Of a stretch of DNA of 46,469 nucleotides, positions 1 to 46,469 are shown one piece after another; within the stretch, counting starts at the first letter, position 1; every line of letters starts with the position of its first letter. This stretch comes from a virus. Made by a program: the position numbers and the translations under genes. The stretch is taken from the IMG/VR virus record IMGVR_UViG_3300028388_002150, positions 1 through 46,469 of that record. One strand, written 5' to 3'. A model generated the notes under the pieces. The model ran no database searches. It was not told the origin of the DNA and saw only the letters and a list, made by a program, of their open reading frames with translations.

Positions 1-99
1 CGGGGCGACCAAATTGGTTCCCCTCACGTCCCGCACGCCGATTACAAATCTTGTAGTCACCCTACCCCTAGTGGGCAGGGCCACCCACATTTGCTCGCT
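1..99. repeat. left copy of 99-bp perfect inverted terminal repeat
   Basis: The first 99 bases are the exact reverse complement of the last 99; base 100 breaks the match. The outermost bases 2-23 can themselves form an imperfect hairpin (GGGG...CCCC around ACCAA/TTGGT). The copy holds no complete gene. On the minus strand it carries the same sequence as the last codons and stop of the ribonucleotide reductase gene at the other end. Joined end to end, the two copies would make a 198-bp palindrome. The length 99 equals a k-mer value used by common short-read assemblers, so the visible repeat may be the edge of a longer one. Confidence 0.97.
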
Positions 100-168
100 G
101 TGTGGGTGTCTTTGCTCGTTAGGAGCAACTCGCCAAGTGAGACTCGACTCACCGTGGGCATTACCACG
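61..168. other. run of consecutive hairpins at the left end
   Basis: Five inverted repeats follow one another: 61-81 (CCCT-A-CCC/GGG-C-AGGG), 82-89 with 101-108 (CACCCACA/TGTGGGTG, straddling the inner edge of the terminal repeat), 112-128 (TTGCTC/GAGCAA), 137-152 (GTGAG/CTCAC) and 153-168 (CGTGG/CCACG). A direct repeat TTTGCTCG(C/T)T occurs at 90-99 and 111-120. No gene lies here and no good promoter is visible before the scaffold gene. This could be a packaging or processing site, a structured leader RNA, or part of a larger inverted-repeat element cut by the sequence end. Confidence 0.7.
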
Positions 169-213
169 TAAAAAAGTGTATTATCATTAAGGGGGCGAGA
201 AGTCATTGAAGTT

Positions 214-864
214 ATGACAGAAGAAGAAATCCAGTCTTTGAAAGAGGCTAAAGAGGCCGCAGAAGCAGCACAAGCTGCAGCACAGGCCGCCGCAGAAGCT
301 GCGAAAGCTGAAGCGGAAAAAGCTAAGAGCGACCTAACCGGAGTTGTGGATGAACTCAAGGAGGAACGACGTAAAAAGCAAGAAGCTCTTGAAAGACAAC
401 AGAATATTAATAATCCAAATCCAAACCCAGAATCTTCTGGCGAACCTGACGTTAACCAATTAGTTGAACAGGCCCTTGCTAAGAAGGAAAGGGAACGGGC
501 TGAAAACGAAGTTAAGTCTGCTATTGAAGAATTCAAGAACAGCAAGACAGAGTTCCAGTCTGATACTACTGGTATGGTGTTTGAAAAGTTTAAGAAAGAT
601 TTATCACGGTTTAATTTCTCAGACATTCAGTCTAAGGAAGAAGCTAAGAAGAGACTCAACGAGGCGTATGATTTCCTACGTCGTCAAGAGAACTCCGGTG
701 GCGAAAGCACCTACGAAGGTACTGATAACCCTCCGAGCACTCCATCTTCTGAAGATAAGTCGCTTCCGGCTGATGCTAAAAGCATGGGACTTGACCCTGA
801 ACGATACAACAAACTATCATCCAAGTATGGAGACGCTCTAGCTGGCCTAGGATTTGGTCGCTAA
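214..864 (+). CDS. putative capsid scaffolding protein
   Basis: This 216-aa acidic protein has an Ala/Glu/Lys-rich N-terminal coiled coil (about residues 1-60), a proline/asparagine linker, a second charged helical region (about 85-155) and a low-complexity Ser/Pro/Gly tail ending GLGFGR. Composition and position, two genes before the major capsid gene, are typical of phage scaffolds, which fill the procapsid and leave or are cleaved during maturation. No protease gene is recognised nearby. The ATG at 214 is the first good start; the purine-rich stretch upstream is poorly placed as a ribosome binding site. The function rests on context and composition, not on a family signature. Confidence 0.65.
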   Translation: MTEEEIQSLKEAKEAAEAAQAAAQAAAEAAKAEAEKAKSDLTGVVDELKEERRKKQEALERQQNINNPNPNPESSGEPDVNQLVEQALAKKERERAENEVKSAIEEFKNSKTEFQSDTTGMVFEKFKKDLSRFNFSDIQSKEEAKKRLNEAYDFLRRQENSGGESTYEGTDNPPSTPSSEDKSLPADAKSMGLDPERYNKLSSKYGDALAGLGFGR

Positions 865-876
865 TTAAATTAAATA

Positions 877-1392
877 ATGATTCGAAAAGTTGGTTCATTA
901 GGCCGCTTTGGTGGTCCTATCCTAGTTGACCGCATCGTAACAAACTCTGTTACTGTGGCAATTAGTGATGCTGTCTCGACTACTAGTGGCTTCGCTGCTC
1001 TTGGAACCACTGGCAACCCTGTCCTTGGACACGTGGTTGGCATTCAAGGACGTGACGGTCTTTCAATTGTGAAAGATGGTACATTCCTTAACAACCCAGG
1101 AGACGCTCACACTGTCGCATCTGACAACCAAACTGTAGCTAAGACAAAGGTTGTTGTTGACATCGACACTAACGCTATCTACACAGCTGAGCTAGACGCT
1201 GCTGCCGGTACTACTACTGGCTCAGACCTAGCTGGCTACAACATGGACTTGGCAGACGAGGAAAGCCTCGACGAGTCCACCGCTGCAGAAACTACTGCAC
1301 AATATTACTCACATGGTTTGGACCCGAACTTCGGTGACGGCTCAACCCAAGTATTAGTTAACATCCTTGAATCAGAAGTCTTCGGCTTCTAG
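877..1392 (+). CDS. putative head decoration or minor capsid protein
   Basis: This 171-aa protein is rich in Gly, Thr, Ala and Val, with predicted beta-strands and a long acidic loop near residues 120-140. It lies 12 bp after the scaffold gene and 26 bp before the major capsid gene. Small beta-rich proteins at this position are often capsid decoration or fibre proteins. There is no signal peptide and no recognisable catalytic motif. No Shine-Dalgarno sequence is seen; the start follows an A/T-only stretch. The structural role is inferred from position and composition; the exact role is unknown. Confidence 0.5.
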   Translation: MIRKVGSLGRFGGPILVDRIVTNSVTVAISDAVSTTSGFAALGTTGNPVLGHVVGIQGRDGLSIVKDGTFLNNPGDAHTVASDNQTVAKTKVVVDIDTNAIYTAELDAAAGTTTGSDLAGYNMDLADEESLDESTAAETTAQYYSHGLDPNFGDGSTQVLVNILESEVFGF

Positions 1393-1418
1393 TTTCACCT
1401 TAATTTTATTTATTTACT

Positions 1419-2390
1419 ATGATTGAATTACGTAGCAAATGGGGTGAACTGATTAAAGGAGTCGGAATCGAAATCTTAGAAGCTATTGACCAGGGAAGCT
1501 CGCTCTATACCCCGGGTATCTCTAGCCTCTTGATGACTGACTCATCTGATTCAGCCCAAAAGAACTTTACAGGAAAAGTAGCTGAAAACCGAATCACCCG
1601 AAAGGATGAGGCGGAAGATACAGACGAACTTGGACGTTACAAGACTTACCTAACTACAGTAGACTACACAGCTTACGCTGCAAAGATTGAGGTTTCACGA
1701 GAACAGCTCATGGACCGAGACTTTGCTAGTACGCTAGATGAGGCTACTGACATTGGTCGAGCTTCTAACTTCTCCCAAGACGAAGCTGGTATTCAGCTAT
1801 TTAACGGTGGTTTCACTACCCGAGACGAAGAGATTCGTGGGTACCGATACCAGTACTACGGAGACGGAGTGCCTACTTTCTCAGTACAGCACCCTACCCC
1901 AGTACCAGGACAATCTGCTCAATCTAACGCATCTGCTACAGGTATTACCTTGACAGAAGCTAACCTTGAGACAGCTCGTCTTGCCCTAAGGAAGCAGCAA
2001 ACTGACGCTGGTGGTCCTATGACCATGGGTGGTTCAGAAACAATCGTTGCTCCTATTGCACTAGAAAAGACTGCTCGTGTTATCACAGAGTCAGAGAAAG
2101 TTTCTGGTTCACAAAATAACGACATCAACACTTATCAAGGTGCTGTAAACCTTACTACATCTGTACTCATGGATGCAGTTAACGGTGGTTCAGACACTGC
2201 ATGGTTCCTAGTTGTACCTGGAGCTACACGCTTCATGCACGACATACGAGAAGCTATGCAACCTTGGACTGAAGTGGATGAAGACAAGAAGACCCTAACT
2301 GTCGGTATGTACGGACGGTGGGCAAACTACACCAAGGACTGGCGACGTTCTTGGGGTTCACTTGGAGACGGACAAGCTTACTCAGCTTAG
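1419..2390 (+). CDS. major capsid protein (HK97-like fold expected)
   Basis: This 323-aa protein has the pattern of phage major capsid proteins: an N-terminal helical arm, an extended E-loop-like region around residues 45-85, and a mid region reading LRKQQTDAGG, then IVAPIALEKTAR and a later WFLVVPGA segment (spine helix and P-domain style). It follows the scaffold and decoration genes and precedes small head/tail genes, the usual order. The upstream sequence is A/T-only without a Shine-Dalgarno motif, unexpected for what should be the most abundant protein. The HK97 fold is expected from family resemblance and has not been tested here. Confidence 0.85.
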   Translation: MIELRSKWGELIKGVGIEILEAIDQGSSLYTPGISSLLMTDSSDSAQKNFTGKVAENRITRKDEAEDTDELGRYKTYLTTVDYTAYAAKIEVSREQLMDRDFASTLDEATDIGRASNFSQDEAGIQLFNGGFTTRDEEIRGYRYQYYGDGVPTFSVQHPTPVPGQSAQSNASATGITLTEANLETARLALRKQQTDAGGPMTMGGSETIVAPIALEKTARVITESEKVSGSQNNDINTYQGAVNLTTSVLMDAVNGGSDTAWFLVVPGATRFMHDIREAMQPWTEVDEDKKTLTVGMYGRWANYTKDWRRSWGSLGDGQAYSA

Positions 2391-2431
2391 TTCCTCTGTG
2401 AATTTGCAATGCAGTTACGGCTGTATTGTAG

Positions 2432-2513
2432 CCATACTCAGCTCCTAGTCGTACCGACAGGTACAGGGGGCTGGGCTATGGTTGTAAATCCTACACCATA
2501 TAATTGCAATTAT
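2432..2513 (+). other. structured intergenic hairpin after the capsid gene
   Basis: A long interrupted stem (CCATA, CAGC, GTACC paired with GGTAC, GCTG, TATGG; tetraloop GACA at 2456-2459) lies at 2432-2481, followed by a perfect 14-bp palindrome at 2500-2513 (ATAATTGCAATTAT). No U-run follows the stem, so it is not a standard terminator. A stable hairpin just after the capsid gene could set an RNA 3' end or a processing site that raises capsid yield over the next genes. That role is inference. Confidence 0.55.
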
Positions 2514-2532
2514 GAGATTAAAATTTTAACAC

Positions 2533-2799
2533 ATGGTAACTATCACTAATACCATTGATAAAGACCTGACTCTTCAGTTTAAGGGAGAAACATATGTTCT
2601 TCCAGCTGGTGTGAAGGAAAAGTTCCCTACGGAAGTAGCGGCTCAATGGGTTAACATTTATGGATTCCTTAGTATAGAAGGAACTTCAGATAAAGAAGTA
2701 GAAAAGCTAGCAGAAGAAATTACAGCGAAAGAAGTAAAGCCAAAGAAGAAAGCGGCAAAGAAGACCACTAAGAAAGAATCTAAAGATTCAGATAAATAA
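2533..2799 (+). CDS. small structural protein with lysine-rich tail, unknown
   Basis: This 88-aa protein has a compact N-terminal beta-rich region (about residues 1-55) and a highly basic tail of KKAAKK type from residue 72. It sits between the capsid hairpin and the next small structural gene with a 2-bp gap, within the late operon. Its small size, basic tail and head-gene neighbours suggest a DNA- or capsid-associated minor virion protein. I do not recognise the family. Confidence 0.55.
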   Translation: MVTITNTIDKDLTLQFKGETYVLPAGVKEKFPTEVAAQWVNIYGFLSIEGTSDKEVEKLAEEITAKEVKPKKKAAKKTTKKESKDSDK

Positions 2800-2801
2800 T
2801 T

Positions 2802-3188
2802 ATGTTACACTATCAAACACAGAATGCTGTAACAGCCTTTGATGACGTAACTCTAACCACAGACTTTGCCGACAATCGGTACGAGCTAGCGGTGGAGGGT
2901 ATGTCTAAGTTATCTCTTGATATTGGTTACACTGCAAATGACGCAACCAACGTATTGGAGATGGCTATTGAACACTCAACTGATGGTACTAACTGGTACC
3001 AACTAGTGATTGACGATACTTCTACAGTATCTGATATCTCTGCTCGTGAGTGGAACATAACAGGCTCAGCCAATTTAAATGTTATTCTAGATATTGCATA
3101 TCAGAATGTGCGTATCTCACTAAAAGAAACTGTTAACGCCTCAACAGCGGGTTCAGCTACAGTCGTAGCAATGCCATCTGGAATGTAA
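2802..3188 (+). CDS. putative minor virion protein, beta-rich
   Basis: This 128-aa protein has alternating hydrophobic and polar residues and a motif of the type STDGTNWYQL, common in beta-sandwich virion domains. It begins 2 bp after the upstream gene, so translation is probably coupled. There are no membrane segments or catalytic motifs. A head or neck decoration role fits the position between capsid and fibre genes but is inference. Confidence 0.5.
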   Translation: MLHYQTQNAVTAFDDVTLTTDFADNRYELAVEGMSKLSLDIGYTANDATNVLEMAIEHSTDGTNWYQLVIDDTSTVSDISAREWNITGSANLNVILDIAYQNVRISLKETVNASTAGSATVVAMPSGM

Positions 3189-3219
3189 TGTTAACATAGT
3201 TAACTAATAACAAACACAA

Positions 3220-3951
3220 ATGAAGAATCCAACCATACTGAAAGATGAGTTGAGTATTCTTAAGGCAGATAAGTCAGCTGTTTTAATTGAGATAAGGAAT
3301 CGAAGCGAAGAGCTAAAGAGTATCAACACTCTATTAGACGAAGCTGAGAAAACCCTGTCGGACATGACAAACAAAATAAACAAAGAGACAGCACGACGTG
3401 AAGATATTAACGCTCGTGCTATTTCTTTATCTAAGAAGGTCGCTAGGCTAGAAGAGAAAGCCAAGGAGACAAAGAAGAAAGCTGAAACAGAACGCCTTAA
3501 ATACTCGCAGGAAACTAAACTACATCTTGGACGTATCAGAGAATTAAGTATAAAGGAAGAGGAACTACAAGATAGTATTACTGAACTAAAGGAAACCTTT
3601 GACAGGAATGCTAACGCCCTCAACCTTAACTTATCTGAACTAAGAGGCAAGTATCAGGAACTGAATACTGCCCACACGAATAAACATAAAGAACTTCGGG
3701 AGGCCGAAAAACAAATAGAGAAGATTAAAGCTGAAGAGAAACGCTTAACCAAAGAAAGATTAAAGCGTGAGGATAAAATCCGTACAAGAGAAAGAGCTTT
3801 AGAACGAAGAGAACAAGGCCTAGAGAAGAGGGAGGAAGATGTCCAGAAAATGGCAAGCGACCTCATTGTTGTTTATTTCCGCTTAAAAGAACTTTACGCT
3901 AAGGTAGACCCTAGTGTGGATATAGATAAAATAATAACTAAAGTAGAATAA
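3220..3951 (+). CDS. coiled-coil protein, unknown function
   Basis: This 243-aa protein is almost wholly predicted alpha-helical, with heptad-like charged repeats from about residue 5 to 225 (many EELKS, EKAKE and REKREE style stretches). It lies in the late operon 4 bp before a long fibre-like gene. The coiled coil could be a structural spacer, fibre shaft or assembly factor. Alignments to SMC or myosin-like proteins would be compositional. I do not recognise a specific family. Confidence 0.5.
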   Translation: MKNPTILKDELSILKADKSAVLIEIRNRSEELKSINTLLDEAEKTLSDMTNKINKETARREDINARAISLSKKVARLEEKAKETKKKAETERLKYSQETKLHLGRIRELSIKEEELQDSITELKETFDRNANALNLNLSELRGKYQELNTAHTNKHKELREAEKQIEKIKAEEKRLTKERLKREDKIRTRERALERREQGLEKREEDVQKMASDLIVVYFRLKELYAKVDPSVDIDKIITKVE

Positions 3952-3955
3952 GAAC

Positions 3956-5680
3956 ATGAGTTTTCCATTCAATATAACGAATCCAGGATTTATACTCGGC
4001 GGACAATTAACATCAGGGGAAGCAGATTTTGTTACAGAGCTTGCGGCACTAAGCCCAAGTGACGGTGACATCTTTGTATATAGAACAGCCGGAGGTGCAT
4101 GGACACTAGAAGCAAAGCCAGCGGGTGGTGCAAACCCAGCCATCAACGATATAACCGATATCGTAATTACATCAGTTACAGATAACGAAGTACTAGCATA
4201 TGATAACACTTCTGGTAATTGGATTAATCAGACAGCGGCTGAAGCGGGGTTAGCCACAGCTGCTCAAGGTGCACTAGCTGATACCTCAGTACAGCCTGGT
4301 GACAACATCTCGGGCTTAACCAATGACTCAGGCTTTATTACAAGTTACACCGTAACAGAAGGAGATGTCACTGCCCACCAAGCAGCCCTATCTATTACCG
4401 AGTCACAAATCTCAGACTTAGCTAACTACGAGACAAAAGCCGTCGCTAACGGTAGCCTTACCGCTGTCTTAGATACTTTCTACGTGTGTGTGTCTAACTC
4501 TACTTTTACCGACCCCACCCCAACAGAAGGAAAAGGTTTTACAGTACTTGTTCGTAATGGTACAGCAACAGTAGGAGGTACAGGGTACGGAACTGCTGGA
4601 ACTATCATTCATCGTATATTCCACTCAGGGGCATGGGCTAATTATGAGTACAATGTATCAAGTACATTTGCCACCGCAGCTCAAGGGGCTACTGCTGATA
4701 CCGCTGTTCAACCTGGTGATGACGCAGACACCCTAGGTAGTGGTGCAGCAACAGATGGTTGGGTACTAACTGCCGACGGTGCAGGAAACGCTGCTTGGGA
4801 GGCAGCCACAGGAGGTGGTATTGCTAATATCGTGGAAGACACAACCCCACAACTAGGTGGTACTTTAGACCTTAATAGTCAGACAATCACAGGGACAATC
4901 ACACCATCGGCTGACGGTGTATACGATATTGGTACATCATCGGCTGGTTATGTAGCGTTGTATACTGGAAATATACGCTCTGACATTGTTGATATTGAGA
5001 CAAACAGTGGAGACGAGATTACACGATTTGAGACATCAGCATCTCCTGTCAACTACCTAAATGTTAAAAACTCTGCTACTGGTAACGCACTTCCTGTTAC
5101 GGCCACTGGTACAGACACCAACATTTCAATTAACTTAGTTCCTAAAGGTACAGGAGAGGTACAAGTAAGCGGCGACAAAATCGTTACAGAAACAGACACC
5201 CAAACGCTAACCAACAAAACACTTACTTCCCCAACAATTGATTCTCCTACTTTTTCAGATGTAAATGAAGTGCCACTCGACGGAACACCAGACACAGACC
5301 ACACAGCTAACGGCCCTGTCACTTCAACCTTCAACGCAGGTGCAACACTCGCACCGGGCGATGTTGTTTACATGGGAACAGGCGGTACTTGGCTATTAGC
5401 AGACGCAGACGCAACTGCTAGTGCTGAGAAGCTCATCGGTATCGCCCTTGAGTCTAAGACTTCTGGGCAAGCCTGTAAGGTAGCTCTCCCTGGCTCATTT
5501 GTTAGAGATGATACATGGAACTGGACAGCAGGTGATACACTATATCTATCACTTACAGCAGGTGACCTTCAATCAACAGTAGCGGCAACTGCTACTGACG
5601 ATGTTAGCCGAGTGATTGGCTACGCAGTATCAGCAGACGTTATCTACTTACAACCACAACAGGGTGTAGTACACGTTTAA
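3956..5680 (+). CDS. tail- or head-fibre-like protein
   Basis: This 574-aa low-complexity protein is rich in Thr, Ala, Gly and Asp, with internal near-repeats: a TAAQGA-ADT-VQPGD segment occurs near residues 100 and 240. A motif of the type GLTNDSGFIT, common in phage fibre shafts, lies near residue 118. The C-terminal 120 residues look like a globular beta domain (GDVVYMG, then LIGIALES, then DVIYLQPQQ) of the kind that ends many phage fibre and structural proteins. Fibre trimers usually bind host surface glycans; no enzyme motif is seen. Confidence 0.65.
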   Translation: MSFPFNITNPGFILGGQLTSGEADFVTELAALSPSDGDIFVYRTAGGAWTLEAKPAGGANPAINDITDIVITSVTDNEVLAYDNTSGNWINQTAAEAGLATAAQGALADTSVQPGDNISGLTNDSGFITSYTVTEGDVTAHQAALSITESQISDLANYETKAVANGSLTAVLDTFYVCVSNSTFTDPTPTEGKGFTVLVRNGTATVGGTGYGTAGTIIHRIFHSGAWANYEYNVSSTFATAAQGATADTAVQPGDDADTLGSGAATDGWVLTADGAGNAAWEAATGGGIANIVEDTTPQLGGTLDLNSQTITGTITPSADGVYDIGTSSAGYVALYTGNIRSDIVDIETNSGDEITRFETSASPVNYLNVKNSATGNALPVTATGTDTNISINLVPKGTGEVQVSGDKIVTETDTQTLTNKTLTSPTIDSPTFSDVNEVPLDGTPDTDHTANGPVTSTFNAGATLAPGDVVYMGTGGTWLLADADATASAEKLIGIALESKTSGQACKVALPGSFVRDDTWNWTAGDTLYLSLTAGDLQSTVAATATDDVSRVIGYAVSADVIYLQPQQGVVHV

Positions 5681-5690
5681 TTAAACTAAT

Positions 5691-6104
5691 ATGTATACAG
5701 CAAAAATAACAAACAAAAGTTTTGACAAAGCCAATAGTCAACTTCTAGTAGATGTAACATTTACCGATGGAACAGATACTCAGACACAAAGCCTACGTTT
5801 TGGTGCAGATTTTGACTTTAACGCAATTAAGAAAAACATAAAACAACGCCTAGACTTACTTAATGCAGGAGAAGCAAATGTTACAGCTATTGCAGTAGGT
5901 GAAGTTGACGTTTCTACTATTGTGGAAGACCCACGACCAGCAGCAGAAATTGAAGCAGATGAGTGGCTACGTGATTTTAGGCGATTAGAAAAGGTGCAAC
6001 AACTTATTGACCTAGGAGTATTAACTGGAAATGAAACACCAGTAACTAACCTACGCACGAAAGTATCTACTGACTTCAAGCCAGCGTACATTAACTTATT
6101 CTAG
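5691..6104 (+). CDS. small protein after fibre gene, unknown
   Basis: This 137-aa protein has a beta-rich N-terminal half with a repeated VTFTDGTDTQTQ-like strand and a helical, charged C-terminal half ending AYINLF. It directly follows the fibre gene with an A/T-only spacer. Fibre chaperones or fibre-assembly proteins often occupy this position, but no family signature is visible, so the role stays open. Confidence 0.45.
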   Translation: MYTAKITNKSFDKANSQLLVDVTFTDGTDTQTQSLRFGADFDFNAIKKNIKQRLDLLNAGEANVTAIAVGEVDVSTIVEDPRPAAEIEADEWLRDFRRLEKVQQLIDLGVLTGNETPVTNLRTKVSTDFKPAYINLF

Positions 6105-6107
6105 TTT

Positions 6108-6827
6108 ATGGCAATAGCAAACACCACTTCAGCTTCAATAGCAAACTGGTCAAGCAGTAATCCAGCGACAGCAAGTTTTGACTGTTCTGGCGGTGATTTT
6201 CTATACGTCACTCTTTTTGGTAATGGTAGTATGTCAGCCGTATCAGCTACATATAATGGAGTAGCATTAACATTACTTCACCTCACAGCAGATGCAGAGG
6301 GCAATAAGCAAGCGGTGTTTTATCTAGCTAATCCAGCTTCAGGTTCAAACACATTATCTGTATCAAGGACAGGTGGTTCAAACTTGTCTATTGTGGCAAG
6401 TGCTTATTCAGGTACAGATACAACAACCCCCATAGATAATTGGACTTTTGACGGTGGTGGCACAGGATTAACTACAAAATCTGTTTCAGTAACAGTAGGA
6501 GATGCAGACAATTGGTTACTAGGGAGCTTCCGATATGAGGGTACTTGGACAGGTACAAATACTACCCAACGAGTAGCTTCATCAACAGTGCTAGAAGCAA
6601 TTTGGGACACTAACGGTACAATCGGCTCCACTGGTTCGGTCACAGAAACGTGGACTAGTGGCGGCTTTAGGTTAGTGGGTATCACACTTACTTCTCTAGC
6701 TGTTGCAGCAGCAGCAGGTGGCTCAAGCATTAAATCAATCGCAGGTGTCACAAAGGCAAACATTAAAAGTATGGCAGGTGTAACAGAAGCTAACACTAAG
6801 TCAGTTGCAGGTATAAGTAACGTGTAA
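6108..6827 (+). CDS. putative virion surface protein with C-terminal triple repeat
   Basis: This 239-aa Ser/Thr/Gly-rich protein has no charged core and resembles beta-sandwich domains of phage tail or capsid fibres. Its last 35 residues hold three near-copies of an 11-residue unit (KSIAGVTKAN, KSMAGVTEAN, KSVAGISNV). Such short C-terminal repeats occur in phage structural proteins from metagenomes; their role is unknown. The gene lies between fibre genes and the lysis cassette. The structural call is inferred. Confidence 0.5.
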   Translation: MAIANTTSASIANWSSSNPATASFDCSGGDFLYVTLFGNGSMSAVSATYNGVALTLLHLTADAEGNKQAVFYLANPASGSNTLSVSRTGGSNLSIVASAYSGTDTTTPIDNWTFDGGGTGLTTKSVSVTVGDADNWLLGSFRYEGTWTGTNTTQRVASSTVLEAIWDTNGTIGSTGSVTETWTSGGFRLVGITLTSLAVAAAAGGSSIKSIAGVTKANIKSMAGVTEANTKSVAGISNV

Positions 6828-6857
6828 CAGACTAAGTAGTAAGTAATAAAAACAATT

Positions 6858-7073
6858 ATGAAAAAATTTTATTCAACAACATACACAAACGAGCTGATGA
6901 AACTCCTGGGTGTATTTGCTCTTATCTTGGGCTTTGACCTACCAGAAGAAACTGAAGCTATTGTTGGTGCTGTCGTTGTACTAGGTGGTGCTATATACAC
7001 AATGTACCAGCGGTACAAGGCAGGTAAGGAAGGCCGAGCAGACATGGTTAACCTGCTAGGAATAAGGAAATAA
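6858..7073 (+). CDS. putative holin
   Basis: This 71-aa protein has two hydrophobic stretches (about residues 14-25 and 34-50) and a basic C-terminal tail. Size and topology fit a class II holin, which makes the inner-membrane lesion that releases endolysin or triggers lysis. It starts a three-gene run with a second membrane protein and an amidase, with gaps of 2-3 bp, so it is almost certainly part of a lysis cassette. Holins are too diverse for a firm assignment by eye. Confidence 0.65.
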   Translation: MKKFYSTTYTNELMKLLGVFALILGFDLPEETEAIVGAVVVLGGAIYTMYQRYKAGKEGRADMVNLLGIRK

Positions 7074-7075
7074 TT

Positions 7076-7504
7076 ATGACTATGTGCTCCCAAGAAGAAA
7101 CAAAACAAGCTGCCCACGAAGCGGTAGAAGAAACCTTATTTACACCAGACCAACATGGCAATACCCGCTTTGGTCGTGAGGTGCACGATGCTGTTTTTGA
7201 AGAGGGGGCAGATGGTTCACCTAGCCGATTCCAACGTGAACTCAAAAAAGGCTTCTATAATACCTTTGGCAAATGGTTCTTTGGTGGTGGTGCAGTAGTC
7301 TTGTTAGGACTGGCAGGGCTTTACTTTCAAGTGCAAGACCACGAAGAAAAACTAAGTGAGGGTGGTCGGTACACTGAAGCAGACGCTATTGAAGATGACC
7401 GCCTACAAGAAGCGAGAGATGCACGACAAGACCAAGATATTCAGAACTTACGTGAGGAAATTAACAACAAGCTTGACCAGATAATTAGCCGACTTATTCC
7501 ATAA
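7076..7504 (+). CDS. single-pass membrane protein of the lysis cassette
   Basis: This 142-aa protein has a soluble N-terminal region, one clear transmembrane helix at about residues 64-84 (GGAVVLLGLAGLYF) and a C-terminal charged coiled coil (about 95-138). It sits between holin and endolysin genes. It could be a second holin, an antiholin or an inner-membrane spanin-like protein; the coiled coil after a single membrane segment favours the last, but no outer-membrane partner is recognised. A second ATG two codons later (7082) is an alternative start. Confidence 0.55.
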   Translation: MTMCSQEETKQAAHEAVEETLFTPDQHGNTRFGREVHDAVFEEGADGSPSRFQRELKKGFYNTFGKWFFGGGAVVLLGLAGLYFQVQDHEEKLSEGGRYTEADAIEDDRLQEARDARQDQDIQNLREEINNKLDQIISRLIP

Positions 7505-7507
7505 CTT

Positions 7508-7993
7508 ATGAACAAACCAGAAGTAGTAATAACCCACCACGCTGTATCTCTAAAGCACCACACTGTTAACGATGTTGACAATTGGCACAGAGAACGGTGG
7601 CCAGGGTTTGTATCCAGAAAAGGATACCACGTCGGATACCACTATGTCATAGACTGGGATGGTAAGGTAACCAACACAAGAGACCATGATGAGGAAGGTG
7701 CACACACACTAGGAATGAACAAACGTTCCATTGGTGTATGTTTTATGGGTAACTTTGATATCCACACACCCTCAGCCAAACAGCTTCGGGCATGGGAAAG
7801 TCTATACAGGAAACTTGTAAAGCAATACCCAGACATTAAGTTCGAACCTCACCGCAGGTATGCAGTTAAGTCTTGTCATGGCAAGCTGTTACCAGACACC
7901 TACTTTCAGGTGACTGGGCAACTATCCTACATACAAGAACTTAGGAGAATAGTATCAAAGCTACTCTCATTACTTAAAAACAAGCAGAGGTAA
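7508..7993 (+). CDS. endolysin, N-acetylmuramoyl-L-alanine amidase (T7 lysozyme type)
   Basis: This 161-aa protein is a stand-alone Amidase_2/PGRP domain that cleaves the bond between N-acetylmuramic acid and L-alanine in peptidoglycan. By analogy with T7 lysozyme, the zinc ligands are His11 (in ITHHA), His115 (in EPHRRY) and Cys123 (in KSCHGK), with Tyr46 and Lys121 in catalytic positions. The GAHTLGMN...SIGVCFMGNFD core is typical of the family. There is no signal peptide, so release needs the holin. The length matches the family. It follows the two membrane proteins at 6858-7504, completing a lysis cassette. Confidence 0.92.
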   Translation: MNKPEVVITHHAVSLKHHTVNDVDNWHRERWPGFVSRKGYHVGYHYVIDWDGKVTNTRDHDEEGAHTLGMNKRSIGVCFMGNFDIHTPSAKQLRAWESLYRKLVKQYPDIKFEPHRRYAVKSCHGKLLPDTYFQVTGQLSYIQELRRIVSKLLSLLKNKQR

Positions 7994-7997
7994 TATT

Positions 7998-8032
7998 CAG
8001 ATAGAGCACCAAGCGAGAGGTGTTCTATTCTG
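7998..8032 (+). other. strong hairpin between endolysin and fibre genes
   Basis: CAGA plus TAGAGCACC pairs with GGTGTTCTA plus TCTG (one bulged T, 8-nt loop), a 13-bp stem just after the endolysin stop. It has no U-run. It overlaps a possible GTG start at 8020 and argues for the later ATG at 8065 for the next gene. It may act as an RNA processing or partial termination site separating lysis from fibre expression. Confidence 0.6.
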
Positions 8033-8064
8033 AGGGTTACACGATTATTAATTATAGAATTTAC

Positions 8065-8979
8065 ATGAGTTACAAAGTAAGCGACCCAAGATTTTGGGAA
8101 GAAAGAAATAAACCCAAAAGGAGAGTTATGGCTGGGAAAGGTCAGAAAGGCAATAAATACCTCAACAGGAATTCTTCAGAAGGAGAGAAACAGATAGCAG
8201 CTGATGCTGTGTATGACCTGCTGTCTGACGCTCTGTTCGACAAGTTAAGTTTTATAAGCTTCCCGTTTACCCAAACAAAACAGATATACCCAATGACCAT
8301 TCAGGACGGAATCTCTGGGTTAACTACTGTCGGAAGTGAAAAAACCTATGCTCAGACTAAGATAGGAGAGGCGGGAGTGACATTAGAAGACAGAGACCAT
8401 ATCCAGTTTATCGAAGCTGATGTTACTGATACTGAAAGATACTGGGGTATTGGTAGGATACCAAATACCTCAGAGGGTAAGTTCCTTCGGCCTGACCGAC
8501 AGAGTAGGGTGAGGTGCTCATTTTATGTTAATTGCGGCCAGTATATAGATGGCTACCTATTAACTAACGTGGTCTACGACAGCTTTACTTCTCTGAACTA
8601 CTTTAATTCAATGGATATATTTCGTTCATACTTAGGCCTAAGGTTCCTTGAGGGTAAGGCTTACATTGCTATCAAAGAAGCGGAAAAAGAAGAGACACTA
8701 ACTGAGATTGATAGTGTTAATGTTTCAGGAACAGGGTTCTCAACTACTTATAGACTCGATATCACGAGCACAGGTAAGTCTTGTAGGATATTTATCGACG
8801 GAATAGACCAGGGTACCTTTTCTTCTGATGCGACTTCTGGATTTGGTGACTCTGTATCTTCTTATTTGCCACTATTTATACCAGCAAAAATGACAGAATC
8901 AGTGGCTGACCCCAAAGGCGGGAATCTTTCTGTGGCTGTTTACGTAGAAAACTTTCAATTTATACAAAATAACACATAG
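8065..8979 (+). CDS. putative tail fibre / lectin-like protein
   Basis: Read from the ATG at 8065 this is 304 aa (a GTG at 8020 would add 15 residues but lies in a hairpin). The N-terminal 40 residues are basic and open. The region from about residue 60 to the end looks like a jelly-roll or laminin-G type beta-sandwich (WGIGRIPNT, CSFYVNCGQ, RLDITSTGKSCRIFIDGIDQG). Such domains bind carbohydrate in fibres and adhesins. It sits next to a very long propeller-like protein, so both may form the host-recognition apparatus. The function is inferred from pattern and position. Confidence 0.5.
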   Translation: MSYKVSDPRFWEERNKPKRRVMAGKGQKGNKYLNRNSSEGEKQIAADAVYDLLSDALFDKLSFISFPFTQTKQIYPMTIQDGISGLTTVGSEKTYAQTKIGEAGVTLEDRDHIQFIEADVTDTERYWGIGRIPNTSEGKFLRPDRQSRVRCSFYVNCGQYIDGYLLTNVVYDSFTSLNYFNSMDIFRSYLGLRFLEGKAYIAIKEAEKEETLTEIDSVNVSGTGFSTTYRLDITSTGKSCRIFIDGIDQGTFSSDATSGFGDSVSSYLPLFIPAKMTESVADPKGGNLSVAVYVENFQFIQNNT

Positions 8980-8981
8980 AC

Positions 8982-11900
8982 ATGGCTGACATTACATTAG
9001 ATTTATCTGGGAAAGCTGGGTTAGCCCCACTCTTTGCCGGAGACAGAAACCAAATATCTGAAAAACCCCACCTAAGGCTAGCTGGTGAAGGACAGATGGT
9101 GTCTGGGTACTTCAACCCTCTACTTGTAGATGGTTATATGGCCCCAGTGCCGACAACAACAACAGACCTAACAGCATCACCAGCTATATCAAACGTAATT
9201 GGTTCTGCTGTATATGATAATAGGGAGAAAGACTACTACGTTGCTGAGAGAGGTAACGTTATTTATAAGGGTGACGAGCTAAGCGACGAGGCACTGGCCA
9301 GTTTCGTCACACTACCAGCAACCTCTGTTGTTCAGGACCTAGAAATATATAGTATAAACGGAGACGATGCTCTGTTCTATGTATACAACGGAGAAACTTT
9401 TTCTCCCCAAGAGAATATAACATCGGACGTTGGCATTTATGAATGGGCTGCGGGCACTATCCGCATAGACCCGAGTGGCAGTGACCCAGTTACACTCTAC
9501 AGTAAAGATACATTCCGTAGTCCAGGGTCGGCAGCTCATGATGTGGTTGTCCCATCTGGATATGGTGACTTAACTGTGCTGGTTGTGATACGCTCTGAGG
9601 GAGATGCCATACCAGACTTTAACTCCGTTGCAATGACTAGTGTTTTCGACCAAGACTTTAACTTGGCCGACGTAAGTTACAATCTTTCTGCATACTACAC
9701 TAACAGTGTGTCAGCAGGAACCTACACACTAGATGTAAACAACACAGAAGACTGTTCTGTTTTTGTGGCAGTACTAGGGAACACAGCGACTGTGCCGGTC
9801 ACTGTTACTGACTTTAGTCAGAATGTAAATAAAACAGCAAAGACTGATATTGCCACAAATGATGGTTCTTTGTACCTGACAACCTACACAGTAAATGAGC
9901 CTACTTTGTACAACTCATACGCTTCAGAGCAAACATACAGTACAGCAACACAGGTTGATGATAATGGTGGCTCAATGTACATCAACGATGCTGGTACCAA
10001 AATGTATGTCATGGGAGATACGGCTGCCGGTGGAGCAAATCATATCTGGGAGTATGACCTATCCTCTGCATTTAACCTTACTACTGCAACATACTCTGGT
10101 AATTCATTGAATATTGATACGCAAGTACCAGACCCGTTTTTCTCTTACTTTACGATGAAGCCAGATGGCACAAAGATATATGCAAAAATAGAAGGTACTT
10201 CAAATGTGTATGAATACACCATGACTACCGCATTTGATTTGTCTACTGCTAGCTTTACAGCAACGCATGACATTTCAATTTCAGGATTTAGTAATTACAG
10301 AGGAGTAGGGTTTAACTCAACAGGTACAAAAATGTACACTGTTGGTAACCCTGGTGCTTCTTATTTAGATAGCAGAGTTTTCATACTTCAATATGACTTA
10401 AGTACTGCATGGGACTTGACCACTGCAACGTATGTTGATATGTATGACCTCAACTCAGGAAGTTCTTTATGGGTGTCAATTGGTGTAATCAATAATGATA
10501 ATACACTATACGTACATAGATATCGGGGAGAAATAATGTACCTAATGTTCGACTCTGAGTCACCAGGAAACCTATCGGGAATAGACCCAGCTCTCAACGT
10601 TACGTTTACCCCAACCTTAACTGACTCCCTAGAATGTGTTTACATTAGCCCAACTGGACAATATGTTTTTTCTAGAGACACAAACACAGACAACGTAACA
10701 AGAGTTACCAGGGCAGACAAGCCAGAGGTGCGTATAGGCTCAAGGCAGCCAACAGCTGGGGCAGTAAATAATGGATTGGAGTACGACAAATTCTCTATTA
10801 TTGAGGACATAAGACCTGTTCAGGTTGGTGTGACGGGCCTTGGCTTGAACACATACTCAGAAACTGACTGGCTAACCAATAAACAGTCAGTATACCTGTC
10901 ATCATCACATGATTACAACTTCATAAGATTAGCAGACAACGGATTTGCTTATCTATTCTGCGGCAATAAAGTACATAAGATAGACGGGACCACTCTAGGT
11001 GGAGAGAACGGTTTAATCACTCGTAATGTGCTTCTGTTCCCAGAAAGATTCACCATTACTGATGCTTTTGACTACAGGTCAAGCATGTATATAGCAGTAA
11101 ACAAAGAAAGGTTTAGTTCTTCAGCTATTGAAAGAGGAAACTACTCAGGCTCTTGCTTTGTATACGTATGGGATAGAAATTCAGTAGAGCCAAGAACACA
11201 ATCTGTGGTTGAGATTACTGGTGTGCGTAGAATCGTTAAGATTTACCCTGGTGAAGATGCTCACATTAGACTGCTGGTTATTACAGATGATGGCCAGACA
11301 GAGCTACGAAGGTTTGGTTACAACGATAGTGGTAGTGCCACCTTCACAGAGAAACAAGTCCTTGGTCTTGGTGCTCACCCAACCTACCCTGATGGGCTGA
11401 CCATCGCTGGTGACAAGGCTGTGTGGCTTGGTAACAACGGTACAATCTACGGAGAGAAGGATATGGCGGTGTACCAACTAGGACAGGTGGAATCTAAGGC
11501 CTCATTACCACAAGAAACAATAACATCTGGTGCGGTGCTGTTTGGTTCTGGTATTGAGACTGCCACAGGTACAGACCGGACAGACAAACAAGGACTTCTG
11601 ATGTTCTATGAAGGAGCAAGCATTGAAGCTAAGAAGATTTACTTGTTTGATTTAACAGATGATGATAACGGTGCACTTACACCACAGGCGGGCAGTGTTT
11701 ACTCAGGTATAACCTACCTACCACCTTCATCTATTGTACGTAGAGTACGAGTGTACAATGCACCTATTGCAAACTCAGATGATACTGTGATTGCTACAGT
11801 CAAGTTGTACTTCAACCAATCTACAGACCCAACTATGCCAAACGGCATGACCAAGAGCATAACCAAAAAGGAGGCAAAGAGAGGATACGTGGACTTCAAC

Positions 11901-12041
11901 ATTAGCAAGGAGTATGTCCACGCAATACAGCTAGAGTTCGAGTGGGCAACAGCTGTACCAATAGGTGAGGATATGTACTTACCGAGCGTTGCTATTATTA
12001 GTACCGAGGACACAGAAGTTAAAACACCCGACTCAGATTAA
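8982..12041 (+). CDS. large tail protein with propeller-like repeats
   Basis: This 1019-aa protein begins ADITLDLSGKAGL, a start style seen in tail nozzle or tubular proteins. Its middle (about residues 310-530) holds at least three copies of a repeat built around YDLSSAFNLTTATY, VYEYTMTTAFDLSTA and LQYDLSTAWDLTTATY, each followed by a GTKMYV or GTKIYA strand, as in beta-propeller blades of phage tail proteins. The C-terminal third is beta-rich and returns to a non-repeat domain. In podoviruses a protein of this size beside the adaptor gene is often the tail nozzle (tubular B). A blade-like insertion in a nozzle would make it receptor-facing; this is inference. Confidence 0.55.
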   Translation: MADITLDLSGKAGLAPLFAGDRNQISEKPHLRLAGEGQMVSGYFNPLLVDGYMAPVPTTTTDLTASPAISNVIGSAVYDNREKDYYVAERGNVIYKGDELSDEALASFVTLPATSVVQDLEIYSINGDDALFYVYNGETFSPQENITSDVGIYEWAAGTIRIDPSGSDPVTLYSKDTFRSPGSAAHDVVVPSGYGDLTVLVVIRSEGDAIPDFNSVAMTSVFDQDFNLADVSYNLSAYYTNSVSAGTYTLDVNNTEDCSVFVAVLGNTATVPVTVTDFSQNVNKTAKTDIATNDGSLYLTTYTVNEPTLYNSYASEQTYSTATQVDDNGGSMYINDAGTKMYVMGDTAAGGANHIWEYDLSSAFNLTTATYSGNSLNIDTQVPDPFFSYFTMKPDGTKIYAKIEGTSNVYEYTMTTAFDLSTASFTATHDISISGFSNYRGVGFNSTGTKMYTVGNPGASYLDSRVFILQYDLSTAWDLTTATYVDMYDLNSGSSLWVSIGVINNDNTLYVHRYRGEIMYLMFDSESPGNLSGIDPALNVTFTPTLTDSLECVYISPTGQYVFSRDTNTDNVTRVTRADKPEVRIGSRQPTAGAVNNGLEYDKFSIIEDIRPVQVGVTGLGLNTYSETDWLTNKQSVYLSSSHDYNFIRLADNGFAYLFCGNKVHKIDGTTLGGENGLITRNVLLFPERFTITDAFDYRSSMYIAVNKERFSSSAIERGNYSGSCFVYVWDRNSVEPRTQSVVEITGVRRIVKIYPGEDAHIRLLVITDDGQTELRRFGYNDSGSATFTEKQVLGLGAHPTYPDGLTIAGDKAVWLGNNGTIYGEKDMAVYQLGQVESKASLPQETITSGAVLFGSGIETATGTDRTDKQGLLMFYEGASIEAKKIYLFDLTDDDNGALTPQAGSVYSGITYLPPSSIVRRVRVYNAPIANSDDTVIATVKLYFNQSTDPTMPNGMTKSITKKEAKRGYVDFNISKEYVHAIQLEFEWATAVPIGEDMYLPSVAIISTEDTEVKTPDSD

Positions 12042-12043
12042 TT

Positions 12044-13231
12044 ATGACAATATCAGATATTATATCTAATGTAAATACTTTCATCGGTGACACTAGTGAA
12101 GACCGTGTTACCAATGATGAGAGATTCCAAGCAATCACAGAGGCCACATCATGGCTACTTGAGGAGCTTGGGAACGAACACATGACCGACAGGGCAGAGA
12201 TTGAATATCTACCTACCGTGACTTGGTACAAGATGGACAACCTTACGCCTTACTTACTCACTGCAGGCCAGTTAAGATTCAAAGAAGAGGATGAGTACTT
12301 TAGAGAGGGGGACTTTACTAGGGTAGAACCACGAGACCTGGCGACCATACCACAAACAAGGTATGCTTATGCTATTGAACAGTATAACGATGATGTATTC
12401 TTAGGGATTAACATTCCCCCAACAGAGTACAGCAGCCAACAGGACTTAATAGAGATGAATGTTAACGATGGGCTTACCTACACAGGTATCAATGCAACCA
12501 ATATCGTTGGCGAGAAGAATGCTATTAGGTTTGATATGGAAAATACTGGTGTAACAGCATCAGGTCTTGAGGTAACCACTGAAACGATTGACATTAGTAA
12601 CTACGATGGTACTGGTGTCTTGGTGTTTGAATTTGAAATACCAGATGTTGATGATGTTACATCTGTATCAATCAAGCTTGGTTCAGACCTATCTAGTGAT
12701 TACTTCTTAGGTACAGTAACCCAAGACGTAAACGGTAACGCTTTAGCAGTAGGTGTGAACACAATCAAGGTCAACATCTCTGACCTATCGACAGTGGGTA
12801 GCCCGAGCTTATCAGCTCTTACCAAGTGGTCATTCCAAATTAACCACGATGTGGCTAAGACAGTAGCCGAGGGATTCAAACTCTCTGACTTACGAATAGC
12901 AGAACCAATCTTCCTTACATTTAAGTACATATTCTACCGTGTTGGTAAGGATACTAGTGGAGCAGACATTACAGAATTCTCAGCTACTACAGATGTACCA
13001 TTCTTTGCTAACCGATACCCCCAGTACAAGTTTGCGGTAGCTCACAAAGCAGCAGCAGTACTATATCGGTCAATGCACGACTACAACGCAGCAGGAAGAG
13101 AAGACTCTGAGGCACGTACTTCTCTACGAAGGTACAGAAAGAACTTCTCAAACGAAAGAGACACAGGAAGTTCAGCATTTAAATTAGCCGGAGTTAGTTT
13201 CCGAGGTCGAAGGCGTGTTAGAAGAAGATAA
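12044..13231 (+). CDS. putative head-to-tail adaptor / tail tubular A-like protein with inserted domain
   Basis: This 395-aa protein has an N-terminal helical region (DIISNVNTFIGDTSEDRVTN, then AITEATSWLLEELGNE) and a C-terminal helical, very basic region ending RRRVRRR, patterns seen in phage adaptor or gatekeeper proteins that bind the portal ring. Between about residues 150 and 285 is a beta-sandwich insertion (ISNYDGTGVLVFEFEIPDVD) resembling carbohydrate-binding domains. It is coupled to the 1019-aa tail gene by a 2-bp gap. Adaptor function is supported by position and N-terminal pattern only. Confidence 0.55.
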   Translation: MTISDIISNVNTFIGDTSEDRVTNDERFQAITEATSWLLEELGNEHMTDRAEIEYLPTVTWYKMDNLTPYLLTAGQLRFKEEDEYFREGDFTRVEPRDLATIPQTRYAYAIEQYNDDVFLGINIPPTEYSSQQDLIEMNVNDGLTYTGINATNIVGEKNAIRFDMENTGVTASGLEVTTETIDISNYDGTGVLVFEFEIPDVDDVTSVSIKLGSDLSSDYFLGTVTQDVNGNALAVGVNTIKVNISDLSTVGSPSLSALTKWSFQINHDVAKTVAEGFKLSDLRIAEPIFLTFKYIFYRVGKDTSGADITEFSATTDVPFFANRYPQYKFAVAHKAAAVLYRSMHDYNAAGREDSEARTSLRRYRKNFSNERDTGSSAFKLAGVSFRGRRRVRRR

Positions 13232-13246
13232 TATTAAGAATTAATT

Positions 13247-14398
13247 ATGCAACCAAATAGAATTAAAACAAGTGCTGGAATGGAAACCGCTTCGGAAACA
13301 GCCGCAAGAGCCAGAGCGATGTTGGCTAGTCTTCAGGAAGGAGGTGGTGGAGGAGAAACAACACCTACACCAACACCAACACCCGAAACTAATCCACTTA
13401 TTGAAGCACTTACAGCAAGACTAGAAAGTCAAGGTGCAGGTATTTCTACATCTTCTTCTAGCAACCTACAGAATAGTATCAACGAAGCTATCGCTGGTAC
13501 ACAGCTTGCAGGTGAGTTGTCTCGTGAGAGACTACAGTCTGAACGTGGTAGAGAGGTGGCCTTTGCTAGAGACAGACAAGGTGCAACCATAACAGGTGCA
13601 CTAGAGGATAGAAGAGGTTACGCAACCCAAGTGGTGGCACTACGAGAGCTTACTGAAACTACTGAGAAAGAAATTAAAGACCTTGATAAGAGATATCAAG
13701 AGCTAATCTTAGCAGGTGACGCAGCAACAGCTCAAAGAGTGGCAGACCTACAAGTAAAGAAGCTTGAATTCCTACAAGAACAAGAGCAGAATTACTTCAA
13801 CAACATGATTAGTGTTGCTAATCTACAGCAAGAAGCATTACAGATGGCACAACAGAACGAACAGTTCTTACGTGCACAAGAACAGCAACAGAAGCAGTTC
13901 GAAGAGGACCTTAAGCAGTCTAAGTACGAATACGAAAGGAACTACGGACTAGAGCTTGACCGTATAGCACTCGATAGACAACAGCTTGAAATACAACGAG
14001 AACGAAATCAAATCTCATGGGCTGAGTACAACCGTAAGGCACAAGAGCTAAACGAAGAAGCCAACAACACTAACTTGCAGGCTATTATTGCACAAGATAT
14101 GCGTAACCAAATTGCTGGTGGTGCCTCTCTTAATGACTTACTTAGCACAGACTACATGGCCAGACTGTTTGAACAGACAGGATTTGAGGGTAGTAGCGAA
14201 GAGTTAGCTACTCTTATCCGTGGGGCATACGACACTGTAAACAGTTCTGTTGTAACTGACACATCTACCGGTACGGACTCAAGAACGGGAAGACGAGTAC
14301 AGAATACATTCACCAATGAGACCACACCACGTACGGCGGGCGACATGCCAGGGTTTGTTGAGCCTGCACCAGACGGATTTTTACCATTTAACTTCTAA
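13247..14398 (+). CDS. putative internal virion / ejection protein, coiled coil
   Basis: This 383-aa protein has a flexible Gly- and Thr-Pro-rich segment (residues 30-50), a long Gln/Glu-rich coiled coil (about 90-280) and a disordered C-terminus. It directly precedes the 1111-aa protein and follows the adaptor gene, the place where short-tailed phages keep ejection proteins that cross the envelope with the DNA. There are no membrane segments or enzyme motifs. The role is inferred from composition and location. Confidence 0.5.
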   Translation: MQPNRIKTSAGMETASETAARARAMLASLQEGGGGGETTPTPTPTPETNPLIEALTARLESQGAGISTSSSSNLQNSINEAIAGTQLAGELSRERLQSERGREVAFARDRQGATITGALEDRRGYATQVVALRELTETTEKEIKDLDKRYQELILAGDAATAQRVADLQVKKLEFLQEQEQNYFNNMISVANLQQEALQMAQQNEQFLRAQEQQQKQFEEDLKQSKYEYERNYGLELDRIALDRQQLEIQRERNQISWAEYNRKAQELNEEANNTNLQAIIAQDMRNQIAGGASLNDLLSTDYMARLFEQTGFEGSSEELATLIRGAYDTVNSSVVTDTSTGTDSRTGRRVQNTFTNETTPRTAGDMPGFVEPAPDGFLPFNF

Positions 14399-14403
14399 CG
14401 CTT

Positions 14404-17400
14404 ATGTCTAGATTTAGTAACGCTCAATTCAACAGTACGTTTAGTTCTGAAAATACAATGGAACCCATTCGTAAAACACGTGGGCGTGAAAGATTCTCGT
14501 CTAATGCGTTTACGGAAAACAAAGTTGACCTACGTACTCCTCAGGGACTATACAATGTAGCAGAGCAGGTTGGCTTGGGGAAAGAGGCTGACCGAATGAT
14601 ACAACGTTCAGGTGGAGAGCAGATGAAGTTTGGTTCTGGTGGATTTATCATGGACACTATGGACGTTCTTAATACATTTAGCTACGGTATGGTTGGTGTA
14701 ATTAAGGGTAAGGGTTTTGCAGAAGGTGTGAAGAACAGAGAGACCTTCACTGATGATGAGTCACTTGGTAAGCATGGCTTCTTAGGTAAGGTCGCTGGTT
14801 TTGCCGCTGACATCTTAGTTGACCCGCTTACATACGTAGCACCGGTGAAGATTCTCTCGAAGATACCTGGAGTGGCTCAGACAGCTGAGGCTGCTAAGTT
14901 CAAACTTCTTGGTGAAGTAGAGACTATTCAGGTCGAAGGACAAAAGTTCTTCAGGAGAGAGGGCGGCTGGTCACCATTAACTTACGCAGCTGATAAAATT
15001 GTGTACGGAAATGCAGTAGACATGAAATTCTTAGACGGTTACCGGTCTGTTGTTGGTCGTAACGAAGCCTTAGTTGAGGCTGGTGAGGACATGATGTTAA
15101 GAATGAGTAAGATAGACCCAGAAAAGTTTAAGTTGACAATATCTCGTGGTCAAGACGGGCGACTCTTATCTACTGACATCAAGGAACTGCGTAAAATGGC
15201 TGATAGAGGGGAGATTAGTACGGAAGACCTGACTAACTTTGAGGAAATGTATGGACTCAGGGACAATTTAATGCAACAGTTGGTTGACCTTGGTGCTCTA
15301 TCAAAGGCAGCAAAGGATAAACACTGGGGTACTTACCTCAAACAGAGTTACGATGAGTTCCTAGACGCAGGTGGAGCTGGTATGTCCCGTAAGGGTACGG
15401 CCCTTGATACTCGTGGAAGGAAGCAGGGGCTTACTCAAGAGGCGATGGAGGAGCTTGGTCAGGTAGACGAAGCTGGCGTTGTCTGGGGTACTACCCTACT
15501 TAAGCAAATTCGGATGGTGAGAGACGCTGAACTTCAGCAATTTATTTCCAGAGGTTACGCAATGAGCGACGAAGCCATTGCTACATTCAAAAGACAGGGT
15601 GGAAACATGGATGATTTGGTACAGGTCCCTGATTCCAAGAATTACACCATGGCAGGAGCACGTGCTGACCTAACTAAGCAGTTAAAAGATTCCACTAAAC
15701 AGCTGAAAAACGTACTTAAGGAAAGAAGGATTGCCCTGAAGGACCAGAAAGAGTTAGTGTCTACTATCCGCAAGATGGAGAAGAGGCTAAACAACCTGCA
15801 GAATGCAACGGCAGAGGAAATAGGTGATGCAATTAGTGGGGTACGCCACTTGCTCAGGCAATCTGGCATCACACAAGGCCCAGCCAAGAAGAAGGCTACA
15901 AGTAAAGCACAGAAAATGCTGGAGTCAGACTTGGTAACATGGCTTAACCGTGGTGGAAAAAAGGCTAGACTGGAGAGAGAAACAATACCTACTAAAGATT
16001 TATGGAAAGAGTACCGAAAAACTTCTGAGGGCCTTGTATTGGAGAGGGCATTCGAAGACCCACGTAGAATGTATCAATGGAAAAGCCCAGAAGAATTCCT
16101 TGATGCCATACGATACCCAGATAAAGCTAAAGTATTCAAAGAATCTCGTAATGAATTAGTTGGCCTGAGTGACGAAGCTCAAGAGGCTGCTATTAAAAGA
16201 GCAGAAAAGGCCGCCAGAGAGTTTGGAGAAACAGAGCAGGCGGTGGAAGTACTTAAAGGTACTAACTTAAAGCTTGTTAATGAAGCAGTCGACAGATTGG
16301 AGGACGCTTATTCTGACGTATTATTCGAACGAAGTGAAATCTTGAAGGCGTTAGAGCACAGTAAGATGGGAGACCTCGCCGGTAAGTGGGTATCTAAACC
16401 AGTATGGGATATGGTAAAGGGTTCTTTTGAACCGCAAGAAGAGTTTGGTCGTGGTCTTATGATGCGATTTAAGCACGCTAAGGTCATCTGGAACCCTTCC
16501 TCCCATATTCGTAACATGATGTCTGCCTCTATCCAAAACTGGTGGAAGCTAGGCATTGGACCATGGAATGTTGGAACTTACGTTGATGCATTTAAAGAAT
16601 TAAAGCATGGTGGTAAGTTTGTTAACGACATGAAGTCAATGGGATTCAGTGAGCGTAGTGGTTACATCAACGAACTGCTTGATAACTACCTATCAAATAA
16701 GAAACTATTAGGCAAGAGTGTTAACAAGCAGTTGAACCCAAGTCTTGCACGTAAGTACTTCAAGCACATCGACAGATTCTTTATGAACTCATATGCTCAC
16801 GTCGACAACGTTGCTAAGGTGGCGGCCTACAAACACGGGATAAAGAAAGGTTTACCCAAGGAGCAGGCTTTTAAAGAGGCAATGGCGGCTACCTTCAACT
16901 ACTCTGAGGTAACACCATTTGTTCACAGGATGCGACAGTCAATGTTTGGAGTTCCGTTTATCACATTCTCCCTCAAGGCTGTACCTCTTACAGCTGAGAC
17001 ATTAGCAAAAAGTCCTGGTAAGATATCAGTGTTTGGTAAGGCACGGAACACCTTATTCCAAGCTGCCGGAATTGAGGCCGAGCAGGAGGCAGAGGCTATG
17101 CCAGCATGGATGAGAGACGATACCTTTATGATGAGGTTACCGTGGAAGGATGATAATGGACGCTCAATGTACTTTGACCTGTCCTACATTATCCCATTTG
17201 GTGCATTAGTTGATGGCTCTTACCTTAAGGACCCACTATCTGCTAACCCTGTTCTACAAACAGTTAGAGAGCTTTCTCGTAACGAGACGTTCTCTGGAAG
17301 TAAGATATTCAGAGAGACAGATAGCATTGAAACAGTAGTAGCTGATATCACCCTACACATTTCTAAACTCGGTCTTCCGCCAGCAGTAATAGACGCTATG

Positions 17401-17739
17401 TCTGACGGCTACGGAAGAGATGGGCAAAGGAGAGATGCCAAAATAGGCCCGCTAAGGAACCTAAGTGGAACCGAAGAACTTGGTCCTAACGAAAGGTCCT
17501 ACTTCCAGGAAGTATTCCGATATGTGGCACTTGGTGCTACTCCGTTTAATCTAACCTCGCAAGAATCTAATATGGCTTACAGACAGAAAGAGAACTTAAC
17601 TAAGCTATTGACAGAGAGAGGTTTGATTAAACCATTTGAGACTTCTTACCTTCCTGCTGATTCTCCACTAAGGCCAGAGAATAGGTCCTTCGGTGATTCA
17701 ATTCCACAGGCCGGAGGAGAACAGTGGACTATTAGGTAA
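14404..17739 (+). CDS. very large internal virion (ejection-type) protein
   Basis: This 1111-aa protein is the longest in the window and closes the late operon. It is mostly helical and basic, with a coiled coil near residues 415-470. A segment around residues 693-720 reads KVIWNPSSHIRNMMSASIQN, a signature I associate with large polyvalent or internal virion proteins, followed by a helical module with FNYSEVTPFVHRMRQ and FSLKAVPL. No transglycosylase motif is obvious. In podoviruses such giant proteins are packaged inside the head and ejected. The terminator cluster lies 27 bp downstream. Confidence 0.6.
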   Translation: MSRFSNAQFNSTFSSENTMEPIRKTRGRERFSSNAFTENKVDLRTPQGLYNVAEQVGLGKEADRMIQRSGGEQMKFGSGGFIMDTMDVLNTFSYGMVGVIKGKGFAEGVKNRETFTDDESLGKHGFLGKVAGFAADILVDPLTYVAPVKILSKIPGVAQTAEAAKFKLLGEVETIQVEGQKFFRREGGWSPLTYAADKIVYGNAVDMKFLDGYRSVVGRNEALVEAGEDMMLRMSKIDPEKFKLTISRGQDGRLLSTDIKELRKMADRGEISTEDLTNFEEMYGLRDNLMQQLVDLGALSKAAKDKHWGTYLKQSYDEFLDAGGAGMSRKGTALDTRGRKQGLTQEAMEELGQVDEAGVVWGTTLLKQIRMVRDAELQQFISRGYAMSDEAIATFKRQGGNMDDLVQVPDSKNYTMAGARADLTKQLKDSTKQLKNVLKERRIALKDQKELVSTIRKMEKRLNNLQNATAEEIGDAISGVRHLLRQSGITQGPAKKKATSKAQKMLESDLVTWLNRGGKKARLERETIPTKDLWKEYRKTSEGLVLERAFEDPRRMYQWKSPEEFLDAIRYPDKAKVFKESRNELVGLSDEAQEAAIKRAEKAAREFGETEQAVEVLKGTNLKLVNEAVDRLEDAYSDVLFERSEILKALEHSKMGDLAGKWVSKPVWDMVKGSFEPQEEFGRGLMMRFKHAKVIWNPSSHIRNMMSASIQNWWKLGIGPWNVGTYVDAFKELKHGGKFVNDMKSMGFSERSGYINELLDNYLSNKKLLGKSVNKQLNPSLARKYFKHIDRFFMNSYAHVDNVAKVAAYKHGIKKGLPKEQAFKEAMAATFNYSEVTPFVHRMRQSMFGVPFITFSLKAVPLTAETLAKSPGKISVFGKARNTLFQAAGIEAEQEAEAMPAWMRDDTFMMRLPWKDDNGRSMYFDLSYIIPFGALVDGSYLKDPLSANPVLQTVRELSRNETFSGSKIFRETDSIETVVADITLHISKLGLPPAVIDAMSDGYGRDGQRRDAKIGPLRNLSGTEELGPNERSYFQEVFRYVALGATPFNLTSQESNMAYRQKENLTKLLTERGLIKPFETSYLPADSPLRPENRSFGDSIPQAGGEQWTIR

Positions 17740-17765
17740 AATCAATACCTAGTACCCTTTAATAC

Positions 17766-17787
17766 CCCCTAAAGGAGGGGTGTTTTT
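17766..17787 (+). terminator. rho-independent terminator of the late operon
   Basis: CCCCT pairs with AGGGG around a 5-nt loop and is followed by TGTTTTT, the classical stem plus U-run. It lies 27 bp after the 1111-aa gene and should end plus-strand late transcription. Two more hairpins follow before the minus-strand operon ends. Confidence 0.85.
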
Positions 17788-17900
17788 GGGGGTAAATTTC
17801 GATTCTAAGGGGTCGAAAATCCCCAACATGATACAACATAGCACCCCCTTAATTTAAAGGGCTTAGAATCTAAATACAAGAAAACCCCCAAAGGATAAAG

Positions 17901-17932
17901 AAAAAGCACCCTAATCACAGGGTGCTTTTTTT
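17901..17932. terminator. bidirectional rho-independent terminator
   Basis: AAAAAGCACCCT pairs with AGGGTGCTTTTT around AATCAC. It has an A-run before and a T-run after the stem, so it can stop RNA polymerase from both sides. It sits midway between the converging late (plus) and early (minus) operons, as expected for a shared insulator. Confidence 0.93.
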
Positions 17933-17948
17933 ATATTATAATCATAAT

Positions 17949-17977
17949 AAAACCCCCTTTCCAAGAAGGGGGCTTTA
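17949..17977 (-). terminator. rho-independent terminator of the early operon
   Basis: On the minus strand CCCCCTT pairs with AAGGGGG around a 6-nt loop and is followed by TTTTATT. It lies just past the last minus-strand gene (18014). With the bidirectional terminator at 17901-17932 it gives the early operon a double stop. Confidence 0.85.
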
Positions 17978-18013
17978 TATGACAATACCGTTTAATACGG
18001 GGTTTCTTTGTGT

Positions 18014-18199
18014 CTACATTCTCTTAGTAAACTTAAGCTGAGGCTCATCGTTCACCAGTTTGGTTTCAATATCGTAGCCGTACTCATCTAAGAGTGCGGA
18101 CATACGCATACTTAGTTCAATCCTTTGCTTCGCTTCGTTGTCGATTTTTTCTTGTTCGTCTTGGTAGGCTGACTGGACCTTGTTATCAGTTTGGACCAT
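18014..18199 (-). CDS. small protein, unknown, end of early operon
   Basis: This 61-aa protein is charged and helical in its first half (NEAKQRIELSMRMSALLDEYGYDI) and ends in a short strand-rich segment. It lies downstream of the GroES-like gene by 27 bp and is the last gene before the terminators. Nothing identifies its function. Association with the chaperonin genes is only by position. Confidence 0.5.
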   Translation of the reverse strand: MVQTDNKVQSAYQDEQEKIDNEAKQRIELSMRMSALLDEYGYDIETKLVNDEPQLKFTKRM

Positions 18200-18226
18200 A
18201 GTGTTTTTATATAGTTAATCATATTC

Positions 18227-18559
18227 TTAATCTTTATCTACATCAGCAACACAGTAAATATCTTCTGCTCGCATGATTAGGTAGCTTGTCTTGTTGTGGG
18301 TTACTTTAAAGTGGGAGTACTGACCGAAGAATACTACATCTCCGGCCTTAATAGTATCCACTTGTTCACCAACAGACATAACAATACCCACATCAGGGCG
18401 GTCTTCAAACTTTGTTGCTCGCTTAGTAACTCCTTCCTCTTGAATCTCAACAGGAAGAACAATCACTGAATCGTGGAGTGCCTTATGATTCGCTAGGTTC
18501 AGCAGGTTTGTCGCTGTCTGTACCTTCTCCACTTTCTTTTGTATCTGTTCCGGTGTCAT
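18227..18559 (-). CDS. GroES-like co-chaperonin
   Basis: From the ATG at 18559 this is 110 aa. Residues 28-105 match the GroES fold: LHDSVIVLPVEI at the start, a mobile-loop-like segment at about 41-57, then GIVMSVGEQV, IKAGDVVFFGQYS and a final YLIMRAEDIYCVAD strand. GroES rings cap the folding chamber of GroEL; phage versions such as T4 gp31 can enlarge it for capsid folding. The gene overlaps the upstream small gene by 77 bp, and a longer reading from 18607 is possible. The GroEL-like gene lies two genes upstream in the same operon, so the phage carries both chaperonin parts. Confidence 0.85.
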   Translation of the reverse strand: MTPEQIQKKVEKVQTATNLLNLANHKALHDSVIVLPVEIQEEGVTKRATKFEDRPDVGIVMSVGEQVDTIKAGDVVFFGQYSHFKVTHNKTSYLIMRAEDIYCVADVDKD

Positions 18560-18785
18560 TTGTATCTTGTTTATTAGCTTCTTCTTCTGCTTCAGGGTTT
18601 TTAACAAGTCTTACTCGTGGTACAACTCCGTACTCTGAGAAAGAAAGGAATGGTTGTAATGCATAGCCAGATAGGTTGAGTACATCGCTAATCTGTTGCG
18701 ATACTCGGCGTTCAGTATTGGCTGCTTCTACTTGTTCTTTTGCTTCTTTCTCTTCTTGGAATGTAGTCTCTGTTTTCTTAGTCAT
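18483..18785 (-). CDS. acidic protein between groEL and groES, unknown
   Basis: This 100-aa protein starts MTKKTETT; its ATG at 18785 overlaps the end of the GroEL gene by 8 bp, so translation is coupled. The N-terminal half is helical; a conserved-looking hydrophobic centre reads LQPFLSFSEYGVVPRVRLV; the last 35 residues are acidic and disordered. A TTG at 18806 would give seven more residues. Lying between the two chaperonin genes it may be a chaperonin cofactor or client, but the sequence gives no direct evidence. Confidence 0.55.
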   Translation of the reverse strand: MTKKTETTFQEEKEAKEQVEAANTERRVSQQISDVLNLSGYALQPFLSFSEYGVVPRVRLVKNPEAEEEANKQDTNDTGTDTKESGEGTDSDKPAEPSES

Positions 18786-20292
18786 TGTCTTGGTTCTTAT
18801 TAACAATCATATAACCACTTGTTAAAATAGCTGTGGCTATAGAGAATGCATTAGTAACTGAGTGGTAGAACACATCATATGGCTCTATCACTCCATCTTC
18901 TGCTAGGTTGGAGAACTCTCCAGTCTTAGCATTGTACCCAGTGTCACCCAGGTACTGGTCTCGTTCGAATGGTATACCACAATTGGTGGCAATCTGTCTG
19001 ATAGATGTCTCACCGAAGTCTTCGGCAACATCACCAAGCTCACGAGTAGCATTGTACAGTGTCATACCACCACCTGTTACGTAACCACTACGGATAGCAG
19101 CACGTACAGCATTTACAGCATCATCATACCTATACATAATCTCTCTCATCTCTGGTCCTGTTGGTGCTCCAACCTCTAGCTTGACTGTACCTGTAGTCAG
19201 GGATGCCAGCCGTTGGTTGAGTGTGTCGTTATCAGGGTCAGAGTCTCTCTGTTCTCGTACAGATTCAATTAGCTTATCTAATTCTTCACTGTCTTTAATC
19301 TGAGATACAAAGATAGTACGCTTATTGGCAGAGTAGACACGCTCAGCTTGGGTGTAATCATCGGCGGTCAGCTGACCCTGGAGATTACCTTGCTTCTCTG
19401 TCACAACATTAGCACCAAGATAGGTTGCTAGGTCATAGATAGGTGTGGTGTCATCATCTGGGGTACTGTACTTAACCAGTAGTACCTTGAGTGGTACACT
19501 ATCATCACTGTGGTTAGCAATAAAGAACTCTTTACTCTCTCCAAGGAAGTCTCGGGCAACGATGACTAGTTCTCTCGCTCCATGCGAGTAGCCTGTCTCA
19601 AGTATCTCCTTACACTCTTCAAGGTGGTAGAGTTTCTTATCAGTAACAAACACATGCGGTTGTTGATAGCTTGCCTGACCAGGCTGTATGTTACCCAACA
19701 CTGGGTCAACCATACTGTCTTCGATATTGTAACCAGTGTCTTCTGTAATCTTAGTCTTGCCAGACTTAGACTCATCAATGAACAGCATACCATCTGTACC
19801 AATAGTACGTATGATACGTGCCACATTCTCAGCTAGTTCCTTATCACCACCGGTAGAGATGTAAGCAACTTTTTCCCAGTCTTCATCCTTTACTTCAGTA
19901 ATTAGGTCTTCTGCTTTAGTTATGATGTTATCTTTGATTTCCTTAAACTCATCTCTAATGAGCATAGGCTTCTCACCATTAGCTATCTTATCCAGACCGA
20001 TATTGATTAGCTTCTTCGTTAGGAGAATGGTGGTAGATGTACCATCACCTGCCTGTTTGTTGGTAGACAGAGAACCGTACTTAATCATTTGGATAATGCT
20101 ATCTTCAACCTCATCTTCTGAGTCAATGAGCTTGGCTATAGTAACTCCATCATTTGTAATGAGTGAGAATAAATCTTTCTCAAACAAAACATTGTTACCT
20201 AGAGGTGTGAGTGTTTGTATAACAGGGTCAGCAATCTTATCTACTGCCCGCTTCACTACCTCAGGGTCAAACTTCTGTATAATCTTTGACAT
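18778..20292 (-). CDS. group I chaperonin, GroEL-like
   Basis: This 504-aa protein is a phage version of GroEL, the ATP-driven double-ring folding chamber. Family motifs are in order: TPLGNNV (29-35), NDGVT (47-51), the nucleotide loop GDGTSTT (82-88), GTDGMLFIDES at the apical domain, and the second ATPase part with a DDAVNAVR segment (catalytic Asp equivalent) followed by TGGGMTLYNA. It is shorter than the usual 545 aa and lacks the Gly-Gly-Met tail, ending NKNQDND. The divergent apical domain suggests altered client or GroES binding. A GroES-like gene lies just downstream, so the pair is probably self-sufficient and aids capsid or fibre folding. Confidence 0.93.
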   Translation of the reverse strand: MSKIIQKFDPEVVKRAVDKIADPVIQTLTPLGNNVLFEKDLFSLITNDGVTIAKLIDSEDEVEDSIIQMIKYGSLSTNKQAGDGTSTTILLTKKLINIGLDKIANGEKPMLIRDEFKEIKDNIITKAEDLITEVKDEDWEKVAYISTGGDKELAENVARIIRTIGTDGMLFIDESKSGKTKITEDTGYNIEDSMVDPVLGNIQPGQASYQQPHVFVTDKKLYHLEECKEILETGYSHGARELVIVARDFLGESKEFFIANHSDDSVPLKVLLVKYSTPDDDTTPIYDLATYLGANVVTEKQGNLQGQLTADDYTQAERVYSANKRTIFVSQIKDSEELDKLIESVREQRDSDPDNDTLNQRLASLTTGTVKLEVGAPTGPEMREIMYRYDDAVNAVRAAIRSGYVTGGGMTLYNATRELGDVAEDFGETSIRQIATNCGIPFERDQYLGDTGYNAKTGEFSNLAEDGVIEPYDVFYHSVTNAFSIATAILTSGYMIVNKNQDND

Positions 20293-20311
20293 TTATTTCT
20301 TTGAAATGGGG

Positions 20312-20767
20312 TTATTTAAATCCTTTATATATCTTAGTAATTTCCATTAATTCTTTTGGCTTCTTGTTTTGTAAAACAAGGTAGTGCTCTGTAAGGCGGG
20401 TCACGTAGTCTAAGTCCAACTTAATAGATACTTGTTTGTCCTTGACAAGACGTTTAACCCACGCATCAGAGAACTTCTTTTGTAACGCCAGAGTGTACTC
20501 AGGTCCAGCACCCGACATAAACAGGTTGCACCTTGCACACTGTGACCATACATTTCGTAGGTCGTACCTCAAGAAACCACCACAGGATGCGGACGCTAAG
20601 AAGTGCCCACCATGCCTGTTATGCCCCTCAAGTTTGGTTGCACCACAGGATATACATTTACTGTTGTCCCTCTTGTGGACTACAACCTTAAATTCTTTCC
20701 ATAGTTTATCCTTAGCCTTAGCTAAGACGGTACGACTACGTTTACGTAATCGTTTATTCCTTTTCAT
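20312..20767 (-). CDS. NinG/Rap-like recombination endonuclease
   Basis: This 151-aa basic protein carries the NinG signature: CISCG (Cys38, Cys41), GHNRHGGHFLASASCGGFLRYDL and CARCN (Cys77, Cys80), followed by a helical tail. Lambda NinG (Rap) cuts recombination intermediates and is a zinc-binding HNH-type nuclease. It is coupled to the dNMP kinase upstream (2-bp gap) and lies above groEL. It probably resolves branched DNA during phage replication before packaging. Confidence 0.85.
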   Translation of the reverse strand: MKRNKRLRKRSRTVLAKAKDKLWKEFKVVVHKRDNSKCISCGATKLEGHNRHGGHFLASASCGGFLRYDLRNVWSQCARCNLFMSGAGPEYTLALQKKFSDAWVKRLVKDKQVSIKLDLDYVTRLTEHYLVLQNKKPKELMEITKIYKGFK

Positions 20768-20769
20768 TT

Positions 20770-21309
20770 TTAATCTACGTTACTTGTAACCACATCTAGT
20801 GATTTTTGTAGACCGTCTAACAATGTTTGTACCTGACCTTCTGGTGCAGATATAGTGAAGTCATACTCCAACTCAAGGTGTTCTACCTCGGATTGATGGG
20901 GGTCAGTATTAACCTGACCTTCCTTAATGACACGGATTAGGATACCTCCCGCATCTTTAACAGCCTGAGCTTCGTTCTTAAACCTTACATCATCAACAAC
21001 AATGTTACCCTTAGTGTTTGATACGGATTCTTTCCATATATTTACCCAGTAATCATTGTCTTCGTTGCGTCGTAGATTAGTACCGTAGTTCTGCATGAGT
21101 GCACGCATTACTATTGGCTTATCTTTAAAGAGTTTGTCTAGACTAGTACCGTACTCGTAGCACATGGCTCGTAGTACATCTGGTAGTGTGTCCATCATCT
21201 CTGCTATAAGTCCGTCTTTGAACGAGACCTTCTTAAACCCACGTGTTGCGAGCCTATTAGCCAGGGTGGTCTTGCCTGACTGCTTGTAGCCAGATAGTCC
21301 TATTATCAT
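20770..21309 (-). CDS. deoxynucleoside monophosphate kinase
   Basis: This 179-aa P-loop protein has Walker A GYKQSGKTT (7-15) and the phage dNMP kinase pattern VVDDVRFKNEAQAV followed by GGILIRV. Such enzymes (T4 gp1 type) phosphorylate dNMPs released from host DNA to dNDPs. Its ATG overlaps the TGA stop of the exonuclease gene (ATGA at 21306-21309), which also shows that TGA is a real stop here. It works with the reductase and MazG genes in nucleotide supply. Confidence 0.85.
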   Translation of the reverse strand: MIIGLSGYKQSGKTTLANRLATRGFKKVSFKDGLIAEMMDTLPDVLRAMCYEYGTSLDKLFKDKPIVMRALMQNYGTNLRRNEDNDYWVNIWKESVSNTKGNIVVDDVRFKNEAQAVKDAGGILIRVIKEGQVNTDPHQSEVEHLELEYDFTISAPEGQVQTLLDGLQKSLDVVTSNVD

Positions 21310-22022
21310 TTAATTACTTTTTCTTTATTTACTTTCTCGCCCTGACTCCAAGCACCGCAGTCTTTACACTGCCAGCGTTGATACACTCCGACCTTAGTGT
21401 ATGCAAAGCCTCGCTTCATTGTACGGTTACTACTGCAAACTCTACAGTTGTGGGTAGTACCTTCGTACACATTGGAGTTGGGGTGTCCTGTGTGCCATGC
21501 ACGCAGCTCAAGATACAGTCTCTCTAGTAGCACTACATCGTGGGCACAATATTCTTCCATTGTTCTGAAAGCTTTCTTGTCTCCCTTCATGCAGTCCATC
21601 CATAGTTTAAGGCTGGTCTCTTTTTTGTTGTCACCGAACAGTAGACCTGTAAGGTAATCCATTTTGTTGGAGTCGAATGCCCCAACTTTTCTCGCTATTT
21701 TAAGAGTGTCTACACTTTTATAGGGTGAAGGTGGTTTAAATCCATACTTAATAAATAGGGCGTTAGCCTTGCGTATGTCAAACCTGTCACCATTATGAGC
21801 CACAAGAACATCGCAGTCATCGAATAGTTTCCACAACTTGCGAGCCATTTGACGCTCAGTGTATTTACGTTTTGACAGAACATGCACTGGTCTATCGTTA
21901 ACTTTGTACCCGAAAGCTAAGAGACCAGAGTCCTTCTCTATTGAGAGCAAGTCCGTCTTGAACGTCCGCCAGGTATAACCTAGCATAGGGGACGTTTCTA
22001 AATCGAAGTATAATATCTTCAT
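21306..22022 (-). CDS. DnaQ/RNase H-like 3'-5' exonuclease with zinc ribbon
   Basis: This 238-aa protein starts with an exonuclease core: YFDLETSP (Asp7, Glu9), LVAHNGDRFD (second Asp) and YCAHDVVLLERLY (Tyr/Asp of motif III), a DEDDy arrangement as in family B polymerase proofreading domains. Residues about 192-224 form a CxxC...CxxC zinc ribbon (CRVCSSN and CKDCG). No polymerase domain follows. It may proofread in trans for the host polymerase, or degrade host DNA. A 16-bp palindrome lies just upstream. Confidence 0.8.
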   Translation of the reverse strand: MKILYFDLETSPMLGYTWRTFKTDLLSIEKDSGLLAFGYKVNDRPVHVLSKRKYTERQMARKLWKLFDDCDVLVAHNGDRFDIRKANALFIKYGFKPPSPYKSVDTLKIARKVGAFDSNKMDYLTGLLFGDNKKETSLKLWMDCMKGDKKAFRTMEEYCAHDVVLLERLYLELRAWHTGHPNSNVYEGTTHNCRVCSSNRTMKRGFAYTKVGVYQRWQCKDCGAWSQGEKVNKEKVIK

Positions 22023-22035
22023 AATAATTTGCTGG

Positions 22036-22051
22036 TGTTACAGCTGTAACA
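22036..22051. promoter_or_regulatory. 16-bp perfect palindrome, operator-like
   Basis: TGTTACAGCTGTAACA is a perfect dyad 14 bp upstream of the exonuclease start, inside a larger GCTGGT...ACCAGC inverted repeat. A second hairpin (GGGCTA/TAGCCC) lies near 22092-22108. No consensus promoter is seen, so this may be a dimeric repressor site or a stable RNA hairpin in the operon. Confidence 0.5.
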
Positions 22052-22110
22052 GCTTACAACCAGCACCCTACACACAGCAGACTTTAAGGTTATGTGCAGG
22101 GGGCTAGTGA

Positions 22111-22632
22111 TTAGCCCTGTGTGTTATAGAATCCCAGTAGATGTGGGTAATCTATAGCTATCTCTCTTCGGGAGAACTGACAACGTTTGAAATTAGTTTC
22201 ATCTATGGTTATTTTGTCGGCGGTCTTGTCAACTACTACCGCATAGTGATACACTCCAGAAGAGGGGTAGTAGAATACAGCTACGTTACCATCATCTGTA
22301 AGGTTGTTATGTACAACTGATGTATGGGGGAAGTCACTGTGTACTTCCTTAACATACGCATAACAATTACAGAGAAGACGTGTGTCATCATCAACAGTAA
22401 CTTGCTTTTCTTCTACTTCGTTCCCAGTAGGAACTTGCCGAGTTGTTGTAGCGACGGCATTTATATTCCATCCTATCACGATAGGTTCTACTTCCGGTGG
22501 ACTGAATGTGTCCAATGTAGAGCCTGAATGATATGTAAGTAGTGGCGACTCGGCTGCTAGAACTGGCTTGATAAAGGCCAGTAGTGCGACTACTATTGTA
22601 ACTAGATAAACTAGATTTTCATAAGATTTAAT
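22111..22632 (-). CDS. CHAP-like peptidase/amidase with N-terminal signal anchor
   Basis: The catalytic part carries CNCYAYV, YHYAVVV and ITIDETNF, the Cys-His-Asn order of CHAP domains, which cut peptidoglycan peptides. The first standard start (TTG, 22515) gives 134 aa with no leader. However, the frame stays open upstream and encodes a convincing leader (SYENLVYLVTIVVALLAFI, then PVLAAES). The only plausible start there is ATT at 22632, giving 173 aa; no ATG, GTG or TTG is in frame. I prefer the long form because the leader is unlikely by chance, but the start is uncertain. The product would be a membrane-tethered or exported cell-wall enzyme encoded away from the lysis cassette. Confidence 0.6.
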   Translation of the reverse strand: MKSYENLVYLVTIVVALLAFIKPVLAAESPLLTYHSGSTLDTFSPPEVEPIVIGWNINAVATTTRQVPTGNEVEEKQVTVDDDTRLLCNCYAYVKEVHSDFPHTSVVHNNLTDDGNVAVFYYPSSGVYHYAVVVDKTADKITIDETNFKRCQFSRREIAIDYPHLLGFYNTQG

Positions 22633-22678
22633 AAGCCATAGGCTTAGTGCCCGCCAGTCAACAACAGACTGACTTCAG

Positions 22679-22788
22679 GTTCCGCAGAACGGAACAGGTA
22701 GAGAGTGTATCTCTAAGACAGACAGCTAAATCTCACTTGCTGCCGTGCAACCAAGTAGGGAAATTCATAGAAGACCTACTGGGTTGCA
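22679..22788 (-). ncRNA. structured RNA segment downstream of tRNA-Trp
   Basis: Three stems lie in a row: 22679-22695 (GTTCCG/CGGAAC), 22699-22715 (TAGAGA/TCTCTA) and 22746-22788 (TGCAACC and AGTAGG paired with CCTACT and GGTTGCA, 13 bp with one mismatch). The last is 3 nt from the tRNA 3' end. The region has no ORF and lies in the RNA-rich transcript started by the promoter at 23083-23111. It may be a processing signal, a further small RNA or the leader of the CHAP gene. Strand follows that promoter. Confidence 0.5.
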
Positions 22789-22791
22789 GTG

Positions 22792-22863
22792 CGGAACGGG
22801 CAGGACTTGAACCTGCAACACACGGGTTTGGAATCCGTTGCTCTACCATTGAGCTACCGAACC
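22792..22863 (-). tRNA. tRNA-Trp (anticodon CCA), with stem mismatches
   Basis: Read on the minus strand: acceptor GGTTCGG, D arm GCTC/GAGC, anticodon loop TTCCAAA, T arm GCAGG-TTCAAGT-CCTGC, discriminator G, which suits tRNA-Trp. CCA is not encoded. The acceptor stem has two adjacent U-U mismatches (pairs 3-70 and 4-69), and the anticodon stem has an A-C mismatch at 31-39. The gene begins 5 nt after the structured RNA at 22868-23072 and shares its promoter. It may be a functional but relaxed phage tRNA, or one beginning to decay. Confidence 0.82.
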
Positions 22864-22867
22864 GTTT

Positions 22868-23072
22868 CTAAGATTGATGGGGTGTGAGGTGCGAGATTCA
22901 AACGATTGGGCCGTCACCCATCTCGCAAGGCTGAAATCTACTGCTTGGTATATTCATCGCCTACCAGGTTCATGCCCCTTCGGACACTCCACTGTGCACT
23001 ACCCCGTAGATTAGAGGGTGGACAGCAACTAACTGCCACTCTTATGCGAACCCCACACTCCACCAATCTTAG
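22868..23072 (-). ncRNA. structured non-coding RNA, about 205 nt, unknown class
   Basis: A 22-bp closing stem (22868-22889 with 23051-23072; one mismatch and two G-U pairs as RNA) encloses an 8-bp perfect stem (22890-22897/22920-22927), a 7-bp perfect stem (22935-22941/23006-23012) and a bulged hairpin (23013-23042), forming a four-way junction. A consensus promoter at 23083-23111 (minus) predicts a transcript start at about 23075, almost at the 5' edge of the closing stem. I find no tag ORF (tmRNA), no RNase P core and no ribozyme core. It is followed at once by tRNA-Trp. Confidence 0.75.
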
Positions 23073-23082
23073 TTAGAAGCAT

Positions 23083-23111
23083 ATTATACCATACTCTACA
23101 TTAATTGTCAA
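23083..23111 (-). promoter_or_regulatory. sigma-70 promoter, perfect consensus, for the RNA cluster
   Basis: On the minus strand TTGACA (23111-23106), a 17-bp spacer and TATAAT (23088-23083). The -35 box is embedded in the last codons and stop of the metallopeptidase gene. The predicted start is about 23075, just before the structured RNA and tRNA-Trp, so it is an internal promoter dedicated to RNA genes and anything downstream. Confidence 0.9.
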
Positions 23112-23475
23112 GTAGACCAGAGACAATATTGGTTAAATGGTCTACGAGATGCTCACGTTCGTCTTCCATATCATCTTTAGAGATATAACGTGAGACAGCC
23201 TTACTGTAGAACGGGTCTGTTACAGCATGGAATAATTCATGTACTAAAACATCAATACAGTATCGTTTATTACCACCAAAGAAATCTTCTAAAAGTTTTT
23301 CGCTATACTCAACGTGTATTTCACGATATGGATATCTGTAAATACATCTTGATGCGTCGTCGCCTGAAGGTTTAATTTTTTCAAGCCTGTAACTATCAAG
23401 CTTAAGCACGGACTGTAGCCTTTTAAGTTCTTTGTTAGCCCAATCTTCAAACTGCTTCTGCTTTTTCTTATTCAT
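23101..23475 (-). CDS. putative zinc metallopeptidase (HExxH)
   Basis: This 124-aa protein holds VLVHELFHAVTDP with the zinc motif HELFH (His79, Glu80, His83) and a downstream acidic cluster (EDEREHL, near 104-110) that could give the third ligand. Size and pattern resemble short SprT- or ImmA-like phage metalloproteases. Its ATG overlaps the end of the RecB-like nuclease gene (coupled). Its substrate is unknown; host repressor or DNA-protein crosslink cleavage are possibilities from related families. Confidence 0.7.
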   Translation of the reverse strand: MNKKKQKQFEDWANKELKRLQSVLKLDSYRLEKIKPSGDDASRCIYRYPYREIHVEYSEKLLEDFFGGNKRYCIDVLVHELFHAVTDPFYSKAVSRYISKDDMEDEREHLVDHLTNIVSGLLDN

Positions 23476-24253
23476 CTTTGGCTATGATATGGTTGGTAAA
23501 CTCTTCTCCATCGTGGTGCATGATAACTAAGTCCTTACAAGTAAGACCGTGATGGGTCAGTATGTCACGGTAATACTCTAGTTGCTTAGTGTATACTGTT
23601 AGCTTATCTTTCTTGAGTTCACGGTTAGTCTTGTAGTCTACAATAATAAACTCTGTTGGTTTCTCTATGTTATCTACAAGTAGACAGTCTACCCTGCCCA
23701 CCGCTTTGTTACTAACGTCAGAGATTACTACTTCAGTAACAGGAACCATATCATACTTGCGTACCTCTTCTACCAATGTTTGTACCTGTGGCCGTAAGAG
23801 TGTAGGTATCTTCTCTATGTCGCCACCTAGTAGTACGAACTCTACTGAGTCGTGAACAGCTGTACCATAGTTATTGGCAATGCCCCCGCCAAGGCTCCAT
23901 TTCTTAAGCACCGCTTCCTGTGATTCTCCTGTCTTTGTTGCCACCGCTTTAGATACTGCCTGTTCATCGAACGGCTTAGCAAATTGCTTGGCGTATTGTG
24001 AGCCTGACAGTAGCTCGTTGCCTTCTATGTCATAGTACTTGTGTGTATCCTCGTTATAGTATACTTTCTCACCAGTAAAGGTGGTTAGTAACTCACCCAT
24101 ATCAGTACGCCTCTTCAGTGGTGACTCACCGAAGATACCCCATAGGTTCTCTAGTTTTTCTAATACTTCTTCTTCATTGTCTTCAACCTCAAAGGACGGG
24201 CGTATGTTGCCGTACTGTTGGGTTGGTATAGTCCCCTCGATTTTGTATCGCAT
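23468..24253 (-). CDS. PD-(D/E)XK nuclease, RecB/Cas4-like
   Basis: This 261-aa protein has the nuclease core in its C-terminal half: GTAVHDSVEF (helix with His), GRVDCLLVD (first Asp), IIVDYKTN (Asp-x-Lys) and QLEYYRDIL (Gln/Tyr motif of the RecB family). The N-terminal 110 residues are unrecognised. Phage RecB-like exonucleases resect DNA ends for recombination-dependent replication. It lies among replication genes, upstream of the metallopeptidase. Confidence 0.82.
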   Translation of the reverse strand: MRYKIEGTIPTQQYGNIRPSFEVEDNEEEVLEKLENLWGIFGESPLKRRTDMGELLTTFTGEKVYYNEDTHKYYDIEGNELLSGSQYAKQFAKPFDEQAVSKAVATKTGESQEAVLKKWSLGGGIANNYGTAVHDSVEFVLLGGDIEKIPTLLRPQVQTLVEEVRKYDMVPVTEVVISDVSNKAVGRVDCLLVDNIEKPTEFIIVDYKTNRELKKDKLTVYTKQLEYYRDILTHHGLTCKDLVIMHHDGEEFTNHIIAKDE

Positions 24254-24279
24254 TGTTATTACCTGTTATGCTAGCTGAG

Positions 24280-24615
24280 CTAGCGATTATCTCCGTCACC
24301 GTGTAGAACACCACGTTCTTTACGGGATAGAAGTTTATTAATGTTCATCTGTGCCACCTCATCTAGCGTGAGACCCAGTTCTTTGGACAGTACTGCAACA
24401 TACCATAGCACATCACCCAGCTCTTTGGCAACCCCCACCTTCTCTTCGTCTGTCATGGTGGCGGTCATTCCCTCTTTACGGATAAACTTCTTTAGTTTAT
24501 TAGCAACCTCTCCAGCCTCACCTGCTAATCCAAGTGCTGGGTACACCGGCACATCTCCTTCTCTTTTGTAGACAATGGTCTGCATTGCTGCGTCTTGGTA
24601 TTCATTTATTTTCAT
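24280..24615 (-). CDS. MazG-like nucleotide pyrophosphohydrolase
   Basis: From the ATG at 24615 this is 111 aa with the MazG pattern ExxE (Glu33, Glu36 in GLAGEAGEV) and ExxD (Glu65, Asp68 in KELGDVLWYV), the Mg-binding residues of all-alpha NTP pyrophosphatases. These hydrolyse NTPs or dNTPs to monophosphates; phage versions may clean the nucleotide pool or lower (p)ppGpp. An upstream ATG (24660) would overlap the preceding gene and adds no conserved residues. It belongs to the nucleotide metabolism set with the dNMP kinase and reductase. Confidence 0.85.
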   Translation of the reverse strand: MKINEYQDAAMQTIVYKREGDVPVYPALGLAGEAGEVANKLKKFIRKEGMTATMTDEEKVGVAKELGDVLWYVAVLSKELGLTLDEVAQMNINKLLSRKERGVLHGDGDNR

Positions 24616-24622
24616 ATTGGGT

Positions 24623-24838
24623 TTATTGGTTTTGGTGGATAAAGTTATTAAGGCACTCAATCAATTCGTGGTTACTCAACTCCATGAACGGCATGTGAGT
24701 AGCGAGGTCTAGTAGCTCATACAGACTAGCTGTTGGTACTAGTTTCCACGCTTCTCGCAATGCCTCAACTGTTGCCTCAATGTCTACATCATCATCCTCA
24801 AATCCGAACTCATCCCAAATCTCTTGGTCAAAATCCAT
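24623..24838 (-). CDS. small acidic protein, unknown
   Basis: This 71-aa, strongly acidic, mainly helical protein (DFDQEIWDEFGFEDDDVDIE at the start) lies 2 bp from the upstream gene. No motif is recognised. Small acidic proteins in early phage operons are often inhibitors of host nucleic-acid enzymes, but nothing here shows that. Confidence 0.55.
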   Translation of the reverse strand: MDFDQEIWDEFGFEDDDVDIEATVEALREAWKLVPTASLYELLDLATHMPFMELSNHELIECLNNFIHQNQ

Positions 24839-24840
24839 AA

Positions 24841-25296
24841 TTATTCTGTGTTAACTAGAGACTTAATAGCCTCTTCCTTCTCGTAGTCGTATACTCTTTT
24901 AATATTTCCTGTCTCATTACATCGCTTAATTACTTCATAACTATAGGTACGTTCTTGTGTACCTAACTGGTCGTCCTTGATTTTTTCTTTGAAGTCAGTG
25001 GGTGTTAATGTCTGAGCGTCTTCAAGCATATCCATGTCTACTGCCTTGTTCACCATAATCTTCATGTTGTTATGAGAGGGTAGGTCTTCTGGTTCTAGTA
25101 GACAGAACATGTGGTGCATTTTCATTAGTGTGTTAACCTCATGGGTAGTGAAACCAATCTCTGGTGACTTAACACAATCAATAAAGTTATCTGCAAATCC
25201 TTCGTATCCCTTAGTGTCCTTGATAATAGTGAATTCTTTACCAAGCTCAAGTAAGAACTTGCGGTACGCTGTTGCTAATTCTTTCAGTGTGTCCAT
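24841..25296 (-). CDS. phage protein of unknown function
   Basis: This 151-aa mixed helical protein has an N-terminal helical region (LATAYRKFLLELGKEF), a middle FTTHEVNTLMKMHHMF segment that could be a helix-turn-helix, and a C-terminal region with QERTYSYEVIKRC. It lies in the replication part of the early operon. A DNA-binding role is possible but unproven. Confidence 0.5.
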   Translation of the reverse strand: MDTLKELATAYRKFLLELGKEFTIIKDTKGYEGFADNFIDCVKSPEIGFTTHEVNTLMKMHHMFCLLEPEDLPSHNNMKIMVNKAVDMDMLEDAQTLTPTDFKEKIKDDQLGTQERTYSYEVIKRCNETGNIKRVYDYEKEEAIKSLVNTE

Positions 25297-25297
25297 A

Positions 25298-25531
25298 TTA
25301 TTCTTCGTTAGCTATCTGGTAAATATACCTCAGGTCCATGAGTGCAATGACTAGTACAACTGCCATTGGGTATAAAATACCTGCGGCCATTATGTCATAC
25401 TCAATAGGTTGTAGTGTGCTGGTAGCTAGTGACCACACTATATGGCTAGCCAACCAGACACCAAACCCTACGATACCTGCTGTTACTGTGGTTTGTACGA
25501 TAACCATAAACGCTTTAAAGTTTGGACTCAT
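25298..25531 (-). CDS. small two-helix membrane protein
   Basis: Starting at the ATG at 25531, 1 nt after the SSB stop, this is 77 aa with two transmembrane helices (about residues 7-30 and 46-68). An earlier ATG (25555) would overlap the SSB gene by 23 bp. The function is unknown; early phage membrane proteins can anchor replication or block superinfection. Confidence 0.6.
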   Translation of the reverse strand: MSPNFKAFMVIVQTTVTAGIVGFGVWLASHIVWSLATSTLQPIEYDIMAAGILYPMAVVLVIALMDLRYIYQIANEE

Positions 25532-25532
25532 G

Positions 25533-25892
25533 TTAGAAGTCCATTGGGTCTTCATCTGTAGTAGTATCAGCGTTAGCCTTACTAACTAAAGCCTCGGTTC
25601 CCTCTGGTAGTTTAAAGTTAATAACTTCCTTTGTTCCTCCGTCTCTCGTCTCTACTGTCTTACGTACAAGTTGTAGCTTTACTTTATCTCCTTCACCCCA
25701 GTCATCTGTTACACCTGCTGTAGATGTACCATTCAACCAGCGTTCTTCTCCATTAAATTCATCTCCGTTAATGTCCATTAGCATCTCTTCAACTGGCAGG
25801 ATACCCATACTTTCGAAGTCGTACTCCTTACCTGTCTTCTTGCTAACACCTTGTCGCCGTTGTCGGCTTACTTTCTTAATTGTAATTATCAT
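25533..25892 (-). CDS. ssb: putative single-stranded DNA-binding protein
   Basis: This 119-aa protein has a basic N-terminal strand (ITIKKVSRQRRQG), an OB-fold-like middle (GDKVKLQLVRK, VINFKLP) and an acidic flexible tail ending DEDPMDF. The tail, with acidic residues followed by a terminal Phe, is the hallmark by which SSBs recruit partner proteins. It lies next to the primase/helicase genes. The body is too divergent for a family name, so the call leans on the tail, size and position. Confidence 0.65.
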   Translation of the reverse strand: MIITIKKVSRQRRQGVSKKTGKEYDFESMGILPVEEMLMDINGDEFNGEERWLNGTSTAGVTDDWGEGDKVKLQLVRKTVETRDGGTKEVINFKLPEGTEALVSKANADTTTDEDPMDF

Positions 25893-25893
25893 A

Positions 25894-26187
25894 TTATATT
25901 ATTTTAAACTCGTTAATATCCACAAACATCTGCTGTCCATGTCCGTAATCATCTGTTTCTCCTAAGCGTAGGAAATCTTTCAACAGCATTTCGTAAGTAA
26001 CATCAGACTCTTCGTCTATAATCCTTACGTTCCTACACTTAAGGTTGTCAAGTTCAGCCAATGTATCACTGTCAACTCCCCAACCGTGGTACTTACGAAA
26101 GAAATGTTTACTTCTTTGTACACGCTTAGTGAATGTGTCTCCGAACATCTTACCTATAACTTGACCCCTTTTGTTAAAGAACTCCAT
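25894..26187 (-). CDS. small protein beside the primase gene, unknown
   Basis: This 97-aa protein has a basic N-terminal half with aromatic residues (KHFFRKYHGWGVD) and an acidic C-terminal half. Its ATG overlaps the stop of the primase zinc-domain gene, so the two are translationally coupled and may work together. No known family is recognised. Confidence 0.5.
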   Translation of the reverse strand: MEFFNKRGQVIGKMFGDTFTKRVQRSKHFFRKYHGWGVDSDTLAELDNLKCRNVRIIDEESDVTYEMLLKDFLRLGETDDYGHGQQMFVDINEFKII

Positions 26188-26465
26188 TAAATATATTTTC
26201 TTAATTCTTCTACTGCTTCTGGTAATGTAGCCCCTAAGTCTACAAGGAAGTCTATACTATTCCCATGCTTTGGACAACCGAAACATTTATAACCACCATT
26301 ATACCTTTCATTGGTTGGGTAGATGGTACAGCTCGGTGTATTCTCTGCATGGAAGGGGCATAGTATTTTAGCACGTCTGTTTATATTTGTCAACCCTAGT
26401 ACATAGTGTAGTGGTACTGAGCGACATGCTTCTATTACCTCTGGACTAAAAGTCGTCTGGGTCAT
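26187..26465 (-). CDS. stand-alone CHC2 zinc-binding domain of DNA primase
   Basis: This 92-aa protein is just the primase zinc domain: CPFHAENTPSC (Cys36, His39) and YKCFGCPKHGNSIDFL (Cys61, Cys64), followed by a helix. In T7 gp4 and DnaG this domain is the N-terminus of the primase and chooses the priming site. Here it is a separate gene, and it lies downstream of the TOPRIM-helicase gene, overlapping it by 20 bp. The two products must meet in trans to make primers. Confidence 0.9.
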   Translation of the reverse strand: MTQTTFSPEVIEACRSVPLHYVLGLTNINRRAKILCPFHAENTPSCTIYPTNERYNGGYKCFGCPKHGNSIDFLVDLGATLPEAVEELRKYI

Positions 26466-27897
26466 ACGTTCCTCCTATTATTTGTCTTGGTAAGTCTATC
26501 TTATAAGTCTTGTTCAACATAGGTCCTTTGTTCTTCTGCACATCCACCTCTAGACCCAACTGGTCGTCAGTGGGGTACAACATTACAACAACCTCAGCGT
26601 CCTGCTCAAGAGAACTTGAACCCTTTAGGTTCTTTAGTGTAGGGCGTTGCCCTGCCTGCACTGCACCTCTGTTAATGTGACTGATTACTATAATTATAAT
26701 ACCATTCTCTTCTGCCACATGCTTAAGGGCGTGCATTTTCTCAGAGATTAAAGCTTCTTTGTTCTGTGTACCACGTATGATGTAGTCCATGTGGTCAATG
26801 ATTGCCACCTTGACACCGAACAGTCTCTTTGCTCTTGCTATGGTGGACTCCAGGTCCTTGAGTGATGGCTTAGCCATGTACACTGGTAGCATAGACAACT
26901 TCTTCGCATGTTCTAACCACTCATCTTTAGGTGTGAACTGCATGTCTTCCTGTGTCTTTGCTGTACATATCTGTAAGAACCTACGTCCTAGTGAGTATAC
27001 TCCACGCTCAATAGGGAGAAAGAGGGAGGGGATACCTTTGTCCGCTAGCTCCTTGATTATATTGAGAGAGTACACAGACTTACCTGCATTGGTCTCACCA
27101 GACACTACTACTAACTGGTCACGTTCTAGCTTAACACCAGGTAGTAGGTCTATCTCTAGGTAATCCATAGGGTCATCAATCAGCTTCTGAATGACATCAC
27201 CTAAACCAGAGAACTCATACTTATAGAATGGTGTTGCTTTAGCAAACATATTACGTAGGTCTTCTGGCTTATGCTTTAACATGTACTCATTAGCATCCTT
27301 TATACCTTCGGGGTACACAACATTACGACACTTCTCTAAGCCAATACGCTCCGCTAATTCTTTGGCGGCCATCTGCCCTGGCTCATCGTTATCAAAGGCT
27401 AACCATATAGAACCTATCTTATCTAACTCTTCTATCCACACTCCGTATGAGTTAGCACCAGCACCTGGGGAGATTACATTCTTGAACCCCATTTGCCACA
27501 GGCTCATACAATCAAACTCTCCTTCTGCTATAGCTAAACCATTCTTACCTTTATATTCTTTCTTAGCCTCATCAAAGCCTGATTCGTTGTACACCCACTG
27601 TTCAGCGTTAGACTCTGAGGTGTAGCGTATCTTCTTAGGCTTGAGTAATCGGTACTTGATATTGATTAGCTCTCCGTCCTTAAAGTGTGGTATTGCCACT
27701 GCGTTCTTGGACTTACAATATCCTAGCTTGAAGTAGTCGATAGTCTCGTCGGTCAGTCCTCGTTCCTTCTGTAAGTATTCATATGCTGGGCTTGCCCTAA
27801 GGTCTCCAATCATTCCCTCTAGCTTCTTAGGGTCTGGCTTAGTGTACTCTACACCTGCCACCTGCTGCATTGATTGTATCTTGGTTTTAAAATCCAT
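26446..27897 (-). CDS. TOPRIM primase core fused to DnaB-type helicase (T7 gp4-like without zinc domain)
   Basis: This 483-aa protein has a TOPRIM fold (Glu125 in IAEGEFD, Asp169 and Asp171 in AFDNDEPG) then a RecA-type hexameric helicase: Walker A GETNAGKS (267-274), Walker B IIDH (366-369), sensor VISHINR (404-410). This is the layout of T7 gene 4 protein minus the N-terminal zinc finger, which is encoded by the overlapping downstream gene. It unwinds DNA and makes RNA primers for a polymerase that the window does not encode. Confidence 0.93.
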   Translation of the reverse strand: MDFKTKIQSMQQVAGVEYTKPDPKKLEGMIGDLRASPAYEYLQKERGLTDETIDYFKLGYCKSKNAVAIPHFKDGELINIKYRLLKPKKIRYTSESNAEQWVYNESGFDEAKKEYKGKNGLAIAEGEFDCMSLWQMGFKNVISPGAGANSYGVWIEELDKIGSIWLAFDNDEPGQMAAKELAERIGLEKCRNVVYPEGIKDANEYMLKHKPEDLRNMFAKATPFYKYEFSGLGDVIQKLIDDPMDYLEIDLLPGVKLERDQLVVVSGETNAGKSVYSLNIIKELADKGIPSLFLPIERGVYSLGRRFLQICTAKTQEDMQFTPKDEWLEHAKKLSMLPVYMAKPSLKDLESTIARAKRLFGVKVAIIDHMDYIIRGTQNKEALISEKMHALKHVAEENGIIIIVISHINRGAVQAGQRPTLKNLKGSSSLEQDAEVVVMLYPTDDQLGLEVDVQKNKGPMLNKTYKIDLPRQIIGGTYDPDDF

Positions 27898-27923
27898 TAG
27901 CTATTTCTTATTCTTATATATTC

Positions 27924-28067
27924 TTAAACACTTATCACTCTGTCTTTATAGTCCACACTCTTTCCCTTAAAGTAGTTCTCTAGGATTTGATTTAAATGTT
28001 CTTCATTACCTGGAGTGTGTTCAGTTTTAAACTCTACTGTGATTTGGATTGTTTGAGGGTCGTTCAT
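27924..28067 (-). CDS. small protein (47 aa), unknown
   Basis: ATG at 28067, TAA at 27924. The frame encodes 47 aa (starts MNDPQTIQITVEFK, ends DRVISV). It begins 1 nt after the stop of the upstream small gene and fills the gap before the helicase gene; that tight packing and the mixed strand/helix composition support a real gene. The function is unknown. Confidence 0.6.
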   Translation of the reverse strand: MNDPQTIQITVEFKTEHTPGNEEHLNQILENYFKGKSVDYKDRVISV

Positions 28068-28068
28068 G

Positions 28069-28248
28069 CTACTCTAGTATTTGATTGATAATGTCTTTGA
28101 CTTTTTTAACTGCGTTTGTGGTGTGTACTTCATTCTCAACCCTCTCTAACAACGCTTCCTTAATAGCTTGGCGGTCTTTCTTAATGTGGTGAGTAAGCCA
28201 CGTTCTGGCCATAACATCAAGGTCTTCTAATTCTGGTATTTCTTTCAT
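28069..28248 (-). CDS. small helical protein (59 aa), unknown
   Basis: Read from the ATG at 28248, which overlaps the TGA of the 30-aa ORF upstream (ATGA), this charged helical protein ends KVKDIINQILE. A GTG at 28257 would give three more residues. It is tightly coupled to the genes on both sides. No known family is recognised. Confidence 0.55.
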   Translation of the reverse strand: MKEIPELEDLDVMARTWLTHHIKKDRQAIKEALLERVENEVHTTNAVKKVKDIINQILE

Positions 28249-28337
28249 ATCACACACATTAAATGCTCATAAAGTTTCATTGTCGTATGATAGTTCTCGG
28301 CAGTAAGAAATACTGTGGCTGTTACTGTTGTTGTCAT
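28245..28337 (-). CDS. possible 30-aa leader or small protein
   Basis: ATG at 28337 and TGA at 28245 define a 30-aa frame that overlaps the next gene by 4 bp (ATGA). The overlap suggests translational coupling, as with a leader peptide. It lies 36 nt downstream of the tRNA-like element at 28373-28450. There is no Shine-Dalgarno site; confidence is low. Confidence 0.35.
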   Translation of the reverse strand: MTTTVTATVFLTAENYHTTMKLYEHLMCVI

Positions 28338-28372
28338 AATAATAATATTAAACTTATATATGCTAGACTGTG

Positions 28373-28450
28373 CGGGTACGGTGGGATTCGAACCCACTTA
28401 TCCATAGCGTACCCAGAAGGAGCCACCGCAGTGACTCCGTAGTCACTACG
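28373..28450 (-). ncRNA. tRNA-like minihelix with upstream 10-bp hairpin
   Basis: On the minus strand 28414-28373 reads as a tRNA acceptor stem (GGGTACG paired with CGTACCC, 7 bp perfect) plus a canonical T arm (GTGGG-TTCGAAT-CCCAC) and discriminator G, joined by only 10 nt. There is no D arm and no anticodon arm. Upstream (28450-28427) is a 10-bp hairpin with loop ACGG. The perfect acceptor stem argues against chance. It could be a tRNA mimic, a processed tRNA remnant, or a signal for RNase P or tRNA-maturation enzymes. Confidence 0.65.
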
Positions 28451-28464
28451 TGACCGTTGGTGAA

Positions 28465-28656
28465 TTATGTGTCGGGTCCGGCATACTCATTAGAGAAACG
28501 TTCTTGCCGTTCCTCAAGGGACTGGCAGTACTTGAGTCGTTCAAGTGCTTTACCTTGACACTCCCTGCTACAAACAACGACATGCCAACCCATTGCGTAG
28601 AACGCAGGGTTGTCTTTGCTGATGTCTTTCTTGCAGACAGGACACACCTCATTCAT
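28465..28656 (-). CDS. small zinc-finger protein
   Basis: From the ATG at 28656, preceded by a good GGAGG ribosome site at 8-nt spacing, this is 63 aa with Cys5, Cys8, Cys29 and Cys33 (CPVC and CSREC) forming a treble-clef-like zinc site, then a charged helix. A longer frame from 28776 exists but overlaps the upstream gene fully. It may be a nucleic-acid or protein-binding regulator; the target is unknown. Confidence 0.65.
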   Translation of the reverse strand: MNEVCPVCKKDISKDNPAFYAMGWHVVVCSRECQGKALERLKYCQSLEERQERFSNEYAGPDT

Positions 28657-28882
28657 CTTTCTTTCCTCCGTCGATGACAGTGAAGTTACTGTGGTTGAGT
28701 TGCTCGACCATAGTATCCTCATCAATAATCTCAGAGATACGGCACGCCAAAGCAACCAAACAATTAATCGATTCATTGTCCATACCTCTAATGAGTTGCA
28801 GTATCTTTAATGCCTGGTCGAATTCTTTACGACCAAACATAAAGATAACATACCTCTCCTGTTTGTCAAGTGTAACTTTCAT
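28649..28882 (-). CDS. small protein (77 aa), unknown
   Basis: The start has a clear GGAGG site. The protein begins MKVTLDKQERYVIF and is mainly helical with a central hydrophobic region (INCLVALACRISEI). It overlaps both neighbours by a few bases (28649-28656 and 28882), so it is coupled with the zinc-finger and HNH genes. No family is recognised. Confidence 0.6.
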   Translation of the reverse strand: MKVTLDKQERYVIFMFGRKEFDQALKILQLIRGMDNESINCLVALACRISEIIDEDTMVEQLNHSNFTVIDGGKKDE

Positions 28883-29262
28883 TACTTCCTCCTCACTGTT
28901 GGAAGGTGTCTGAGTACTTCACACTGGCAGTCTGCACAGTAACGTCTGCTACGTCGGAAACGAGCTGTCGTCTTAGTGCGAGGTTGTGCCTGTAAGTACC
29001 AGTCTGGAGGCATGAACTCCTCGTTGAGTCTTTTAACAAACTCAGTTGGTAGCTCATTCTTAACTAGTGTGTGCCACGCAAGGTGGTCAACACGTCTAAG
29101 GATTGAAAGATTACGTTCTTCATTGATATGTTTACCAAGGTAAGAACGCTTGCGTGAACGAGGGTGTCGGTGGTGTACCTCGTAAGGCTCACCTTGCTCA
29201 AGGGTCATAGCCCTTGCGACTTCTCGCTTCTGTCTAATGGTAGACCTGGTTTTCCTAGCCAT
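28882..29262 (-). CDS. HNH-like nuclease domain protein
   Basis: This 126-aa basic protein has an HNH-type core: HHRHP (residues 30-34), Asn51 in ERNLSIL, and His60/His64 in VDHLAWHTLV. A C-terminal CADCQC cluster could bind zinc. Its start has an AGAGG ribosome site. HNH proteins in phages may be homing endonucleases or DNA-processing nucleases; it is free-standing here, with the arginine-rich tail typical of DNA binders. Direct repeats lie in front of it. Confidence 0.7.
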   Translation of the reverse strand: MARKTRSTIRQKREVARAMTLEQGEPYEVHHRHPRSRKRSYLGKHINEERNLSILRRVDHLAWHTLVKNELPTEFVKRLNEEFMPPDWYLQAQPRTKTTARFRRSRRYCADCQCEVLRHLPTVRRK

Positions 29263-29442
29263 AGTTCACCTCTAAAGAACTTGCGTTCGAAAGAACTTTC
29301 GTTCAAAAGAACATAGTTAAAAGAACATGTACTGTCACCCAGTACGGTTACACTGTGTATCTAACACAGCTTACAAGGGGTGTGTCTTCCCCCCCCTGTT
29401 AAGCTAAGCAAGAAACTACTGTCTAAGTAAGAGACTGTCGTC
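29263..29442 (-). promoter_or_regulatory. leader/operator region with AAAGAAC repeats and hairpins
   Basis: Four copies of AAAGAAC start at 29274, 29290, 29306 and 29320 (16, 16 and 14 bp apart), two of them in GAAC-N4-GTTC dyads, with CGAAAG/CTTTCG in between. Further upstream are stems GTACTG/CAGTAC, CTGTGT/ACACAG, a G/C-rich interrupted stem bounded by AGCTTA/TAAGCT, and GAGAC/GTCTC. No consensus promoter is seen. The helical-turn spacing suggests a protein array in front of the HNH gene, or a structured leader. Confidence 0.55.
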
Positions 29443-30318
29443 TCAAGAAAGAGACATCATAGCTTCGGTATACACTTCCCTTGTCTGTGTGTTACCTAAG
29501 CCTGGTGCAGTGTTAACCTCAAGGACATAAACCAGACCGTCATTATCCATGATGATATCAACAGCACCAAAGTCTAAGCCTAGTGCTTTGATAGCGTCAA
29601 TCGCTAAGTTCTCTACTCTCTCTAGTCTTTCAAGATTACCTGTTCGATATACCCAACCGCTTTCTAAGTTACGTACAGTAGACTGTTCCTCTGTGGGTGT
29701 GTCTACTACGTCTTCGTCTACCCAACGACGTGACTTCTTCTGATATAGAATGATATCATTATTGAACACATGTACCCTGTACTCACCTGCATTAGGTACT
29801 TGCTTTGTGTAGAGTGGTGCATTAGGTATTGCTTTATAGACTTTTTCTATCTCATCCTGTACCAGAGAACTTAGGTGGTCGTAGCCCAGCTCTAGTAGTG
29901 CGTCTGAGATATTAGATAGCTCACCTGCGGGGTTTAATCCTACCCGCAACACTTCTATACCGTCACCACTATGACCGTCTAGTTTATGGCGGGCAAACAC
30001 AACCTTTCCATTGTCGTACCAGTCTTGAGCTACTTGTTTATCGTATGTCCAAGGTACAGTAGATACTCCCTTGTCTGACAACGCTCTGAATGTTGAAAGT
30101 TTATTGCTTGCAATAGCAACAGACTCAGGTGAGTTAATATACTTTGCGTCACCTTGCCCCCACCATTGCGGAGTACGTGAGTTGCCCCAGTTAATTATGA
30201 CATGGTTGTCTCTTGGTGTGTATCTACTACCTTGTAGTCTAATAGATAGACCATTTAGTGCTTCTTTAATAAAGTTTACTGACTTACTGCCAGTACGATA
30301 TGGGTATATTCTAAACAT
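29443..30318 (-). CDS. ATP-grasp ligase
   Basis: This 291-aa protein has an ATP-grasp fold of the RimK/D-Ala ligase type: Gly-rich loop HKLDGHSGDG (111-120) after a lysine-bearing strand, EYRVHVF, and the metal-binding end LVYVLEVNTAPGLG with Glu and Asn. These enzymes activate a carboxylate as acyl-phosphate and join it to an amine. It has its own promoter at 30388-30416 and lies beside a glutamine amidotransferase and two amidoligases, a set noted in comparative genomics of phages. The substrate is unknown: a virion protein, a cell-wall peptide or a small metabolite. Confidence 0.85.
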   Translation of the reverse strand: MFRIYPYRTGSKSVNFIKEALNGLSIRLQGSRYTPRDNHVIINWGNSRTPQWWGQGDAKYINSPESVAIASNKLSTFRALSDKGVSTVPWTYDKQVAQDWYDNGKVVFARHKLDGHSGDGIEVLRVGLNPAGELSNISDALLELGYDHLSSLVQDEIEKVYKAIPNAPLYTKQVPNAGEYRVHVFNNDIILYQKKSRRWVDEDVVDTPTEEQSTVRNLESGWVYRTGNLERLERVENLAIDAIKALGLDFGAVDIIMDNDGLVYVLEVNTAPGLGNTQTREVYTEAMMSLS

Positions 30319-30387
30319 ATTATCTTAAACTTAGTAACGCTAACGCTATGACTACTATGAGCCACTCAATTAGCATTTGTTATTTGT

Positions 30388-30416
30388 ATTTTATCATAGT
30401 TTTAATAAAAAGTCAA
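30388..30416 (-). promoter_or_regulatory. sigma-70 promoter for the ATP-grasp gene
   Basis: On the minus strand TTGACT (30416-30411), 17-bp spacer, TAAAAT (30393-30388). The predicted start at about 30380 gives a 60-nt leader to the ATP-grasp ATG (30318). It is back to back with the plus-strand promoter at 30501-30529, with 84 bp between holding an AGTGGG/CCCACT inverted repeat that could serve both. Confidence 0.8.
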
Positions 30417-30500
30417 GCGTTATTAACTTGACCAGAAGTGGGTAAGTGCCAACTAAATGTAACACTCTTATATCTCCCACTACTGGGCAAGCTAAAGGAC

Positions 30501-30529
30501 TTGACAAATATAATGAAGTATGATATAAT
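30501..30529 (+). promoter_or_regulatory. sigma-70 promoter, perfect consensus, facing a non-coding region
   Basis: TTGACA (30501-30506), 17-bp spacer, TATAAT (30524-30529). It points into a region without any long plus-strand ORF. The first ATG, exactly 7 nt after the -10 box, opens only a 20-codon frame. The transcript would be antisense to the neighbouring early operon if it ran past 30916. Confidence 0.9.
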
Positions 30530-30535
30530 ATGGGG

Positions 30536-30900
30536 GATGTTTAGATATTATATCTTACTCCGTGTGAGGGGAACCGGCAGGTCTGGCTTTACACGTTAAT
30601 CTCATATGTCCAGAAGTGCCTCCTATGACTGGTGATAATTCCAGCGTGCTACACTGCAAAGTGTACAAAGGATGGTGGCGGTAGACAATCCGCAGTGCGA
30701 CGTAGGCGTAAGGGTATACCCGATACACTACACACACGCACTTAAAATGCCTCACAAGCCGTGTCCTGAAACCCAGGAACAGATAGTATGTGTGTGATAA
30801 GGTTACACTATGTGACCTAGCCGAAACCTCTGTGATTACATAGGGGAATAAACCTCCGTTTGTACTACCTGCAAGGGTACATATTAACCACCTAGTATTA
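30536..30900 (+). ncRNA. structured non-coding RNA, about 360 nt, unknown class
   Basis: Downstream of a perfect promoter lie at least seven local stems: 30650-30665 (TACACT-GCAA-AGTGTA, a GNRA tetraloop), 30678-30693 (GCGG/CCGC), 30695-30741 (GTGCG/CGCAC), 30764-30778 (TCCTG/CAGGA), 30801-30817 (GGTTACA/TGTGACC), 30827-30846 (8 bp) and 30862-30880. No ORF over 25 codons is seen on this strand and no terminator U-run is clear, so the 3' end is a guess. It is more G/C-rich than other gaps in the window, as expected for a folded RNA. Confidence 0.7.
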
Positions 30901-30916
30901 AGTAGTTACTATTCTT

Positions 30917-31240
30917 CTAATAATGTTTAATCTTATGTTTGGTTAGTATATCTAGCACCTTAAGTCTGGCACTATGTCGTAACTCTTCACCTCTACTACT
31001 CTCCCTCCAGTCTATAGCAGGGTTGTGTAAGTCTGCCCTCTCATCTTGGTTTAAGTGTCTTAATTTAATTGTGTCTCCCATATTTTCTATACTAGGTTGA
31101 TAAGGATTATCGTTGGTACCTCTTAGTGTCTCGATAGCACTTACTAAGTTATCGGAACTTAATGAGCTACCGATAAAGTCGGTGGCCGGCACATAGTCTG
31201 ATGTTGACTCCCACCTGTAAGCTCTTGGTTCTGGTGGCAT
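30917..31240 (-). CDS. protein of unknown function within the amidoligase cluster
   Basis: This 107-aa hydrophilic protein, with a proline-rich start (PPEPRAYRWES) and a helical C-terminus, begins 3 bp after the glutamine amidotransferase gene. No family is recognised. Its fixed place between the GAT-II and ATP-grasp genes makes it a candidate partner or substrate of the ligases; that is inference only. Confidence 0.55.
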   Translation of the reverse strand: MPPEPRAYRWESTSDYVPATDFIGSSLSSDNLVSAIETLRGTNDNPYQPSIENMGDTIKLRHLNQDERADLHNPAIDWRESSRGEELRHSARLKVLDILTKHKIKHY

Positions 31241-31243
31241 AGA

Positions 31244-32560
31244 CTACGTTCTCTCACTATACTCATAATCAACGAACTCTTGAGCAGTAGCAACAGTTTC
31301 TTCTACAACTTGCATATCTATACCGAGTGCTGACATGTCTTCCTCTAGTGTCTGTAGCTCCAGCTCAAGGTTAGCGTCACGACCATTGTAGGTTTCTTTG
31401 TCTAGGCTATCTTCTTGGTATAACTCAGCTATACGTTCACGTTCGTACTCTTTACGAGCATACTTCATTGCTAACTCTTCTAGTAACTCTTGGTCTTTGT
31501 CTGGCTCTACCACCGGCACATCTTCATAGTGATACGCTTCACTAAACATTGGCCGATTGTTTTCATTATCCCCAAGAAATATCTTAGGTACGTATATGGT
31601 CTGGTATTTGCCGTCAATTAGCTGTGATGCCTGTAACTCAAACTCATCCATTGGTGCACCAGAGTCTATTGCTTCTGAGTAAGTGTACATTGCATTGACT
31701 AACCCATAGATGTTGGTGGTCCTGTCTACTGTAGCAGGTAGTGCCTTCTTCTCAGGTGGTTCGTTGACTTGGTAACCCCTGTAGCCATATCCAGCAGTCT
31801 GCCTGTATCCCCTGTCCATATCCATTTCAGACTCTTGTGTCTTGAATGTAACAGGGTCAATATGGAAGAACTTCATAGCGTCTACCTCTTTACCTGGTCC
31901 TTCTGATGCAATCAGTATCCAACCCTTTCTGTCTTGTCTTGCTAATGAACGACCATAATTCTGTCCATAAAACACATCAACTACTTTGTTTGTACCCTTC
32001 TCAAGTACAACACCTAGTACAGCAGCTGCACCAACAGCAGATATACTAGTGTCTTTGGCTTCAAAGTAACGTGCTATCTCAATAGCAAGTGACTCGCTAT
32101 CATTATACTTCTCCTTACCATACTCTAAGAACTCGGTGGTCTGATTGTGTTTGTACTTAACAAACGTTTCCTCCTCGTACTCAGTGGTGTATTTGTAACC
32201 CAACTCTTCGTGCTTCTTATGCATGTCATCATGGTTACTAATTACACCATTATGCATGACTAAGTAATCATACTCTAGCTCGTCATTAGATACAAACATT
32301 GGGTGTGTTGTACCTAGTGTGTTTGGTGTACTCGTGGGGTATCTGTGATGAAACAATATCATCTCAGACTTCTCGTTTAGTAGACTCTTCTTCATGCTAT
32401 CTTCGTACAAGAAACGCTTGAGGTCTACTACCTTTCCGTCTTGAATGGCAATGTATCCGTAACCATCAGTACCACGTGCTCTCTGCTTTTGATACAGGTC
32501 GTACACTCTCTTACCTGTATGTTTGTCTTTTTTAGTAGCAACAAATGCTAATCCACACAT
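31244..32560 (-). CDS. class II glutamine amidotransferase (Ntn hydrolase)
   Basis: This 438-aa protein starts MCG, giving the N-terminal nucleophile Cys2 after Met removal. Other GAT-II motifs are in order: RGTDGYG (29-35), HHRYPTSTPNT (71-81), THP (85-87), MHNGVISN (102-109) and DSESLAIEIARYF. It frees ammonia from glutamine for a partner synthetase. The last 180 residues are an unrecognised acidic extension, absent from short GATases. The partners are evidently the neighbouring ligases, so the cluster may amidate carboxylates. Confidence 0.9.
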   Translation of the reverse strand: MCGLAFVATKKDKHTGKRVYDLYQKQRARGTDGYGYIAIQDGKVVDLKRFLYEDSMKKSLLNEKSEMILFHHRYPTSTPNTLGTTHPMFVSNDELEYDYLVMHNGVISNHDDMHKKHEELGYKYTTEYEEETFVKYKHNQTTEFLEYGKEKYNDSESLAIEIARYFEAKDTSISAVGAAAVLGVVLEKGTNKVVDVFYGQNYGRSLARQDRKGWILIASEGPGKEVDAMKFFHIDPVTFKTQESEMDMDRGYRQTAGYGYRGYQVNEPPEKKALPATVDRTTNIYGLVNAMYTYSEAIDSGAPMDEFELQASQLIDGKYQTIYVPKIFLGDNENNRPMFSEAYHYEDVPVVEPDKDQELLEELAMKYARKEYERERIAELYQEDSLDKETYNGRDANLELELQTLEEDMSALGIDMQVVEETVATAQEFVDYEYSERT

Positions 32561-32563
32561 AGT

Positions 32564-33607
32564 TTATTTTCTAATTACCTTATTATTGTTAATCGTTATG
32601 CCTGAGAAGTAACCAAGCAGTCGCTTGACATACTCCACTAACACAGGCTCGTCTTCTAAGAACTTGATGAACTCAAGATATGCATTGTCTGGAGTCTCCT
32701 TGTCTGGAGATATATCTATCTTAATGTCTTCAAGTTCACACTTCTCTAGCTTGTCTGCAATGTATTGGTGTAGCTTAACCCATAACAGTATTTTATTAGG
32801 GTCAATCGTTGCACCATGTGAGCGTATCTCTACTGTACCATGTCTATCAAAGTAACTATGGAAGTTAACATTGTGATACCTACTGTTACAGTAGCGACCA
32901 CCAATACCCTCACCTTTGTACCACACCCTAATGAAATCATCCTCGTTCTTTATACCCTCAATCTCTTGCAGGGTGAAGGAGTCTGATAATTGCTGGCAGT
33001 ACATGTTACCTATTGACCTTGAGTGAGATACTAATGAGGATATCACACCACTATACTGTGTATAGAAGTATAACATATTCTTTAGCCACTTAATTCTATC
33101 ATGCTCTTCAATCAAAAAGTAAACATAATTCATACGTGGTTCACGTGTTAATGGGGCACGTGAGAAGTAGGTAACATCATTGAACTCTTTTGTGTTGGTG
33201 TAGAACCCAGATGTACCAGTAGCTAATATAGAATTAGTAACTGTGTCTATATCTCTGTCTCTTAATAGACTACGAGATACAGCTATTTGCTTACCCTTCT
33301 TATTTATCTTCTTACGAGAAACCTCAACCTCACGACTATCTCTGTTGCCGTCTAGGTGTAGGTGCATAGAAGTAGCAGGGTTCTCAACGTCCACACCATT
33401 TGACTTGAGTATACGACATGCTTCTGCTATCGTATTAGCACCCTCTTCACCTTTGAGTGGCGGAGATATATACTCACCACCAACATGGGGTCTGAGTGAG
33501 CCGTCAGATGCTACACGAATACCCTCATGGAGTATCTTATGTAACACATTTTCATGACTACACAAGAACTCAATCTCAATACCAAACTGTCTGTTTGATG
33601 TTATCAT
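32564..33607 (-). CDS. amidoligase (glutamine synthetase-like fold)
   Basis: This 347-aa protein shows the amidoligase pattern: FGIEIEFL (metal-binding Glu11 and Glu13), ASDGSLRP then GGEYISPPLKG (43-53), MHLHLDG (81-87) and a late GTVEIRSHGATIDPNKILLWVKL block. These enzymes use ATP to form an amide or peptide bond between a carboxylate and an amine. It is 3 bp upstream of the GAT-II gene, so the two are probably made in step. The substrate is unknown. Confidence 0.85.
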   Translation of the reverse strand: MITSNRQFGIEIEFLCSHENVLHKILHEGIRVASDGSLRPHVGGEYISPPLKGEEGANTIAEACRILKSNGVDVENPATSMHLHLDGNRDSREVEVSRKKINKKGKQIAVSRSLLRDRDIDTVTNSILATGTSGFYTNTKEFNDVTYFSRAPLTREPRMNYVYFLIEEHDRIKWLKNMLYFYTQYSGVISSLVSHSRSIGNMYCQQLSDSFTLQEIEGIKNEDDFIRVWYKGEGIGGRYCNSRYHNVNFHSYFDRHGTVEIRSHGATIDPNKILLWVKLHQYIADKLEKCELEDIKIDISPDKETPDNAYLEFIKFLEDEPVLVEYVKRLLGYFSGITINNNKVIRK

Positions 33608-33615
33608 TTTTAATG

Positions 33616-34755
33616 TTAGTAAAAGCTAATAAATTCTTCGAACCCTTCTCTGTCCTCAAAGTTACCTTCAATCCAATCGCCTAGGCAACACGAAGCATCT
33701 CTTAATCCGTTCTCTGACAACAAGAAACGGCGGGCATCTTCGTAGTTATCTACAGTAACACCACCCATGAGTATAACATTATGCTCTACTAGTAGCTTGG
33801 TGTACTCATCAAACACTTCACGTGCTAGGTCTATGTCGTTATTGTTAATAGCCTTACGTACCTTGTTAATGTCGATAGTATCTAAGATAATATCTGCAAA
33901 CTTAGGTGCGTGCATGTAGATGTTGGTGGCATTACGAGCTAGACCACTAACCATAGACCACAGTACGTAGCCATTAAGCCAGAAGTTACTAGGCACACGA
34001 TACTCAATACCATATGGCTTCATTCTATACTCACCAGCACGACCATAAATCTTACGTCGTCTAATGTTATTCTTATCTCTGTCTATCATTACACATGTGT
34101 TACCACATATAATATCTAGTAACTTAACTAACTTAACCTGCTCTTCTTTTTTAAGATTAGCTAGTGTGCCGTTACCTAAGTGGATATGTCCACCACATGA
34201 ACGGAAACGTGTACGTGAGCCGTTTGGTGGCTTCTTACTGCCGTATGCTGTACGTGTAGGTGAACAACCAAACTCTCTCTGCTTGGCGGGCACTGATAAG
34301 AATGTCTTATCATCTATGTCACGACCAACACTAAAGTCTAGTGAAGTTTTAGTTCCACATGCTCTAGACCACGCTTCATCTATAGCTTGGCCTATGTGGT
34401 TACCTGATATCTGTCTGCATGTATCAGTATCAGGGTGTAACTCAGACTGGAAACCATCTGGTGCTACACTGTTCATACCCTCAGCAACAAACACACCTGG
34501 TGCAACCTTGCCGTCCTTTAGATAAAAGAACTCGGGGTCTGAACCAAACCTGATGTCTTGTTTGCCTGCATTGTAACCATACTCCATGTATATATCTGAG
34601 GGGTCAAGGCTATAGAAGTCAGAGAGTGCCACACGACCATGTGAAACCTTAGGATACCCTTTATGGCTACTAAAGGTACTACCGAACCTGTCTTTCAGGA
34701 TTACACCTCTGTCACCAGCTTCAGCAATAAACTTTTCTGCTTCTTCTAATGTCAT
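33616..34755 (-). CDS. phiEco32-type COOH-NH2 ligase (second amidoligase)
   Basis: This 379-aa protein carries GSDPEFFY (71-78), APDGFQSELHP (98-108), CGGHIHLG (187-194) and IEYRVPSNFWL (250-260), which I recognise from the COOH-NH2 ligase family named from phage phiEco32, a glutamine-synthetase-like fold. It is the first gene of the tight ligase run, after a 300-bp gap. Two different amidoligases plus an ATP-grasp enzyme imply at least two or three bonds made in sequence. Confidence 0.87.
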   Translation of the reverse strand: MTLEEAEKFIAEAGDRGVILKDRFGSTFSSHKGYPKVSHGRVALSDFYSLDPSDIYMEYGYNAGKQDIRFGSDPEFFYLKDGKVAPGVFVAEGMNSVAPDGFQSELHPDTDTCRQISGNHIGQAIDEAWSRACGTKTSLDFSVGRDIDDKTFLSVPAKQREFGCSPTRTAYGSKKPPNGSRTRFRSCGGHIHLGNGTLANLKKEEQVKLVKLLDIICGNTCVMIDRDKNNIRRRKIYGRAGEYRMKPYGIEYRVPSNFWLNGYVLWSMVSGLARNATNIYMHAPKFADIILDTIDINKVRKAINNNDIDLAREVFDEYTKLLVEHNVILMGGVTVDNYEDARRFLLSENGLRDASCCLGDWIEGNFEDREGFEEFISFY

Positions 34756-35058
34756 AATTAACTGTTAATCTAATAATGTTACTAATAAAGTGGGGCAACC
34801 CCCACTACGTTATACCCAAGCACATCCAGTTAGTAACGTCACTGTAATAAACCCTAATGTTTATCACAAGTTGCACAGGCTTTCGCAACGTACAGGGAAA
34901 ACCAGACCGTTAGAGTATGCACCTACGATAGTACGAAGTACAATACGTACTAATACTATAAGAGGGAGTGAGTCTATTTGGTGGGATAATTTGTAGCACT
35001 ACTCACATTACTTACCTTCTGCGAGATACTTTGGATACAACGTAGTAGGGGCTACCTA
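34756..35058. other. 303-bp gap with hairpins inside the early operon
   Basis: No convincing gene on either strand. Strong stems: 34789-34806 (AGTGGGG/CCCCCACT, loop CAA) near the ligase start, GTAC-GAA-GTAC near 34932, and 35043-35061 (TAGTAGG/CCTACTA), which overlaps the end of the cyclotransferase gene. There are no U-runs and no consensus promoter. It may be a processing or attenuation region that sets the level of the ligase genes. Confidence 0.5.
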
Positions 35059-35409
35059 CTAGTAGCAATGAATTATTGGTCTATTTTGCTTACAGTACTC
35101 AAGCAAACTCTTACCCGCAGGATAGAATATAGCTTTGATTACCTTGCCACTAACAGTGAAATCTTTTTCAACACTGTCGTAGCCTGCACCTAACTCCATA
35201 TTATCTACTGCTTCAAACACGTTGTCACTCACTTCGTATAACTCAAACGCATAGTCGCTACCTTCTTCACTTGGTTCAAACGCTGGGTAACTACTCACTA
35301 AGTACATGTTACCCTTCTCGTTAGCAAGACCAACATACTTGCTACCACGTAACAAGTCATGGTTGTACTTACCAGACTTCAATGAACCGTAAACTGCTAT
35401 TGTTCTCAT
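35059..35409 (-). CDS. gamma-glutamylcyclotransferase-like protein (AIG2/GGCT fold)
   Basis: This 116-aa protein has the substrate loop VYGSLKSGKYNH (YGSL at 7-10), a FELYEVS strand with the candidate catalytic Glu, and VDNMELGAGYDSV near the usual D-x-x-E segment. The family splits gamma-glutamyl amines, releasing 5-oxoproline. Its place just upstream of the amidoligases matches published genomic associations and suggests it trims or reverses gamma-glutamyl products of the ligases. The length fits the family. Confidence 0.85.
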   Translation of the reverse strand: MRTIAVYGSLKSGKYNHDLLRGSKYVGLANEKGNMYLVSSYPAFEPSEEGSDYAFELYEVSDNVFEAVDNMELGAGYDSVEKDFTVSGKVIKAIFYPAGKSLLEYCKQNRPIIHCY

Positions 35410-35460
35410 AACTTAATATACCCCTGAGAAGCCCAAAACTAGCTTCTAAGGGTTTTAATA

Positions 35461-35619
35461 CTACTTAGCCTTGTCTATTACCCCTGCACGTTCAAACGCC
35501 TCTCTAAAGGGAAAGTTCCAAGGTTTTTTATCTTGCTTATAATTACGCTTTGCTTTGTTTTGTTCTTTGTAACTCATGGTGTTACCCACTAAGTCTTTAG
35601 GTAACTTTTTCTCTCTCAT
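35461..35619 (-). CDS. small basic protein (52 aa), unknown
   Basis: ATG at 35619, 1 nt after the upstream stop, and TAG at 35461. The protein is lysine/arginine-rich in its first half (NKAKRNYKQDKK) with an aromatic centre (WNFPFREAFERAG). Tight packing supports a real gene. The function is unknown; the charge suggests nucleic-acid binding. Confidence 0.6.
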   Translation of the reverse strand: MREKKLPKDLVGNTMSYKEQNKAKRNYKQDKKPWNFPFREAFERAGVIDKAK

Positions 35620-35620
35620 A

Positions 35621-35944
35621 CTAAGCAGTCTTAGGCTTCATGACATTAGCAAACTTTAATTTACCAGACTTTTTGTCACGATGTTTATTTGCAGGTGTGT
35701 AGAATTGCACCAACTTGTCACCTTCTACTTCACATAACATAGCATAGGGATACTCCCTATCTAGTATTTCTAGTTGCTCTTTACATTCTCTACGTGTTAC
35801 ACCATATAACTTACCAGTGTAACGACCTTTTGCTTTGTCTGCATCGTTTGCATAATACAACACATAAGCATTACTTCTAGTTTTTGCTCTCTTACTAAGT
35901 GTTGCTGTACACACTTGTAAGGCTGTATTCATATCGAATGACAT
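35621..35944 (-). CDS. small protein (107 aa), unknown
   Basis: This basic mixed alpha/beta protein contains a GRYTGKLYGVTRRECKEQLE segment and ends KPKTA. It is the second gene of the early operon, after the membrane-anchored protein. No family is recognised. Confidence 0.5.
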   Translation of the reverse strand: MSFDMNTALQVCTATLSKRAKTRSNAYVLYYANDADKAKGRYTGKLYGVTRRECKEQLEILDREYPYAMLCEVEGDKLVQFYTPANKHRDKKSGKLKFANVMKPKTA

Positions 35945-36007
35945 AATTTAATTACTTAACTTTATAAACTCCCTAGTTCATAACATAGTGTAAGTGATAA
36001 GTTTACA

Positions 36008-36331
36008 CTATTCACCACGATGGCGGTCATGCCAATCACCCTCTAAACTCTGTGCTAAATCATATGTTTGCTTTGCCTGTTCTGATAGTTGCAAGGCTTC
36101 TTGCTGTTTTTCTATCGACATTTCAAACATAGCCCTAGCAGTTGCTAAAGTTTCAATCTCTACTTGAAACTCTTCAGACTGCATTATAGCTTCTACACGT
36201 TTTTCTAGTGGCGTTAATTCAGTCACCACTGGCAAGGGTTCATTTATAATAACCTCATCTTCATTATTATACACAACCACTAACGTAGATACTATGACTA
36301 ATGCAACCACTATTATTATAGTTGGTTTCAT
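36008..36331 (-). CDS. membrane-anchored helical protein
   Basis: This 107-aa protein starts with a signal anchor (IIIVVALVIVSTLVVVY, residues 5-21) and continues as a charged coiled coil (about 42-98), probably outside the cytoplasm. The shape resembles spanin or Rz-like proteins but also small superinfection-exclusion proteins. It is the first gene of the early minus-strand operon, behind the operator at 36357-36377, so early expression is expected and a lysis role less likely. Confidence 0.55.
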   Translation of the reverse strand: MKPTIIIVVALVIVSTLVVVYNNEDEVIINEPLPVVTELTPLEKRVEAIMQSEEFQVEIETLATARAMFEMSIEKQQEALQLSEQAKQTYDLAQSLEGDWHDRHRGE

Positions 36332-36356
36332 TTACTAGTTTGTTTATTCTGATAAT

Positions 36357-36377
36357 ATACAGTATCTATTACTGTAT
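36357..36377. promoter_or_regulatory. dyad operator before the first early gene
   Basis: ATACAGTA and TACTGTAT flank TCTAT, a perfect 8-bp inverted repeat 26 bp upstream of the ATG at 36331. The half-site arrangement suits a dimeric regulator controlling the early operon. No consensus -35 box is seen next to it. Confidence 0.6.
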
Positions 36378-36517
36378 GCTTTTAATACAGTTGTATAGAC
36401 TGCACGTGCTGTTTGCACGTTATAGGCCACGATAGTAGAAACATTTATCAGTACGAAACATAAACAATCATTTTTTTGGTTAGTTGCAACTAACACTGGT
36501 TACAGTTACCGACTGCG

Positions 36518-37905
36518 GGCGGTCATGGCCTATAACATGCAAGCCAGTATTGACATATTGTAATGCCCTGTTACTAACTTACACGTTCTAGGATAGTACA
36601 CGCTTTTATAACACGTTCTCACAAGTAGACTAGTGACTTTTACCACTAGACGTTTTTCGGACTTGCTACACTTAGTATTATTACTAACGTGTACTTGGTT
36701 AGGATAGTTATATATGATGACTGCGTGACAGTCTGATAGTTAAGTTTAGGTTTATTATAAGTATACACTTATTACAATGCCGTTGTTCCCTGTGCTTCAG
36801 TCTAGCAAAATTGGCGGTCATTATACCAGATACCCGTTACAGTGTAGACATAGTATGCTATGCTATTATTCACTGTTATCGAAATATAACCAGATAAACC
36901 CTAGATTTTAACTTTTTCTATAAGTATCTTATAGAGGTTATATAACTATCCTATTTTCTAAGCGGTATATTCATTTTCATTTATACCCCGATAAAGCTAA
37001 TAAATTACTTTACAGAATATACTCACGCTATAATACAATGATGTATTTTATTTATGTAAGGATATGCACGTTATTATAACTTATCTAGTCTATACCTATA
37101 CTGCAACACCGTTGCATGATGTATAAATTGCCTTGTATTGTACGATATAGCCTTACGGGGTTATCGTATGCTCAACACTTACAATCTTAGTAATTATTGA
37201 CTAGCATATTATAATGCCGTTTATATTCTATTGTATGCAACTCGTATATTTCAACTCGTTACTTTTGTATCTTATCATAGTGCAAATGACTTTGCAACTA
37301 TACACAACTTATTTTTTATGTCATAACTTGAGTTATGATATTGATGTAGTTGCCAAACACCACCTATATAATAATATATAGGATTGATTGCACAAATGGC
37401 GGGCATTTATACAATCTACCTATATGCTACACTTTGTACTATACTACCTTCTCAGTGTACCGTTAGAACGATAAGCACCGAATGTTAGTCTATCATCTCT
37501 CACAATATTTGCAATATTGACAGACCGTTTAACTCGTTTTGCACTTGTTACTTGCTTGTAAGTGGTATTGAAACCACCCTCATAGCTTGTTTTTCTCTTA
37601 CGCATATGCACCTTGCTTATATTGGCGGTCAATCCTGTCACAATTTAACACTAAGTTATCATATGACAAGTAACCACTACTGTATAATTCAAGTAGCATG
37701 TTTTGTATTTCTAAATACATAAGTTTGTTTTTTTATTTTTGTAATGTACTTGCGGTGTCTCTTACCACAAAACCAGAATATCACAACGCATGATAATAGC
37801 AACTATACACAACAGCATAATTATTGCATAATGATGTATAATATCAATATATGGCTATAAACAAGGATATATTACAGAATATTATACCACATAATCGGCG
37901 GTCAG
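36518..37905 (+). repeat. dispersed GGCGGTCA boxes (iteron-like)
   Basis: GGCGGTCA occurs at 36518, 36813, 37624 and 37897, with a variant GGCGGGCA at 37399, all in the same orientation; a further copy lies just outside at 36022 within the first early gene. A motif with six G/C in eight, repeated this often in AT-rich non-coding DNA, is unlikely by chance. Spacing is irregular (225-586 bp), unlike classical tandem iterons. Possible binding sites for a replication initiator or regulator. Confidence 0.6.
37444..37641 (-). CDS. possible small basic protein
   Basis: A GTG-started frame of 65 codons, or 53 from an internal ATG (starting MRKRKTSYEGG), encodes a strongly basic peptide. It is the only notable frame in the control region. 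There is no ribosome site and its GTG overlaps a GGCGGTCA box, so it may be chance. If real, a DNA-binding regulator or virion peptide would fit the charge. Confidence 0.3.
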   Translation of the reverse strand: MTGLTANISKVHMRKRKTSYEGGFNTTYKQVTSAKRVKRSVNIANIVRDDRLTFGAYRSNGTLRR

Positions 37906-37924
37906 TCTATATTTTCACCTATAC

Positions 37925-37953
37925 TAGACATAATACAATAACAGTGGTATAAT
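37925..37953 (+). promoter_or_regulatory. probable sigma-70 promoter in the control region
   Basis: TAGACA (37925-37930), 17-bp spacer, TATAAT (37948-37953), one mismatch from consensus. No gene follows within 600 bp, so it would make a leader or non-coding RNA toward the packaging genes, possibly an RNA primer for replication. Confidence 0.55.
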
Positions 37954-38091
37954 CACATGCAGTTGACAAGTATTACTAAGTGTTGTATTACTACCTAACA
38001 TACTACACCGTATAATAAATGTTACGTCAACAGCTACGCTGTTTAAAGTCAACTTGCCGTAGGAACTTCCGTACATTGGATAGTTTTCATG

Positions 38092-38133
38092 TCCTTGTTA
38101 AGTATATACCAATCCTTGTTAAGTATATACCAA
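38092..38133 (+). repeat. two tandem 21-bp direct repeats
   Basis: Two perfect adjacent 21-bp units (38092-38112 and 38113-38133), each with a GTATATAC dyad in its centre. Two helical turns per unit places the dyads on the same DNA face, as for cooperative regulator binding. A single copy of the 14-bp core of the later 16-bp repeat lies just upstream near 38059. Confidence 0.85.
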
Positions 38134-38221
38134 CAACACCACACCACACCATAAAAGAAGAGTAATGTCAAGTGTAAACACTCCTAACCCCCCATTATAT
38201 CATATTGAAGCAATAATACTA

Positions 38222-38250
38222 TTGACAAAGCCAGAGAAGAGTGTTATATA
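38222..38250 (+). promoter_or_regulatory. sigma-70 promoter upstream of the packaging operon
   Basis: TTGACA (38222-38227), 17-bp spacer, TATATA (38245-38250). An ATG lies exactly 7 nt after the -10 box (38258) and opens a 25-codon frame rich in Met and Val, with G-rich runs at 38285-38300. It could be a leaderless small peptide or an RNA leader for the terminase operon. Confidence 0.7.
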
Positions 38251-38472
38251 TTAGGCCATGTTTTTATTATTATGTCAAGTGAAGAGGGGGGGTATGGGGG
38301 TAATGCGTGTTATGTATGTGTATAATTACCACTAAGAAATTTTATATGATATTAAAGGTTTAATGTCTAATATTCTAAAGAACACGTTCGCACTCTGTGC
38401 TGTAAGCTTGGGATTTCAGATGATAGACGTGGGGCTAGAGACTTGAGTCCAGGGGACGACTTCGCCCTAAGA

Positions 38473-38552
38473 GGAACTTCCGTCCGTAGGAACTTCCGTC
38501 CGTAGGAACTTCCGTCCGTAGGAACTTCCGTCCGTAGGAACTTCCGTCCGTA
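38473..38552 (+). repeat. five perfect tandem 16-bp repeats, operator array
   Basis: The unit GGAACTTCCGTCCGTA is repeated five times without error (starts 38473, 38489, 38505, 38521 and 38537), ending 4 bp before the -35 box of the terminase promoter. There is no spacer variation and no CRISPR-like structure. About 1.5 helical turns per unit means binding sites alternate faces. This is most likely an activator or repressor array for late transcription. Confidence 0.95.
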
Positions 38553-38556
38553 GGAC

Positions 38557-38585
38557 TTGACAAACTTATCAATGTATGGTATAAT
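38557..38585 (+). promoter_or_regulatory. sigma-70 promoter of the terminase operon, leaderless
   Basis: TTGACA (38557-38562), 17-bp spacer, TATAAT (38580-38585). The gene's ATG is at 38593, only 7 nt after the -10 box, where transcription should begin. The mRNA would thus start at or within a base of the start codon, without a ribosome binding site. The purine run AGGAG lies too close to the ATG to serve as one. Confidence 0.92.
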
Positions 38586-38592
38586 AGGAGCC

Positions 38593-39120
38593 ATGACTAA
38601 TAATATAGCGGAAAAACCTAAGGTCCGTGCCTCTGAACGAGGCGTAAGAGCCTCAAGCAGAGGTAGAAAGGTTAAAAAAGGAGAACCTATAGTCATACCA
38701 AATGCCGAAGCACTCGACAAGGGGGAGCTTGAAAGGCAGAAGAAGAATGAAGCCCAACGCCGGCTTATGCAAAGAAGGCGTGGTAAAGAACCTACTGTTC
38801 CGTTAAGAGGACAGGAAGTAAGAGAGATAGAGACCGAAGATATGATTTCCATGGCAAAACAAACCAGGAACTTATCATTGGGTGTGTTAGAGAACGCACT
38901 GGTAAACCTCATGCAGGACCCAGAGAAGTTAGCTAAGACAAACATTGCTACTCTTGCTACAGTGTTCGGTATAATGTATGACAAGACCCAGCTTATGCAG
39001 GGATTATCAACACAGAATATAGCAGTTAATGCTAAGGTCGATATCAATATGAACTCAGATGAAGCTATTCAAGAGCTGAATAAGATTCGTTCTAAGTTCC
39101 AAGAATCTAACGACAGCTAG
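38593..39120 (+). CDS. terS: putative small terminase subunit
   Basis: From the ATG at 38593 (not the TTG inside the -35 box) this is 175 aa. The N-terminal 50 residues are very basic (VRASERGVRASSRGRKVKKG), fit for DNA binding; the centre and C-terminus are helical (LATVFGIMYDKTQLMQG), as in the oligomerising part of TerS. It directly precedes the large terminase. It would recognise the packaging site and feed DNA to the motor. The family is too diverse for a firm motif; context is strong. Confidence 0.75.
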   Translation: MTNNIAEKPKVRASERGVRASSRGRKVKKGEPIVIPNAEALDKGELERQKKNEAQRRLMQRRRGKEPTVPLRGQEVREIETEDMISMAKQTRNLSLGVLENALVNLMQDPEKLAKTNIATLATVFGIMYDKTQLMQGLSTQNIAVNAKVDINMNSDEAIQELNKIRSKFQESNDS

Positions 39121-39125
39121 TGAGT

Positions 39126-40763
39126 ATGAGTGAAGCGACACAAGAGGAGTCCCAAATTATTGGGATGACCTCAGAGTTTGCTCGGAGAAAGAAACTCTAT
39201 TTGGATTGGCTGGAAAAGCCAGAACAAAGAGAAAGACTTATCCAAAGAGCACAACTAAGTTCAGTAGCCCAATCAAACCCACATCACCAAGCGTTGGTGT
39301 GGACAGCCTGTGAGAACAAAGAGAACGCAGCTGAAGGATGTATCTTCTTTGTGGAGAACTTCTGCTGGACCTTTGACCCACGGTCTGAGAACAAGAACCT
39401 TCCCATAGTATTGTTTGATTATCAAAAAGATTTTATCAAGGATGTAGTAAACCACATTGATGAAGGTAGTAACTTCCTGATTGAGAAGTCCCGTGATATG
39501 GGAATGTCTTGGTTGGTAGTATATATCTTCTTGTGGTATTGGTTATTCCGAGATGGTGTCAACTTACTATTGGGTTCCTATAAGGAAAAACTAGTGGACG
39601 ATGGTGCTAACACAGACGCATTGTTCGGTAAGCTAGAGTACACAATACGTAACCTCCCTCCGTGGATGTTACCAAGAAAGTTTAAGTTAGGAAGACATCG
39701 TACTAAGCTTAAGCTAATCAACCCTGAGAATAATAATATTATATCAGGAGACACGATGAACGCTCAGTTCGGTAGAGGTGCACGTAAGACTGCTATCTTC
39801 TACGATGAGTTGGGGTTCTGGGAAACAGCAAAGGAAGCATGGGAAGCAGGTTCACAAACCACAGCATGTCAGATTGCTAACTCAACCCCGCATGGACGTA
39901 ACTACTATTGGAAACTAAAGAACTCTGGAAAGATAGATGTTCTTACTTTACATTGGCGGTTACACCCATTGAAGGATGACCAGTGGTATGAGTTTGAGAA
40001 AGCTCGTAACTCTGAAGAGACAATTGCTCAGGAGATTGACTTGCGGTATGACAAGTCCTTGGAAGGTAGAGTGTATAGGGAGTGGGAACCAGATGTTGGT
40101 TACTACGAGTACAACCCGAACCTTCCATTGTACGTTGGTGCTGACTGGGGCAACTCAGATGGTACAGCGATTATCTGGGCACAGATGGTTAATAATAAGC
40201 TCAGAGTGGTTGATTCTTTCTACAAAACAGGAGAGACCATTGACTTCTTTGTTCCGTTCCTTACGGGAATTATCCCGTCTGATGAGTTCAGATATAACAA
40301 CAAGGAGATGGAGAAAATTGAACAGCATAGACTTTGGAAGAGAGGTACAGTGTTTGGTGACCCAGCTGGTAGATTCAAATCGGCGGTTACTAATCAAACT
40401 GTCTTCTCGATACTAAAGGATGCTGGTATCATTGTTAACTACAAAGAACACTGGAAGGAATTCCAAACAAGAAAGACAGCAACCAAGATGAGAATCCGTA
40501 AGGGTGTTGAAGTTAATAAGAACGAAGACACTGACTACATGAGCATGTGTATTGAGCAAGCAGCTTATAAGAGTACACGTAAGGATGGTGAGGCACAGAT
40601 ATCTTCTGCTAAGCCAGCTCATGACTGGACCTCACACTATCGTTCAGCTCTAGAGTACCTATGCTTAGGACTAGAAGAGGCTGTGGGTAATCAGGTTGTT
40701 GTAAGAGATAAGTTTAAAAAAGGAGGTAAACCATTCAACCCATATGTTCGGAGGAGGAGATAA
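39126..40763 (+). CDS. terL: terminase large subunit (packaging ATPase/nuclease)
   Basis: From ATG 39126 this is 545 aa (a GTG at 39120 overlapping the TerS stop adds two). The ATPase shows a deviant Walker A KSRDMGMSW (121-129), Walker B IFYDELGFW (224-232) and coupling motif NSTPHG (252-257). The nuclease domain has VGADWGNSDG (Asp340), GDPAG (411-415) and HYRSALEYL near the end. It drives DNA into the procapsid and cuts the concatemer. All catalytic residues appear intact. Confidence 0.95.
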   Translation: MSEATQEESQIIGMTSEFARRKKLYLDWLEKPEQRERLIQRAQLSSVAQSNPHHQALVWTACENKENAAEGCIFFVENFCWTFDPRSENKNLPIVLFDYQKDFIKDVVNHIDEGSNFLIEKSRDMGMSWLVVYIFLWYWLFRDGVNLLLGSYKEKLVDDGANTDALFGKLEYTIRNLPPWMLPRKFKLGRHRTKLKLINPENNNIISGDTMNAQFGRGARKTAIFYDELGFWETAKEAWEAGSQTTACQIANSTPHGRNYYWKLKNSGKIDVLTLHWRLHPLKDDQWYEFEKARNSEETIAQEIDLRYDKSLEGRVYREWEPDVGYYEYNPNLPLYVGADWGNSDGTAIIWAQMVNNKLRVVDSFYKTGETIDFFVPFLTGIIPSDEFRYNNKEMEKIEQHRLWKRGTVFGDPAGRFKSAVTNQTVFSILKDAGIIVNYKEHWKEFQTRKTATKMRIRKGVEVNKNEDTDYMSMCIEQAAYKSTRKDGEAQISSAKPAHDWTSHYRSALEYLCLGLEEAVGNQVVVRDKFKKGGKPFNPYVRRRR

Positions 40764-41133
40764 AGAAAGGATAGGCTCCAAATGGTTCAAGCGTTTGTGT
40801 GAGGAGTTAAAGAAAACATCTAAACACTTTCGTATTGTACGCATTAGACACGGGTTCTACCGTGTGTACTGGAAGGATGCCTATGTCCATGAGATATATA
40901 AAGAGATGCCATACCGTGGCTACTCATGGTATACAGACTCACCGTACAAAGAATCACTCAAGCTAATGCAAGAGTGGGAACAAGATGGTGAGATACAACG
41001 CAAAGTTAAGAACTTTGTGGAAGGATACGCTGAAGCATCTAAGGCTATTAAGCTACGGATGTACCAGTTCAAGAATAATAACGAGCACTATGAAGCGGCA
41101 AAAGATATGTATAAGTCTGTAGTTATAAAATAA
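40744..41133 (+). CDS. small protein between terminase and portal, unknown
   Basis: This 129-aa basic, aromatic-rich protein (HGFYRVYWKDAYVHEIYKEMPYRGYSWYTDS) overlaps the end of the terminase gene by 20 bp, so translation is coupled. Its C-terminal half is helical. Packaging-region position suggests a role in packaging or portal assembly. No family is recognised. Confidence 0.55.
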   Translation: MFGGGDKERIGSKWFKRLCEELKKTSKHFRIVRIRHGFYRVYWKDAYVHEIYKEMPYRGYSWYTDSPYKESLKLMQEWEQDGEIQRKVKNFVEGYAEASKAIKLRMYQFKNNNEHYEAAKDMYKSVVIK

Positions 41134-41138
41134 ATATT

Positions 41139-41318
41139 ATGATAAAGAAAAGAAAAAATGGCGGTGCAAGTCGTGGTTACAAATCAACCACTGAAATGTT
41201 ATTGGGCTGGGGTAAGAAACCAAAGAAGGTCCGTGTTAAAGCGGTTAAAAAAGGTAAGAAGCCAAACTATAAAATCCCAAAGACTCCCAAGAACTCAGGT
41301 AGAGGGTGGGGAGGTTAA
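41139..41318 (+). CDS. small very basic protein (59 aa)
   Basis: ATG at 41139, TAA at 41316-41318. The product is lysine-rich throughout (KKPKKVRVKAVKKGKKPNYK) and ends in a Gly/Arg/Trp tail (GRGWGG). It fills the gap between the preceding gene and the portal. The charge fits a DNA-condensing or capsid-packaged protein; unproven. Confidence 0.6.
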   Translation: MIKKRKNGGASRGYKSTTEMLLGWGKKPKKVRVKAVKKGKKPNYKIPKTPKNSGRGWGG

Positions 41319-41331
41319 GTTATAAAAAAAT

Positions 41332-43302
41332 ATGAAACCAAAGAAAGAACCAATCAAGGTGTTTCAGGTAGAAGCAGGTGATGGTGATATCTTTTATCCT
41401 TCGCAAAAGGAATTAGAGGTTGTCTCAAACATTGTTCATCTATTTAGACGGACACAGCAGGACAGAGACAGAGCCTTTGCATACTTCGACGGGATGACAC
41501 TGACAGAGTATATCGAAGACTCAGTAGAAAGATTCAACACTAACCTCTATCTAAGAGACGGAATGGAAGACTGGCAAGCTGGATTCAATGATGGATTCAC
41601 TCGCAACAAAGTTCTATCAATGTCTGGTAAAATTGCTGAGCAGTTACCGATTGCCTCAGCCATCCCTAGGGGTGATGAAGACACACTACGTGCACAGATT
41701 ATCACTGACATTTACCACTACACTGAAGAGCTAGACGACTACGAGAACTTCATGTCTATGTTCATCCTAGAGTTGTTTGTTAAAGGAACAGCTATTGGAT
41801 ACGAAGATATTAAGTATTGTAAAAAGAAAGTACGAGATACCAAGGGTCATGGAGATAACATGACAGTTACTGAGAACACTATCAAGACTACCAAGTTCTA
41901 CTCAGAGCTTGTACCTCTTGAAGAGTACTACCCAGCATCTGTTGGTATCATGGACGCTAAGAACCAACCGTATTCATTCTGGAGAAAGACCGTGGACTTC
42001 CATGACTTCCAGAAATGGTTTGGTCACTACAACAAAGCTAAGTTCGTTAAGCCACATGACCAGAGTCTTTTTGCACACGAGCAAGTACCATACTACTTAG
42101 ACTACATCTCAGACATTGAGACAGGCCACGTAGAGTTGGTGCGTTACTATGACTCAGAGAATGACCAGTATGTTATCATAGCTAATGGTATCTGGCTCAA
42201 CCCTCTAGGCCCAGAAGAAGAAGTACAACCACTACCTTGGTCTCACAAGGAGCAGCCATTCTTCTCAGCAATCAATGAACCATTCGGAGTATTCTTCTAT
42301 GGTAAGTCTTTACCTAACAAGCTAAGCTCTATGCAGGACATCTTGAATGTGTTGCAGAACATGATTGTTGACCAGTCTCTATTATCTATCTTCACTCCGC
42401 TAGTGACAGCAGGGTTTGATGGATTCGAAGATGACTTCATCCGACCAGGACGACACACTTCTATCGACACTGGCGGTCTGTCATTGCAGAACTCAATCAT
42501 GCCATTGCAGTTCCCTGCACCACAAGGATTCCACCAATACATTCTTGAATACACAAGACGTATCATGGAAGAGTCTTCGCTTGACCAGGTATCATCTGGT
42601 ATGGCTGGAGAAGGAGCAGATAGAACTACAGCCTACGAAATCCAACAGGCAGCACAGGGTGTAGCAGCTATACTTACTATGGTGTCCCGCTACATTAACT
42701 CTAGTATTAAACGAAAGGCAGCACTACGAATCAAAAACATCTTACAGTTTGGATTCCAACCTAATGCCACTATCGTACCTGGAGTGGTTGGTAAAAAAGC
42801 AGCCGGTGAACCGTTTGCTACATTCTCATTCAACGAGACAGAGCTATCAAGTAACAAACGTGGTACACGTATCTTGGAACTATACCGTAACTCTGATGAG
42901 CTACCACCAGTAGCAGATACACAAGCACGTTCTATCATAGCTAGTACAGAACAAGACAAGCCTGTTGAAGTTACAGCCATCGCACCTGAGTATATCAGAG
43001 ATGTAGACTTTGACCTCAAGCTTGCACTTGACCCTAAACGAGAACAATCATCTATTGCTCAGCAAGGATTACTCCTTCAACAAATACAGGTGATGTCTCA
43101 ACTAGGAGAAGCACTAGCACAGTCTGGTAAACAGATTGACTTAGAAGAACCTATTACTAAGTTAGCAGCAAGTATGGGACTAGACCCAGCAGCGGTTATC
43201 AAACCAATCCAAGCTCCACCGGGGCAAGGAGCAGAAGGTGGACAACCAGGAGCTGGCGGTCAGGCCATGGGAGAAGCTAACAGACAAGTAGCCCAGATGT
43301 AA
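41332..43302 (+). CDS. portal protein
   Basis: This 656-aa protein forms the ring through which DNA enters and leaves the head. It shows the portal layout: an N-terminal helical wing region, a central clip/stem (LSSMQDILNVLQNMIVDQSL near 331-350), a GADRTTAYEIQQAAQGVAAIL helix and a disordered Gln/Gly-rich C-terminus. It follows the terminase and small genes, the normal order. The length is in the range of podovirus-like portals. Confidence 0.87.
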   Translation: MKPKKEPIKVFQVEAGDGDIFYPSQKELEVVSNIVHLFRRTQQDRDRAFAYFDGMTLTEYIEDSVERFNTNLYLRDGMEDWQAGFNDGFTRNKVLSMSGKIAEQLPIASAIPRGDEDTLRAQIITDIYHYTEELDDYENFMSMFILELFVKGTAIGYEDIKYCKKKVRDTKGHGDNMTVTENTIKTTKFYSELVPLEEYYPASVGIMDAKNQPYSFWRKTVDFHDFQKWFGHYNKAKFVKPHDQSLFAHEQVPYYLDYISDIETGHVELVRYYDSENDQYVIIANGIWLNPLGPEEEVQPLPWSHKEQPFFSAINEPFGVFFYGKSLPNKLSSMQDILNVLQNMIVDQSLLSIFTPLVTAGFDGFEDDFIRPGRHTSIDTGGLSLQNSIMPLQFPAPQGFHQYILEYTRRIMEESSLDQVSSGMAGEGADRTTAYEIQQAAQGVAAILTMVSRYINSSIKRKAALRIKNILQFGFQPNATIVPGVVGKKAAGEPFATFSFNETELSSNKRGTRILELYRNSDELPPVADTQARSIIASTEQDKPVEVTAIAPEYIRDVDFDLKLALDPKREQSSIAQQGLLLQQIQVMSQLGEALAQSGKQIDLEEPITKLAASMGLDPAAVIKPIQAPPGQGAEGGQPGAGGQAMGEANRQVAQM

Positions 43303-43318
43303 ATTTAATTAGTCGAGC

Positions 43319-43621
43319 ATGAAAAAATTTATAGACAGTATATTAAACCGGTACGGATACTACCGGTTTGATTTACCTCAAGACGCTAAGGTATCAGAAG
43401 CAGATATGCTAGAGATGTTTAGTAGTTATGGGGAGAACGAAGTATTCACAAGGTTCTTACGGGACCTGTGTGCTCAGGATATTCGTTTGTATTTCCAAGC
43501 AGTAAACGACAGGGACAGACAAACAATTCGGGGGGCACATGATAGATGTTATTATTTCTTATCATTAATACAAAAATCACATGCAAGAAACAAACGAAAC
43601 AAGCCGAGCAGAGGAAGTTAA
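43319..43621 (+). CDS. small protein after the portal, unknown
   Basis: This 100-aa, mainly helical, charged protein starts MKKFIDSILNRYGYYRF and has a basic C-terminus. Its end overlaps the next small frame by 41 bp in another frame. It lies between portal and reductase genes. It shows no similarity I can recognise. Confidence 0.5.
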   Translation: MKKFIDSILNRYGYYRFDLPQDAKVSEADMLEMFSSYGENEVFTRFLRDLCAQDIRLYFQAVNDRDRQTIRGAHDRCYYFLSLIQKSHARNKRNKPSRGS

Positions 43622-43721
43622 TCTGAATGACCATTCATTTGATTTACCAGAAGTCGAGGACGTTAAGGCGAGTGTACGTATACACATTGCAGACACATCC
43701 TGTGTAACCTGCGAAGCGTAG
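43581..43721 (+). CDS. 46-aa protein ending in CVTCEA, possible detached NrdA tail
   Basis: ATG at 43581, TAG at 43719-43721, with the reductase beta gene starting 1 nt later. The product is acidic and flexible and ends ADTSCVTCEA. A Cys-x-x-Cys pair at the very C-terminus is the known redox tail of class I ribonucleotide reductase alpha subunits, which re-reduces the active-site disulphide and is itself reduced by thioredoxin or glutaredoxin. The alpha subunit here (44705-46402) lacks such a tail. I infer that this peptide supplies it in trans, but it could also be an independent small redox protein. Confidence 0.6.
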   Translation: MQETNETSRAEEVNLNDHSFDLPEVEDVKASVRIHIADTSCVTCEA

Positions 43722-43722
43722 T

Positions 43723-44703
43723 ATGCGAGACATCTTTGAGTACAGGAAGAACCTAAAGCCATACGAGTACCCAGAGTTGTACGCCTACACTGATGCGGTG
43801 CGTCACTCATACTGGGTGCACACTGAGTTTAATTACACATCAGACATCCAAGACTATAAGATAATTAGCGATAAGGAACGTAATGCAATCAAGAATGCGA
43901 TGCTTGCCATTGCACAGATTGAAGTGGCGGTAAAGACATTCTGGTCAGACATCTACAAGAAGATGCCAAAGCCAGAGATAGGTGCAGTCGGTGCCACCTT
44001 TGCAGAGTCAGAGGTACGGCACGCTGATGCCTACGCCCACCTATTAGAGCTACTTGGTCTTAACGAAGAGTTTAAAAAGCTGGACGATGTACCAGCTATC
44101 AAACAACGGGTTGAGTATCTAGATAAAGTAATACAGCTTTCAAAGGAAGAAAGCAACAAAGACTACTTCAAGTCTGTCATGCTATTCTCCCTCTTTGTGG
44201 AGCACGTGTCATTGTTCTCACAGTTCTTGGTCATGATGTCATTCAATAAGCACAAGAACCTTTTCAAGGGTATCAGTAACGCAGTCGAGGCTACCTCAAA
44301 GGAAGAGCAAATCCACGGTATGTTTGGTATCGATGTTATCAATATCATTAAAGAAGAACACCCAGACTGGTTCGATAAGGAGACAGAACAGGGAGTAATA
44401 GATGCTTGTAAGGAGGCTTACGAAGCAGAAGAAAAAATCGTTGATTGGATTTACGAAGCAGGAGACCTAGACTTTATGCCTAAGGCTCAGGTAAAAGAAT
44501 TCATCAAACAACGGTTTAATAATTCTCTAGAAGCAATTGGTGTACCTAAGGTATTCGATGTTGATGAGAAGATGGTGGAAGAAACAGACTGGTTTGACAA
44601 CGAAGTAATTGCAACCAAACACGTAGACTTCTTTCATAAGCGGTCTATCAACTACAACAAAAGGTCCACATCAGTTACTAGCGACGATTTATTTGAATTA
44701 TAA
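43723..44703 (+). CDS. nrdB: class I ribonucleotide reductase, beta subunit
   Basis: This 326-aa ferritin-like protein houses the radical cofactor. Likely metal ligands are Glu35, Glu97, His100, Glu160, Glu195 and His198; the radical Tyr is Tyr104, four residues after His100 (EVRHADAY), as in the family. The C-terminus ends SDDLFEL, the type of tail that docks onto the alpha subunit. It is 1 nt downstream of the 46-aa Cys-tail gene and 1 nt upstream of the alpha subunit gene, forming a three-gene reductase unit. Confidence 0.93.
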   Translation: MRDIFEYRKNLKPYEYPELYAYTDAVRHSYWVHTEFNYTSDIQDYKIISDKERNAIKNAMLAIAQIEVAVKTFWSDIYKKMPKPEIGAVGATFAESEVRHADAYAHLLELLGLNEEFKKLDDVPAIKQRVEYLDKVIQLSKEESNKDYFKSVMLFSLFVEHVSLFSQFLVMMSFNKHKNLFKGISNAVEATSKEEQIHGMFGIDVINIIKEEHPDWFDKETEQGVIDACKEAYEAEEKIVDWIYEAGDLDFMPKAQVKEFIKQRFNNSLEAIGVPKVFDVDEKMVEETDWFDNEVIATKHVDFFHKRSINYNKRSTSVTSDDLFEL

Positions 44704-44704
44704 T

Positions 44705-46402
44705 ATGGAGAAACGAGAACCGTGGTATTGGGTTAATGACAACAGCCGGGCATTCCTTGAGCGAGGATACCTGGGTAAGGACCAGACAACCCAGCAAAGG
44801 ATTAGAGTTATTGCAGAGAAAGCAGAAGAGTATCTAGTAGAAGAGGGCTACGCCGACAAGTTCATGGACTACATGAGCCGTGGATGGATTAGTCTATCCT
44901 CTCCCGTGTGGACAAACTTTGGTATTGATAAGGGACTACCTATTAGTTGTTTTGGTTCTTACGTATCAGACAACATGGGCAGTATCCTGCACACACACGC
45001 TGAGGTGGGAATGATGAGCAAGTACGGAGGTGGCTGTTCTGGTTTCTTCGGAGACCTGCGGGGCAGAGGAACAAAGATTGGAAAGGACAACGGAGAGTCA
45101 TCAGGCTCTGTCCACTTCATGCAGATGTTCGAAACCCTAGTAGATGTGGTAAGCCAAGGCTCTATCCGTCGTGGTCACTTCTCTCCTTACCTACCAATTG
45201 ACCACCCTGATATCGAAGAGTTCCTCAACATTGGTACAGAAGGTAACAAGATACAAAAGCTGACACATGGTGTTACAGTATCTGATGACTGGATGAACGA
45301 GATGATTGAAGGAGATATGGAGAAGCGTACAACGTGGGCTAAGGTACTCCAACGACGTGGTGAGATGGGCTACCCATACATCATGTTCACTGATAACGCA
45401 AACAACAACACTGTGGACGTATACAAGGACAAGGAGCTTCGTATCCACGCAAGTAACATGTGTAGTGAGATTATGCTACCAAGTAAGGAAGACTGGTCGT
45501 TCGTATGCTGCCTGTCTTCTGTCAACCTACTACACTACGATGAATGGAAAGACACTGACCTTGTAGAAACAATGGTATCATTCCTTGACGCAGTGATGGA
45601 AGAGTTCATTGTAAAGCTAGAGAAGATGCGAGACACATTCGGTGGCGAAAGCAAGAGGGCATTTAAATTCATGGAACGTGCCTACAACTTTGCTAAAGCC
45701 AACCGTGCCCTAGGCCTCGGTGTGTTGGGCTATCACTCTTACCTACAGAGTAAGGGTATCCCATTTGAAGACCCAGAAGCTTACGAGCTTAACAAGGCAA
45801 TCTTTAAGACAATACACAGTAAGGCTGACTTGGAAACAAGACGGCTGGCAGAGAGACTTGGTGAACCAGAAGTACTCAACGGGTATGGAAAGAGAAACAC
45901 CACAGTACTTGCGATTGCACCAACTACCTCATCAGCATTCATCCTTGGACAAGTATCGCAGGGCATTGAACCTATGTGGTCCAACTGTTACATCAAGGAC
46001 GTAGCAAAGATGAAGGTTACCATTAAGAACCATAACCTAGAGAAAGTTCTAGAGTCTTATGGTAAGAACGATAGAGAAACATGGAACAGTATCCGTGATT
46101 ATGACGGCTCTGTTCAGCACTTAGACTTCCTTACAGACCGTGAGAAGCAGGTGTTCAGAACCTTTGCAGAGATAGACCAGAACGCAATTATTGACCAGGC
46201 TGCGGACAGACAATTGTTCATAGACCAGGGGCAGTCACTAAACGTTATGATACCACCTAAGATGCCGGTCAAAGATATAAATAAGCTTTATATTAAGGCC
46301 TGGAATCGAGGTATCAAGTCTCTCTACTACCAGCATTCAATGAATGCAGCACAGGAATTAGTACGAGAAAAGCGAGCAAATGTGGGTGGCCCTGCCCACT
46401 AG
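44705..46402 (+). CDS. nrdA: class I ribonucleotide reductase, alpha subunit lacking the C-terminal Cys tail
   Basis: From the ATG at 44705 this is 565 aa. Catalytic residues are present: Cys82 (PISCFGS), Asn251-Cys253-Glu255 (SNMCSEI), Cys268/269 (FVCCLSS) and the Tyr541-Tyr542 pair (SLYYQHS) of the radical path. There is no N-terminal ATP-cone. After the Tyr pair the chain ends within 23 residues as RANVGGPAH, with no Cys-x-x-Cys tail. Its last 10 codons and stop lie inside the right terminal repeat, so the natural end may have been replaced there. It converts ribonucleoside diphosphates to deoxy forms; regeneration would need a Cys tail from elsewhere, perhaps the 46-aa gene. Confidence 0.92.
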   Translation: MEKREPWYWVNDNSRAFLERGYLGKDQTTQQRIRVIAEKAEEYLVEEGYADKFMDYMSRGWISLSSPVWTNFGIDKGLPISCFGSYVSDNMGSILHTHAEVGMMSKYGGGCSGFFGDLRGRGTKIGKDNGESSGSVHFMQMFETLVDVVSQGSIRRGHFSPYLPIDHPDIEEFLNIGTEGNKIQKLTHGVTVSDDWMNEMIEGDMEKRTTWAKVLQRRGEMGYPYIMFTDNANNNTVDVYKDKELRIHASNMCSEIMLPSKEDWSFVCCLSSVNLLHYDEWKDTDLVETMVSFLDAVMEEFIVKLEKMRDTFGGESKRAFKFMERAYNFAKANRALGLGVLGYHSYLQSKGIPFEDPEAYELNKAIFKTIHSKADLETRRLAERLGEPEVLNGYGKRNTTVLAIAPTTSSAFILGQVSQGIEPMWSNCYIKDVAKMKVTIKNHNLEKVLESYGKNDRETWNSIRDYDGSVQHLDFLTDREKQVFRTFAEIDQNAIIDQAADRQLFIDQGQSLNVMIPPKMPVKDINKLYIKAWNRGIKSLYYQHSMNAAQELVREKRANVGGPAH

Positions 46403-46469
46403 GGGTAGGGTGACTACAAGATTTGTAATCGGCGTGCGGGACGTGAGGGGAACCAATTTGGTCGCCCCG
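46371..46469. repeat. right copy of 99-bp perfect inverted terminal repeat
   Basis: Exact reverse complement of bases 1-99. It contains the last codons and stop of the reductase alpha gene (to 46402) and a GGG-C-AGGG type hairpin just after, which may act as a transcript end. The 12-mer GTGAGGGGAACC at 46443-46454 also occurs at 30564-30575 near the start of the plus-strand non-coding RNA. No late-operon terminator with U-run is seen before the end. Confidence 0.97.

Follow-up and report, generated by a model that had tools for sequence, protein, structure and literature searches.

A viral cassette of two amidoligases, an amidotransferase and an ATP-grasp ligase, almost always accompanied by one or both of two unrelated gamma-glutamyl-cleaving enzymes

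Introduction

An IMG/VR viral record of 46,469 bases (the whole stretch analysed here, referred to as the window) carries five enzyme genes and an open reading frame of 107 aa at positions 29443-35409, all on the minus strand. The question raised by this locus is what three ligases, an amidotransferase and a cyclotransferase could make together, and on which acceptor. An earlier note on the window proposed that ammonia from glutamine feeds a ligation and that the cyclotransferase trims gamma-glutamyl groups, and it left the impression of an uncommon find. Both parts of the proposed chemistry are supported by the comparisons given below, but the implied rarity does not stand: the whole cassette has been described for many podoviruses, and phiEco32, PaP3, RIO-1 and Bas93 have it annotated. 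The note also held that these families had already been linked in phages with no worked-out product, and this agrees with the literature found on cassette-bearing phages, where the genes appear as a hypothetical cassette and no product is reported.

Locus layout and genome setting

The coordinates of the six open reading frames were checked and confirmed, as was their placement on a single strand (Table 1). The first 18 kb of the window hold structural genes, on the plus strand. A replication block with primase/helicase, exonucleases, dNMP kinase, MazG, a GroEL-like protein and tRNA-Trp occupies the minus strand from 36 to 18 kb, and packaging genes, again plus-strand, follow from 38.5 kb onward. 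The cassette lies within the replication block, beside the primase/helicase gene (26446-27897) and on the same strand. Its place close to the upstream end of this block is compatible, judged by position, with the early expression that the earlier note assumed.

A DNA search of named phages with 20 kb of the window (26001-46000) and a tblastn search with the window amidotransferase both gave no match, and thus the phage is distant from every named phage. A scan of bacterial genomes for the window-type amidotransferase returned just two matches, both distant and from uncultured bacteria, which do not indicate a host.

Table 1. Genes and other elements of the cassette region, in window coordinates
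Feature	Position	Strand	Characteristics
GGCT, gamma-glutamyl(amine) cyclotransferase	35059..35409	-	PF06094 GGACT; 116 aa; YGSL motif, conserved acidic Glu72
phiEco32-type COOH-NH2 ligase	33616..34755	-	PF14395; 379 aa; glutamine-synthetase fold (predicted); PDB neighbors Dop/PafA, YbdK, glutamine synthetase
Amidoligase_2	32564..33607	-	PF12224; 347 aa; glutamine-synthetase fold (predicted); PDB neighbors YbdK, gamma-glutamylcysteine synthetase, glutamine synthetase
Class II glutamine amidotransferase (GAT)	31244..32560	-	Cys2 nucleophile; ~200-residue C-terminal extension; divergent subfamily, ~30 viral loci
107-aa protein, new family	30917..31240	-	no Pfam, PHROG or PDB relative
Candidate structured non-coding RNA	30540..30765	+	48 pairs, comparison with L087 (two sequences only)
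Perfect promoter	30501..30529	+	TTGACA-17-TATAAT, TG before second hexamer; directed against cassette
RimK/Ddl-like ATP-grasp ligase	29443..30318	-	291 aa; phrog_2599; RimK PF08443

Enzymes encoded by the cassette

Pfam places the two glutamine-synthetase-like enzymes in different families, Amidoligase_2 (PF12224, 79 bits against a cut-off of 22) and COOH-NH2_lig (PF14395, 44 bits against 25), and PHROGs concurs on both. The earlier claim of two distinct amidoligases, one of the phiEco32 COOH-NH2 type, is thus borne out. Amidoligase_2 of the window keeps E11, E13, H82, H84, E260 and R262, which belong to the ExE, HxH and ExR motifs and are invariant across 60 diverse relatives. The COOH ligase likewise keeps D73, E75, H190, E251 and R253 (DPE, GGHxH and EYR...SNFW motifs), also invariant across 60 relatives; in neither enzyme does the alignment reveal a loss of catalytic residues.

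AlphaFold2 models made from 60-sequence alignments are confident for both ligases (pLDDT 89 for Amidoligase_2 and 80 for the COOH ligase), and both are predicted to have the glutamine-synthetase fold. A PDB sequence search found no relative of either. By fold, the nearest PDB entries to the Amidoligase_2 model are YbdK and its Salmonella ortholog (Z 13.5-14.0), followed by gamma-glutamylcysteine synthetase (Z 12.3). The COOH ligase model ranks nearest Dop (Z 15.3) and PafA (14.7), with YbdK (14.5) and glutamine synthetase (14.1) next. Most of these enzymes work on the gamma-carboxylate of glutamate or on its amide. Their Z scores are close together, and thus the modeled fold neighbors do not fix the substrates.

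The ATP-grasp ligase, also identified as such in the earlier note, scores 26 bits with RimK PF08443 (cut-off 21) and matches phrog_2599, annotated as S6 glutaminyl transferase, at 4.9e-77. Its profile matches comprise alpha-L-glutamate ligases, RimK, cyanophycin synthase and D-Ala-D-Ala ligases, and homologs are present in 309 named, sequenced phage records. The S6 annotation and RimK match, together with the top ranking of Dop and PafA for the COOH ligase model, speak for the modification of a protein, i.e., an isopeptide or glutamyl tag on a host or phage protein comparable to those made by Dop/PafA or RimK. However YbdK and glutamine synthetase lie within about 1 Z unit of Dop/PafA, and a protein target is considered unlikely.

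The amidotransferase scores 23 bits with GATase_6 PF13522, under the cut-off of 27. A sequence-profile search of solved structures matches it to PurF and GlmS, and Cys2, Gly3, the HHRxPTST block (which includes Arg73), His-Asn-Gly 103-105 and NDSE 153-156 are kept in 7/7 close relatives. Because of these profile matches and of the catalytic residues kept in relatives (the N-terminal Cys nucleophile and the Arg and Asn-Gly pocket residues), the proposed class II assignment is upheld despite the sub-threshold Pfam score. The cyclotransferase presents no such difficulty: it scores 48 bits with GGACT PF06094 (cut-off 22.8), PHROGs concurs, and the YGSL motif and the conserved Glu are present in the alignment, in keeping with its original description as a gamma-glutamylcyclotransferase.

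Conservation of the cassette in viral contigs

Three similarity scans yielded 240 loci (one of them twice), picked by similarity to the COOH ligase or the ATP-grasp ligase, so that completeness of those two genes is favored by design. With profiles built here, a complete core of four enzymes (COOH ligase, Amidoligase_2, amidotransferase and ATP-grasp) was found in 134 non-redundant viral groups, on a single strand in 132 of them, and the gap between consecutive cassette genes has a median of 2 bases. The core is conserved in 89 well-bounded non-redundant viral contigs, i.e., those of the 134 groups with at least 3 kb on each side, and its clustering is far beyond chance. Many gene orders are found among the cassettes. 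Since the order was reshuffled many times, the linkage is functional and not a result of frozen descent.

The window has the PF14395, PF12224, class II GAT, ATP-grasp and GGCT genes clustered on one strand. A protein of 190-220 aa located between the two ligases is common and non-defining (65/89 cassettes). Its family profile gave no match in the window, and it is missing throughout the clade to which the window belongs and also from some other cassettes; its absence is still compatible with membership of the window in the cassette group.

Pairing of Amidoligase_2 and the amidotransferase

Relatives of the window amidotransferase were not detected by a single-protein scan, but an alignment-based scan found 30 loci. 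In nine of these, Amidoligase_2 and the amidotransferase occur alone, two of the nine having two tandem pairs. Whole-record searches of eight pair-only records found no COOH ligase, ATP-grasp, GGCT or Peptidase_C26 (C26) protein; that run lacked a positive control for PF14395, but the same profile does recognize the window protein. Among 77 well-bounded loci, both genes are present in 76 and both are absent from one.

The occurrence of the pair by itself in eight records indicates that the two proteins work as a unit, and this, together with their joint presence or absence in 77/77 loci, supports the proposal that glutamine-derived ammonia enters a ligation. Most likely Amidoligase_2 is supplied by the amidotransferase, and the gamma-glutamyl-cleaving enzyme goes together with the COOH ligase and the ATP-grasp ligase. 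In the 7.6 kb seen of Arthrobacter phage Waltz, the arrangement is GGCT-amidoligase-amidotransferase, and neither a COOH ligase nor an ATP-grasp is annotated. This exception counts against a strict split into modules.

Gamma-glutamyl-cleaving enzymes

Clustering of neighboring genes revealed that 81 loci encode a class I amidotransferase-like protein, which Pfam assigns to Peptidase_C26. Of these proteins, 83/88 keep a GxCxG motif together with either His-x-x-Glu or His-Pro-Glu. The Peptidase_C26 family takes in gamma-glutamyl hydrolases such as PuuD, and it is unrelated to GGCT. Five cassettes that seemed to have neither enzyme were rechecked in the whole records; two have a GGCT elsewhere and two are fragments, leaving 87 assessable cassettes. 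Of these, 25 have GGCT only, 41 have C26 only, 20 have both and one has neither, where about 12.6 cassettes with neither are expected under independence. The Fisher p for GGCT versus C26 was 2.4e-5 prior to this recheck and 0.057 in the third-scan loci alone. At least one of the two enzymes is thus encoded in 86/87 cassettes, compared with 0/8 pair-only records (Fisher p 7e-11).

A tree built from three concatenated core proteins requires at least 10 changes for GGCT and at least 5 for C26. Four supported independent pairs differ in C26; in these GGCT is opposite in 2.6 and the same in 0.3. The pairs are too few for significance, and shared ancestry partly explains the balance between the two enzymes. 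Because 86/87 cassettes encode GGCT or the unrelated C26, removal of a gamma-glutamyl group is near-obligatory for the cassette, and the earlier suggestion of gamma-glutamyl trimming is strengthened. However the substrates of either enzyme could also be gamma-glutamyl compounds of the host that are unconnected with the ligases.

Gamma-glutamyl ligation followed by removal is used in the butirosin (BtrJ/BtrG) and putrescine (PuuA/PuuD) pathways. These give a precedent for another explanation, the synthesis of a small molecule or ribosomal peptide, in which a gamma-glutamyl metabolite is made or a short encoded peptide, e.g., the 107-aa protein, is modified.

The 107-aa protein

In the tree the window forms a clade with L087, L089, L007, L091 and L008, with full SH-aLRT support and on a long branch. 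Members of this clade have GGCT only and are without the 190-220 aa protein. A homolog of the 107-aa protein is encoded directly after the amidotransferase in four clear relatives, L007, L087, L089 and L090, and thus the gene, listed in the earlier note as one unknown protein, is real; no Pfam, PHROG or PDB relative was found. L008 shows a shorter, weak match, located after its ATP-grasp gene. The family has a variable N-terminus and a conserved C-terminal motif, KxRHLxxxERxxxHxPxxDWxxxxxGE.

Possible roles of the 107-aa protein are those of substrate, adaptor or subunit. It is not Pup-like, as the window protein ends in HY and its relatives in VV, KK, KV and KV, none in Glu or Gln; this counts against modification of a protein in the manner of pupylation. 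In PaP3 and phiEco32, as in the window clade, the amidotransferase gene is followed by one for a small protein, which is in favor of small-molecule or peptide synthesis. However those of PaP3 and phiEco32 show no detectable relation to the 107-aa protein. The 107-aa family is also confined to the clade of the window. With respect to graspetides, where a precursor peptide with a core motif is encoded beside an ATP-grasp enzyme, the 107-aa gene does precede the ATP-grasp gene, and its product shows no repeated core motif. A small peptide or metabolite is regarded as a somewhat doubtful product.

Opposite-strand promoter and candidate RNA

The 600-bp gap between the 107-aa and ATP-grasp genes (30319-30916) holds a plus-strand promoter and a candidate structured RNA; neither was described in the earlier note. 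The promoter is kept at the same place in L007, L087, L089 and L090. The whole TTGACA-17-TATAAT pattern with TG, an extended-minus-10 promoter, has three copies in the window where 0.01 would be expected; the other two are at 38557, before the packaging genes, and at 23111 (minus strand), before tRNA-Trp.

Folding of the candidate RNA together with L087 gave 48 pairs, of which 9 are doubly compensated and 0 broken, from two sequences only. G-U pairs point to the plus strand. A covariance model found only these two copies, and L007 and L090 have a differing version, likewise partly compensated. The single-sequence folding z-score is modest (-0.7) and Rfam gave no match. A DNA search of the relatives for a second structured RNA, run without a positive control, also gave no match.

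Proposed chemistry and target

This analysis establishes the genes, their intact motifs, the predicted ligase folds, the conserved core, the near-obligatory gamma-glutamyl-cleaving enzyme and the amidoligase/amidotransferase pairing; every reaction, the order of steps, the assignment of ligases to steps and the acceptor are what we infer. With respect to the chemistry, as distinct from the target, we lean slightly towards a single pathway in which glutamyl amide bonds are formed and edited on one acceptor. The class II amidotransferase would free ammonia from glutamine and hand it to Amidoligase_2, which would activate a carboxylate with ATP and convert it to an amide. The PF14395 ligase may join the gamma-carboxylate of glutamate to an acceptor amine, and the RimK-like ATP-grasp enzyme may add a further amino acid, probably glutamate. 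The cyclotransferase, or elsewhere the Peptidase_C26 hydrolase, would strip the gamma-glutamyl group, either as a protecting group or in the editing of wrong or unfinished products.

The likeliest single acceptor for this pathway, tentatively and at a little short of an even chance, is a peptidoglycan precursor, ahead of a small peptide or metabolite and, after that, of a host or phage protein. In that case the cassette would amidate or branch the stem peptides of cell-wall precursors, with an effect on later phages or on the timing of the phage's own lysis. Peptidoglycan is the published reading for RIO1-like podoviruses (PMC5498523) and is repeated for OM43 phages and prophages. The likeness of the ATP-grasp enzyme to D-Ala-D-Ala ligases also favors it, as do the hosts named for relatives, which are bacteria normally credited with peptidoglycan, although host range cannot discriminate among the targets. 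Against it, a modified muropeptide is not reported in the literature found, and the conserved cassette contains no known cell-wall gene.

A more elaborate form of protein modification, a phage tagging system, is improbable. Here the Dop/PafA-like ligase, the RimK-like ATP-grasp and the amidoligase/amidotransferase pair would attach an amidated tag to a protein or peptide through a gamma-glutamyl link. The clade-specific 107-aa protein would serve as substrate or adaptor, and GGCT or C26 would take the tag off. Least probable by far is that the genes merely aid amino-acid supply of the host, as proposed in nitrogen and amino-acid metabolism for phage ZRK32. The reported growth effect agrees with this, but it was obtained with the whole phage and not with individual genes, and simple supply is poorly matched by an ATP-grasp enzyme together with two ATP-dependent ligases from unusual families. 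DNA hypermodification is an unlikely target, with no base-modifying gene among the window proteins scanned.

Given the interchangeable GGCT/C26 step and the amidoligase/amidotransferase unit that can stand apart, the search for a product narrows to a gamma-glutamyl intermediate and to an amide derived from ammonia. Mass spectrometry can measure both of them directly. The 309 phage records with ATP-grasp homologs include laboratory-tractable E. coli and Pseudomonas phages.

Comparison with known systems

In RIO1-like podoviruses the same genes are described as a hypothetical "peptidoglycan modification cassette" (Hardies 2013 and Iyer 2009, as cited in PMC5498523). The cassette of PSA-HP1 and RIO-1 is listed by the authors also in phiEco32, 7-11, PA11, tf, MR299-2, LUZ24, PaP3 and CW02 (PMC5498523). 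UFV-P2 has the same genes in nearly identical order. Records of RIO-1, phiEco32, PaP3 and E. coli phage Bas93 were inspected, and all five enzymes are found near the primase/helicase gene.

The window resembles RIO-1 and PSA-HP1 in the five enzyme families, their single strand and the nearby primase/helicase, but it is without the unknown protein between the ligases and has a divergent amidotransferase and the 107-aa gene. With UFV-P2, PaP3, phiEco32 and Bas93 it shares the COOH ligase, Amidoligase_2, GAT, a small protein, ATP-grasp, GGCT and primase in nearly the same order. However GGCT, which is upstream in the window, lies downstream in the early cassette of LUZ24-like and phiEco32-like phages, and the small post-GAT protein of these phages, DUF7195 in Pseudomonas phage SCYZ1, has no detectable relation to that of the window.

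Outside phages, the PF14395 ligase is modeled to share the glutamine-synthetase fold with PafA and Dop, its best fold neighbors, at ~10% identity, but unlike pupylation no Pup-like substrate was found. Amidoligase_2 is at 12-13% identity to its best fold neighbors, YbdK and gamma-glutamylcysteine synthetase, and differs from them in being partnered with an amidotransferase. Thus the gene set of the window is already known and is not a new kind of system. What is new is that the gamma-glutamyl-cleaving step is near-obligatory and interchangeable and that the amidation pair can occur separately; the 107-aa family and the candidate opposite-strand RNA are new as well.

Further proteins in related cassettes

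A conserved unknown protein of 190-220 aa (phrog_11055 / phrog_4877) lies between the PF14395 and PF12224 ligases in L003, L005 and L038, and in 65 of the 89 well-bounded, non-redundant viral contigs that have the complete four-enzyme core. A 315-aa unknown protein is found only in loci that also have the 190-220 aa protein (38 of 38), and both are likely further members of the cassette. Upstream of the gamma-glutamyl cyclotransferase (GGCT) gene, four related loci encode small proteins that bear a CCG motif at the N-terminus; none was seen in the window.

Features in the window and in related viral loci (L-numbers)
Feature	Position	Strand	Remarks
Small proteins, N-terminal CCG motif	L007 6961-7332; L090 2557-3000; L091 2373-2690; L008 4432-4788		Just 5′ of GGCT
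Inverted terminal repeat, exact, 99 bp	window 1-99 and 46371-46469		
GroEL-like chaperonin, phage-encoded	window 18778-20292	-	phrog_5725, 299 bits; Cpn60_TCP1, 105 bits
Promoter, then highly structured RNA of ~200 nt	window 22864-23111	-	Immediately 5′ of tRNA-Trp
Perfect extended minus-10 promoter and candidate structured RNA	window 30501-30765	+	Antisense to cassette
Array of 16-bp repeats AGGAACTTCCGTCCGT	window 38456-38571		Directly 5′ of packaging-gene promoter at 38557
Ribonucleotide reductase, small and large subunits	window 43723-46402	+	Adjoin packaging genes

Structured RNAs and repeat sequences

The RNA that precedes tRNA-Trp is closed by a long stem and has a folding z-score of -4.6, with equal stability in none of 200 shuffles. 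Its promoter is of the same class as that opposite the cassette (TTGACA-17-TATAAT, with TG before the second hexamer), where the candidate RNA displays compensated pairs in comparison with L087. Rfam showed no match to either RNA. The 16-bp repeats, with diverged copies at 29275-29310 and 38045-38080, look like a regulator binding array.

The large-subunit ribonucleotide reductase ORF ends within the terminal repeat of the window. This inverted repeat may be an assembly artefact, because the record of L087, the nearest relative, has no inverted terminal repeat and displays instead a direct terminal repeat of 123 bp.
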